From Bacteroidota bacterium (GTDB lineage Bacteria; Bacteroidota; Bacteroidia; 2-12-FULL-35-15), in NCBI GenBank assembly GCA_023251835.1, contig JAHEXZ010000035.1, forward strand, positions 1 through 47,992: a stretch of 47,992 nucleotides of DNA, written 5' to 3'. Made by a program: the position numbers and the translations under genes. Below the pieces are notes generated by a model. The model was not told the DNA's origin. It saw only the letters and a program-made list of their open reading frames with translations, and ran no database searches. Shown piece by piece: positions 1 through 47,992 of this stretch. Numbering within the stretch: the stretch's first letter is position 1; every line of letters begins with the position of its first letter.

Positions 1-19
1 CACTAAAAAAAATAAATTT

Positions 20-538
20 ATGGTATCAAATAAAGTAGAAGCAGCACTAAATAAACAAATAGAATTTGAGGCATCCTCATCACAATATTATCTGGCAATG
101 GCATCCTGGGCTGAAACACAAGGATTAACAGGTGTTGCCAAATTTTTATACGCGCAATCGGATGAAGAGCGTATGCACATGCTAAAGCTCATTAAATATA
201 TAAATGAACGAGGCGGACGAGCCTTAATTCCCGCTTTAAAAGAACAACCTCAGAAATTCAAATCTATCAACTTTGTGTTTGAAGAGGTGCTAAAGCACGA
301 AGTGTTTGTGTCCAATGAAATCAATGGATTGGTAGAAATCTGTTTGAAAGAAAAAGATTATACAACACATAACTTTTTACAATGGTATGTTGCTGAGCAG
401 ATTGAAGAGGAAGCTCAGGCACGCAAAATCCTTGATAAATTAAAATTGATTGGAGATGACAAAGGCGGTATGTACCTGTTCGACCGCGATTTACCTTCTA
501 TGAGTGTTGTTAGTAGTGCAGGACAAGGACAAAAATAG
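20..538 (+). CDS. ftnA: Non-haem ferritin (iron storage)
   Basis: A 172-aa bacterial ferritin. It should oxidise Fe(II) at a dinuclear ferroxidase centre and store it inside a 24-subunit cytoplasmic shell. The expected ligands sit at the canonical FtnA spacing: E17, Y24, E50, H53, E94, Q127 and E130. The length matches FtnA, and there is no haem-binding Met of the bacterioferritin kind. The ATG at 20 follows an A-rich stretch with no Shine-Dalgarno motif, as is usual in Bacteroidota. The promoter lies outside the window. The gene converges on the next gene with a 36-bp gap and no obvious strong terminator. The family call is secure; the exact subfamily name is less so. Confidence 0.95.
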   Translation: MVSNKVEAALNKQIEFEASSSQYYLAMASWAETQGLTGVAKFLYAQSDEERMHMLKLIKYINERGGRALIPALKEQPQKFKSINFVFEEVLKHEVFVSNEINGLVEICLKEKDYTTHNFLQWYVAEQIEEEAQARKILDKLKLIGDDKGGMYLFDRDLPSMSVVSSAGQGQK

Positions 539-574
539 TTGTTCGATTGGGTTGCAACCTAAAACAAAGAATAG

Positions 575-3500
575 TTAGTATATAATTACTTTTTTTGACA
601 ATTCCTTTTTAGGATTGGTAAGACGTATCATATAAACTCCTTTACCTTGCCCGGGAATGTTTATTTGTTTGGAATAAGAACCGATAACATTCGTTATTCT
701 TTCTTCGCAGATTAACATGCCGAGCATGTTTCTTACTTCTAATTTATATGTTTCTTTTTCCTGTGTGCCAAAAGAAACAGTGAAGTTGCCGATGTTCGGA
801 TTGGGATATATGGTAAACAAAAAATCAGTACTTACTGGGTCGGCTATACTTGTGGTGACTGTTACCGTGACTGTTTCTGATTGGCAAGAACTGCCTGTTC
901 CCGTGACACTATAATTTCCGCTTTCGGTAACAGTATATGTTTGTCCTGTTGCACCTGCAATTGGTTGTCCGTTAAGGTACCATTGATTACTTGTTGCGCT
1001 TGATGTCAATACATTTCCGTTTTGGGTAATTGTTGCTGTTGGTTTTACTGTAATGGTATATAAAGATGGCTCACCGGTGCAGCCATTAAGAGCAGGAGTT
1101 ATGGTTATTGTTCCTGTAATTGCAGCATTTGTTGGATTAACTGCTGTAAATGAGGGAACAGTTCCAATTCCATCAGCAGACAAACCTATAGCTGTATTTG
1201 AATTTGTCCATGTGTATGTGGCACCTGCTGGCGAACTTGAAAAATTTGCTGCATTTACACTTCCTCCACATACCTCTAAATTGGGCAGAAAGTTAACAAC
1301 CGGAACCGACAATACAGTAATTGTTATACCGTTACTTGTAGCGGAAGATGGGCTGCTACATACATCGGTAGAGGTAACTTTACAGGTTATTACATTATTA
1401 TTTACTAATGTTGACAGTATATAAGCTGTATTCTGAGCTCCATTTACAGGACTACCATTCAGGTACCATTGGTAAATTGGGTTGCTTCCTGCATTACCCG
1501 CTGTTGCTGTAAAAGTTACAGATGTTGTATCGTTGGCACAAACCTGGCTAGAACCGGAAGTAACGGCTACAGCAATACTTGGAGCAAAGGATGGATTTAC
1601 TGTCATGGTTATTCCTGAACTTGTTACCGCAGATGTAGTTATACAAACAGCGTTAGATGTAACGGTACATGTAACAATAGCCGAATCGGTCAATGTTGTT
1701 GAAGTAAAGGAAGAGCTGTTTGTTCCGACATTTACACCATTTACCTGCCATTGATAAACAGGGTTTGTTCCGCCATTGGTTGTTGTTGCAATAAAACTTA
1801 CTGGTGCTCCGGCACATGTTGGGTTGGAACCGAAAGTAATAGTTGTAGAAATGGTTGGTGCAGACAGCATCGGAATAATTGCCATTGTTACAGCATTGCT
1901 GTTTGCTGTTGCTGAACTAACACACCCGGCATCAGAGGTTAATATGCAGGAAACAACATCATTATTTGCTACTGTTGCTGAAGTATACGTGCTACTGTTG
2001 CTTCCTGCATTAGTTCCGTTTAGTAACCATTGATAGGAAGGATTAGTACCACCATTAACCGGAGTTGCTGTAAATGTTACTGTGGAACCATTGCAAGCAG
2101 GGTTGGTGCCCGAAGTAATAGTAACAGATACTGTTGGGGTAACAACAGGATTAACTACCATTGTAATTCCTGTACTTGTTGCTGTTGTATTGCTTGCACA
2201 GGTAGGATTAGCTGTAACTGTGCAGCTTACTATATCTCCATTTGTCAATGCTGTTGACGTAAAGTTTATTCCACTTGCTGCATTGATTCCGTTTACCATC
2301 CACTGATAAGTTGGATTTGCGCCTTCGTTAGTAGCGGTTGCTGTAAATGTTACCGGTGCCCCTGCACAGGTAGGGTTTGTACCTGAAGTAATGGCAATAG
2401 AAATAGTTGGATTAATGCCTGGGTTGACTGTAACTGCTGTTGCGGATGAAGTTGCAGAGCATCCATTACCATCAGTAACCGTTACAGAATAATTACCGGA
2501 GTTTGTTATAGTAGTTGTTTGTGAAGATGAACCATCGCTCCAGGAGTAGGTATTGTATCCGGTGCCTGCATCTAAAGTAACATTTCCACCCTGACAAAAA
2601 GTTGTTGTTCCATTGGCGGTAATAGTTGGCGCTGCAATTGATGGTAAAGTAAAGCTGCTTCCATAGGTGTGGGTATTGCCATCCCAAATACGCCAGTAAT
2701 AGGTTGTTCCCTGCTGAAATGATAATGTACCTGGTGAACACGGAGCAAATCCCACATCGCATTGAAAACCCGAAGGGCCGCTTGTAGAAGTCTGGTTCGG
2801 AATGCTTTTATTGTAATAAAAGCTGAAATTAGGATCTGTAGAAACATCTATCGCCCAATTACTACCGGAGTTGGACCAGTTAAAATTTGCATTTCCGGAA
2901 CAATCCGGAGAAACCTGCAGATTTGTGGGGGAAGAGCCTCCGCAGGAAGCTACGGAAAAACTATTACCAGCTATATGATTAGATCCATCCCAAATACGCC
3001 AATAATAAGTAGTATTAGGTAGAAAGGTTAATGTACTTGGTGTACAAGGGGCAAAACCATTATCACACTGAAAGCCGGATGAGCCGGTTGTGGAAGTTTG
3101 ATTAGGTACATTTTTATTGTAATAAAAACTAAAATTAGAATCAGTGGAAACATCTATTATCCAACCGTTTCCACAATTGTCCCAGGAAAAATTAGCAGTG
3201 TAACTGCTGTTAGAACATCCGGGAACACTTACCTGCAGGTTTGATGGAGGATTTCCTGTAGCGCATGATGGTGGTGAACCACATGCGGTATAATTTGTTC
3301 CGGAAGTTACAGATGAAAAATCATTTCTTGCCTGTGGCAAATTGCCGGAGTTACTTTCTAACGCAAAAGTAGACCAGCCTCCATAATCATGATAAACAAA
3401 CCAACAGGCAGACAAGATAGGATATTGGGCATTCTGGCTATTCCAGCTATTGATTTCATTGTATACTTGTTGCATCCATCCGGAAGTGTAAGATGATACA

Positions 3501-4345
3501 GGATCGCTACTATGTGATTTGGTGTTAATTTCAGTAATGTGAATAGGTTTATTTTGAGTGAATGCATATTGCTGTAAAATCTTAATCTGGCCTTTATAAG
3601 ATTGGAAGCCCCATGTGTTTGGTTCACTGTTTGCAGGAGAGGATAAGTTGTTATCATTCCCTTCATTAAAAAAACCATAGGTATGTAATGCATAACCATC
3701 ACAGTTATTTCCAACAACACTAACAACATGGTTAAAATAAACATCATAATAAACTCCGCTATTATCATTGGTATATAATCCACCCTGATTGTTCCAGGGA
3801 CCGGCTCCGGCTACCATAATTTTTGCATTCGGAACAGTTGACTTTATCGTGCTATAGCATTGTATAAAACAGTTCGCATAATCATCAGCCGGAACGCCAA
3901 GCCCTGTATTTCCACCATTGCTTCCATACACTGCATTCTGATTGTTTTCTCCTGCCAAGTTGGGCTCATTTCCAATAACGTACCAGTTAACATTCCAGGG
4001 GGATTGCGATAGTTGATTAACTATATTATTACAGTCATTAGCGAAAGCAGAAAAATCGCCAGGGTTATTCGGAACCGTTTTACCCCAATTTTTATTGATA
4101 CGAATGATGGGTTCAAATATCCCCTCATTGCGTATTTGCTGAATGAGGTTCTTGGCATTGTTAATGCTATTCTGTCCACCTTCTGTATTAACAATTTCCA
4201 GTGTCCAGCCTTGTTTTCCGTTCATCATACTGGTTGCTCCGTTGCTCCACCAGTGAATGCCATAAATATCTCTACACTGGGCGCGAGATTCGGAAATAGA
4301 AAATCCCAAATAAAAAATAAGAAAAGAAAGTACTATTTTTTTCAT
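575..4345 (-). CDS. Secreted clan GH-A-like protein with FN3/Ig-like repeats and T9SS type A sorting domain
   Basis: A 1256-aa exported protein. Residues 1-22 form a Sec signal peptide. Residues 25-350 look like a TIM-barrel glycosidase of clan GH-A. A G-N-E-P motif at 125-128 places a candidate acid/base at E127, and I-T-E-I-N at 270-274 places a candidate nucleophile at E272, in the order and spacing of beta-strands 4 and 7. Next come two near-identical ~100-aa FN3-like repeats (368-465 and 474-567), a PKD/Ig-like domain (572-641), four ~90-aa Ig-like repeats (643-1011), two further beta domains and a type A C-terminal sorting domain from about 1177, starting F-T-I-Y-P-N-P. It is probably surface-attached or released through T9SS. 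The substrate cannot be told from sequence, and the hydrolase call is inference from motifs. It lies 67 bp downstream of the next type B gene on the same strand. Confidence 0.8.
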   Translation of the reverse strand: MKKIVLSFLIFYLGFSISESRAQCRDIYGIHWWSNGATSMMNGKQGWTLEIVNTEGGQNSINNAKNLIQQIRNEGIFEPIIRINKNWGKTVPNNPGDFSAFANDCNNIVNQLSQSPWNVNWYVIGNEPNLAGENNQNAVYGSNGGNTGLGVPADDYANCFIQCYSTIKSTVPNAKIMVAGAGPWNNQGGLYTNDNSGVYYDVYFNHVVSVVGNNCDGYALHTYGFFNEGNDNNLSSPANSEPNTWGFQSYKGQIKILQQYAFTQNKPIHITEINTKSHSSDPVSSYTSGWMQQVYNEINSWNSQNAQYPILSACWFVYHDYGGWSTFALESNSGNLPQARNDFSSVTSGTNYTACGSPPSCATGNPPSNLQVSVPGCSNSSYTANFSWDNCGNGWIIDVSTDSNFSFYYNKNVPNQTSTTGSSGFQCDNGFAPCTPSTLTFLPNTTYYWRIWDGSNHIAGNSFSVASCGGSSPTNLQVSPDCSGNANFNWSNSGSNWAIDVSTDPNFSFYYNKSIPNQTSTSGPSGFQCDVGFAPCSPGTLSFQQGTTYYWRIWDGNTHTYGSSFTLPSIAAPTITANGTTTFCQGGNVTLDAGTGYNTYSWSDGSSSQTTTITNSGNYSVTVTDGNGCSATSSATAVTVNPGINPTISIAITSGTNPTCAGAPVTFTATATNEGANPTYQWMVNGINAASGINFTSTALTNGDIVSCTVTANPTCASNTTATSTGITMVVNPVVTPTVSVTITSGTNPACNGSTVTFTATPVNGGTNPSYQWLLNGTNAGSNSSTYTSATVANNDVVSCILTSDAGCVSSATANSNAVTMAIIPMLSAPTISTTITFGSNPTCAGAPVSFIATTTNGGTNPVYQWQVNGVNVGTNSSSFTSTTLTDSAIVTCTVTSNAVCITTSAVTSSGITMTVNPSFAPSIAVAVTSGSSQVCANDTTSVTFTATAGNAGSNPIYQWYLNGSPVNGAQNTAYILSTLVNNNVITCKVTSTDVCSSPSSATSNGITITVLSVPVVNFLPNLEVCGGSVNAANFSSSPAGATYTWTNSNTAIGLSADGIGTVPSFTAVNPTNAAITGTITITPALNGCTGEPSLYTITVKPTATITQNGNVLTSSATSNQWYLNGQPIAGATGQTYTVTESGNYSVTGTGSSCQSETVTVTVTTSIADPVSTDFLFTIYPNPNIGNFTVSFGTQEKETYKLEVRNMLGMLICEERITNVIGSYSKQINIPGQGKGVYMIRLTNPKKELSKKVIIY
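1313..2419 (-). repeat. Four Ig-like repeats of ~90 aa
   Basis: Residues 643-1011 of the GH-A-like protein contain four repeats. Each has T-S-G-T-N-P-x-C near its start, then Y-Q-W-x-x-N-G, a V-x-C-x-x-T block, and a closing G-I-T-M-x-V-N-P or similar. The paired cysteines fit extracellular Ig-like folds that act as a stalk between the catalytic-like domain and the sorting domain. Confidence 0.8.
2645..3244 (-). repeat. Tandem duplication of a ~100-aa FN3-like module
   Basis: Two adjacent modules in the GH-A-like protein (residues 368-465 and 474-567) share nearly the same residues, including the blocks F-S-F-Y-Y-N-K, S-G-F-Q-C-D, G-F-A-P-C and T-T-Y-Y-W-R-I-W-D-G. Recent in-gene duplication is the simplest explanation. 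The conserved aromatic run could form a carbohydrate-binding face, but that is inference. Confidence 0.8.
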
Positions 4346-4412
4346 TTATCACATCGTATACTGTCAAAATTAATAAAAGGGTTTGCCAAAAACAAGCGCA
4401 TATTCGCATACA

Positions 4413-7400
4413 TCATCTTACCACACTCACTGTTCCTTTGTAAAAGTGTTTAACTTTTTTAGAATCTTTAATAGTTATAGAATATACATAAACATCGGGC
4501 TGCACACTTTCGGCTTTATTGTTCACCTTTCCATTCCATGGATTATCTATGCTGTTTGTTTTATAGATTAAGTTTCCCCAGCGATCAAAAATTGACAGTT
4601 CAAATTCATTGGCAAAAATACATTTTGCTATAAACGTATCATTTATTCCATCTTCATTGGGCGTAAATGCTGCTGGCACATAAAACATGAAATCAGGTTC
4701 AATTGTTACTGTTTGATAAGCCGTATCTGAACAATTGAAGGAAGTAGAAGTAATTAATGTTATCAGGAAATATCCGGTGTCTGCATAACTATGTGAAAGC
4801 GGATTATCAACGCTATCAATTTGCGAATCTCCAAAATCCCAGCCCCATGCATTTGCACCGGTAGTTGAATTGGTGATTGTAATACTAGGCTCTGTAATGG
4901 TGGTAGTTTGGGGCGAAATACTGAACAGTGCTATGGGGTCAGGAAAAACGGTGATGTAATTATTTTTTGTTAAAGAGTTGACACATCCGCTATCTGAAGT
5001 AACAGTGAGGGTAGGGGAGAAGAGGCGCGAGCTAAAGATGGTGTCATTATAATAACAGTGCAGAATATTTTGTGAACTGCTGTCAAATGTATCGTCCCCA
5101 AAATTCCATAGCCAATCGGCAATGTTACCGCCCGGTACAAAGGATGTGTTTTGTAATGTAATACATAGAGGTTCACAACCTGTGGTATCAGTGGCAGTGA
5201 AGTTTACTTGCGGGTTGGGGTTAATAACAATAAGTTTAAAGATAGAGTCAGCACAGCCAAAATCAGAAACTACTTTTAACTCAACAGTATCAATGCCTAC
5301 AGGGTTATATAAATGAGATGTATGTTGGTTGTTGGAAATGGCACTATTGTCTCCAAAATTCCAATTCCAGGAAAACAGCCAGTCATTGGTACTGTTTGCT
5401 GGTATAAAAGATTGATCTGTAAATTGTGCAATGCTACCCTGACAGCTATTATTAGTAGTAAAAAGAGTAACCGGGAGAGGATGAACAATTGCTGTATTGG
5501 TGGCGGTATCTTTACAATTATTAGCTGTAGTAGTAACTAAAGTAATAGTGTAATCCCCGAAATTAGTATAGGTGTGTTGGGGGGTTTGCAATGTATCTAA
5601 AACACTTCCATCATCAAAGTCCCAGCTCCATGTAAAAATGGTGTCGCCAGTTGTAATAGCAGACAGATTGGTAAAGTTCATAGTTTGTTCCAGACAAATA
5701 TCGGAAACTGTAAAAGCAGCCACAGGTAAAGGAAATACAGTAATGGTATCAGTAACAGTATCAGCACAGGCAAGGTTAGAAGAACGAGAAATGAGTGTAA
5801 TGATATAATCTCCTGTAGCTGTATATAAATGGTGAGGATTCTGGTCAGCAGAATTCAAAGGTGAACCATCGCCCAAGTTCCATGTCCAAGAAGCAATTGT
5901 ACCCATTGAGGGATTAAGCGATGTATTTAAAATTACTGCCGAATCTGTCAAACAAACATCACTAACAGTAAAATCAGCTATCGGTGGATCAAAAATGTAA
6001 ACCGTTTTAGTGGCTGCACCTGAACATCCTTGGTTGGTAGTAACTAATAAGGTAACATCAAATGAGTCGGAACTGGCATACAAATGGGTTGAGTTTTGTG
6101 AGCTGCCGGTAGGGCTTGCATCTCCAAATGCCCATAAATAAGAGGCAATAGATGCCGAAAAGTTCACATAGGAAGAATCAGTAAAAAATACAGAATCTTT
6201 AAAACACACATCCAGGAAAGTGAAATTAGCAACAGGATTAAAATTTATGTTCACCGTCTTTGTAATCGTATCTGCACAAGTAAAACTATTTTGCACAATC
6301 AAAGTAGCCGAATAACTACCTGCACCAGAATAAAGATGAGATGGGTTTGAAGTAAAATCGACAGGGCTTGCATCTCCAAAATCCCATGACCATGAATTTA
6401 TACTTCCTGATGCAGTTGTGCTGTTGTCTGTATATTGTGTAGCGGTTCCGGAACATTCTGTTGAACTGCTGTAGCTGGCAGTTGGTTTTGGATATACCGT
6501 AATTTTAACAGAATCACTTGTTTTACACCCGGAAGAATCAATAACAGTTACCGAATAGGTTGTTGTGCTAATGGGTGTTGCGGTTGGATTAAAAATAGAA
6601 AAATCGTTTAACCCGGTTGAAGGCGCCCAAACAGAACTGTATCCTGCTCCATTGGGTGAAACATTCAGCAGAATGGAGATTCCTGGACATATTGAATCAT
6701 CCGGACTGACAGTTATTGGTGAAAGAACAGGAGTAAATGGGGTGCCAACAATACTTAATCCACTTAAAGTATCACCCGGTAAACCGTCTTGAGAGCCACT
6801 TCCATGGATGCCTCTTATTCCTCCATCTACATTAAAGGATACATTGACAGGTAAACTCAATTTACTCCATATACAACCACCACCTCCTCCACCGGAAGCG
6901 CCTTGGGCATAACATGTTGTGATAGCCCCATTTCCTCCATTTGCATTAATGTTTAAGGCTCCTGTAAAATTGTTAACATCAAGCAAAACGGTACCCCCGC
7001 TTCCTCCCCCCCCTGCGCCATCACATCCACCGGCAATTGTATTTTCAGCACCAGCGTTAATAGTATTTCCATTTCCAATGAGCGTATTCGCTTTTATTAT
7101 AACAATACCTCCACCGCTTGTTCCGACTGTTGCCTGAAGATCATTCTGTTGTCCACCCCCTCCGCCACCCCCTAAATAAATTTTATTTAACGTGTTATTA
7201 TAGGTCAAGGCCCGCCCACCCCGCCCACCTATGTCCTGGAGAGGGCATCCTTCCCAGGAAAAACCACCATTTCCACCTTTCCCAAAATTCCCTCCTCCTC
7301 CTCCTCCGGCATTCACATTGTTGCCTCCTCCTCCTCCATTGCCGAGTTTCCCCATTCCATTGCGTTTAGACAGGCTAATAGCAGAAACTCCTTCGCCTTT

Positions 7401-8006
7401 TTCCGCACCAAAATAAGAAGTGGATGGATAATAGTAATCAAAGTGACCGGGACAATTATACCCTGTAGGAGAAACATTTCCGAAAGCAAACCCTTTACTT
7501 TTGGCATTAATACTATCATTAAACGTAAGTGTTCCGCTACATTCGATAATAACAACTCCTCCGGTACTGCCATTCCAGGATGGACAGCTAACAGGGGCTG
7601 TAATAGTTGCATTCGCATATTGCGGAACTTTTATCAATTGCACAGAACCAGCAACATTATAGATGCGTTGCAGAGGAGACATAAAAGATATTGTGTTACC
7701 AGAAATAGATGCTATATGGTTGAACTCATAATTACCACAACTATTGAGGTTTAAAATATCACCAAAATTAGAAGTATTATTCGTGTCAATTTCCGCTCCT
7801 TTCATTTGTATAATTACAACCCTGTCGCAGCTGGCAAAAGCGGAAGCATCGGCCACTATAATAGAACTACTATCTGCGATAGAATCTACAGATGTATATG
7901 CATTAAGAACACCGGAAATAGCAGATGTTTGAGCAAGGGAAGAGAAGAATAAGAAAAAGGATACAGTAATAAAAAAAACATGTTTATAGAAAGAGTAAAG
8001 AGGCAT
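4413..8006 (-). CDS. Glycine-rich, seven-PKD surface protein with T9SS type B (CHU_C) domain
   Basis: A 1197-aa exported protein. Residues 1-25 are a signal peptide ending S-L-A-Q. Residues 30-215 are an unassigned beta-rich domain. Residues 220-410 are very glycine-rich, with several runs of five or six Gly. Residues 425-505 look Ig-like. Seven PKD domains follow (about 508-1102), most with the W-x-F-G-D-x-S-P motif and H-x-Y. The C terminus (1107-1197) is the gliding-motility-associated CHU_C domain, with the F-T-P-N-E-D-G-I-N-D motif and an I-F-D-R-W-G-N block. The architecture fits a large adhesin or surface-layer protein delivered by T9SS. The glycine region is encoded by GC-rich simple-sequence DNA. 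No enzymatic motif was seen. The ATG at 8006 is the natural start because the signal peptide follows it. Confidence 0.85.
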   Translation of the reverse strand: MPLYSFYKHVFFITVSFFLFFSSLAQTSAISGVLNAYTSVDSIADSSSIIVADASAFASCDRVVIIQMKGAEIDTNNTSNFGDILNLNSCGNYEFNHIASISGNTISFMSPLQRIYNVAGSVQLIKVPQYANATITAPVSCPSWNGSTGGVVIIECSGTLTFNDSINAKSKGFAFGNVSPTGYNCPGHFDYYYPSTSYFGAEKGEGVSAISLSKRNGMGKLGNGGGGGNNVNAGGGGGGNFGKGGNGGFSWEGCPLQDIGGRGGRALTYNNTLNKIYLGGGGGGGQQNDLQATVGTSGGGIVIIKANTLIGNGNTINAGAENTIAGGCDGAGGGGSGGTVLLDVNNFTGALNINANGGNGAITTCYAQGASGGGGGGCIWSKLSLPVNVSFNVDGGIRGIHGSGSQDGLPGDTLSGLSIVGTPFTPVLSPITVSPDDSICPGISILLNVSPNGAGYSSVWAPSTGLNDFSIFNPTATPISTTTYSVTVIDSSGCKTSDSVKITVYPKPTASYSSSTECSGTATQYTDNSTTASGSINSWSWDFGDASPVDFTSNPSHLYSGAGSYSATLIVQNSFTCADTITKTVNINFNPVANFTFLDVCFKDSVFFTDSSYVNFSASIASYLWAFGDASPTGSSQNSTHLYASSDSFDVTLLVTTNQGCSGAATKTVYIFDPPIADFTVSDVCLTDSAVILNTSLNPSMGTIASWTWNLGDGSPLNSADQNPHHLYTATGDYIITLISRSSNLACADTVTDTITVFPLPVAAFTVSDICLEQTMNFTNLSAITTGDTIFTWSWDFDDGSVLDTLQTPQHTYTNFGDYTITLVTTTANNCKDTATNTAIVHPLPVTLFTTNNSCQGSIAQFTDQSFIPANSTNDWLFSWNWNFGDNSAISNNQHTSHLYNPVGIDTVELKVVSDFGCADSIFKLIVINPNPQVNFTATDTTGCEPLCITLQNTSFVPGGNIADWLWNFGDDTFDSSSQNILHCYYNDTIFSSRLFSPTLTVTSDSGCVNSLTKNNYITVFPDPIALFSISPQTTTITEPSITITNSTTGANAWGWDFGDSQIDSVDNPLSHSYADTGYFLITLITSTSFNCSDTAYQTVTIEPDFMFYVPAAFTPNEDGINDTFIAKCIFANEFELSIFDRWGNLIYKTNSIDNPWNGKVNNKAESVQPDVYVYSITIKDSKKVKHFYKGTVSVVR
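7006..7013 (-). repeat. 8-bp G tract (coding strand) in the glycine-rich surface-protein gene
   Basis: Eight consecutive C on the plus strand give eight G in the coding strand, within a Gly run near residue 333. The gene also has CCT triplet runs at 7291-7307 and 7324-7337. The triplets change length in frame, but the homopolymer would shift the frame, so slippage could switch the gene off. Confidence 0.6.
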
Positions 8007-8050
8007 ATTTGAACAATTTTTTAAGAAGGAATAACCCTAAATTAAGGAAT

Positions 8051-8104
8051 ACCAATATAACAAAAAATAGCCGAAAGGCTATTTTTAACCACATTTATAT
8101 TGGT
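8051..8104. repeat. Nested palindrome; possible terminator
   Basis: A perfect 10-bp stem (8063-8072 with 8077-8086) closes on a GAAA tetraloop and is followed by T-rich sequence. It is enclosed by a second perfect 10-bp inverted repeat (ACCAATATAA at 8051-8060 and its complement at 8095-8104). It lies between two minus-strand genes, downstream of the C25 protease gene and upstream of the PKD gene. It could terminate transcription or be a small mobile or REP-like palindrome. Confidence 0.65.
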
Positions 8105-8108
8105 ATAA

Positions 8109-8123
8109 CTCACGTTATGCAAA
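8109..8123 (+). repeat. Degenerate solo MITE end (TIR-like)
   Basis: CTCACGTTATGCAAA differs at two positions from the left end of MITE copy 2 (CTCATGTTACGCAAA) and is likewise preceded by TATAA. No matching right end was seen nearby. It is probably a relic of the same element family, but a chance match is possible. Confidence 0.35.
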
Positions 8124-8271
8124 TTGTTTGTTAAGATTAATTCCTTATTAACAAAAGCCCCTCTATAACAGCAAAATATTGGTAGCAGCATTAGGATGAT
8201 AAAAACTGTTTAGGCTAATGTAAGCGAAGGAGAAATCGGATATCTATTACAGATTTTAAATTGGTATTAAA

Positions 8272-10530
8272 CTATTTTTGAATTATAACATGCTTCGTAG
8301 TAATACCATTCTCCGTTTCCAGTTTACAGAAATAAATACCGGCAGATAGCTCAGAGGTATTTATTGTTTTACTGAACATTCCGCCAGCCGTTTCTTCGTT
8401 AACTAAATTCATCATTTGCTGGCCCATATTATTGTATAATGCCAACTTTATTTTTTCTGTTTTTGCAAGTCTGAAAGAAATACTTAATGTATTAGTAGCA
8501 GGCACCGGATATATCATAAAAAAATATTCGTTTTTATTTTCTCTGGTAGTGGTAGTTCCATTAACATTAATAGTTCCGAAGTATGGCATTTTATTATATG
8601 CTGTTGCAGTAACGTCAATTACACCCGGAACAGCTGTAGGTATTGTAATTATAGCAGAGGTACCATTGGAGGTTCCTGTGCCCAGAATGACTCCATTCGT
8701 TGATAAACAAATCAAGGCTCCATTTGTATTGCAATTTACCGTAATGGATGTTGTTCCAACAGATTCATAAGCATTATGAGTAACCACCATAGGTGCCGGG
8801 GTGTTAGTATAAACCATTACAGACGGATCGCCAAACGTAGTCCAGGTGTCTGTCATTTCATAACCATCATTCTGATAGGCATCATTCATTTCCATACATC
8901 CATTCATCGAAAGTCCGCCAAATGTTCTTTGAATATTGCCACTAATACTTTCCGTTAAAATATCTACCATAGCATCCTGTCCTTCCATTGGAGGGTTCCA
9001 GCTTTGGTTAATAGTCGACATTAATGTTGCTAAAGCCCCTTTGGGTTGAGCTGGTGTTCCTTGTCTTAACCAGGCTTCGGCAAAACATTCTCCCACACTT
9101 ACAAAATCACCATTAACACATGCAACTGACCATATAAATGGGTGCATTGCAGAATTTGTAAGACTATGCACATTGTTATTGGAAAATCCTGATGTCACAA
9201 ACCGGTCATCGCCACCATGCCCTGTATAAGTAATAATTCCAACACCATTATTTATCTGGGTTGCAATACTGTTGGCAGATGGGTCGCCAGAGCCATCAAT
9301 GCCTCCCTGCGAACCGTCATAATTCTCTGTCATATCATTATAATTATATGCTAATAATTTGTTACGGATTACATGCTGGTGTTCAAAGTCCATTTCATTA
9401 TCATCTCCCGGTCCCTGATCTGAACCAATAGCGATACCCTTCTTATACCATGTCCCAGAAAATTGCGGTGTTTTTTCATAATTAACTGTCCGGTTTACCA
9501 TGGTTTGAACATGAGTAGAAGTTGTTGCCGGGAAACGACCTATAAAAAGTTCAGGATAAGAATCGTTACCATTAATATAACCATAATCGTTATCAGAATC
9601 CCCGGCAGAAGTAGTTGATGCAGGAACCTGTGCTGCATCGCCAACAAGCAATACATATTTTAGATTTGGATGTGTTGAATAATAACTGGCAATATATGAC
9701 TTTATTGCTGATGCAGAATTTCCGGCAACAGACTTTAGTACCAGCGTTGTTTCAATACCTTTTTGATTTTTCCAGGTTACAAATGGCTGCATATCCGTGC
9801 TAAATGCATCATAACAAATAATCAGCATAGAACCCGTACCCGAAACAGGTGTATATCTTAAATTATCTAATTGTACCGCATAATTTATAAACTGACGCTG
9901 ATAGATAGCTTCAAATTCCTTGTCTGTAGTTATTTCTGAATTAGTCTTTTCCAACTGGTTTTGTCCTCCATCAGTACTTTTTACAGAAACGGAAACAACA
10001 ATTTTAGTATACACTCTTAAAACTTTTGTTTGAGGATTGTATTGAAAAGGGCAAATGCTTAATGCCTGACCTCTGTAATCCCTTAGAATATAAGGAAAAT
10101 TAAGCGCACCTGGCGATTCCGGGAAAAAACTGTTTTGAGTATAACTATTTCCATATGTATACGGAATATCTGCCGGGTTAATATTTCTTTTTAAATTACC
10201 CTTTGATGGGGCAATAGTTATATTATTTATATCGTAATAATCCCTGGAAACAAGGGTAAGGTACATTTCTCCTTTATCAGGAATTATCAGAGAGGTTGTG
10301 AGTTTCGGAAGATCCGGAGCACCGGCAATTAATAAAGGAGTGCCTTTGTCAATAGAAATAATTTGTGCAGAGCCTTGCGGTGTAGTTACTTCTTTAAAAT
10401 GGTAGTTCCCGGGAATAAATTCAATGGTAGTTGTTGAGGCGGTGGTATTTACCAATTTGATGGTAGTAGAAGTTTCTGCTATTATCAAGCCTGGTAACCA
10501 TAGCAGGAAAAGTGAAGTTAGTCTTTGCAT
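8272..10530 (-). CDS. Gingipain-like cysteine protease (peptidase family C25) with T9SS type A domain
   Basis: The protein is 752 aa from the ATG at 10530. An in-frame TTG at 10584 would add 18 residues, but the signal peptide (Q-R-L-T-S-L-F-L-L-W-L...) starts directly after the internal Met, so 10530 is preferred. Numbered from 10530, residues 20-220 resemble a C25 propeptide and 230-590 the catalytic domain. The candidate His-Cys dyad is H438 in T-Y-T-G-H-G-G and C471 in S-V-A-C-V-N-G-D-F. An Ig-like segment follows, then a type A sorting domain starting Y-P-V-P-A-T-N near residue 673. It is probably a secreted, surface-anchored endopeptidase activated after propeptide removal. It is not the PorU sortase, because it carries a cargo-type sorting domain and is shorter. 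Specificity cannot be read from the sequence. Confidence 0.9.
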   Translation of the reverse strand: MQRLTSLFLLWLPGLIIAETSTTIKLVNTTASTTTIEFIPGNYHFKEVTTPQGSAQIISIDKGTPLLIAGAPDLPKLTTSLIIPDKGEMYLTLVSRDYYDINNITIAPSKGNLKRNINPADIPYTYGNSYTQNSFFPESPGALNFPYILRDYRGQALSICPFQYNPQTKVLRVYTKIVVSVSVKSTDGGQNQLEKTNSEITTDKEFEAIYQRQFINYAVQLDNLRYTPVSGTGSMLIICYDAFSTDMQPFVTWKNQKGIETTLVLKSVAGNSASAIKSYIASYYSTHPNLKYVLLVGDAAQVPASTTSAGDSDNDYGYINGNDSYPELFIGRFPATTSTHVQTMVNRTVNYEKTPQFSGTWYKKGIAIGSDQGPGDDNEMDFEHQHVIRNKLLAYNYNDMTENYDGSQGGIDGSGDPSANSIATQINNGVGIITYTGHGGDDRFVTSGFSNNNVHSLTNSAMHPFIWSVACVNGDFVSVGECFAEAWLRQGTPAQPKGALATLMSTINQSWNPPMEGQDAMVDILTESISGNIQRTFGGLSMNGCMEMNDAYQNDGYEMTDTWTTFGDPSVMVYTNTPAPMVVTHNAYESVGTTSITVNCNTNGALICLSTNGVILGTGTSNGTSAIITIPTAVPGVIDVTATAYNKMPYFGTINVNGTTTTRENKNEYFFMIYPVPATNTLSISFRLAKTEKIKLALYNNMGQQMMNLVNEETAGGMFSKTINTSELSAGIYFCKLETENGITTKHVIIQK

Positions 10531-10854
10531 TGGCGATAAATTTTTAATTAAACTTCGGCTGCATGAATTTGCATGGAAATACAACTCATTCGCTCGGTAT
10601 ATTTAAGTAACTGTGATATTTATTACTGCCCAACCTCTTCTGCTAATAGCAGTAATTTATTCTTTTCTCATAGACTGGTATAATTAATTTAGTTAGGTGA
10701 AGATAATCTTTTAAAATTAAAAAAGCAAGAAGATTGGCGCTTATTTTAAGTGTTTTATATGTAGTAGAGCAAGACCTTGCTCTGTGAACACATAAGGTAA
10801 AAACTTAGAGTGTTGTCCTCGTTTTAAGATTCCATTTTGGAATTTCACCCTTTC
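10531..10854. other. Intergenic region between nrdA and the C25 protease gene
   Basis: About 320 bp without a convincing gene, apart from a possible N-terminal extension of the protease from a TTG at 10584. It contains a TTACTGC...GCAGTAA inverted repeat near 10622-10654, a strong 8-bp hairpin at 10766-10783 and a weak ATTCC/GGAAT hairpin at 10829-10843. The protease promoter and the nrdA terminator must both lie here. Confidence 0.6.
10766..10783. terminator. Hairpin downstream of nrdA
   Basis: AGAGCAAG, a 2-nt loop, then CTTGCTCT form a perfect 8-bp stem 72 bp past the nrdA stop. There is no U-run on the minus-strand transcript, so it may instead be a REP-type palindrome or a factor-dependent stop. 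Confidence 0.4.
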
Positions 10855-13338
10855 TTAACTTCCACATGCCTCACACGCATCCGGGTTATCTAATGAGCAG
10901 GTAAGCTGTGAAGCAATCTCGGCTGCTTTTTGGGCTTCCGCATCTAATAATGCCTGACGCTCGCTGCTGATTTGTTTTTGGCGTTCTAATATTAAAGCAT
11001 CTTCATTACCCAACACCTCAACTGGTATAGTAGCGGTTGCTGTTGCGCTTACTACTATAGGAAGCTCTTTAGCTGCCGCAGTATCCGCTGTAAATTTAAT
11101 AGCATCAGCAGCAGCTTTGGTGCGCAAATAATACATTCCGGTTTTTAATCCTGCTTTCCAGCCATAGAAGTGCATTGAAGAAAGTTTGGCAAAGTTGGCA
11201 TCCTGCACAAATAGGTTTAGTGATTGCGACTGGCAGATGTAAGCACCACGGTCAGCAGCCATATTGATGATTACTTTTTGAGAAATTTCCCAAACGGTTT
11301 TGTATAAGGCTTTGATGTTTGCTGGTATTTCAGGGATGTTCTGGATGGAGCCGTTGGCAATAATGATTTTATTTTTCAGGCTGTCGCTCCAGATGCCTAA
11401 TTTTACAAGGTCTTTTAATAAATGTTTGTTTACAATCACAAACTCACCGGATAATACACGTCTTGAATAAATGTTAGATGTATAAGGTTCAAAACACTCA
11501 TTGTTGCCTAAGATTTGTGAAGTGCTTGCTGTTGGCATTGGCGCCAAAAGTAAAGAGTTACGTACGCCATGTTTTTTTACTTCTTCTTTTAATACATCCC
11601 ATTCCCAGCGTGGAGATGGAGTAACATTCCACATATCGTATTGGAAAATGCCTTTTGATACCGGTGACCCTTCGTAGCTTTCATAAGGGCCTTCTGCTTT
11701 TGCAAGGTCTTTAGAAGCTGTCATTGCAGCATAGTAGATGGTTTCGTGAATCTCTTTGTTCAATTGTATTGCTTCAGGAGAATCAAATGGATAGCGCATC
11801 AAAATGAAGGCATCTGCTAAACCTTGAACACCAATACCAATAGGTCGGTGACGCAGGTTAGAGTTACGTGCTTCGGCAACCGGATAATAGTTACGGTCAA
11901 TGATGCGGTTCAGGTTTTTAGTAATCACATAGGTGATCTCAAATAACTTCTGGTGATCAAATTTTCCTTCTTCTACAAAGCGTGGCAAGGCGATAGATGC
12001 CAGGTTACATACGGCAATCTCATCAGCCGAAGTATATTCCAAAATTTCAGTACATAAGTTAGAAGACTTGATAGTACCTAAATTCTGCTGGTTGCTTTTT
12101 GCATTGCAGGCATCTTTATACAACATATACGGGTTGCCGGTTTCAATTTGTGAATCAATGATGGCAGCCCAAAGGTCACGGGCTTTGATTGTTTTGCGTG
12201 CACGGCCTTCTTTTTCGTATTGGGTATATAATTTTTCAAATGCTTCACCCCAGCAGTCGGCAAGTCCCGGAGTTTCATTAGGGCAGAATAATGACCAGTC
12301 AGCATTTGCTTCTACACGTTTCATGAATAAATCAGGAGTCCACATAGCAGTAAATAAATCACGTGCACGAACTTCTTCTTTACCGTGGTTTTTGCGGATG
12401 TCTAAGAATTCATAAATATCAGCATGCCAAGGCTCTAAGTAGATAGCGAAAGACCCTTTGCGTTTTCCACCGCCCTGGTCAACATAACGTGCTGTATCAT
12501 TGAATACACGCAACATTGGAATGATACCATTGGAAGTACCATTAGTACCACGGATGTAGGAACCGGTAGCGCGGATGTTGTGAATGCTTAAGCCAATACC
12601 TCCGGCACTTTGAGAGATTTTCGCACAGCTTTTTAATGTATCATAAATGCCTTCGATGCTGTCTTCTTTCATCGTTAATAAGAAACAAGACGACATCTGT
12701 GGCTTAGGTGTGCCAGCATTGAATAATGTTGGAGTAGCGTGTGTAAACCAGCGTTCGCTCATTAAATTGTAGGTTTCAATGGCCGAAGCAATATCTTCTT
12801 TGTGAATACCAACAGCCACACGCATCAGCATGTGTTGAGGGCGTTCTGCTACTTTACCATTGATTTTTAACAGGTAAGAGCGCTCTATAGTTTTAAAACC
12901 AAAATAGTCATAACCAAAGTCGCGGTCGTAGATGATGGTAGAATCCAATTCCTGTGCATTGTTCCTGATGATTTCATGTACATCATCAGCAATCAAAGGT
13001 GCTCTTTTGCCTGTTTTGGGATCAACATAATTATAAAGCGCTTCCATAGTTTTGGAAAACGATTTATTGGTGTTCTTATGTAAGTTAGAAACGGCTATGC
13101 GTGATGCTAATAAAGCATAATCAGGATGCTTGGTAGTTAATGAAGCAGCAGTTTCAGCAGCCAGATTATCTAACTCGCTGGTGCTAACACCTTCATAAAT
13201 ACCTTCAATTACCTTCATGGCAACTGTCACAGCCTGTACATGGTTAGGATCCAATCCGTAGCAAAGTTTTTGGATACGAGCTGTTATTTTATCAAATTTT
13301 ACCGATTCACGGTTTCCGTCTCTTTTTATTACGTACAT
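10855..13338 (-). CDS. nrdA: Ribonucleoside-diphosphate reductase, class Ia alpha (large) subunit
   Basis: An 827-aa R1 subunit that reduces ribonucleoside diphosphates to deoxyribonucleotides with the radical supplied by NrdB. Residues 1-95 form the ATP-cone (overall activity site, starting V-I-K-R-D-G). The active site shows C218 (S-S-C-F), N427/C429/E431 (N-L-C-T-E) and C444. The radical-transfer tyrosines Y736 and Y737 lie in G-M-Y-Y-L-R-T. The redox-shuttle cysteines are C822 and C825 in the C-terminal C-E-A-C-G-S. A Lys/Gln/Ala-rich linker at 755-810 precedes that tail. The sequence style resembles the eukaryotic/Bacteroidota R1 branch more than E. coli. It lies downstream of nrdB, 131 bp apart, and is probably co-transcribed. 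Confidence 0.97.
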
Positions 13339-13354
13339 AATTATCTGGTGTTAA

Positions 13355-13467
13355 GCCCCTCCTGGCCTCCCCTAATGGGGAGGAGGTGGGGTGTATTATT
13401 ACTATATTTTTTTATTCTAAAGTTTACATTCTTTTATACCCCCTCCCTTTCGGGAGGGCTGGGGGGC
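13355..13467. repeat. Inverted pair of GC-rich hairpins (REP-like) between nrdB and nrdA
   Basis: Hairpin one (13355-13391) has the stem CCTCCCC/GGGGAGG around TAAT. Hairpin two (13439-13467) has CCCTCCC/GGGAGGG around TTTC. The reverse complement of the second resembles the first (GCCCC...CCTCCC...), so they are two inverted copies of one short element separated by about 47 bp of AT-rich DNA. They strongly contrast with the surrounding base composition. They could attenuate nrdA relative to nrdB or stabilise the nrdB message. Repeats of this style are common in Bacteroidota intergenic DNA (recalled, not searched). Confidence 0.75.
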
Positions 13468-13469
13468 TT

Positions 13470-14465
13470 TTAAAAATCCTCATCCAGTTTAAAAACATTG
13501 TCTTCTTTTTTGCCCATCACACCAGCTTTCTGGTATTCGGCAACACGTTTTTCGAAGAAATTGGTTTTACCTTGTAGAGAAATTAACTCCATGAAGTCAA
13601 AAGGGTTGGTAGCATTGTATGCTTTGGGGCATCCCAAAGCAACTAAAAGACGGTCTGCCACAAATTCAATATATTGGCACATCATATCGGCATTCATACC
13701 TATCAGACGTACTGGCAAGGCATCGCAAACAAATTCTTTTTCAATGCTTACTGCATTGGTAATAATTTCTTTTACTTTTTGTTGCGACAATTTATTTTCC
13801 AGTTGTGAATATAGCAGGCAGGCAAAATCACAATGCAATCCTTCATCGCGGGAGATTAATTCATTAGAGAAGGTAAGTCCCGGCATTAAACCACGTTTTT
13901 TTAACCAAAAGATAGAACAGAAGCTTCCTGAAAAGAAAATTCCTTCAACGGCAGCAAAAGCAATTAACCGTTCAGCAAAGCTTCCGTTACTTATCCATTT
14001 TAAAGCCCAGTCGGCTTTCTTCCCAACACATGGCAGTGTATCTATAGAATGAAAAAGTTTATCTTTTTCTCTTGTATCTTTAATATAGCTATCTATTAAT
14101 AAAGAATAGGTTTCAGAATGAATGTTTTCCATCATAATCTGGAAGCCATAAAAACAGCGTGCTTCCGGGTACTGTACTTCATTCATAAAGTTAACTGCCA
14201 GGTTTTCATTAACAATTCCATCGCTGGCAGCAAAAAAAGCAAGTACATGTTTGATGAAATGTTTTTCATCATTATTCAGCTTGTTTTCCCAATCTTGTAA
14301 ATCCGGGTTAAGGTCAATCTCTTCAGCAGTCCAAAAGCTGGCTTCTGCTTTTTTATACATTTCCCATATATCGTGATGTTTGAGCGGGAAAAGTACAAAA
14401 CGGTTTTTGTTCTCTTTTAATATCGGTTCGTCTGTGGTTGGAATTAAATTTTCTTTCACAATCAT
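13470..14465 (-). CDS. nrdB: Ribonucleoside-diphosphate reductase, class Ia beta (small, radical) subunit
   Basis: A 331-aa R2 subunit that houses the diiron-tyrosyl radical cofactor used by NrdA. The metal ligands and radical Tyr are all present: D82, E113, H116, Y120, E174, E208 and H211. The blocks [10 protein letters not shown] and E-N-I-H-S-E-T-Y are very close to those of eukaryotic R2. The C-terminal F-K-L-D-E-D-F corresponds to the tail that docks on R1. The ATG at 14465 follows an AT-rich leader. It is the first gene of the nrdB-nrdA pair. The Tyr and the standard carboxylate set argue for class Ia rather than Ic. Confidence 0.97.
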
Positions 14466-14939
14466 AATTATGTATTAATCAGCGTTTTAATGTTTCGGCT
14501 TTATCTAAAAATAGAGGGTTAACATCCCCTGAAAGCCTGTTGCTTTCTTTTTGATTTTAAATAAAGAATCTGGTATTGAAATTAAGGTGCACAAATTTTG
14601 GCAAAAAAAGATAGCGTGTCAAGGCTATTGAATTAACATTTGCCCTAAGTTATAAACACGCATAATTAACACACAAATGTTGATAATTCACTAACCCACT
14701 TAAAAACATAGAATTAGATTTATTGAAAAAAAAATGAAATTTTTTTGATGAAAAATTTGTAAGAATGAAAAAAATGTTGAACTAGAAAAATGCAGGTTTC
14801 GGAAGAGGCGACAACGTATGTGATTGAAAATGTGGAGTATTGTATATCCTCCCAATATTCCAATATTTCATTATTCCATTTTATCAGGCAATCGGGTTGT
14901 TAAAGATACCTTAAAATCAATTTACGTAACATGTTATAA
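14466..14939. other. Non-coding region upstream of nrdB, left of MITE copy 1
   Basis: About 470 bp without a credible reading frame. It holds the nrdB leader and candidate promoter, then AT-rich sequence. At 14921-14933 TTTACGTAACATG followed by TTATAA resembles the right end of the MITE that starts at 14940, suggesting remains of a second element placed next to it. Confidence 0.55.
14592..14622 (-). promoter_or_regulatory. Candidate promoter for nrdB-nrdA
   Basis: On the minus strand TTG (14622-14620) is followed after 20 bp by AAAATTTG (14599-14592), one mismatch from the Bacteroidota -7 element TAnnTTTG at the expected spacing. It would give a leader of roughly 120 nt with a small GAAAGC/GCTTTC hairpin at 14531-14547. 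No clear NrdR box pair was recognised. Confidence 0.4.
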
Positions 14940-15208
14940 CTGATGTTACGCAAAATTTATATCTAATTCAGAATATCTCTATATTTCCACCTGTCATTTC
15001 GAGCGCAGTGAGAAATCTTGTCAATCAATTGCAAAGATTTCTCTTCCTGCTTTCAGCAGGATTCGAAATGACAATGATAGTGATTATGAATTATTTAAAG
15101 CACTCACTTTTATTGTCTTTTTGAGAAAATTACCCTTTATCAATTCTTTTGTCCATTACAAGTATAAAAGTCTATCATTTTTAAATCTTTTTCTTTGCGT
15201 AACATCAG
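14940..15208 (-). mobile_element. MITE copy 1 (269 bp, non-autonomous)
   Basis: The ends are CTGATGTTACGCAAA and TTTGCGTAACATCAG, a perfect terminal inverted repeat, flanked on both sides by TTATAA (14934-14939 and 15209-15214), the probable target duplication. It has no transposase gene. Its reverse complement is almost the same as 30888-31161 along its whole length; the visible differences are one base in the TIR and a small indel region about 65 bp in from that end. An 82-bp palindromic repeat is nested at 14992-15073. It ends 20 bp before the stop codon of the AsmA-like gene and may act as that gene's 3' end. The parent transposase family is not recognised. Confidence 0.9.
14992..15073. 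repeat. 82-bp palindromic repeat nested in MITE copy 1
   Basis: The outer arms TGTCATTTCGA/TCGAAATGACA enclose inner arms GAGAAATCTT/AAGATTTCTC and a CCTGCT/AGCAGG hairpin, so the unit can fold into a branched structure. The same 82-bp unit is at 31028-31109, and a relative built on GTCATTGCGA lies at 36848-36922. Confidence 0.8.
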
Positions 15209-15228
15209 TTATAAGATTTATTGATTAA

Positions 15229-17892
15229 TTAAAAATCATCTTCTTCTTTTCTTTTTGGTTTTTCGAGTTCTTTCTTTTCCTCTTTTATATCCGCTTCTTC
15301 CCATTTAATTGTAAATTTTGTTGATTCCTCTTTACGCATTTTGTTTGTATTCTGTAGTGTAGAATCTTTTTTAAAAAGACCAAACTCTTCATTTAGTATT
15401 TTTTTCAACGTTTGTTTTTCCACTTTTAAATCCTGCTTTACATTCGCTATAGCGCCTTTTGTATCGTACTTAATAATTGGATTGGTAGCTGTACCAGTCA
15501 TTGATAAAAAAATATTGGTACGGCCAAGTCCATCATCCGCTATTTCTCCAAATTCAGTGTTTTCCTGTTTATATTTTCTTATTTTTTTTGCAAGCAGTTC
15601 ATTCAATGATAATTTAATTTTGTAATTAATTTCATTGGAAAAAGTATGTGTTCCGAAGGCTGTAAAATCCATAGCATTAGATTTTATCTCCATTTTAGGA
15701 ATTGTTATCACCTGATTTTTTACTTCCAGTTGATTCCGTAATACAGAAAAGCGTATGTTTTCCAAATCTTTTAGTTCAATAAAGCGTGAAAGTTTTTTCA
15801 TGGGTCCCACATTATTTAATTCCCCATTATCCACTATCATGTCAATACCCGCATAAATCTTATCCATATCAATATCCAGCTCCGGAGTAAAAACTGAAAC
15901 ATATTGAATTCTGGCACTTACAGCACCTTTTACATTTTTATCAGTAATGGTTGATTGCCCAAAATTTTCGAATGCAGTAAAAAATTTAGTAATATTGATT
16001 TTACTAATATCCGAAAAACAAGTAACCAGCAATTTAGCAGTGTCACTTCCATCAATTAATCCACTGGTAGTGATTTTTCCGCCCATAGTAGAAAATAACA
16101 GGGAGTCTATTGACATCTTTTTATCCTTTAGCTTAATAACACCTTTTATGGCTGATGCTTCAAATTTTCTGAATGTGATATGTTCTATTTTGCTGTTCAG
16201 GTTCAGATTAATATGTTCCGAAAATTTTAATTTGTATTTATTTACGGACGCTGTCTTATTTTCTTCTTTATCGGCAAGCAATTCATTTAAATCTATATTT
16301 TCCGAATTAAGAGCCGCTTCTATTGTGATATCCTGATTTTCTTTTAAAGCAAAAGCAACACAATTTCTAAGAAAACCTTTTAGTTCAAAATCACTTTTAG
16401 AAACAGTTCCTGTTAACCTGTTAATAACCAAATCATTATTATCAAACATAAAATCTCCATTAATGTTGTCAAATACCAGTTTATTGTTCTTTATTTTCAG
16501 GTGCATATTTTCAACTGTGAGATTGCCGGTAGTGCTTATATTCTGGTAATTACTGTTATTAAATTCTTCAACATTTCCATTAAAGGAAGCGTTGATTTTC
16601 AATGCTCCAGAAATTTCTTCGAGGATATCAATTTTTATAAAATCCTGCAATTTTTCAAGTCGTATTGTTCCTGTTAATCTACCTGCAACAACAGGATTGC
16701 TTAAATCATGAAGCAACAATTCACCTTCTATAACACCATCACCAACGGTTGCTGAAAAAGATTTTAACTCTAAATAAGAAACCTCAGAAACAGCTTTATT
16801 GCCGCCAGAATAGCTACCTTTTAAATTTACCTGGTGTAAAACAATGTTATTCTTTACTTGTGTAATAGTGGCATTTTTAACACCAAAATCAGCCTTTATC
16901 TGCGGCAACTTTTCTTTGGATACACTCCCTTTTATTGCCGCATTAAAATAAAATTCTCCCGAACTTTCGTATTCATTAATCCGGTTTTTATACTGATTGG
17001 GGATTAAGGACAGCACCGATTTTATATCCATATCTTTCCCTTTTATATCAATATTTACGAAAGATTCATTTCCTTTATTATTAATGCTTCCAGCCATTTC
17101 AAACAACAACTCCTCAATGCTTATTTTACTGCTTTTTAGTTTATAAGATGCTGCTGCTTTATCAACATCCAGCTCAAGTTCCGCTTTAATATTTTTTTTA
17201 CTCAGATAAAGCGTCTTATCAATTTTTAATTCCTTTACAAAGAAATCGCTGCTTGTTTGCATCAGATATTTTTCATTAGAAAATTTCCCGGAGCTGATAC
17301 TTTTTTTAATCACTACATCAATAACCTGGTTAGTTTTCTGGTTTTTATACAGAATCTGTACCTGATTGAGTACAATTTTTTTTAAAGCGAATGAAAATGT
17401 TGTGCTTTGGCTGTCTGTGGGCGATTTCCAAAAATGATAATTGTCATTGCCCTTTTTATCAATACGAATGGATAAGATTACATTATCCGTACGTATTTTT
17501 TTTATATCGTATTTTTTTTTGAAAACATCAATTATATTGAACTGAAATGAAATATTTCCAGCCTTAAAGAGTGTATCTTTCTTTTTTTTCTCAATCGCAT
17601 CTAATGCTTTTACATTTTTAAAATCAACAGAGGCATAAGGAAAATTTTTTATTACGGTAAAGTCAATGTCTTTACCATCCACAATTACCTGGGTATTTAA
17701 TTGTTTGTTCAACTCTTCAACCGCATATTCCTTCACCTCATCCTGATAGTAATAGCCAATAACAAAAGCCGCACCCAACATCAAAACAAATAGAATAAAG
17801 AAAAAAATGATTATACGCAGCAAAATGCGAAATAGCAGCGGAGACTTTTTGTTTTTAAAATTGGAAGGGTTTTGTGAAACTTTGTTATCCAT
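15229..17892 (-). CDS. AsmA-family membrane-anchored protein
   Basis: An 887-aa protein with a short basic cytoplasmic head, one membrane segment at about 20-47 and a long periplasmic part. It matches the AsmA/TamB-type pattern of repeated short beta-strands. The C-terminal half (about 560-830) carries the recognisable AsmA-like C-terminal features, such as I-D-M-I-V-D-N-G-E and an N-E-I-N-Y-K-I-K-L strand. The tail (835-887) is highly charged. Proteins of this family are implicated in lipid transport between membranes and outer-membrane assembly, but the exact role of the Bacteroidota members is unknown. The next gene on the strand (rnhA) lies upstream. MITE copy 1 lies just past the stop codon. 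No catalytic motif is expected or seen. Confidence 0.8.
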   Translation of the reverse strand: MDNKVSQNPSNFKNKKSPLLFRILLRIIIFFFILFVLMLGAAFVIGYYYQDEVKEYAVEELNKQLNTQVIVDGKDIDFTVIKNFPYASVDFKNVKALDAIEKKKKDTLFKAGNISFQFNIIDVFKKKYDIKKIRTDNVILSIRIDKKGNDNYHFWKSPTDSQSTTFSFALKKIVLNQVQILYKNQKTNQVIDVVIKKSISSGKFSNEKYLMQTSSDFFVKELKIDKTLYLSKKNIKAELELDVDKAAASYKLKSSKISIEELLFEMAGSINNKGNESFVNIDIKGKDMDIKSVLSLIPNQYKNRINEYESSGEFYFNAAIKGSVSKEKLPQIKADFGVKNATITQVKNNIVLHQVNLKGSYSGGNKAVSEVSYLELKSFSATVGDGVIEGELLLHDLSNPVVAGRLTGTIRLEKLQDFIKIDILEEISGALKINASFNGNVEEFNNSNYQNISTTGNLTVENMHLKIKNNKLVFDNINGDFMFDNNDLVINRLTGTVSKSDFELKGFLRNCVAFALKENQDITIEAALNSENIDLNELLADKEENKTASVNKYKLKFSEHINLNLNSKIEHITFRKFEASAIKGVIKLKDKKMSIDSLLFSTMGGKITTSGLIDGSDTAKLLVTCFSDISKINITKFFTAFENFGQSTITDKNVKGAVSARIQYVSVFTPELDIDMDKIYAGIDMIVDNGELNNVGPMKKLSRFIELKDLENIRFSVLRNQLEVKNQVITIPKMEIKSNAMDFTAFGTHTFSNEINYKIKLSLNELLAKKIRKYKQENTEFGEIADDGLGRTNIFLSMTGTATNPIIKYDTKGAIANVKQDLKVEKQTLKKILNEEFGLFKKDSTLQNTNKMRKEESTKFTIKWEEADIKEEKKELEKPKRKEEDDF

Positions 17893-18036
17893 TTAAGAAA
17901 CTCGTTACAATACAAAGTTTATAAAAAGAAAAACGTTCTTTGGCAGCGTAAAAAGTATGTTATCAATAACGAATGGTGAATAAGTAATATTATATTACAT
18001 ATTATACAAATGGTTTAGCCACAGATTTACAGATTT

Positions 18037-18495
18037 TTAATCTTTTATAAAATTTTCATACCCCTCATCAATTTTCAGGTGCTTACCTTGTGCAGCGGTA
18101 ACAGCCAGTTGGTCGCAGTAATTATTCTCAACATTACTATCATGGCCTTTTACCCATATAAATTTTATTCTGTGTTTTCGGTAAAGTTCTAAAAAGCATT
18201 TCCATAGATCTACATTTTTTTTGTCTTTGAAATTTTTCTTCTCCCAGTCAAATACCCATTTTTTTTCAACTGCGTCTACCACATATTTTGAATCGGAATA
18301 GATAGTAACTGCAAGGCCTTCTTTTTTTAAGGCTTCCAGAGCAGCAATCACACTCAATAATTCCATACGATTATTTGTTGTTAAACGAAAACCCTCAGAA
18401 AGTTCTTTACGCAATGAACCATATAACATAACAGCTCCATACCCACCAGGGCCTGGGTTTCCACGTGATGCACCATCAGTATATATAAAAATCAT
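18037..18495 (-). CDS. rnhA: Ribonuclease HI
   Basis: A 152-aa type 1 RNase H that cleaves the RNA strand of RNA-DNA hybrids. The two-metal catalytic residues are at canonical spacing: D7 (T-D-G-A), E45 (R-M-E-L), D68 (S-D-S-K-Y) and D128 (N-Y-C-D-Q-L-A), with the flexible H118 in V-K-G-H-D. It has the basic handle region (K-W-V-F-D-W-E-K-K-N-F-K) of E. coli RNase HI and no extra hybrid-binding domain. It lies 87 bp downstream of the PorE-like gene and 144 bp upstream of the AsmA-like gene. Confidence is high. Confidence 0.96.
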   Translation of the reverse strand: MIFIYTDGASRGNPGPGGYGAVMLYGSLRKELSEGFRLTTNNRMELLSVIAALEALKKEGLAVTIYSDSKYVVDAVEKKWVFDWEKKNFKDKKNVDLWKCFLELYRKHRIKFIWVKGHDSNVENNYCDQLAVTAAQGKHLKIDEGYENFIKD

Positions 18496-18582
18496 AAGTT
18501 AAAAGCAAAAGAAACAATAAAAAGAAGAAAAAGAATTTTCGGACTAAATCCGGATAAGAATGAAGTAATTTTAATTTGTACT

Positions 18583-20679
18583 CTATTTTATAAGTGTAAA
18601 AGTTGTTCTGCGGTTTTTTTGATGATCTTCTTCCGTTTGAGGTTTTGCAATAAGAGGTCTTGTATCTCCATATCCTTTCATTACCAAACGTTCTGCTGCT
18701 ATACCTTTTGATACAATGTAATCATAACACAGTTTTGAACGTTGCTCAGAGAGTTGAATATTGTTTTTATCAAGCCCGCGTTCAAAAATATCGGTATGCG
18801 ACTCAATTGATATTTTAAAATCATTATTCAGCTTAAGAATCTCTATAAGATTATCTAATATTTTCATTGCTGAAGGGCGTAGGATAACCATTTCAAAATC
18901 ATATTCAACATTAGGAAAGGTAATGTTGCCTGATGATATAGGAGCAAGGAAAAAATCTCTCTCAAAATGCTTCGACTCAGTTAATCCTAAAGTAAAAACA
19001 GTTCCGGCATCACCAAGAAAGTTAGTTTTTTGTGCCTTCAGGTATAATTCAACACCTTCTTTTAACTCATAGAAATAGCTGCCCGATGTATCTGTAGTTA
19101 TCAAGAAAGGTTCCCAATCGCTGCGTATATCCTTAAAAGTAATGGTTGCATTTGGTATTACTTCATTGGTTTCGGAGTTATAAATAGTGCCTTTTACATC
19201 GTACACATTTTTTTCTTTAGTAACCGCATATACTTTATTACAAGCCCCTCCTGTACATGATTCACACTCTTTTCTGTCAGAAGTCAGATATCCATTTTGC
19301 TGGCTTACATCAAGCACAAAATAGCGATCATCTCTATTGGAATTTATCGGTTGCCCAAGATTTCGGGGAGCAGACCAAATAGAATCTTCCTTGTTTAATG
19401 TGGATTTAAAAACATCCAGTCCACCAAAACCCGAATGCCCCTCAGAGCTGAAATATAATGTAGATGTCCCGGCATGAAAAAACGGGCTAACTTCGTCTTC
19501 AGGAGTATTAAGCAGAGGCCCCATGTTAATTGGTTCCCCGTATGTTCTGCCTTCTTCATCAATATATTCATACCACAAATCCATTTTACCATATCCTCCG
19601 GGTCTGTTGGATGAATAATAGATTATACTTCCGTCTGACGTAATAATCGGGTCTGTACTCCTGTATCCGTCTAAATTTACTTTATCATTCATTTTTTGTG
19701 CAATGAGCCATTCTCCGTTGAATAATACTGAAAAATATACTGCACATTCATTTTTGTTGGAAGGAGACCATCTTGTAAAAAAGAACCGGCTGTTATCTGA
19801 TGCTAAGAATCCCGCGCCTTCATTTTGATTTGTATTGATAGGCCCTTCTATTTTTTTTAGTTCTGTTCCGGTTTCTGTTTTGCTGAGTTTATATATGTCA
19901 CTTGTATATTTAGCCTTTTGTTTCTTCGGATCGGCTACTACATTTCCTTCTCTTGCAGAACTAAACTGCAGCGTACTCTCATCCATATAATAATTAACAG
20001 CAAAACTGGATGTTCCTGTGTTAAATACTGAGTCAAGCTCCGTAATGGTAACGCCTTTTTGTATCGAGTTCGGATCAACACCCATATAACAACCTGCAAT
20101 TTTTTGCTTTGCAAGTTTGATCATGGTTTCGTCTTTCTTTTCCGTGGCTTTAGCCAGAACTACCTCAAATTGTAAGTTTGCAGCCGCATAATTTTTGTTT
20201 TTCATTAAAGCGTCTCCCAGCCAATAGCCTTCATAAGGGTAATCCGGAGAATAATTTTTAACAGACTCTTTATACCATAATTCTGCATTCTGATAATCGT
20301 GATTTAAACGATACGACTCTGCTATTTGATGAGTTACATATTGATCCTGCGGGTTTATAACCACTTTTACTTTCACTAAATCTTTTTTTGCAGAGGTGCT
20401 ATCCTGCATTAAATTACCAGAAACCATGTTAGCTGCTGAAGCGCTATCCGGCTTTTTAGGAGGAGTATAGGGTTTTGCTTCGTAAGGATAAGTAATATCT
20501 GAAGGTGTATTTTTGTCAATTACCTTTGTATAATATACTACCGCATTTTTATAATCACCTTTTTTAAATGCCCCATCGGCATATTTTAACCACTCTTTCT
20601 TAGTTTGACCAAAAGAGGTGGCATAAAATGCAAATAGCATTACTATTAAGGCAATATGTTTCATAAAATTTCTAAACAT
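18583..20679 (-). CDS. PorE-like T9SS protein (TPR, PD40 propeller, CarboxypepD-like, OmpA domain)
   Basis: A 698-aa exported protein. A signal peptide spans about 6-24; the ATG at 20664 (M6) is an alternative start. The domains in order are TPR-like helices (28-200), a WD40-like PD40 beta-propeller (about 225-485, with S-S-N-R-P-G-G-Y-G and S-S-E-G-H-S-G-F-G-G blades), a carboxypeptidase-regulatory-like beta-sandwich (492-580) and an OmpA peptidoglycan-binding domain (588-698) with S-H-T-D, L-S-E-Q-R and N-R-R-T motifs. This order is that of PorE, which ties the T9SS outer-membrane parts to peptidoglycan. It is the third gene of the type B cargo/PorP-SprF/PorE-like cluster, 54 bp after the PorP-like gene. 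Genomes often have several such paralogues, so it may serve this cargo rather than the core machine. Confidence 0.85.
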   Translation of the reverse strand: MFRNFMKHIALIVMLFAFYATSFGQTKKEWLKYADGAFKKGDYKNAVVYYTKVIDKNTPSDITYPYEAKPYTPPKKPDSASAANMVSGNLMQDSTSAKKDLVKVKVVINPQDQYVTHQIAESYRLNHDYQNAELWYKESVKNYSPDYPYEGYWLGDALMKNKNYAAANLQFEVVLAKATEKKDETMIKLAKQKIAGCYMGVDPNSIQKGVTITELDSVFNTGTSSFAVNYYMDESTLQFSSAREGNVVADPKKQKAKYTSDIYKLSKTETGTELKKIEGPINTNQNEGAGFLASDNSRFFFTRWSPSNKNECAVYFSVLFNGEWLIAQKMNDKVNLDGYRSTDPIITSDGSIIYYSSNRPGGYGKMDLWYEYIDEEGRTYGEPINMGPLLNTPEDEVSPFFHAGTSTLYFSSEGHSGFGGLDVFKSTLNKEDSIWSAPRNLGQPINSNRDDRYFVLDVSQQNGYLTSDRKECESCTGGACNKVYAVTKEKNVYDVKGTIYNSETNEVIPNATITFKDIRSDWEPFLITTDTSGSYFYELKEGVELYLKAQKTNFLGDAGTVFTLGLTESKHFERDFFLAPISSGNITFPNVEYDFEMVILRPSAMKILDNLIEILKLNNDFKISIESHTDIFERGLDKNNIQLSEQRSKLCYDYIVSKGIAAERLVMKGYGDTRPLIAKPQTEEDHQKNRRTTFTLIK

Positions 20680-20733
20680 CTAATTTTCAATTCAATAACC
20701 GGAGTTTGTCGGTATTAAGTCTTTTATAAAATT

Positions 20734-21765
20734 TTATAACCTTGGGCAATTTGCCAACGGATTAGGCTTGCTTCTGCGAGCTGTATAGGTCAATGATATT
20801 TCAAAACCACCACGGGAAGCCGTTGTTGTTTTTAACCCGGAGGTATTAACATCATAACTTACACGTGCTATATAACTTCCTTTTTTAATGCCCAACTCTA
20901 CTATTGCTGCATCATTACTACGGTATGTAGGTCCAAAGATAAGATATGTATCTGCATCTTTCAGATAATAATGTAGTAAAAGCGTTGCTGTAAATGAATG
21001 GGCACTTGTTTGGCTCATATATAAAAACTTAGGCAGCAACTGCACTTTTTCATTTACATTTATTTTAGTACCTCCGTGTAAATAATATCTGGAAGGTAAT
21101 TTATTATTACTACCTAAAAAGGACTCTGTTGGCTGCGTTAGATGAAATGCAGAAAAACCAATAAATGGGTTAAAGCGTGAATTCTCTTTGGCATAATAAT
21201 ACAAAAAACCGGCATTAATATCCTCAACAGCAAAGCTTGTGTTGCTGAATGTTTCACCGCTTGAAAGACCAGCATCAAAATTTCCTCCATTAACACCTGT
21301 ATATTGATTACCAAAGGTAAGATCGGAAACATTTATACTCTTTTGAAGCATACCTGCCTGTACTCCTAATGCCAAATGATGGTTGTTTTCCTTATCAAAA
21401 ACCAAGTCGTACCCAAAAGATAATAATGCGCTTGTAACATTATAGCGTCCTGCTCCTGCGCGGTAATTCAAAACCTGTAAACCTACCCCGAATTTTTTAA
21501 CCGGCATATCAAAAGAAATTCCGGCTGTTGTAAATGGTTTGCTTGCCACTGCAGCCCATTGAGTACGGTAATGGGCATGTACACGATAATGCCCGTCAAA
21601 CATACCTGTCATAGCAGGGTTCAAAAACAAAGGAGGAGCATCATACTGTGAAAGCTGAAAATCTTGTGCAATAATAACAGAAGGAAAAAATAAAAGGCCT
21701 GTCACTATTCTGCTGCAATAAGCAGAAAACATGTCCATGCGTATTATTTCAATTATTTTCTTCAT
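20734..21765 (-). CDS. PorP/SprF-family T9SS outer-membrane protein
   Basis: A 343-aa outer-membrane beta-barrel. The signal peptide ends near residue 33 (V-I-I-A-Q); M10 and M12 are alternative starts. The family signature Q-L-S-Q-Y-D-A-P-P-L-F-L-N-P-A-M-T-G (38-55) is followed by Y-R-T-Q-W, and the rest alternates amphipathic strands. PorP/SprF proteins link exported type B adhesins to the T9SS and the motility apparatus; sprF follows sprB in Flavobacterium johnsoniae. Here the gene lies 31 bp downstream of a PKD/type B protein and 54 bp upstream of a PorE-like gene, the same logic. It is likely the dedicated partner of the 795-aa protein. Confidence 0.92.
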   Translation of the reverse strand: MKKIIEIIRMDMFSAYCSRIVTGLLFFPSVIIAQDFQLSQYDAPPLFLNPAMTGMFDGHYRVHAHYRTQWAAVASKPFTTAGISFDMPVKKFGVGLQVLNYRAGAGRYNVTSALLSFGYDLVFDKENNHHLALGVQAGMLQKSINVSDLTFGNQYTGVNGGNFDAGLSSGETFSNTSFAVEDINAGFLYYYAKENSRFNPFIGFSAFHLTQPTESFLGSNNKLPSRYYLHGGTKINVNEKVQLLPKFLYMSQTSAHSFTATLLLHYYLKDADTYLIFGPTYRSNDAAIVELGIKKGSYIARVSYDVNTSGLKTTTASRGGFEISLTYTARRSKPNPLANCPRL

Positions 21766-21796
21766 GTATTTATCTTTTATTTTCTTCCTTCTTCTC

Positions 21797-24184
21797 TTAT
21801 CTTAATAGTGTTACATCACCCGATATTTTATATTCCTTATCATCTTCTGTAACCCCCATAATAGTATATATATACACACCCACGGGTTGCTCAACGCCAT
21901 TGTATTTGCCATCCCATCCAAGAGATTGTTTATCAGATACAAATATTACTTCTCCCCAGTTATTATAAACTTTAAATTCCATTCTTTTATAAGGGCCGCC
22001 ATAAACATAAAAAATATCATTTTGCCCGTCACCATTTGGTGAAAAGGCTGATGGGCCATGAGGATCTGTTGATACAATTTCCTGCTGACAAACAGTATCC
22101 GTGCATCCGCTGGGGTCAGTAACAATTAAACAAACATCATAAACTCCTCCAACAGTAAAAGCATGCGAAGGATGCGATAATCCCGAACTGTTAAAACCAT
22201 CTCCATAATCCCATGACCAATCAACGGCATCAGTAGATTGATCCTGAAAAGTAATATTCTGTGCAATATCCGCTGTAGCATCACTTATAGTGAAAGCAGC
22301 TACAGGACCTGATACAAGACTTACTGTTTGAGTAAGGGTATCAAGACATCCTTGTGAGGATTGTACCACTAATATAACCGGAAACGAACCGCTGGAAGGA
22401 AATAAATGTGTTGGATTTGTTGCTGTACTTGATGTCATATCACCAAAATTCCAGCTTGACGATGCTATTGTAGCACTACTCACTGTAGAAGTATTAGTAA
22501 ATGCTGTTCCATCTTTTAAACAAACTCCAACGGCTGTATAATTTGCCAACGGAAGACAATATACCGGAATACTTTCCACATTGGAGTCAATACAACCATT
22601 ATCAGCCGTTACAACAAGGGTTACTGTTTTAGAACCACAACTGCTATAAATATGTGAAGGCGACTGAGATAAACTTGGAAGGCTTAAATCACCAAATGTC
22701 CAGTTCCAACTGGTAATACTGCCTGATGAAATAGAGCTGCTGTCGTTAAACTGAACCGCATCACCTGCACAGGCACTAACTGCCGAAAATGCTGCTACTG
22801 GCGAAGGTTTGATAGTTACAATCAAAGAGTCCTCAACCGGCTGGCAATCATTATTATTGCCCGACACGAATCTAAGCGTAACCATACCGGCAAGATTATC
22901 GTCAGCACTCGGGTAATAAACACCGTTAAGTGTTGTTGCATTAGGTAAAAATGTTCCTGTACCTGACGAAGACCAGGTGCCGGCACCCGTTGAAACAGTG
23001 ACATCCAATAATATAGGATTGCCTGAACAGGAACTATCTTCTGTCTTAATTATAACGGTAGGAAGTGGTGTAAAGGTTAAAACCAAAGAGTCTCTTGACG
23101 CTGCACATATTCCATTGCCCGTTGATTCTAAATAAAGAGTCACAGAGCCTGCTGCTGTGTCACTTAAACCTGGATGGTAAAAAGTGCTTAAACTATCATC
23201 ATCAGTAAAAGTACCCTCACTGCTTGTTGTATGCCATATACCACCCGTTGCTCCCGTTATAGTGGCAGAAACAGGAATGCTGCCTACATCTTTGCATACA
23301 GAAATATCCCCTCCTACATCAACTGTTGGAGCCGGGTTAAAAAATATAAGAACGGTATCGCTAACACTCGGACAATAAGAGGGCAAAGAGGTTAGTATTA
23401 CTGTATCTACACCATTAGCCTTTGCCGCAGCAGTTGGAGTATAAATTGGTGTTAAAGAAGGTGGAAAAATAATAGGAAAGAAAGCTCCGGAGCCACTCCA
23501 ATTCCCCCCCCCCGCATTTTGAACACTTCCGGATAAATTAACTGTTGTATTATTTTTGCAGCTTATAATGTCGGTTCCGGCATTCACAATCACCACACTC
23601 TGAATACCAACTCCTGTAGTAGTTGTATCCTTGCATCCATCAGATGATGTTACAACCAATATTACAAAAAAAGCCTGATTTCCTAAACTATACGTATGCG
23701 AAGTGTTTTGTAAAGCGGAAGTATCGCTATTGCCAGTTTCACCAAAGTCCCAATGCCAGTTAGTAATTGTACCACCACCGGGGCCCACTACCGAAGTATC
23801 ATTAAACAGCACGGAGTTGGTTACACATTGAGGTGCATTACTGGTGAAACCGGCAGTAACAAAAGCCATATTTACCAATGTTGTAAATGTATCTGCACAG
23901 CCGGTTCCTTTGTCAACAATTAACATTGCTGTATAGCTGCCCAGTGCAGGATAAGTATATGCTGGCGGATTTTGAAGATTGGAAGTATCTCCCAGTGTGG
24001 CACCATCACCAAAATCCCAAAAATAAGTTGTTGCACCTACTGAAGTGTTTACAAATGAAATGGTTTTATTGTTACATGCGCCAGCTACTGTAGTAAAACG
24101 GGCTGTATCTCCCGGGCAACTGGCAAAAGAAATTAGAGGGCCAAAAAATATGAGGATATATAATAAGAGGAACTTATTCTTCAT
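21797..24184 (-). CDS. PKD-repeat surface protein with T9SS type B domain (partner of PorP/SprF-like protein)
   Basis: A 795-aa exported protein with a signal peptide at 1-21. There are two PKD domains near the start (about 30-190, with Y-F-W-D-F-G-D-G), then three Ig-like modules of about 90 aa (V-D-V-G-G-D-I-S-V-C type, about 195-460), then three more PKD domains (about 462-705), then a CHU_C type B domain (about 710-795, with F-S-P-N-G-D-G-Q-N-D and Y-N-N-W-G). It is first in the cargo/PorP-SprF/PorE-like cluster and is probably its adhesin or motility-like cargo. A 10-bp G tract lies in the coding strand at 23504-23513, in the first Ig-like module. The residues at the signal cleavage site (F-A-S-C) could also be read as a weak lipobox. 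Confidence 0.85.
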   Translation of the reverse strand: MKNKFLLLYILIFFGPLISFASCPGDTARFTTVAGACNNKTISFVNTSVGATTYFWDFGDGATLGDTSNLQNPPAYTYPALGSYTAMLIVDKGTGCADTFTTLVNMAFVTAGFTSNAPQCVTNSVLFNDTSVVGPGGGTITNWHWDFGETGNSDTSALQNTSHTYSLGNQAFFVILVVTSSDGCKDTTTTGVGIQSVVIVNAGTDIISCKNNTTVNLSGSVQNAGGGNWSGSGAFFPIIFPPSLTPIYTPTAAAKANGVDTVILTSLPSYCPSVSDTVLIFFNPAPTVDVGGDISVCKDVGSIPVSATITGATGGIWHTTSSEGTFTDDDSLSTFYHPGLSDTAAGSVTLYLESTGNGICAASRDSLVLTFTPLPTVIIKTEDSSCSGNPILLDVTVSTGAGTWSSSGTGTFLPNATTLNGVYYPSADDNLAGMVTLRFVSGNNNDCQPVEDSLIVTIKPSPVAAFSAVSACAGDAVQFNDSSSISSGSITSWNWTFGDLSLPSLSQSPSHIYSSCGSKTVTLVVTADNGCIDSNVESIPVYCLPLANYTAVGVCLKDGTAFTNTSTVSSATIASSSWNFGDMTSSTATNPTHLFPSSGSFPVILVVQSSQGCLDTLTQTVSLVSGPVAAFTISDATADIAQNITFQDQSTDAVDWSWDYGDGFNSSGLSHPSHAFTVGGVYDVCLIVTDPSGCTDTVCQQEIVSTDPHGPSAFSPNGDGQNDIFYVYGGPYKRMEFKVYNNWGEVIFVSDKQSLGWDGKYNGVEQPVGVYIYTIMGVTEDDKEYKISGDVTLLR
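23504..23513 (-). repeat. 10-bp G homopolymer in a surface-protein reading frame
   Basis: Ten consecutive C on the plus strand encode A-G-G-G-N on the minus strand, near residue 226 of the 795-aa PKD protein. In an AT-rich genome this is a conspicuous slippage site. A change of one base would shift the frame and cut the protein before its sorting domain. The tract is in frame in this sequence. Sequencing error in the tract length is a possible confounder. Confidence 0.75.
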
Positions 24185-24350
24185 TCAAATTTTATTTTTT
24201 CGCACAAAATTGACGCGTAAAAGTAGTAAAATTTTCATTCATTCAAATTTTTACACCAAAAAAATTCGATTTAAAAACAAAAATCGATACAATCACAACA
24301 ATTTACCCATTCTCTTTTCATTATCAGTCACTTAAAGGCATCGTATCGCT

Positions 24351-24974
24351 CTATAATTCTTCTGCAATCACCTCTTTTACTCCGGGAACCATACGTTTCA
24401 TCAATGCCTCTATTCCCGTTTTTAAAGTAATTGCAGATGATGGACAACCACTGCACGCACCTCGCAATTGTACCGTCACAATTCCTTCTTTAAAGCTTTT
24501 GAAAGCAATATTACCACCATCACTCTCAACTGCCGGACGAACATATTGCTCTAAAACTTCCACAATCTTTGCCTCAGTTTCTGTAGAAGGTATATTGTGC
24601 TCTGTAAATACTTCTTTTTTTATAGAGAATGTAGTATCTACAGGCATTGCTGCTTTAGGAATATCCATAATCACAGGAGAGCCATCGCTTATATAAGTAC
24701 GGATAAAATCACGTAATTCAGTTACAACATCTTCCCATTGAATATAATCATCTTTTGAAACTGTAACAAAATTTGCAGCCAGAAAAACAGCTTTCACAAA
24801 TGGAAACTCAAAAAGTTTTGCGGCAAGAGGAGCGCCTTTTGTTTCCTCTTTTGACAAATATTGCGCAGTAGCGCCATCCTTAACCAATAAATGATTACAA
24901 ACAAACTTCATGGATGCAGGATTAGGGGTGCTCTCTGCATAAATAATTACAGGCTTTTTTGCGAATGTTGTCAT
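24351..24974 (-). CDS. nfuA: Nfu-type Fe-S cluster carrier (NifU-like)
   Basis: A 207-aa protein with two domains. The N-terminal Nfu scaffold-like domain (about 9-95) shows T-P-N-P-A-S-M-K-F and P-F-V-K-A-V-F. The C-terminal NifU-like domain (about 134-207) carries the cluster-binding pair C174 and C177 in G-A-C-S-G-C-P-S-S. It probably receives 4Fe-4S clusters from the SUF machinery and delivers them to apo-enzymes. Its neighbour nadB belongs to the NAD pathway, whose next enzyme, quinolinate synthase NadA, needs a 4Fe-4S cluster; this gives a loose functional link. The N-terminal domain differs from that of E. coli NfuA, so the symbol is approximate. Confidence 0.9.
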   Translation of the reverse strand: MTTFAKKPVIIYAESTPNPASMKFVCNHLLVKDGATAQYLSKEETKGAPLAAKLFEFPFVKAVFLAANFVTVSKDDYIQWEDVVTELRDFIRTYISDGSPVIMDIPKAAMPVDTTFSIKKEVFTEHNIPSTETEAKIVEVLEQYVRPAVESDGGNIAFKSFKEGIVTVQLRGACSGCPSSAITLKTGIEALMKRMVPGVKEVIAEEL

Positions 24975-25167
24975 TTTAATATAGGAAATTATAAATCTGT
25001 TATTTTGGAATCTAATTACTAATTTTGAACTTTTATTTGGATGTACAAAGATATTAAATAATACCTTGGGGTTTCTATCCTAGTTAGATTCTGAGTGTAA
25101 ATAAATGTAATCCATTCCTATAAAACCTCTTTACTTTTTAAACTTCAGGTATTCGTAATTCATTGGT

Positions 25168-26745
25168 ATGAGTATAAAAACAGACTTTTTAATTATCGGT
25201 TCCGGCATCGCAGGTCTAAGCTATGCATTAAAAGTAGCTCCTTATGGTAAAGTGTGTATGATTACCAAAGCTGATGAAGACGAAAGCAATACTAAATATG
25301 CACAAGGCGGAATTGCTGCTGTAATGTATCACCCCGATTCTTATGAAAAACATATCAAGGATACATTAATTGCAGGGGATGGTATCTGTGATGAAGATGT
25401 TGTGCGTATGGTTATTACAGAATCAAATAAACGCATTAATGAACTAATTGCCTGGGGAGCAAATTTTGATAAAACAGAAACTGGTGAATATGATCTGGCA
25501 AGAGAAGGAGGTCACTCAGAGCATCGTATATTACATCACAAAGACAATACAGGGTTCGAAATCGAACGTGCACTATTAGCTGCTGTACACAAACATCCCA
25601 ACATAAAAATCCTGGATCATCATTTTGCAATAGATATTCTGACACAGCACCACCTGGGTATTGAAGTAAACAGTAAAACTCCCAATATCGAATGTTATGG
25701 CGCCTATGTGTTAAACCTTCATACAAATGAAATAGAAACGATACTTGCAAAGGCTACGCTGATGGCCACAGGAGGAGCGGGAAATGTGTATTCCACCACC
25801 ACTAATCCTTCTATAGCTACTGGCGATGGGGTAGCCATGATTTACCGTGCAAAAGGAAGAGTAGAAGGAATGGAATTCTATCAGTTTCACCCTACTTCAT
25901 TGTACAACCCCGGTGAAAAACCATCTTTCCTTATTTCAGAAGCCGTACGCGGTTTTGGAGGAATACTGAAAACCATAGATGGAAAAGAATTTATGCAAAA
26001 GTATGATGCCCGCAAATCTCTTGCCCCACGCGATATTGTTGCCCGTGCAATTGATAATGAAATGAAAATTCGTGGTGATGACTACGTTTATCTGGATTGC
26101 AGACATTTAAATAAAAACGAACTCATAAAACACTTTCCCAATATCTACCAGAAATGCCTGAATACGGGTATTGATATAACAAAAGACTATATCCCTGTTG
26201 TGCCGGCAGCTCATTATATGTGTGGGGGTATCAAAGTGGATAAAAATGGCCAAAGTTCTATTAAATACCTGTATGCTGTTGGCGAATGTTCTTCTACAGG
26301 TTTACATGGTGCAAACCGCTTAGCTTCTAATTCATTGCTTGAAGCAGCAGTATATGCACACCATGCTGCAATGGATTCGATTGAAAAAATAAAACCAGTA
26401 AATTTTTGTGAAAAAATACCAGCCTGGAATGCAGAAGGAACACATCACCCCGAAGAAATGGTATTACTTACCCAAACATTACGTGAAGTACAATCCATTA
26501 TGACTTACTATGTAGGTATTGTACGCTCTGACTTGCGTTTGCAGAGAGCTTTCGACAGACTGGAGATCCTTTACAAAGAAAATGAAACATTATATTTAAA
26601 AACGACTATTTCACCCAAGCTTTGCGAACTACGCAACCTGATTAATGTTGCTTATATCATCATCAAACATGCACGTAACCGGAAAGAAAGCAGAGGTTTA
26701 CATTATACTGTCAACTATCCAAAAGTTGACAATAATGTACAATAA
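25168..26745 (+). CDS. nadB: L-aspartate oxidase
   Basis: A 525-aa FAD enzyme that oxidises L-aspartate to iminoaspartate, the first step of de novo NAD synthesis. The FAD-binding G-S-G-I-A-G is at 11-16, and the T-K-Y-A-Q-G-G-I-A-A block of the succinate dehydrogenase/aspartate oxidase family is at 42-51. Active-site residues fall where expected: H241 (Q-F-H-P-T), E258, R288 (A-P-R-D), H349 (A-A-H-Y) and R384 (A-N-R-L-A-S-N-S-L). The helical C-terminal domain is present, so the protein is full length. It is divergent from nfuA, with 193 bp between the starts. nadA and nadC are not in the window. Its 3' end converges on the next gene with 25 bp between the stops. Confidence 0.96.
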   Translation: MSIKTDFLIIGSGIAGLSYALKVAPYGKVCMITKADEDESNTKYAQGGIAAVMYHPDSYEKHIKDTLIAGDGICDEDVVRMVITESNKRINELIAWGANFDKTETGEYDLAREGGHSEHRILHHKDNTGFEIERALLAAVHKHPNIKILDHHFAIDILTQHHLGIEVNSKTPNIECYGAYVLNLHTNEIETILAKATLMATGGAGNVYSTTTNPSIATGDGVAMIYRAKGRVEGMEFYQFHPTSLYNPGEKPSFLISEAVRGFGGILKTIDGKEFMQKYDARKSLAPRDIVARAIDNEMKIRGDDYVYLDCRHLNKNELIKHFPNIYQKCLNTGIDITKDYIPVVPAAHYMCGGIKVDKNGQSSIKYLYAVGECSSTGLHGANRLASNSLLEAAVYAHHAAMDSIEKIKPVNFCEKIPAWNAEGTHHPEEMVLLTQTLREVQSIMTYYVGIVRSDLRLQRAFDRLEILYKENETLYLKTTISPKLCELRNLINVAYIIIKHARNRKESRGLHYTVNYPKVDNNVQ

Positions 26746-26770
26746 AATATGCTAAGAAAAAACGATTCAA

Positions 26771-29700
26771 CTACTTGCTCAGGAGCAACAAGTATCCTCT
26801 CTCATCAAACTGCTTACCGTTTATAGATTCCGCTGTTATAATATAATAGTAGGTTCCATCATCAGCGCCTTTGCCATCCCAGCTTTGTTTTATATCTGTT
26901 GATTCAAAAACCTTTTTTCCCCAACGATCATAAATTGTTGCGGAATAGGTAACCATACCTATTCCTGAAATAAGAAACACATCATTTTTGCCATCCCCAT
27001 TTGGAGTAAATATGTTTGGGATTGTAAGCTTACAATCCATAATAACATTCACTGCTACATAATCTGAAGCAGTATCACCACAAAAATCGGTTACCATAAA
27101 TTGATAAATATTAAGACCTTCTTCTGTTGGAACCACAGAAGCCATTGGTGAAGTAGGGGTATGAATACTATCCACCGTAGACCCCGAAGCGATAGTCCAG
27201 AGATAACTGTTTGAAGCATACCCTCCGGTACTTGTACCCATTAGAGGATATGTTGTGCCACATATCTCCATATCTTCGCCTGCACTCACGTTCAAAGGCA
27301 AAGCAGTAAGAACGGTTACAGTAACACTATCACTTACAGGCCCCGTTGTACATTCGCTGGTACCTGTAACAGTATAAGTAATAGTGGTGGTTGGATTAGC
27401 AGTTGTGCTTGCTGTATTTGTTGTTGTTAATGCTGTAGCCGGGCTCCAGCTGTAATCTGTCGCACCTGTTGCAGTTAAAGTAGTGGGAACTCCCGGACAA
27501 ATAGTTACATCGCTACCGGCATCAACACTGATAACTGCTGGAGCTGTTGCTGTAACATTAACAAAACCTGTATCCAAACATCCGCTTACCGTGTCAGTAA
27601 CAATCACATAATACTGTGTTGTTCCTGTTGAGGTAAGAACTGCGGGGGTCGTTTGTCCATTCGGATTAGCTACTGATGATGGTTGAAACCAGCTATACGT
27701 ATATTTTGTTGAATCAGGAGCCCCTCCACAATAATAAAAACGTGTATTGGTTCTGTCGTTGCTTGTTATAGGAGTTCCCAAATCAGGACATTGTGGCCCG
27801 GAATCGCTATATTTATATAGACAGGATGTAAAGGATGTAGTAGTATAGGGTGAAACACAGCTTTGAGTATAATTTGCATAGCCAAAAGTGCCGGGACCTT
27901 CTGTAAAACAAATTTCTACAACAAGATTAGAAACACCATCCCACTCATAGGCAAGATCAAACGGATGCGCATTCCAACCGGCAACCACATTATACGTTTT
28001 TGGGATATACACATTCGATAAACCACTTATCCAGTTACTCAATGATGTAGTGTTTGTGCAACCCATATTAATAGTAAACTCATGATAAGTTGTTATTCCA
28101 AAGATTTGTGTAACATTAAAATCAAGCTGATCTATTTTACCTCCTGTAATACCCATGGCATTTAATTCCGTTGCCCTGAATAAAAATTGGTGTTTCGCAG
28201 AAGTATACCAGTTACCATAAGGCGCTGGCCAGGTGGTGCTTGTGTTTTCTGTTGTTGCAGTTCCAATAGTGGCTGTCAAGGCTGCTGAACAGACAACCGG
28301 GCTTGTTCCGCAGACAGAAGGTGTAGATGTACCAAAAGTTACTCCCAACTGAACGGTATCACCCATACAAACAATTGATTCAGATGTATATGCAATAGGA
28401 TCGGGTTTGTAGCTTGGTGTAATGGTTATCGTAGCTGTATCCTTTTTTACACAACCGCTTGCCCCTGTCACTGTAGCAATAAAATTATGAACACCGGGCA
28501 CAGTAATCGTTGCCACAGGGTTGGTTATGGTAGTATCATTTAAAAAGGCTGCAGGTGACCACGCATACGTGTATGAACCTGAAGGTGAAGGAATTACCTC
28601 TAATTGAATAGGTGGTTGCAATAAACAGGTTATAATTTCACTTTGTGTTATTGTTGTTGTAAAATCAGGTACAACGGTTACTGTAACCGTATCTTTATTA
28701 ATACAAGTTCCTCCCAGATTACTTGTTACCTGATAGATTGTTGTAGTTGAGGGGGTTGCAACAGCATTTGCACAAGGATTGCATGAAAAATTAGTTCCTA
28801 CGGTTACTGGTGAACCGCTGATTGAACTCCAGAAAAAAGCACTGCCCCCGTTTGCCGATAACAAGCCACTTTGAGAAAGACATAATACGGTATCTGCAAA
28901 TGCATAAGTACGAATTTCCGGAAGAACCGTAATTGTTACAGTATCTTTTTTCAAACATCCGAATGGGCTTGTAATGCCTATCTGATAATTATATGTCCCG
29001 GGAACAGCTACTGTTGCCGTTGGATTAGCTATTGTATCATCATCAAGATAGGTAGAAGGAGACCACAAATATGTATAAGCGCCTGCCGGAGAGCCACTTA
29101 TGCTCATTTGAACAGTTTGTTGTAAACACAATGTGTCAGTTGTTTGAGTGGTAGTAAATGAAAAATCAGGCACAACAGTTACTGTTACAGTATCCCTGTT
29201 TACGCAAGTTCCACTGAGATTGCTTATTACTTCATAGGTTGTTGTGCTGGCTGGTGATGCAACGGGGTTTGCACAGGGATTGCATGAAAAATTAGTTCCC
29301 ACTACCATAGGCGGCCCGCTAATAACACTCCAGGTAAAAACACTTCCTCCGGTACCATTTAACGTAGATGTTTGTGGGCCGCAAATTATTTTATCCGGGC
29401 CTGCAAGAGTTCGCGGCTGAACATTAATATCATAAACAAACGTTTGCTGGCCTACCACAGGACATGCACCATCATTAACCGTAACACTAAAGGATGTGTT
29501 TGTATTTGCACTGCCTCCGGGAGCCACCCAACTGATGGTTGCAGTCATTGGATTAGCCCCGGATGTAATAAGTGTTGATCCCGGAAGTACTGTTGCAATA
29601 TTAGAAACAAGGGATAAACTATCCAATGAATCAGGATCAGTATAAGTGGCCGTAAAAGTAAAGGATGCTCCCTCACACATTTCAATAGCAAATGGCCCGC

Positions 29701-30583
29701 TTTGAACAGCTGTACCAGTAAGATTTGAAATCGCTCCTGCTCCCGGATCCGGCACTAAGTTTCCACAACTCTGTACTACAAATTGTATATCACGCATCAC
29801 TGTACCAATTAAATTACCATTATTGTCAAACTCTTCAACCAAAACAACCACTACAAAATTTCCTATCGTTGTTGGCGTAAAGGATAATACTCCTGTTACA
29901 GGATTGACAGTAATACCTGGTATAGGAGATGTTGCGGAATATCCGGCATTATATGTAAGGTTAATAGGGCCTGCATCCATAGCATCAATTAATGAATAAT
30001 GCAATGAATCACCATCCGTCTCCACAATTCCATAATTATAGTTTACAGCCTGATTAGCACATACATAAGGTATTGGCTGAGAAGTAAAAGAAGGAGAATT
30101 GTTACAAGGTGCTGTTGCACTGTTTAATGTGGCCTGAATATAACTTCCTTGAGAATCAGGAGACTGCAAATTTAAAATGGCACTGTTTCTGCAGCAGGTA
30201 TTCCAGCTCATTGTCCAGGTATCACATAAGGTATCAAGTGTTACCACCCCAGTATAATAAAACACCCACATCCCGGGCAAATTCCCTCCATTACAAGTAC
30301 TGTTATTTATTTGCGAGGCACATAACTGTGATATTTCCGTGCCTCCCGGATTCAGCACATCTACAGTTAAAGACGCAGTACTACCACAAGTGCTTGTAAA
30401 ATCAATCCATTGTTGAGCTCCGGGATCAAACCCCATGCAATCAACAAATAAATTTAAATTAATCTGATACTGGTTGTTTCCCAAACAGGTATAACTTAAA
30501 TCGCCACCAGCAATGTGAGAAGCTTTTATATATTGAACCAGGAAAAGTGTAAAAGTTAATGTTATAATAACTAATTTTTTCAT
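26771..30583 (-). CDS. Large secreted multi-Ig/PKD-like protein with T9SS type B domain
   Basis: A 1270-aa protein with a signal peptide at 1-22. The mature start H-I-A-G-G-D-L-S-Y introduces a Cys-rich domain (22-165) seen at the start of many Bacteroidota gliding-motility-associated cargo proteins. A cadherin/Ig-like part follows (170-390). Next come two tandem copies of a ~167-aa two-domain module (391-554 and 557-722), an inserted beta domain (about 755-960), two or three Ig-like domains, and a CHU_C type B domain (about 1186-1270, F-T-P-N-G-D-G-K-N-D and Y-D-R-W-G). No enzymatic motif was seen, so it is probably an adhesin or surface structural protein. The gene stands alone, not with a PorP/SprF partner. 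Confidence 0.85.
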   Translation of the reverse strand: MKKLVIITLTFTLFLVQYIKASHIAGGDLSYTCLGNNQYQINLNLFVDCMGFDPGAQQWIDFTSTCGSTASLTVDVLNPGGTEISQLCASQINNSTCNGGNLPGMWVFYYTGVVTLDTLCDTWTMSWNTCCRNSAILNLQSPDSQGSYIQATLNSATAPCNNSPSFTSQPIPYVCANQAVNYNYGIVETDGDSLHYSLIDAMDAGPINLTYNAGYSATSPIPGITVNPVTGVLSFTPTTIGNFVVVVLVEEFDNNGNLIGTVMRDIQFVVQSCGNLVPDPGAGAISNLTGTAVQSGPFAIEMCEGASFTFTATYTDPDSLDSLSLVSNIATVLPGSTLITSGANPMTATISWVAPGGSANTNTSFSVTVNDGACPVVGQQTFVYDINVQPRTLAGPDKIICGPQTSTLNGTGGSVFTWSVISGPPMVVGTNFSCNPCANPVASPASTTTYEVISNLSGTCVNRDTVTVTVVPDFSFTTTQTTDTLCLQQTVQMSISGSPAGAYTYLWSPSTYLDDDTIANPTATVAVPGTYNYQIGITSPFGCLKKDTVTITVLPEIRTYAFADTVLCLSQSGLLSANGGSAFFWSSISGSPVTVGTNFSCNPCANAVATPSTTTIYQVTSNLGGTCINKDTVTVTVVPDFTTTITQSEIITCLLQPPIQLEVIPSPSGSYTYAWSPAAFLNDTTITNPVATITVPGVHNFIATVTGASGCVKKDTATITITPSYKPDPIAYTSESIVCMGDTVQLGVTFGTSTPSVCGTSPVVCSAALTATIGTATTENTSTTWPAPYGNWYTSAKHQFLFRATELNAMGITGGKIDQLDFNVTQIFGITTYHEFTINMGCTNTTSLSNWISGLSNVYIPKTYNVVAGWNAHPFDLAYEWDGVSNLVVEICFTEGPGTFGYANYTQSCVSPYTTTSFTSCLYKYSDSGPQCPDLGTPITSNDRTNTRFYYCGGAPDSTKYTYSWFQPSSVANPNGQTTPAVLTSTGTTQYYVIVTDTVSGCLDTGFVNVTATAPAVISVDAGSDVTICPGVPTTLTATGATDYSWSPATALTTTNTASTTANPTTTITYTVTGTSECTTGPVSDSVTVTVLTALPLNVSAGEDMEICGTTYPLMGTSTGGYASNSYLWTIASGSTVDSIHTPTSPMASVVPTEEGLNIYQFMVTDFCGDTASDYVAVNVIMDCKLTIPNIFTPNGDGKNDVFLISGIGMVTYSATIYDRWGKKVFESTDIKQSWDGKGADDGTYYYIITAESINGKQFDERGYLLLLSK
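28418..29413 (-). repeat. Tandem duplication of a ~167-aa two-domain module
   Basis: Residues 391-554 and 557-722 of the 1270-aa protein share the order G-T-N-F-S-C-N-P-C-A-N, then T-T-x-Y-x-V-x-S-N-L-x-G-T-C, D-T-V-T-V-T-V-V-P-D-F, Y-x-W-S-P, and K-K-D-T-x-T-I-T. The blocks recur with a 167-residue period, so a whole unit was duplicated. Confidence 0.85.
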
Positions 30584-30887
30584 CCAGAAATTTTTTTGCG
30601 AATTTACAATATTTTATCCATACAAAGGATGAATGATATTTTTCTTATCAAATTTATTCATCAAATATTCATAATAATCTCTTGCAGAGAAAATGACAGC
30701 TGGAAAAAAAGTGTTGAGAATTATCCCTTTTCAAGTGCAGGATTTTATCATTCTAAAAGCAATAATTTTGACTTTCTGGTTCACTATACTGAAATAATTT
30801 AATTAAATTCGTGACCCGGTCTTTTAGATTGCAGATGATAATATCTGCAACGGCTCTAAAACTCGTTAAGCACAATAGATTTAATAA
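30584..30887. other. Intergenic region between the 1270-aa gene and MITE copy 2
   Basis: About 300 bp, AT-rich, with only a low-quality 68-codon frame that starts with TTG. It has a hairpin at 30829-30850 (TTGCAGAT/ATCTGCAA), the first half of a direct-repeat pair (30843-30860) and the left target duplication of MITE copy 2. The promoter of the 1270-aa gene must lie in its left part. Confidence 0.6.
30843..30860 (+). repeat. 18-bp direct repeat, left copy
   Basis: ATCTGCAACGGCTCTAAA matches 32736-32753 at 17 of 18 positions. The two copies bracket MITE copy 2 and the two AT-rich genes after it. The left copy overlaps a hairpin arm. Confidence 0.55.
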
Positions 30888-31161
30888 CTCATGTTACGCA
30901 AAGAAAAAGATTTAAAAATGATAGACTTTTATACTTGTAATGGACAAGAGAATTGAAAGGGAGAAGGGTAGTTTTCTCAAAAAGACAATAAAAGTGAGTG
31001 CTTTAAATAATTCATAATCACTATCATTGTCATTTCGAATCCTGCTGAAAGCAGGAAGAGAAATCTTTGCAATTGATTGACAAGATTTCTCACTGCGCTC
31101 GAAATGACAGGTGGAAATATAGAGATATTCTGAATTAGATATAAATTTTGCGTAACATCAG
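30888..31161 (+). mobile_element. MITE copy 2 (274 bp, non-autonomous)
   Basis: The ends are CTCATGTTACGCAAA and TTTGCGTAACATCAG (one mismatch between the arms), flanked by TTAATAA at 30881-30887 and 31162-31168. It is the inverted copy of 14940-15208, with the same nested 82-bp palindrome at 31028-31109. It ends 20 bp before the ATG of the lipoprotein gene, so it forms most of that gene's 5' region. No transposase is encoded. Confidence 0.9.
31028..31109. repeat. 82-bp palindromic repeat nested in MITE copy 2
   Basis: TGTCATTTCGA and TCGAAATGACA bound the unit. The inner CCTGCT/AGCAGG hairpin and the GAGAAATCTT/AAGATTTCTC arms match the copy at 14992-15073 in reverse orientation. Confidence 0.8.
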
Positions 31162-31181
31162 TTAATAATGTTAAACATTTG

Positions 31182-32057
31182 ATGATGAGAAAAAGATCCA
31201 AATTTATTTTATTGTTTTTAGTAGTAATATTTTTTGCTAGCTGCAACAAGGATGATTTAAATTCAAGTTTAATAGAAAATATTGGCAAACCGGTTGCTTA
31301 TGATAACAATGGAAATGTGCAACTGAATGTTGCTCTGGTATCCCTCACAGCCTCCGCCACAAAACAAGATAATATCTTAAAGATGACATCAATAATTGAT
31401 AATATAATGCAAAACTATTCCCAAACCCGGTTAATTACTTTTGGAGAAACAGCTTTGGGATTATACTATACAGAAACGAATACAGCAGATTACTATCAGT
31501 CAATTGCTGAAACAATTCCGGGAAGCACTACGAATTTATTTAGAAATATTGCCCAAAATAAAAATATTTATATTGCTTTTGGGTTATTCGAATCGGATAA
31601 TGGCAAGATTTACAATTCACTGGTTCTAATTGATTCCAATGGAAATATTATTGCCAAGCACAGAAAAGTGAATCTAATTGGTTATGAAATTGATAATGGA
31701 ATTTCAGCCGGGGCTAAAGAAACAATTCCAATTGCATATATTGATGGAATAAAAACCGGTTTGGCTATTTGTGCTGATGGCCAGGACTTTTGGCTAACAA
31801 AACAATTAACAGATGCTAAAATTAAACTTTTAATTCATTCACTTGCGGATGAAACCAACGAATATGCAACTGGTAACGGACCACAATACAACTCATGGGT
31901 AATCTCTTCAAACCGGACAGGTGAAGAAACGTACAAACCTGGCTCCGTGATTAAATTTTCGGGTTATCATTGCATCAGCGACCCATCCGGAAAATTTGTT
32001 CATTATACAGAGGGTAGTGAGAGATATAATATTGCAAAAATCAATATTTACAATTAA
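31182..32057 (+). CDS. Lipoprotein of the carbon-nitrogen hydrolase (nitrilase) superfamily
   Basis: A 291-aa protein from the ATG at 31182; a frame-extending TTG at 31179 is unlikely to be used. A lipoprotein signal ends F-F-A-S-C with C21 as the lipidated Cys, so the protein sits on a membrane outside the cytoplasm. The nitrilase triad is recognisable: E89 (T-F-G-E-T), K162 (K-H-R-K-V-N-L) and C197 (G-L-A-I-C-A-D). A membrane-anchored, exported nitrilase-fold protein is uncommon apart from Lnt apolipoprotein acyltransferase, which has many membrane segments; this one has none. It would hydrolyse a C-N bond, but the substrate is unknown. It lies 20 bp after MITE copy 2 and 20 bp before the next gene, with which it is likely co-transcribed. 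The pair looks more AT-rich than its neighbours. Confidence 0.8.
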   Translation: MMRKRSKFILLFLVVIFFASCNKDDLNSSLIENIGKPVAYDNNGNVQLNVALVSLTASATKQDNILKMTSIIDNIMQNYSQTRLITFGETALGLYYTETNTADYYQSIAETIPGSTTNLFRNIAQNKNIYIAFGLFESDNGKIYNSLVLIDSNGNIIAKHRKVNLIGYEIDNGISAGAKETIPIAYIDGIKTGLAICADGQDFWLTKQLTDAKIKLLIHSLADETNEYATGNGPQYNSWVISSNRTGEETYKPGSVIKFSGYHCISDPSGKFVHYTEGSERYNIAKINIYN

Positions 32058-32077
32058 ATATATGAAATGATATTATA

Positions 32078-32710
32078 ATGAAAAAAAGAACAATAATTTT
32101 TGTATTTATTATTTTCATCTTTTTGTCTCATACTTTTGCGAATAAAATACACTATAGTGAAGAAAATAATGATAGTACAAAATTTTATATCGGCATTAAT
32201 CCTGTTGCGCTATTTACATGGATAAATACACCCCTGGCGAAGCTTATAATTCCTACTTTCAGTAATTTGGAATACGACCTTGCGTTAAACGGTGGTTATT
32301 TTATTAACAATAACAGTACAATTGAAACCCGAATTTCTTTTGGGAAACCAAGTTTAAGTTATTTTACTTTTCAAGCGCATTTGGGTTATAACTTATTTAT
32401 TTCAAAAACATTATCAAAAAAAAAGAACGAGGAAAAAGGAGGTTTTTATACAGGAGTTTTTGCAAGATTTATCAATAATAATAATCTACTGACACACGTA
32501 AAATTTAATACTGTTATTCCAAATATTGCACTTGGATACAGGTGGGAAAAAAAACGTCTTTTTTACGATTTAAGATTTAATCAAATATTTGCCGCATACA
32601 GTTGGTCAACGCTTGAACATACCAAACCAAATTATGGTTGGTATTTTTCAGGAACCACACTCACGCCAATTTACCCATTCGTATCATTTAATTTGGGAAT
32701 ACGGCTTTGA
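32078..32710 (+). CDS. Small outer-membrane beta-barrel-like protein of unknown function
   Basis: A 210-aa protein with a clear signal peptide (1-21, ending T-F-A-N). The mature part consists of alternating amphipathic strands with frequent aromatic girdles, such as Y-F-I-N-N-N-S-T-I-E-T-R-I and F-Y-T-G-V-F-A-R-F-I. It ends in G-I-R-L, a plausible barrel terminus though not the usual terminal Phe. I do not recognise the family. It follows the nitrilase-like lipoprotein by 20 bp, so the two may form an envelope-located pair. Confidence 0.65.
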   Translation: MKKRTIIFVFIIFIFLSHTFANKIHYSEENNDSTKFYIGINPVALFTWINTPLAKLIIPTFSNLEYDLALNGGYFINNNSTIETRISFGKPSLSYFTFQAHLGYNLFISKTLSKKKNEEKGGFYTGVFARFINNNNLLTHVKFNTVIPNIALGYRWEKKRLFYDLRFNQIFAAYSWSTLEHTKPNYGWYFSGTTLTPIYPFVSFNLGIRL

Positions 32711-32735
32711 TTTTATCCTTTGTGGGCGTGTTATC

Positions 32736-32753
32736 ATCTGCAAAGGCTCTAAA
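32736..32753 (+). repeat. 18-bp direct repeat, right copy
   Basis: ATCTGCAAAGGCTCTAAA, one mismatch to 30843-30860. It lies 26 bp after the stop codon of the barrel-like gene. Downstream, small hairpins at 32789-32801 (GCAGC/GCTGC) and 32803-32818 (TTTAAG/CTTAAA) may terminate the two convergent genes. Confidence 0.5.
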
Positions 32754-32844
32754 GGTGTATTTTGTGGATAATAGAAATGAACCTCCCCGCAGCAGAGCTG
32801 CATTTAAGACCCCTTAAAATAATTCATAACTAAGGAAAAAAAAT

Positions 32845-35223
32845 TCACACATCAAATCCCCATTCTTCATTAAACATTTTGCCGGGAATTAACGACTTTT
32901 TTTCAGGCTTTTGGGATGCCGCAACAGGTTGTTTATACTCTGCCTGTTTCTTTTCCTCTTTCCTGTTTTTTTGCTGCTGTTTTATAGTTGCATAGTCCTG
33001 TTCTTTATTCCGTTTGTCATTTTCACTACCGGCTAATGGTTTGGGTTCAACTACTCCCACAAATGTAAAATCAAGTTGTTTCTTAGGTAAATCGGCACGT
33101 TTTACTTCAATTTTAACCGTGTCTCCAAGCGTAAGAACTTTGCCATATTTACGTCCGCGCAAACAATAATTATCTTCATCAAAAAAGTAATTATCATCAG
33201 ATAAATCACGCAAACGTACCATTCCTTCGCAATGGTTTTCAATTATTTCTACAAATATTCCCCATTCAGTAACACCGGATATAATTCCATCATACTCCTG
33301 TCCTATTTTATCAGATAAAAACTGTACCTGTTTGTATTTAATTGAAGCTCTTTCAGCATCGGCTGCCAGCTTTTCCATATCAGAAGAATGCTGGCACAGT
33401 TCCTCCAATAGATCAGAATCCGGACTTTTTCCACTATCTAAATAGTGTTGTAATAAGCGGTGCGCCATCACATCGGGGTACCTGCGGATGGGGGAGGTAA
33501 AATGCGTATAAAAATCAAACCCCAAACCATAGTGACCGATATTTTTTGTAGTATATATGGCTTTAGCCATGGTTCGTATGGCAAGCATTTCAATCATTCC
33601 TGATTCCTTCTTCTGATTTACTTCTTTCAATAAACTATTCATTGAATCGGCAACGGTTTTCTCATTTCTTAAATTCACCTTATAACCGAATTTTCCAACA
33701 AATTCTGCAAAGCTGGTCAGTTTATCGGGGTTAGGCTTATCGTGTACACGGTATACAAAGGCACGTTTTGTTGTTGCCTGATTCTTGTCCCTACTCTCCT
33801 GGACACCTTTTGTTTTCCCAATAAATTCAGCTACTTTACGATTTGCAAGCAGCATAAAATCTTCTATCAACTGATTAGAGTCTTTCGCCATTTTAAAGAA
33901 TACGCCCGTTGGGTTGCCTGTCTCATCCAGATGAAACTTTACTTCTATTTTCTCAAAAGCGATACTTCCTTTTCTGAAACGGTTGGAACGTAGTGTTTTT
34001 GCCAGACGGTCAAGCGTTAGAATTTCATCACTGAATGTTCCTTCACCGGTTTCAATAATTTCCTGCGCCTCTTCATAAGTAAACCGTTTGTCAGAATTAA
34101 TGATTGTTCTTCCAAACCATTCATCCTCCACCTGTGCATTATCTGTTAGCTCAAATACTGCGGAAAAACATAGTTTATCCTCATTGGGGCGCAATGAACA
34201 TACATTATTAGATAATATTTCCGGTAACATCGGAACTACCCGGTCAACAAGATAAACAGAAGTGGCCCTTGAAACAGCCTCTTTATCAATAATAGAGTCA
34301 GGCTTTACGTAATGGCTCACATCTGCAATATGTACCCCAATTTCCCAGTTTCCGTTTTTTAATGACCTTATAGAGAGTGCATCATCAAAATCCTTTGCAT
34401 CAACCGGGTCAATGGTAAAAGTTGTAACATTCCTAAAGTCGCGTCTTTTAGCAATCTCTTCTTTCGAAATAGTTATTGGAATAAGGTCAGCAGCACGTTC
34501 AACATCCTTAGGAAACTCGTATGGCAAACCATACTCTGCCAGTATTGCATGCATCTCCGTGTCGTTTTCTCCAACATCACCCAGTACTTCTATAATCTCA
34601 CCTATGGGATTAACACCATTCTTAGGCCATTCGGTAATTCTTGCAATGGCTTTTTGTCCATCTTTTACACCATTCAGCTTGTCTAAAGGAATGTATATAT
34701 CAATATGAATTCTGTTATTATCAGGCACTAAAAAAGCAAAACGCGGAGAAAGCTGTATTGTGCCAACAAATTTAACCCTTGCACGTTCTATTACTTCTAT
34801 AATTTCTCCTTCAGGTTTATCTCTTTTACTAGGATATAATACCACTTTTACAGTATCTCCATGTAATGCGTTTAGTGTTTTAGATGGTACCACCCACACG
34901 TCTTTTTCCATCTCTTCTGAAACAATATAGGCTGTTCCCGTACTGGTCATATCCACCTTTCCGGTTATGTACTGACGTCCCGACTTTACTTTGAATTTAC
35001 CTCGTTCCGTTTCAATTACGGCATTGTTCTTTTTTAATTCCTGTAAAATAGTATTTATCAATAACCGTTGAGAATGGTCTTTCACATCCAATGCCGCGGC
35101 AATTTGTTTATAATTGAGCGATTTCTCGGCATTTTTTGATAATACCTTCAAAATTTCTTCAAAGAAATGACCCTTGTTTTTTCCCTGGTTTTTATTTCTT
35201 TCCGAAGCTATTTTTTTTGTCAT
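32845..35223 (-). CDS. rnr: Ribonuclease R
   Basis: A 792-aa 3'-5' exoribonuclease of the RNB family that degrades structured RNA. A basic N-terminal winged-helix region (about 18-80) is followed by cold-shock-like OB domains (85-215), the RNB catalytic domain and an S1 domain (about 635-715). The metal-binding aspartates lie in D-P-V-D-A-K-D-F-D-D-A at 272-282 (D272, D278, D280, D281). The C-terminal tail (720-792) is Lys/Gln-rich, as in RNase R and unlike RNase II. The ATG at 35223 leads directly into the charged head. It is divergent from the sigma factor gene, with 115 bp between the starts. Confidence 0.95.
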   Translation of the reverse strand: MTKKIASERNKNQGKNKGHFFEEILKVLSKNAEKSLNYKQIAAALDVKDHSQRLLINTILQELKKNNAVIETERGKFKVKSGRQYITGKVDMTSTGTAYIVSEEMEKDVWVVPSKTLNALHGDTVKVVLYPSKRDKPEGEIIEVIERARVKFVGTIQLSPRFAFLVPDNNRIHIDIYIPLDKLNGVKDGQKAIARITEWPKNGVNPIGEIIEVLGDVGENDTEMHAILAEYGLPYEFPKDVERAADLIPITISKEEIAKRRDFRNVTTFTIDPVDAKDFDDALSIRSLKNGNWEIGVHIADVSHYVKPDSIIDKEAVSRATSVYLVDRVVPMLPEILSNNVCSLRPNEDKLCFSAVFELTDNAQVEDEWFGRTIINSDKRFTYEEAQEIIETGEGTFSDEILTLDRLAKTLRSNRFRKGSIAFEKIEVKFHLDETGNPTGVFFKMAKDSNQLIEDFMLLANRKVAEFIGKTKGVQESRDKNQATTKRAFVYRVHDKPNPDKLTSFAEFVGKFGYKVNLRNEKTVADSMNSLLKEVNQKKESGMIEMLAIRTMAKAIYTTKNIGHYGLGFDFYTHFTSPIRRYPDVMAHRLLQHYLDSGKSPDSDLLEELCQHSSDMEKLAADAERASIKYKQVQFLSDKIGQEYDGIISGVTEWGIFVEIIENHCEGMVRLRDLSDDNYFFDEDNYCLRGRKYGKVLTLGDTVKIEVKRADLPKKQLDFTFVGVVEPKPLAGSENDKRNKEQDYATIKQQQKNRKEEKKQAEYKQPVAASQKPEKKSLIPGKMFNEEWGFDV

Positions 35224-35303
35224 ACCTCAAAGGTAAGCATTAATTCAGCGAAAGAGTCTGGGTTAACAAAAATTAAAAAAAACTTTTATAGTGCAACCAA
35301 ATA

Positions 35304-35317
35304 ATGCAACTTTGCAT
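35304..35317. promoter_or_regulatory. Candidate promoter/operator palindrome before the ECF sigma gene
   Basis: ATGCAacttTGCAT is a perfect 5-bp-arm palindrome 21 bp before the sigma ATG. It overlaps CAACTTTG (35307-35314), one mismatch from the Bacteroidota -7 element TAnnTTTG. GCAAC also occurs 13 bp upstream, so the region could be an autoregulated promoter. Weak evidence. Confidence 0.35.
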
Positions 35318-35338
35318 CTCACCCACAGAACTTAACCT

Positions 35339-35863
35339 ATGACAGATGAAGAGATAGTTAAAGGATGTATCAATAAGAATCCCGTTGCACAAAAAAACTT
35401 ATACGATAAGTTTGCACGTAAAATGATGGGCGTTTGTTTAAGGTATTCTGAGAGTCTGGAAGAAGCCGAAGATGTTCTTCAAAACGGATTTATCACGGTG
35501 TTCGAAAACATAGCTACATTTAAAGGGCTTGGTTCTTTTGAAGGATGGGTTAGAAAAATTATGGTAAATACGGCCCTTACCAATATCAGAAAAAATAAAA
35601 AATTCAAACAAAATATTGCACTGGATAATGTAAGTTTTATGCTGCCTTCTACTAATCATGTATCAGAGAATTTTGCAGCCAATGAATTACTAAAACTGAT
35701 TAAAACATTACCACCCGGCTTTAGAACAGTTTTTAATTTATACGCAATAGAAGGATATTCTCATAAAGAAATCGGGGAAATGCTTAATATTTCAGAGGGC
35801 ACTTCAAAATCCCAATATTCACGAGCAAAAGCTCATTTGCAAAAAATGATTCCTAACAGATAA
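35339..35863 (+). CDS. ECF-type RNA polymerase sigma factor (sigma-70 family)
   Basis: A 174-aa sigma factor with regions 2 and 4 only. Region 2 spans about 20-90, with the D-V-L-Q-N-G-F-I-T-V-F block. Region 4 spans about 113-170, with L-P-P-G-F-R-T-V-F-N-L and the helix-turn-helix H-K-E-I-G-E-M-L-N-I-S-E-G-T-S-K-S. It would direct RNA polymerase to an envelope-related regulon. The next gene starts 12 bp after its stop and encodes a membrane protein with an anti-sigma-like layout, so the pair is probably one unit. No target promoters can be identified from this window. Confidence 0.94.
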   Translation: MTDEEIVKGCINKNPVAQKNLYDKFARKMMGVCLRYSESLEEAEDVLQNGFITVFENIATFKGLGSFEGWVRKIMVNTALTNIRKNKKFKQNIALDNVSFMLPSTNHVSENFAANELLKLIKTLPPGFRTVFNLYAIEGYSHKEIGEMLNISEGTSKSQYSRAKAHLQKMIPNR

Positions 35864-35875
35864 AAAATAGAGAAC

Positions 35876-36808
35876 ATGAAACAAAACGATGATATAGAAA
35901 ATGTATTCAAAAAATCATTTGAAAATTATGAACCGGAGGTAAGGCCAAAGGTATGGAAAAACATTCGTATTGGCCTCAAATGGGGAAGTTTAGCTTTTTT
36001 TATCAATGCTCTTATAAATAAAATCGGTACTACAGCCATTGTAATTGCTGTTTCATCTGTAGCAGCTATTATAGGCGTTATATCATTTATGAATTGGGAT
36101 ACCGATAAAAAACAAGAAACGGCTCTTGAAACTCCATCAACAACTATTTCTCAAACGTCCACCATTGCGGATAAAGAACATGTCAGTACAACCGAAAACA
36201 ATACAGCAGAAGGTCATGAATCGATATCAAATACGGAAATTAAGCCTGTTAAGGAAGCTGCAGAAAAAACGGAAGCCGGCAAAAATATCATTATAGATGA
36301 GAATGTTGCATCTATTGCTGCAAATCAGATTAGCGGAACAGCACCGCTGATTATTGATTTTTCCAACACAGGAAGTGGCAAAACAAATAAATGGATATTT
36401 AGCGATAATAAAAACACAATTGGTGTATCAAATCCTGTACATATTTTTGAAACCGCTGGCACTTATTCTGTCAGACTTAACTCAACTGATGCGTCAGGGA
36501 AAACGGATACAGACACAATTACAGTGGAAGTTACAGGAAACGCACCGGCAGCAATAGAGTTTTCTCCGGATGGAGATGGTGTTAATGACGCATTTAAGTT
36601 TGATATTCAGAAAATTGTTTCTATGAGCTCTAAAATTTTTGATAAAAACGGTGTTACAGTATATAAATCTGAAAGTGCCGGAGCCTGGGATGGAAAAGAT
36701 TTACAGGGTAGAGATGCGGCAGAAGGCACTTACTTTTATACAGTACATGCCGAAGGGGCTAATGGAAAAAAATACGATAAAAAAGGACTTATAAATCTTA
36801 AAAGATAA
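35876..36808 (+). CDS. Putative anti-sigma-like membrane protein with PKD and T9SS type B (CHU_C) domains
   Basis: A 310-aa protein. The first 45 residues are cytoplasmic-like, with an E-N-V-F-K-K-S-F-E-N-Y-E-P-E-V-R-P-x-V-W motif like that of membrane proteins paired with ECF sigma factors in Bacteroidota. One membrane segment lies at about 52-71. A Ser/Thr/Glu linker follows (75-140), then a PKD-like domain (145-220), then a CHU_C domain (225-310, F-S-P-D-G-D-G-V-N-D and A-W-D-G-K-D). Unlike the cargo proteins here it has no cleavable signal peptide, so the CHU_C domain is tethered in the periplasm. It may hold the sigma factor and sense the T9SS or the envelope. The domain calls are firm; the anti-sigma role is inference. 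Confidence 0.8.
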   Translation: MKQNDDIENVFKKSFENYEPEVRPKVWKNIRIGLKWGSLAFFINALINKIGTTAIVIAVSSVAAIIGVISFMNWDTDKKQETALETPSTTISQTSTIADKEHVSTTENNTAEGHESISNTEIKPVKEAAEKTEAGKNIIIDENVASIAANQISGTAPLIIDFSNTGSGKTNKWIFSDNKNTIGVSNPVHIFETAGTYSVRLNSTDASGKTDTDTITVEVTGNAPAAIEFSPDGDGVNDAFKFDIQKIVSMSSKIFDKNGVTVYKSESAGAWDGKDLQGRDAAEGTYFYTVHAEGANGKKYDKKGLINLKR

Positions 36809-36817
36809 AACTCAAAC

Positions 36818-36945
36818 AGGCTGTCTAGAAAGTCACAAATCAGGAATCGTCATTGCGAACGAAGTGAAGCAATCTCACAACAAACAGGAAGATTGGTTCG
36901 ACTAAAAAGTCTCGCAATGACGTTTTTAAGATTTTTAGACAGCCT
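36818..36945. mobile_element. 128-bp palindromic MITE-like element between convergent genes
   Basis: AGGCTGTCTA at 36818-36827 is matched by TAGACAGCCT at 36936-36945. Inside, CGTCATTGCGA (36848-36858) pairs with TCGCAATGACG (36912-36922), enclosing AAGCAATCTC. It starts 9 bp past the stop of the anti-sigma-like gene and ends 50 bp before the stop of the rluB-like gene, so as RNA it could end both transcripts. The outer ends resemble a common IS-type terminal repeat, from memory. Confidence 0.7.
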
Positions 36946-36995
36946 CTTGAAATGGCAAATAAAATTCGCGCTCAGTCGAGAGAGAAGGGCTGGGA

Positions 36996-38183
36996 TTACC
37001 CGGCACTCACCATCTTCAACATTCCAATTTCAGCGTCTGTTAAAAAACGCCAGCGGCCTCGTGGAAGATCCTTTTTTGTCAAAGGGCCAAACATCGCCCT
37101 GTCTAATTTACGTACATTATAACCAACATGCTCAAATATCCTGCGGACAATTCGGTTTTTGCCAGAATGCAATTCTATACCAACCTGTGTTTTATCGATA
37201 CCATCACTAACATACGTAATTTCATCCACTTTAATAGGCCCGTCTTCCAGCTCTATTCCGGCTGCTATTTTATCCAAATCTGCATGTTTTAAAGGTTTAT
37301 CAAGTGTAACATGATATATTTTTTTGACACCATAACGCGGATGGGTGAGTTTTTTAGTCAGCTCACCATCATTGGTAAACAAAAGAAGGCCTGTTGTAGC
37401 CCTATCTAAACGGCCAACCGGATACACCCTTTCACGGCAGGCACCGTGTATCAGCTCTAATACTGTTTTGCGCTCCTGCGGATCATCAGCTGTAGTAATA
37501 TAATCTTTGGGTTTATTTAAAATTAAATATACCAAACGCTCTTTTCTAAGCGTTTGCCCGCCATATCTAATGACATCTGTCGGTTTTACTTTATAACCCA
37601 TTTCAGTGATGGTTTTGCCGTTTACCTGAATCACTCCGGTAGCAATCAGCTCATCTGCTTCTCTGCGCGAACATATACCGGCATTGGCAATATATTTATT
37701 TAAACGAACAAGGCCTTCCGATCCTTTTTCTTTTTTATGGGTTGTGCGATAGTTTTCCTTAGGTTTAGCACTTTTTGTATTGTTTCCATATTCAAAATCG
37801 CTTTCATCCAAATCATACGGATTATGCAATTTCTTTTCAGAAAAGTTTTTTTTACCAATAGGTTTCTTTTTGTCTTTAGTAGTAAATGGCTTGTTCTCTC
37901 TGTCTTTTCTTTTTTCAAAGGGTAATTTTCCTGTTTTTCCCTTTTCAGAACCTGTTTTTCGGTCTTTGCCGGCACCAAAATCCGATGGTCGTGAATCATC
38001 ACGCAAACGTTCAAAAACAGGCTTCTGGCCGAATTTCTTGCGGAATTTAGGTTTTTCGGCTGCGGAGCTATCTTCTTGTGATGGGTTATGAATAAATTTT
38101 CTATCCGGATTAAAAACCTTTCTTTTGGAGAATTTTTTACTCTTGTTGTTTTTATTGCCATTATGGCTATCTTCTTTTGTCAT
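36996..38183 (-). CDS. rluB: Pseudouridine synthase, RluB/RsuA family, with long basic N-terminal extension
   Basis: A 395-aa protein. Residues 158-206 are an S4 RNA-binding domain (R-L-N-K-Y-I-A-N-A-G-I-C-S-R-R-E-A-D). Residues 215-390 are the pseudouridine synthase domain with the catalytic D260 in V-G-R-L-D-R-A-T-T-G-L. This set isomerises a uridine in 23S rRNA (RluB) or a related site. Residues 1-157 are a Lys/Arg/Ser-rich, probably disordered extension that resembles no domain; such extensions are usual in Bacteroidota members. The start is supported by the lack of a better internal Met before the S4 domain. RluB, RsuA and RluF cannot be told apart with certainty. Confidence 0.88.
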   Translation of the reverse strand: MTKEDSHNGNKNNKSKKFSKRKVFNPDRKFIHNPSQEDSSAAEKPKFRKKFGQKPVFERLRDDSRPSDFGAGKDRKTGSEKGKTGKLPFEKRKDRENKPFTTKDKKKPIGKKNFSEKKLHNPYDLDESDFEYGNNTKSAKPKENYRTTHKKEKGSEGLVRLNKYIANAGICSRREADELIATGVIQVNGKTITEMGYKVKPTDVIRYGGQTLRKERLVYLILNKPKDYITTADDPQERKTVLELIHGACRERVYPVGRLDRATTGLLLFTNDGELTKKLTHPRYGVKKIYHVTLDKPLKHADLDKIAAGIELEDGPIKVDEITYVSDGIDKTQVGIELHSGKNRIVRRIFEHVGYNVRKLDRAMFGPLTKKDLPRGRWRFLTDAEIGMLKMVSAG

Positions 38184-38299
38184 TTTGTTTTTTTTACAAA
38201 ACTACGAAAACAAGCGGACTTTTATGGGATAAATAGTAACGAGGGTGTATGGCTATTACAAATCAGTCCCTTTTTATTACCAAACAGTATTTTTAATCC

Positions 38300-38758
38300 A
38301 TGATTCATCTTGTTCTTTTAAAGATTGTATCTGCTCATTGTTTTATTAGACAATATCTTTTTATCTTTGTTTTGTTGAAAAATTATTTATCCATATCACT
38401 TCTAACCGTTTACCTGTTTTCGGCAACAGAGCTGCACCAGCTGATAAAGCTACCAGTATTGATAGAGCACTACATAGAACACAAAGAACAGAATAATAAC
38501 CTGTCGCTTTGGTTCTTTTTATATATGCATTATGCAGATACAAGCACAAAAGATGCTGATTATGATCAGGATATGAAACTGCCTTTCAAATCGCATAGCG
38601 AATGCTCCAGCTTATCTATTGCTGTTACAGTTCCTCCCCAATTCCCTGATTTAATCAAATCTTTCTTTTCAGAAAAAAAAGAATTCTCAGCATACAATGA
38701 AAACGTTGTAAGCTCCGCTTTTCTCTCTTTTGTGTGGCAGCCGCCCAAAACGTGTTAA
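38300..38758 (+). CDS. Small His/Asp-rich protein preceding a heavy-metal RND operon
   Basis: A 152-aa protein of unknown function. A hydrophobic N-terminal stretch (1-42) may be a signal or membrane segment. The core (44-100) is rich in potential metal ligands: E-L-H-Q-L, I-E-H-Y-I-E-H, M-H-Y-A-D, K-D-A-D-Y-D-Q-D-M, then L-P-F-K-S-H-S-E-C. I recall similar small proteins next to CzcA-type pumps in other Bacteroidota, unnamed. It lies 102 bp before the pump gene on the same strand. A metal-binding or sensing role fits the position and composition but is not shown. It looks like a real gene because its strand and position match the operon. Confidence 0.6.
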   Translation: MIHLVLLKIVSAHCFIRQYLFIFVLLKNYLSISLLTVYLFSATELHQLIKLPVLIEHYIEHKEQNNNLSLWFFLYMHYADTSTKDADYDQDMKLPFKSHSECSSLSIAVTVPPQFPDLIKSFFSEKKEFSAYNENVVSSAFLSFVWQPPKTC

Positions 38759-38860
38759 TCCTCACACCCACTTTAAGGACAAGGAAAATTTCTTCAGAGA
38801 GATTTAACCAGCCTGTTATTATTTTCTATCAATACAACGTATGATTTTTAGAGATAATTT

Positions 38861-41800
38861 ATGCTAAATAAAATTATTGCATTTTCAATAAAGAACAAGC
38901 TCATCATTGGAATGTTTACTATTGCTCTAATTTGTTACGGAGCTTATGAAACCACACGACTGCCTATTGATGCTGTTCCGGATATTACCAACAACCAGGT
39001 ACAGGTTATTACAGTAGCTCCTTCATTCGGTGCAAACGATATAGAACGGTTAGTTACATTTCCAATAGAACAAGCCAACAGTAATATAGACGGAATAGAA
39101 GAGATACGAAGTTTCTCCCGGTTTGGATTATCTGTAGTGACCATTGTTTTTGATGACCAAACGGATGTTTACTGGGCACGGCAACAGGTAACAGAACGAT
39201 TACAAAATATCCAATCACAAATACCGAAATATATTGGTACGCCTGAATTGGGTCCCATCACTACAGGACTTGGTGAAATATATCAATATGTGGTTCGACC
39301 CAAAAAAGGATATGAAAACAAATACAATGAAACAGAATTGCGTACCATACAGGATTGGGTTATACGCAGGCAACTGCTGGGTATAAAAGGTGTTGCCGAA
39401 GTAAGCAGCTTTGGAGGTAAGCTGAAACAGTATGAAGTTGGTGTTGACCCAAATAAGTTACAATCATTGAATGTTACTATTCATGATGTATTTACTGCAC
39501 TGGAAAATAATAATCAGAATACCGGAGGGGCATATATTGAAAAAGGGCCTGCCGTTGTATTCATTAGGAGCGAAGGGCTAATTGGCTGTAAAGAAGATAT
39601 CGAAAATATTGCTGTTAAATCAACAGAAAAAGGCATCCCTGTCTTTATACATAATGTAGCTCAGGTAAATATTGGCCATGCTACCCGTTATGGAGCAATG
39701 TGTTACAATGATGAAGGTGAAGTAGCAGGAGCCATTGTAATGATGTTGAAAGGGGCTAACAGCAGTGAAGTTATCAATAGAGTGAAAAAAAGAATTGACC
39801 TTATTCAAAAAACATTACCTGAAGGTGTTGTTATAGAACCCTTCCTTGATCGTACCAAAATGGTAAACAACGCTATCAAAACGGTTGAAACCAACCTAAT
39901 GGAAGGTGCCCTGATAGTAGTATTTATTTTGGTGCTGCTGCTTGGCAATTTCAGAGCAGGTCTGCTGGTAGCATCGGTTATTCCCCTGGCCATGCTTTTT
40001 GCAGTAATTATGATGAACCTGTTTGGGGTAAGTGGTAATCTGATGAGCCTGGGAGCGCTCGACTTTGGTTTGATTGTGGATGGAGCAGTAATTATTGTGG
40101 AAGCTGTTATGCACCAGCTAATGTATAACAAAGTCACTTTTGCTGCCGGCTATGTTTCGCAAGAACAAATGGACCAACAGGTGAATAGTGCAGCCGGAAA
40201 AATGATGAATAGTGCTGTATTCGGGCAGATTATAATTCTTATTGTATACCTCCCTATTTTCACGTTACAGGGAATAGAAGGTAAAATGTTTAAACCCATG
40301 GCTCAAACAGTTGCTTTTGCTCTGGCAGGTGCCTTTATTCTGTCACTCACATACATTCCGATGATGAGTTCGCTGATAATAAGTAAAAGAATAAAAAAAC
40401 AAAAGAATTTGTCGGACAGGCTTATGCACAGAGTGGAAAAAAGCTACCAACAACTTGCGTCAAAAGTAATACGAAAACCCAAAATGGTTTTATCCGCTGT
40501 TTTTATACTGTTTATTATTGCAATAGGGCTGCTTACTTTTTTGGGTGGGGAGTTTATTCCAGCACTGGAAGAAGGCGATTTTGCTGTAGAAACAAGGGTG
40601 TTGGCTGGAAGCAGCCTGAAAACATCTATTGATTTTAGTCAAAAAGCAGCCCACATACTTAAGTCACAGTTCCCAGAAGTAATAAAAGTTGTAACCAAAA
40701 TTGGAAGCGGTGAAGTGCCCACAGATCCTATGCCTATGGATGCAAGTGATATGATGATTATACTAAAAGATAAAAGCGAATGGAGCTCTGCCCAAACCGT
40801 TGAAGAGCTGGCAGCAAAAATGAGCAAAGCACTGGAGAACATTCCGGGTATAACCACAGGTTTTCAATATCCTGTTCAGATGCGATTCAATGAGCTGATG
40901 ACGGGTGCCAGACAGGATGTGGTTTGTAAATTATTTGGTGAAAATCTCGACAGTCTTGCTTTTTTTGCCGGAAAGCTGGGACTTATCATAAATACAGTTG
41001 AAGGAGCACAAGACCTGTACATTGAACCAATAACAGGTGTTCCGCAAGTGGTGATTACTTATAACCGTTCAATTGTTGCTCAGTATAATTTGAATATTGC
41101 TGATATAAATAAAACAATAAACACAGCTTTTGCCGGGCAAAGCGCAGGAATAGTAATGGAAGGAGAAAAGCGTTTTGACATAGTGGTTCGCCTGAACACA
41201 AAACAACGTCAAAGTCTGGAAGATATACAACACCTGTTGATTGCAACTCCACAAGGCAACCAGATTCAATTACACCAACTGGCTGAGGTACAAATGAAAG
41301 ATGGTCCCAACCAGATTCAGCGTGAAGATGCGAAACGAAGAATTGTTGTGGGCTTCAACACAAGAGGCAGAGATGTGGAAAGTATAGTAAAAGAAGTTCA
41401 GGATAAAGTAAATAAACAGTTAAAGCTCCCCACAGGTTATTATATAACGTATGGTGGAGCCTTTGAAAACCTTAGTGAGGCTATAAAACGCCTGATGATT
41501 GCTGTTCCTGTTTCATTAGTGCTTATTTTTATTTTGTTATATTTTGCTTTTCGCTCCGTAAAACAAGGTTTACTTATATATTCAGCCATACCATTGTCAG
41601 CTATTGGTGGAGTATTTTTTCTGGCATTAAGAGGAATGCCTTTCAGCATTAGTGCAGGAATAGGCTTTATTGCATTATTTGGTGTGGCCGTGTTAAATGG
41701 AATTGTATTGATTGCCGAATTCAATAACCTTAAAAAAGCCGGAATAAAAAATTTATACCGAATTGTTTTAACAGGAGCAAAAGTAAGATTACGTCCTATA

Positions 41801-43201
41801 TTAATGACTGCATTGGTTGCTTCTCTGGGTTTTTTGCCAATGGCTCTAAGCAATGGCGCTGGTGCAGAAGTACAACGGCCATTAGCAACCGTAGTAATTG
41901 GCGGGCTTATTGTTGCCACCTTTCTGACACTTTTTGTACTTCCTATCTTATACATCATTTTTGAAAACATGAGAAAACCTTCCTTTTCCGGGAAAACCGT
42001 ATTGGTTCTTTTTCTGATTTATTATACCACTCCATCCAAAGCCCAAAAAATTACATTGGAGGCCGCAATAGACAGCGCATTAACGAATAACATGAACCTG
42101 AAAAATGAACGATTAAAAACAGAATATCAGAAGAAGCTGATTGAAACATATGCTGCTATACCTCAAACAAACTTCATGGGTGAAGTTGGCCAGATAAACA
42201 GCATTTATACCGATACGAGATGGGGTGTATCACAATCATTAAATTTTCCTGCTGTATACTCAAATCAGAAAAAAATGTTGACAGAAGAATGGAAAGCAAA
42301 AATGCTGTCAACCATATTAAACGAAGCAGAAATCAGGAAAACAGTAATGCAACTGTTTTGCCACATTATTCTGCTGAAGGAGAAAGAGAAATTACTTTTG
42401 AAATCAGACAGCCTGTTTTCACAGTTTTTAGAAAAGGCTCGATTGCGCTTTGATAAGGGTGAAGCGAATATTATAGAGAAAACATCGGCAGAAGTCCAAC
42501 GGGGAATGATTTTGTTGCAATTGAGAAACCTGAAAGATGAAATTCAAGCAACGTTACTTCAGTTTCAGTTAATACTAAATACAGGAATCCTATATCAGCC
42601 AGTTGCAGATAAACCTATTCTCTCTACGCCATTGATAACAGATACAAGCAATTTGACCGCACATCCTATCATCAGGTGGTATGAACAGCAAAAAGCGATA
42701 ACCAGGTCTGACTTAAAATTAGAAAAATCCAGATTGCTGCCTGATATTAACCTGGGGTATTATAATATGAGCATGAAAGGTTCGGGTGCTGATAATGTTT
42801 TTTATACCGGAGCAACCCGATTCAACTCTTACCAATTGGGAATTGGAGTTCCATTAATTTTCGGTTCACAAAAAGCAAAAATAAATGCATCAAAAACAAA
42901 TGTATTAATTGCGGAACAGGAATATCAACAGCAGGTTCAACAAATCAATAACGAACTAAAAAAGATATTGCTGTTATATAAAAGCAGGCAGGAAACGGTA
43001 AACTATATTGAACAAAACCAATTGCCGGGCTCAAAAATTATTTCAGATGCCGGTTTACTCAAGTTTACAAAAGGTGAAATCAATTATCTTGAATGGGTAA
43101 TGATTAACAATCAGGCAATACAAATTCAAGGTAATTATATTGATGCATTAAGTTTATTAAATGAGTCGATTATCGAAATAATTTTTTTGACTACGAAATA
43201 A
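38861..43201 (+). CDS. czcA: Heavy-metal efflux RND transporter fused to a TolC-like outer-membrane factor (CzcA-CzcC fusion)
   Basis: A 1446-aa protein. Residues 1-1037 are a complete HME-RND pump with twelve membrane segments. D-F-G-L-I-V-D-G-A-V-I-I-V-E (401-414) carries D401, D407 and E414, the CzcA proton-relay residues, which suggests divalent cations (Zn, Co, Cd, Ni) rather than Cu/Ag. Residues 1045-1062 look like a signal peptide ending S-K-A-Q. Residues 1063-1446 are a TolC/CzcC-like outer-membrane factor with long helices and Q-S-L-N-F-P and G-I-G-V-P-L motifs. No stop or frameshift lies at the joint. The two parts belong in different membranes, so processing at the joint, or an unusually linked pump, is implied. 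The adaptor gene begins 10 bp later. I recall fusions of this kind from other Bacteroidota. Confidence 0.9.
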   Translation: MLNKIIAFSIKNKLIIGMFTIALICYGAYETTRLPIDAVPDITNNQVQVITVAPSFGANDIERLVTFPIEQANSNIDGIEEIRSFSRFGLSVVTIVFDDQTDVYWARQQVTERLQNIQSQIPKYIGTPELGPITTGLGEIYQYVVRPKKGYENKYNETELRTIQDWVIRRQLLGIKGVAEVSSFGGKLKQYEVGVDPNKLQSLNVTIHDVFTALENNNQNTGGAYIEKGPAVVFIRSEGLIGCKEDIENIAVKSTEKGIPVFIHNVAQVNIGHATRYGAMCYNDEGEVAGAIVMMLKGANSSEVINRVKKRIDLIQKTLPEGVVIEPFLDRTKMVNNAIKTVETNLMEGALIVVFILVLLLGNFRAGLLVASVIPLAMLFAVIMMNLFGVSGNLMSLGALDFGLIVDGAVIIVEAVMHQLMYNKVTFAAGYVSQEQMDQQVNSAAGKMMNSAVFGQIIILIVYLPIFTLQGIEGKMFKPMAQTVAFALAGAFILSLTYIPMMSSLIISKRIKKQKNLSDRLMHRVEKSYQQLASKVIRKPKMVLSAVFILFIIAIGLLTFLGGEFIPALEEGDFAVETRVLAGSSLKTSIDFSQKAAHILKSQFPEVIKVVTKIGSGEVPTDPMPMDASDMMIILKDKSEWSSAQTVEELAAKMSKALENIPGITTGFQYPVQMRFNELMTGARQDVVCKLFGENLDSLAFFAGKLGLIINTVEGAQDLYIEPITGVPQVVITYNRSIVAQYNLNIADINKTINTAFAGQSAGIVMEGEKRFDIVVRLNTKQRQSLEDIQHLLIATPQGNQIQLHQLAEVQMKDGPNQIQREDAKRRIVVGFNTRGRDVESIVKEVQDKVNKQLKLPTGYYITYGGAFENLSEAIKRLMIAVPVSLVLIFILLYFAFRSVKQGLLIYSAIPLSAIGGVFFLALRGMPFSISAGIGFIALFGVAVLNGIVLIAEFNNLKKAGIKNLYRIVLTGAKVRLRPILMTALVASLGFLPMALSNGAGAEVQRPLATVVIGGLIVATFLTLFVLPILYIIFENMRKPSFSGKTVLVLFLIYYTTPSKAQKITLEAAIDSALTNNMNLKNERLKTEYQKKLIETYAAIPQTNFMGEVGQINSIYTDTRWGVSQSLNFPAVYSNQKKMLTEEWKAKMLSTILNEAEIRKTVMQLFCHIILLKEKEKLLLKSDSLFSQFLEKARLRFDKGEANIIEKTSAEVQRGMILLQLRNLKDEIQATLLQFQLILNTGILYQPVADKPILSTPLITDTSNLTAHPIIRWYEQQKAITRSDLKLEKSRLLPDINLGYYNMSMKGSGADNVFYTGATRFNSYQLGIGVPLIFGSQKAKINASKTNVLIAEQEYQQQVQQINNELKKILLLYKSRQETVNYIEQNQLPGSKIISDAGLLKFTKGEINYLEWVMINNQAIQIQGNYIDALSLLNESIIEIIFLTTK

Positions 43202-43211
43202 TTAAAAAAAG

Positions 43212-44339
43212 ATGAAAAATATATTAATCCTTCTATTATTCTTTTTTATCGTTGGCTGCGGAACCAGAAATGAGCCGTTGTCTTCAACTATTGAAACTAT
43301 CAATGGAAATAGTATTACATTAACAGATGGACAGCTAAAATCATCCGACATAGTATTGGGCAACCTGGAACAAAAAAACATATCCAGACTTATAAAGGTG
43401 AGTGGAAAAATTGATGTCCCTCCTCAAAATTTAGTTTCTGTTAGTATTCCTTTAGGCGGATATCTAAAATCTACTAAACTACTACCAGGTATGCATTTGA
43501 GCAAAGGCGAAACAATTGCCACCCTGGAAGATCAACAATATATACAAATACAACAGGATTATCTTACAACAAAGTCAAAAGCTGAAATGGCTGAAGCAGA
43601 GTATCTGCGACAAAAGGAACTGAATGAAAGCAAAGCGAGCAGTGATAAAGTATTTCAGCAGGCAAAAACAGAATATACTTTCCTGAAAATTACTCTTAAT
43701 GCCCTTGCTGAAAAATTAAAACTCATCAATATTGACCCACAAAACTTAACAACCGATAATATTTCAAAAGATATAAATATTTATGCTCCATTTGATGGTT
43801 TTGTTTCAAAAGTGAATGTAAATATTGGCAAATATGTTACCCCCTCTGATGTTTTATTTGAACTGGTAAACCCCAAAGACATTCATTTAAATTTGCATGT
43901 CTTTGAAAAAGACCTTATCCAGCTATCGGTCGGACAAAAGCTAATGGCTTATACAAACAGTAATCCGGAGAATAAACACAAATGTGAAATTATTCTTATA
44001 AGTAAAGATATTGGCCCGGAAGGAACAGCAGAAGTACATTGCCATTTTGAAGACTATGATAAAAATCTGCTTCCGGGTATGTATATGAATGCAGATATAG
44101 AAATTAATAATAACAAAACATATGCTGTACCGGAAGAAGCGCTGGTATCATTTGAAGGGAAAAATTACCTGTTTATTATAACAGGAAAAAATCAGTTTAC
44201 TATGGCAGAAGCAGAGACGGGAGAAAAAGAAAACTACTGGATAGAAATCAGAAACAATACTATGTTTCAAAACAAACAAATTGTAATCCATAATGCTTAT
44301 ATTCTTTTGATGGGGATGAAAAATAAAGGAGAAGAGTAA
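43212..44339 (+). CDS. czcB: RND efflux periplasmic adaptor (membrane fusion protein, CzcB/CusB type), lipoprotein
   Basis: A 375-aa adaptor that joins the RND pump to the outer-membrane factor. The lipoprotein signal F-F-I-V-G-C gives C16 as the lipid anchor. A barrel-sandwich half (about 72-100, ...P-G-M-H-L-S-K-G-E-T-I-A-T-L-E-D), a coiled-coil hairpin (about 105-170, many K/E/A), the second sandwich half (185-215, Y-A-P-F-D-G-F-V-S-K-V-N-V-N-I-G) and beta-barrel domains follow. No Met-rich CusB head or CusF-like domain is present, in keeping with a divalent-metal pump. It starts 10 bp after the pump stop, so it belongs to the same operon. Confidence 0.92.
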   Translation: MKNILILLLFFFIVGCGTRNEPLSSTIETINGNSITLTDGQLKSSDIVLGNLEQKNISRLIKVSGKIDVPPQNLVSVSIPLGGYLKSTKLLPGMHLSKGETIATLEDQQYIQIQQDYLTTKSKAEMAEAEYLRQKELNESKASSDKVFQQAKTEYTFLKITLNALAEKLKLINIDPQNLTTDNISKDINIYAPFDGFVSKVNVNIGKYVTPSDVLFELVNPKDIHLNLHVFEKDLIQLSVGQKLMAYTNSNPENKHKCEIILISKDIGPEGTAEVHCHFEDYDKNLLPGMYMNADIEINNNKTYAVPEEALVSFEGKNYLFIITGKNQFTMAEAETGEKENYWIEIRNNTMFQNKQIVIHNAYILLMGMKNKGEE

Positions 44340-44525
44340 GCTAAAAGATTATCTGATATTTTCCTCCCATAATGAGGATTTTCTTTCCCGAAAAAGTTGT
44401 TCTCATTTATTTATCACCCATATAAAATATTATGCACTGCTAATGAGTTGTTTAAAAGATAAAAAATTTGTCGGAATATGGCATTAGTTTTTTATTGAGA
44501 GAAACCATCTGAATATAAATAAACA

Positions 44526-44966
44526 ATGTGCGATAAAGTGATGAAGAATATACATAAAAAAATAGTAATTGCTGATGACGATCCTGATGACAGAAATTTA
44601 GCATCAATTGTTTTTAAAGAGCTAAATCTAATACATATAGTAGATTTTGTAACGGATGGACAGGAGCTGATTGACTCTCTTACAAAGAAAGTTAATTCAA
44701 AAAGTGCGCTTCCTGATGTGGTATTATTAGATTTGAATATGCCTAAAAAAGATGGCAGGACAGCTTTAAAGGAAATAAAATCAAATCCCGGCCTGCAACA
44801 TCTGAATGTAATTATATTTTCAACCTCATCTTCAGATGAAGATAAAAAATACACATTAGCCCTTGGTGCTATAAATTATATTATCAAACCTTCAGGATAC
44901 AATGAACTGGTTTCTGTATTCAAATCAATTTGTGAAGAGTTTTTTGTAACCACTTCCATAAATTAA
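44526..44966 (+). CDS. Single-domain response regulator (CheY/Rcp1-like)
   Basis: A 146-aa receiver domain with no output domain. The acidic pocket is A-D-D-D-P-D-D, the phospho-acceptor Asp is in V-L-L-D-L-N-M-P-K-K-D-G, the Thr/Ser switch is in F-S-T-S-S and the Lys is in I-I-K-P-S-G. The N-P-G-L-Q-H-L-N-V-I pattern is typical of Rcp1-type regulators. An alternative start (M6, ATG at 44541) is possible. The preceding 186 bp contains no gene. No histidine kinase is in the window, so its partner lies elsewhere. It could signal by protein contact or act as a phosphate sink. Confidence 0.93.
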   Translation: MCDKVMKNIHKKIVIADDDPDDRNLASIVFKELNLIHIVDFVTDGQELIDSLTKKVNSKSALPDVVLLDLNMPKKDGRTALKEIKSNPGLQHLNVIIFSTSSSDEDKKYTLALGAINYIIKPSGYNELVSVFKSICEEFFVTTSIN

Positions 44967-44998
44967 ACGGGGCGCATCATAGAATGACCGCCCCGTTT
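44965..44998. terminator. Bidirectional intrinsic terminator
   Basis: AAACGGGGCG (44965-44974) pairs perfectly with CGCCCCGTTT (44989-44998) around a 14-nt loop. A-tracts on one side and T-tracts on the other serve both strands. It overlaps the response-regulator stop and lies 22 bp past the stop of the convergent gene. Confidence 0.85.
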
Positions 44999-45020
44999 GG
45001 ATTCGCATAAATAATTTACT

Positions 45021-47972
45021 CTATTTACTGATAATTATTTTTTGTGTATTGCTGTTATTTCCTTGTGTTACTTTTATAAAGTATACACCACTTTGTAAAT
45101 CAGTAACATTTATTTCTGTACTTAGTTCGCTGGTTTTTAAGGTTTTTATAGTTTTACCAAGCACATCGGTGATAGCAATAGCACTACCAGCACTATTACG
45201 GTTTGTATATACCATCAGCTTATCTTTTGCCGGATTTGGGTAAACTCTTAATCCAATATCATTTTTGATTTCACGAATACCTGATGGGATTTCAATTGTA
45301 TTCAATTCAGTATTTGTTACAATTGGTTCATTGTAATCGAAATAAATATAACCTGTGTTTTCCATCTCTGTTCCAGGTGTTAAGCCATTGTTAAGTTTTA
45401 TTTTGAACGTAACATACCCATGGCTGTTCATTTCATCTTGTGTGCTATCTGGCAACATAATGTTATCGAACATAAATTTAATTACACGATTTGGTAAAGT
45501 ATACACCTGCATACGGTGACTTGCATTCAGAATTTCTATACTGTTAATATCTAAATCCGTATCAAGTGTATCCAGCACATAAATGTTGTGTGCGGGGGCT
45601 GTGCCTGTATTCTGGAAGTTAATGGTATACGTTAATGAAGGTTCGTCAGCAGGAATAAAGCCTTGAGCACCAGTACCAGCAGGCAGAACCTCTTTGTTGT
45701 TAGGGTCATAGCTTACACCTATTGCAAAACATTGTGTTATGCTGTTGTTGCTCAAATCAGCATCACCATTGGTTGGAAGAACCATTACAGTGATACATGC
45801 TGTGTCTCCAGCCTGTGCAGAGGTACAGGTCATTGTATTTACTGCATAGTCCCAATAGCTGAAAGTGCCAATATTGTTGATGTCGCTCACATTCCATATA
45901 AGTGAATCGCCTGTAACTGTTGGTATTACAACATCGGGTGTGTTTCCAAATCCCCAGCCGGAAGTGGAATAATCAATACACGCATCTAATACCACTATTA
46001 CCTGGCCAGAAACAGCAGTTGTGGTACAACCTCCATTCAACAAGCCAATGTGTGGCAGAATAGCATCGGCAACACCCGGAAAGAAGCCATTCATCAATGA
46101 TATATGTGTTATTGCGACATCAAAAGCCCCACCACAGGATACACCAAAATTTGAAGTGGCAGTTCCTGCAGTAATAGTAACGGAACTATTACTGCACGTG
46201 ATTGTATAACCTGAATTTAAATAAGCAATTTGTATGGAATATGTTCCTGCGGGAAGGTAATTAAACGCATAATTTCCCTGGTAATCAGTCCATGCCCAGT
46301 ATGTATTGCTTCCCATTGTAACAATCACCGGAACATTTGCTATACCGGCTTCTCCAATATCCTGGGTACAATTATTATTACCGTCACCATAAATAGTACC
46401 GGTTAAACTACCACAGGTGGTGCTGCCAATAGTTACTGATTGAATAATACTATCCATGTAGCATGCATTCGCATCAATTAATTTTAAGAAAACAGTGTAT
46501 ACACCCGGAGCACTATATTGGTGAGAACCGTTTACGTTCTGCCAGGAACCAGAGGTGTTTCCATTGTGTTGAATCTGGATTGATTCGGTAGAGCCATCGC
46601 CCCAGTTAATTACCAATTGGCTGGAATCGTTACCAAAAAGGTTATCAAATCCCACATAAGAATAAAAATTTGCTACATCTGAAGCACAATTTCCCACACT
46701 CATTGAACTGTACTGAAAAGCAATGTATGAAGAGCATGAAGTGCTATTGACCGTTACATGAGTACTGTCACTATAGAAAATGGAATTATCACAGTCTGCT
46801 ATAATTATTATACTGTAATTAAAATCACCGTTGTATGGATATTGATGCGATATGGTTGCTATGGTTGTATTGCTCACCAGTAAGGTATCATTTGACTGGT
46901 TATTATAATTATTTTGCAATATCATTGTATATGTTTCTGAACTGGAAAACCCGCTAACAGTAAAGTCATATACCCCATTTGGTTGAGGCGTTTGTGTGAG
47001 CGTCAGTTGATTTTGCAGAGCGGTAATGGGTGCGGTTATGTTTACGGTAACGGTGTCATAAAAAATTCCATTGGCAGCGAGGTAAAAGGTGTTGCTCCCA
47101 GGGGCAATAGTATTTAAATATACACTTATAGGAATACAAAATGTATCTTGACCACTTTGTACACTTCCTATGTAGTTATATGCAGTATCAAAAATTTCTG
47201 CGAAACCAATACCGGTAGAATCGTAAACACAAAATTGAAGTTCACACCTGTTGTTTATAGTAGCTCCGTTTTGTGGTGAAACAAAAGACATTCCCGTACC
47301 GCCTTGACAGCTCATGACAGTTATATTAACCCATACATTAGATCCATTACAACCATTATTAGGGGTGATGATATAAGAAACATAGCCCGAATTTGGACCA
47401 GTAAGGGTTAATGTTTGAGCGATACTTGAACCAGTACCGGATGAAGCTCCAGTAACACCGGATTGTGAAACAGTCCAGCTATATGTTGTTCCGGTTGTTG
47501 AACTTGAAAAGGCAATAGAAGTAGTATCTCCTGAGCAGATAGTTTGAGAAGAAGGGGTAGCTGTTGCTACCGGGTCAATGTTTACGGTTATTGTATTAGA
47601 ATTTATACTTGTTCCATTTCCATTTTCCGCTCTTACTCTGTAATAATAAGTTTGTGTAGACAAAACTCCAGTTAGATTGAACGTAGTTACATTCCCCACA
47701 ATTGAATCACTAAAACCAGAGACAAAACTAGTAAAAGCTATATCAGTAGATACATCCAAGTAATAATCTGTTGCAGTAAAAACACTATCCCAGTTTGCAT
47801 TAAAGGAAGTGCAGGTAAAATTATCTGCCGCTGTTGCCATAGGTGCATTAGGTACCTGTGCAAACGCCTTGGACAAGCCAATAATACTTAAAAGAAATGC
47901 ATAAAATAATAGCTTTACGCCAAAACCTCGTTTTGACATTGCCGACTCCGGAATAGTAGTTGCTGTTTTCAT
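45021..47972 (-). CDS. Large secreted protein with FN3, Ig/PKD, SdrD-B-like and T9SS type A domains
   Basis: A 983-aa exported protein. The signal peptide ends A-F-A-Q at residue 39; M12 (ATG at 47939) is an alternative start. Domains in order: FN3-like (about 45-132), Ig-like (135-221), an unassigned beta domain (228-320), PKD-like domains (about 320-515, with N-W-G-D-G-S), an SdrD-B-like domain (about 520-612, starting T-G-T-I-Y-G-D-G-N-N-N-C), a DUF11-like part with Y-D-P-N-N-K-E-V (about 620-890), and a type A sorting domain (about 905-983, Y-P-N-P-A-K-D-K). The order is typical of surface-anchored T9SS adhesins. No catalytic motif was seen. It ends 22 bp from the shared terminator. Confidence 0.85.
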   Translation of the reverse strand: MKTATTIPESAMSKRGFGVKLLFYAFLLSIIGLSKAFAQVPNAPMATAADNFTCTSFNANWDSVFTATDYYLDVSTDIAFTSFVSGFSDSIVGNVTTFNLTGVLSTQTYYYRVRAENGNGTSINSNTITVNIDPVATATPSSQTICSGDTTSIAFSSSTTGTTYSWTVSQSGVTGASSGTGSSIAQTLTLTGPNSGYVSYIITPNNGCNGSNVWVNITVMSCQGGTGMSFVSPQNGATINNRCELQFCVYDSTGIGFAEIFDTAYNYIGSVQSGQDTFCIPISVYLNTIAPGSNTFYLAANGIFYDTVTVNITAPITALQNQLTLTQTPQPNGVYDFTVSGFSSSETYTMILQNNYNNQSNDTLLVSNTTIATISHQYPYNGDFNYSIIIIADCDNSIFYSDSTHVTVNSTSCSSYIAFQYSSMSVGNCASDVANFYSYVGFDNLFGNDSSQLVINWGDGSTESIQIQHNGNTSGSWQNVNGSHQYSAPGVYTVFLKLIDANACYMDSIIQSVTIGSTTCGSLTGTIYGDGNNNCTQDIGEAGIANVPVIVTMGSNTYWAWTDYQGNYAFNYLPAGTYSIQIAYLNSGYTITCSNSSVTITAGTATSNFGVSCGGAFDVAITHISLMNGFFPGVADAILPHIGLLNGGCTTTAVSGQVIVVLDACIDYSTSGWGFGNTPDVVIPTVTGDSLIWNVSDINNIGTFSYWDYAVNTMTCTSAQAGDTACITVMVLPTNGDADLSNNSITQCFAIGVSYDPNNKEVLPAGTGAQGFIPADEPSLTYTINFQNTGTAPAHNIYVLDTLDTDLDINSIEILNASHRMQVYTLPNRVIKFMFDNIMLPDSTQDEMNSHGYVTFKIKLNNGLTPGTEMENTGYIYFDYNEPIVTNTELNTIEIPSGIREIKNDIGLRVYPNPAKDKLMVYTNRNSAGSAIAITDVLGKTIKTLKTSELSTEINVTDLQSGVYFIKVTQGNNSNTQKIIISK

Positions 47973-47992
47973 GGTTGCTGGGTTTTACTGTT

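Follow-up and report, generated by a model that had tools for sequence, protein, structure and literature searches.

A conserved ECF sigma factor operon with a membrane-tethered CHU_C partner and predicted promoters at T9SS type B cargo genes in Bacteroidota

In this study, we describe a two-gene unit in a Bacteroidota genome in which a gene for an ECF sigma factor, preceded by a predicted promoter, is followed by the gene for a membrane-tethered partner ending in a CHU_C domain. The unit lies in a stretch of 47,992 nt that was analysed as a whole and is referred to here as the window. Its features, together with one secreted cargo gene of the same window, are the following:

35292..35319, + strand: predicted ECF promoter TGCAACC-N15-GCATCT, an exact match, 19 nt 5' of the sigma start codon
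35339..35863, + strand: ECF sigma factor of 174 aa (Pfam/NCBIfam), mean identity within the genus 76%
35876..36808, + strand: membrane-tethered partner of 310 aa, putative anti-sigma factor, whole ORF
35876..35974, + strand: cytoplasmic head, residues 1-33, putative sigma-binding domain (conservation, AlphaFold2)
36035..36091, + strand: transmembrane segment, residues ~54-72 (hydropathy)
36095..36304, + strand: disordered, poorly conserved linker, residues 74-143 (conservation, AlphaFold2)
36305..36532, + strand: PKD domain, residues ~144-219 (Pfam, AlphaFold2, fold search)
36551..36805, + strand: CHU_C (type B CTD-like) domain without the RWG motif, residues 226-310 (Pfam, alignment, AlphaFold2)
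26771..30583, - strand: secreted T9SS type B cargo of 1270 aa with RWG present, beyond rnr

The sigma factor contains both region 2 and region 4, as judged from the Pfam matches to Sigma70_r2 (3.8e-14) and Sigma70_r4_2 (5.4e-16), and it scores 90.5 bits against TIGR02937, for which the curated cut-off is 42.9. The partner ORF starts 12 nt past the end of the sigma ORF. By coordinates, this is the only one of the 13 sigma-70 family genes in the genome that has a CHU_C gene directly 3' of it.

In the partner, the head residues D9, F11-K12, S14-F15, E19, W27, and N29 are invariant or nearly so, and AlphaFold2 places helices at residues 6-16 and 24-47 with low to moderate confidence, the latter extending past the head. 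Comparison of the head with curated anti-sigma families and with solved structures gave no significant match. The first hydrophobic helix of the protein is the one at residues 54-72, behind the charged head, and no cleavable Sec signal peptide was seen on inspection of the sequence. Residues 46-139 were modelled with pLDDT below 50, and the PKD and CHU_C domains with pLDDT of about 90 or more; these two domains are also found by Pfam (PKD_4 at residues 164-219, 1.6e-9; CHU_C at residues 229-307, 3.9e-15). The fold search was unspecific, its matches being PKD domains and tandem Ig-like proteins including PorU, and the CHU_C domain also resembles the Ig-like domains of FlgD. Against TIGR04131, the type B family, the partner scores 30.2 bits, which is under the curated cut-off of 35; some orthologues of the genus pass it (45.7 bits in G009 and 47.4 bits in G010). 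A sequence-only reading of this DNA had described an ECF sigma factor paired with a membrane-anchored protein made of a head, one transmembrane segment, a linker, a PKD domain, and a CHU_C domain without a cleavable signal, and both the pairing and the layout are borne out by the domain matches, hydropathy, structure prediction, and conservation.

The head is present in 33 of 35 genomes of the same genus. The sigma gene precedes it in all 30 genus loci that were read, at a gap of -4 to 15 nt, and each of these loci keeps the transmembrane segment, PKD, and CHU_C. Because the architecture and the adjoining sigma gene are kept in 30/30 loci, the two genes are a conserved operon and the pairing is not due to chance. 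Mean identity within the genus is 67% for the head, 21% for the linker, 59% for PKD, and 52% for CHU_C. Across the class, the head profile has matches in 123 of 395 genomes, and a related sigma gene adjoins the head in all 75 class loci outside the genus, which come from many families. The C-terminal ends of these 75 partners are CHU_C-like in 56 and longer and barrel-like in 19, the latter judged by eye from length and C-terminal sequence. The two kinds of end alternate on the sigma tree; the best tree needs at least 11 changes, although supported branches force only 1. In family f23 (L093, L096, L113), related sigmas with the same promoter have a barrel-like partner. Two other ECF partners of the window's own genome also look barrel-like, and another one (L038 1182-2030) has a similar head and a proline/glutamine-rich tail. 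The presence or absence of T9SS was considered as a further test of a link to secretion; it is uninformative, since SprA is nearly universal in the class (385 of 395 genomes).

The tethered CHU_C domain differs from that of secreted cargo in one motif. Alignment of 86 tethered domains from many families with 43 type B domains from the window's own genome found RWG in 0/86 of the former and 37/43 of the latter, counts that ignore relatedness. Tethered domains mostly retain PNGDG..D, W[DN]G, GxY, and the final strand. According to one report, SprB has five conserved motifs, each of which is required for secretion (PMC12618676). RWG is presumably part of one of the five, in which case shuttle binding by the tethered domain may be lost. 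By its sequence, the tethered domain is an altered cargo domain, not an intact signal for export, and with RWG absent it is better called a cargo-like decoy or mimic than cargo. It had been proposed from sequence that the domain could be a decoy cargo by which the working of the T9SS or of PorP/SprF-type partners is sensed; the tie to type B cargo stands, through the predicted promoters and the neighbourhood described below, and the notion of an intact export signal does not. A narrower idea, that the domain mimics the adjacent cargo alone, was set aside after two other cargo domains of the genome, c_L151 and c_L154, were found to be about as close to it as the adjacent one.

Genes for type B cargo adjoin the unit in many genomes. 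One lies 3' of the pair on the same strand in 16 of 33 genus loci (in two of the 16 the locus stops short of the CTD, and the assignment there is by identity to the other genes), and RWG is present in all 15 adjacent cargo domains of the genus that could be read. Among 19 loci of other families, type B cargo with RWG lies directly or nearly directly downstream on the same strand in 9, after one small gene in L221. These frequencies are far above chance, as type B genes make up ~2% of genes (gene number estimated). In the window itself, the type B cargo gene at 26771-30583 encodes a protein with 68-69% identity over its full length to those of L182 and L207, whose genes directly follow the pair in their own genomes; a search of the 330 nt before the window's gene gave no promoter site. 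Just 3' of the partner, at the place taken by the cargo gene in other genomes, are nested inverted repeats of MITE- or REP-like form at 36815-36948, with 17-nt arms at 36815-36831/36932-36948 and 14-nt arms at 36845-36858/36912-36925. The count of seven CTD proteins given for the window by the earlier reading is corrected here to six besides the partner itself, three of type A (575-4345, 8272-10584, 45021-47972) and three of type B (4413-8006, 21797-24184, 26771-30583). Elsewhere in the window, an OmpA/PD40 protein, a PorP/SprF protein, and a type B cargo follow one another on the minus strand at 18583-24184 as a cargo-shuttle-PorE-like set, and 38861-43201 is one ORF of 1446 aa that by eye joins a CusA-like efflux pump to a TolC/CzcC-like part.

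It seems that the same promoter form links the sigma gene to some type B cargo genes. TGCAACC-N15-GCRTCT is conserved upstream of sigma in the alignment of 32 genus sequences, its final part being slightly varied in a few, and it recurs 5' of sigma in other families, at 32 of 56 CHU_C-type loci and 3 of 19 barrel-type loci. We therefore predict from the ECF form of this promoter that sigma is autoregulated. The window's own genome has 78 type B matches, the partner included, and 30 sites with at most one mismatch. Ten of the 30 lie just upstream of type B cargo ORFs, with gene starts approximated from open-frame lengths, stop to stop; 0.13 would be expected, and P is 5e-17 by a binomial that assumes sites spread evenly across the genome. 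Two further sites precede a small secreted gene followed by a type B gene, the second step being by coordinates. No site was found at the 139 type A ORFs or the 17 PorP-family ORFs of this genome. The predicted targets are type B cargo genes.

The pattern recurs in two further genomes of the genus and in two distant families, and is lacking from two other genomes. In the genus, at the same limit of 300 nt as above, 9 of 37 sites in G010 and 3 of 40 in G009 lie upstream of type B genes, and at a limit of 600 nt the numbers rise to 11 and 7, several of them behind a small secreted gene. Of four genomes of distant families that were scanned, G341 has 5 of 32 and G050 4 of 47 sites at type B genes (two of the G050 sites at one gene), and in G099 and G116, apart from the sigma gene itself, no site precedes a type B gene. 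The pattern read backward was tried as a control and rejected because it is not fair in every genome, G099 and G116 showing an excess with no enrichment at cargo genes; the controls taken in its place were type A genes, the opposite strand, and shuffles. With a scoring matrix built from sigma promoters alone, a score of 10 or more was reached by 8 of 40 further type B regions (two of which may fall inside genes) versus 1 of 40 on the opposite strand, 0 of 18 type A regions, and 0.5% of shuffles. A rank test of all matrix scores, type B against type A, was not significant (P 0.21), which is the outcome to expect if most type B genes lack the site. On these grounds, sigma is predicted to drive type B cargo genes. 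Small secreted proteins of 122-160 aa are encoded between the predicted promoter and the gene of a large secreted protein in L230, L244, L260, L265, L267, L269, L293, and L297; those of L230, L293, and L297 form one family across two bacterial families, and those of L260 and L265 form another.

The operon, its architecture, the promoter, the targets, and the neighbourhood were all computed, and the architecture brings to mind the Dma anti-sigma factors, which consist of an N-terminal sigma-binding domain, a transmembrane segment, a disordered tether, and a C-terminal beta-barrel (PMC13088901). The reading we prefer, with somewhat more belief than doubt, is that the partner is a Dma-like anti-sigma factor with an altered cargo domain as its sensor, that sigma drives type B cargo genes, and that the pair probably reports the occupancy of the type B pathway. 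By analogy with ECF and Dma biology, we infer that the head would bind sigma and hold it at the inner membrane, while the linker would let PKD-CHU_C reach across the periplasm. Once freed, in whatever way release occurs, sigma would read TGCAACC-N15-GCRTCT promoters and turn on its own gene, that of the partner, and a set of type B cargo genes. Since the sensor copies, in altered form, the C-terminal end of the cargo itself, the likeliest signal would be the state of the type B pathway, either the PorP/SprF-like shuttles or SprA. The pairing of type B cargo with its shuttle is specific and shuttles are scarce (PMC12618676), so that a mimic on a tether could sense whether shuttles are occupied through contact between CHU_C and a shuttle. 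A free shuttle might engage the tethered domain, leading to release of sigma and production of cargo, and a shuttle occupied by cargo might displace the domain and leave sigma held; the sign in both cases is our guess. Against this explanation stand the loss of RWG, the lack of type B sites in G099 and G116, the neighbouring cargo gene of the window without a site, and the barrel-like partners of f23. Still more tentative is the possible extension of it to a secretion-capacity switch, in which the anti-sigma factor, with its disabled copy of the export tag of its regulon, would compete with cargo for type B shuttles, and type B surface proteins would be made only while shuttles are free.

Much of the same evidence bears on other explanations. 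The loss of RWG with the fold core kept, the degraded CHU_C domains of some relatives (L086, L119, L124, L135), the alternation of barrel-like and CHU_C ends on the sigma tree, and the resemblance to FlgD would all suit a Dma-like pair with adhesin-like genes of type B under its control and with PKD-CHU_C as no more than a stable Ig-like sensor of some cue from the envelope or surface (stress, ligand, or peptidoglycan), out of contact with the T9SS. We think this rather unlikely, as a generic Ig sensor leaves unexplained why the sensor matches in kind the domains at the C-termini of the predicted targets, and why cargo genes adjoin the unit. That the C-terminal end is exported through SprA and displayed outside, so that the protein spans both membranes and senses outside ligands, is improbable: the 129-288 residues between the transmembrane segment and CHU_C in class loci are enough to cross the periplasm, and Dma proteins do span both membranes (PMC13088901), but RWG is missing from every tethered domain compared, and a substrate with no cleavable signal peptide would remain anchored in the inner membrane as long as it occupied the translocon. 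Least probable of all, and by our estimate very much so, is that the partner merely shares an operon with sigma and is not an anti-sigma factor. The failure of the head to match curated families and solved structures would fit such a membrane protein; its invariant residues, the sigma gene adjoining in every locus examined across many families, and an overall plan that is the same as in Dma argue against it.

The look-alike of the export tag on the partner, together with predicted sites preceding genes of tagged proteins, suggests that these bacteria tie the production of surface proteins to the export pathway of those same proteins. This bears on the question of how Bacteroidota match the output of very large type B surface proteins to scarce and specific shuttles. 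The unit is a candidate for the switch involved: it is widespread, its promoter is named, its targets are listed by prediction, and its sensor is open to mutation.

We found no description of the partner architecture or of its regulon in the open-access literature, and the unit shares traits with three known systems. Like T9SS type B cargo that uses PorP/SprF-like shuttles, the partner has PKD then CHU_C at its C-terminus with core motifs kept (PMC12618676, PMC9143113); it differs by its inner-membrane anchor, the missing signal peptide and RWG, and its TIGR04131 score under the cut-off. The PorXY-SigP-PorA system of Porphyromonas gingivalis likewise ties an ECF sigma factor and a CTD protein to the regulation of T9SS genes. 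However, SigP is activated by PorX, has a different proposed promoter motif, and has direct targets that include T9SS component genes, and PorA is a separate CTD-bearing surface protein that interacts with PorV, the type A shuttle, and is not an inner-membrane anti-sigma factor (PMC4800418, PMC7712824). In anatomy, the unit resembles Dma: the partner gene adjoins an ECF sigma gene, the protein has a head of the sigma-binding type, one transmembrane segment, a long disordered tether, and a folded C-terminal domain, and its head profile also finds long partners with barrel-like C-termini. We have not filed the partner as a Dma member, because it ends in PKD and CHU_C whereas Dma proteins end in an outer-membrane beta-barrel. 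Moreover, the predicted targets here are T9SS type B cargo genes, in contrast to Dma1/2, which affect vesicles and polysaccharide loci.
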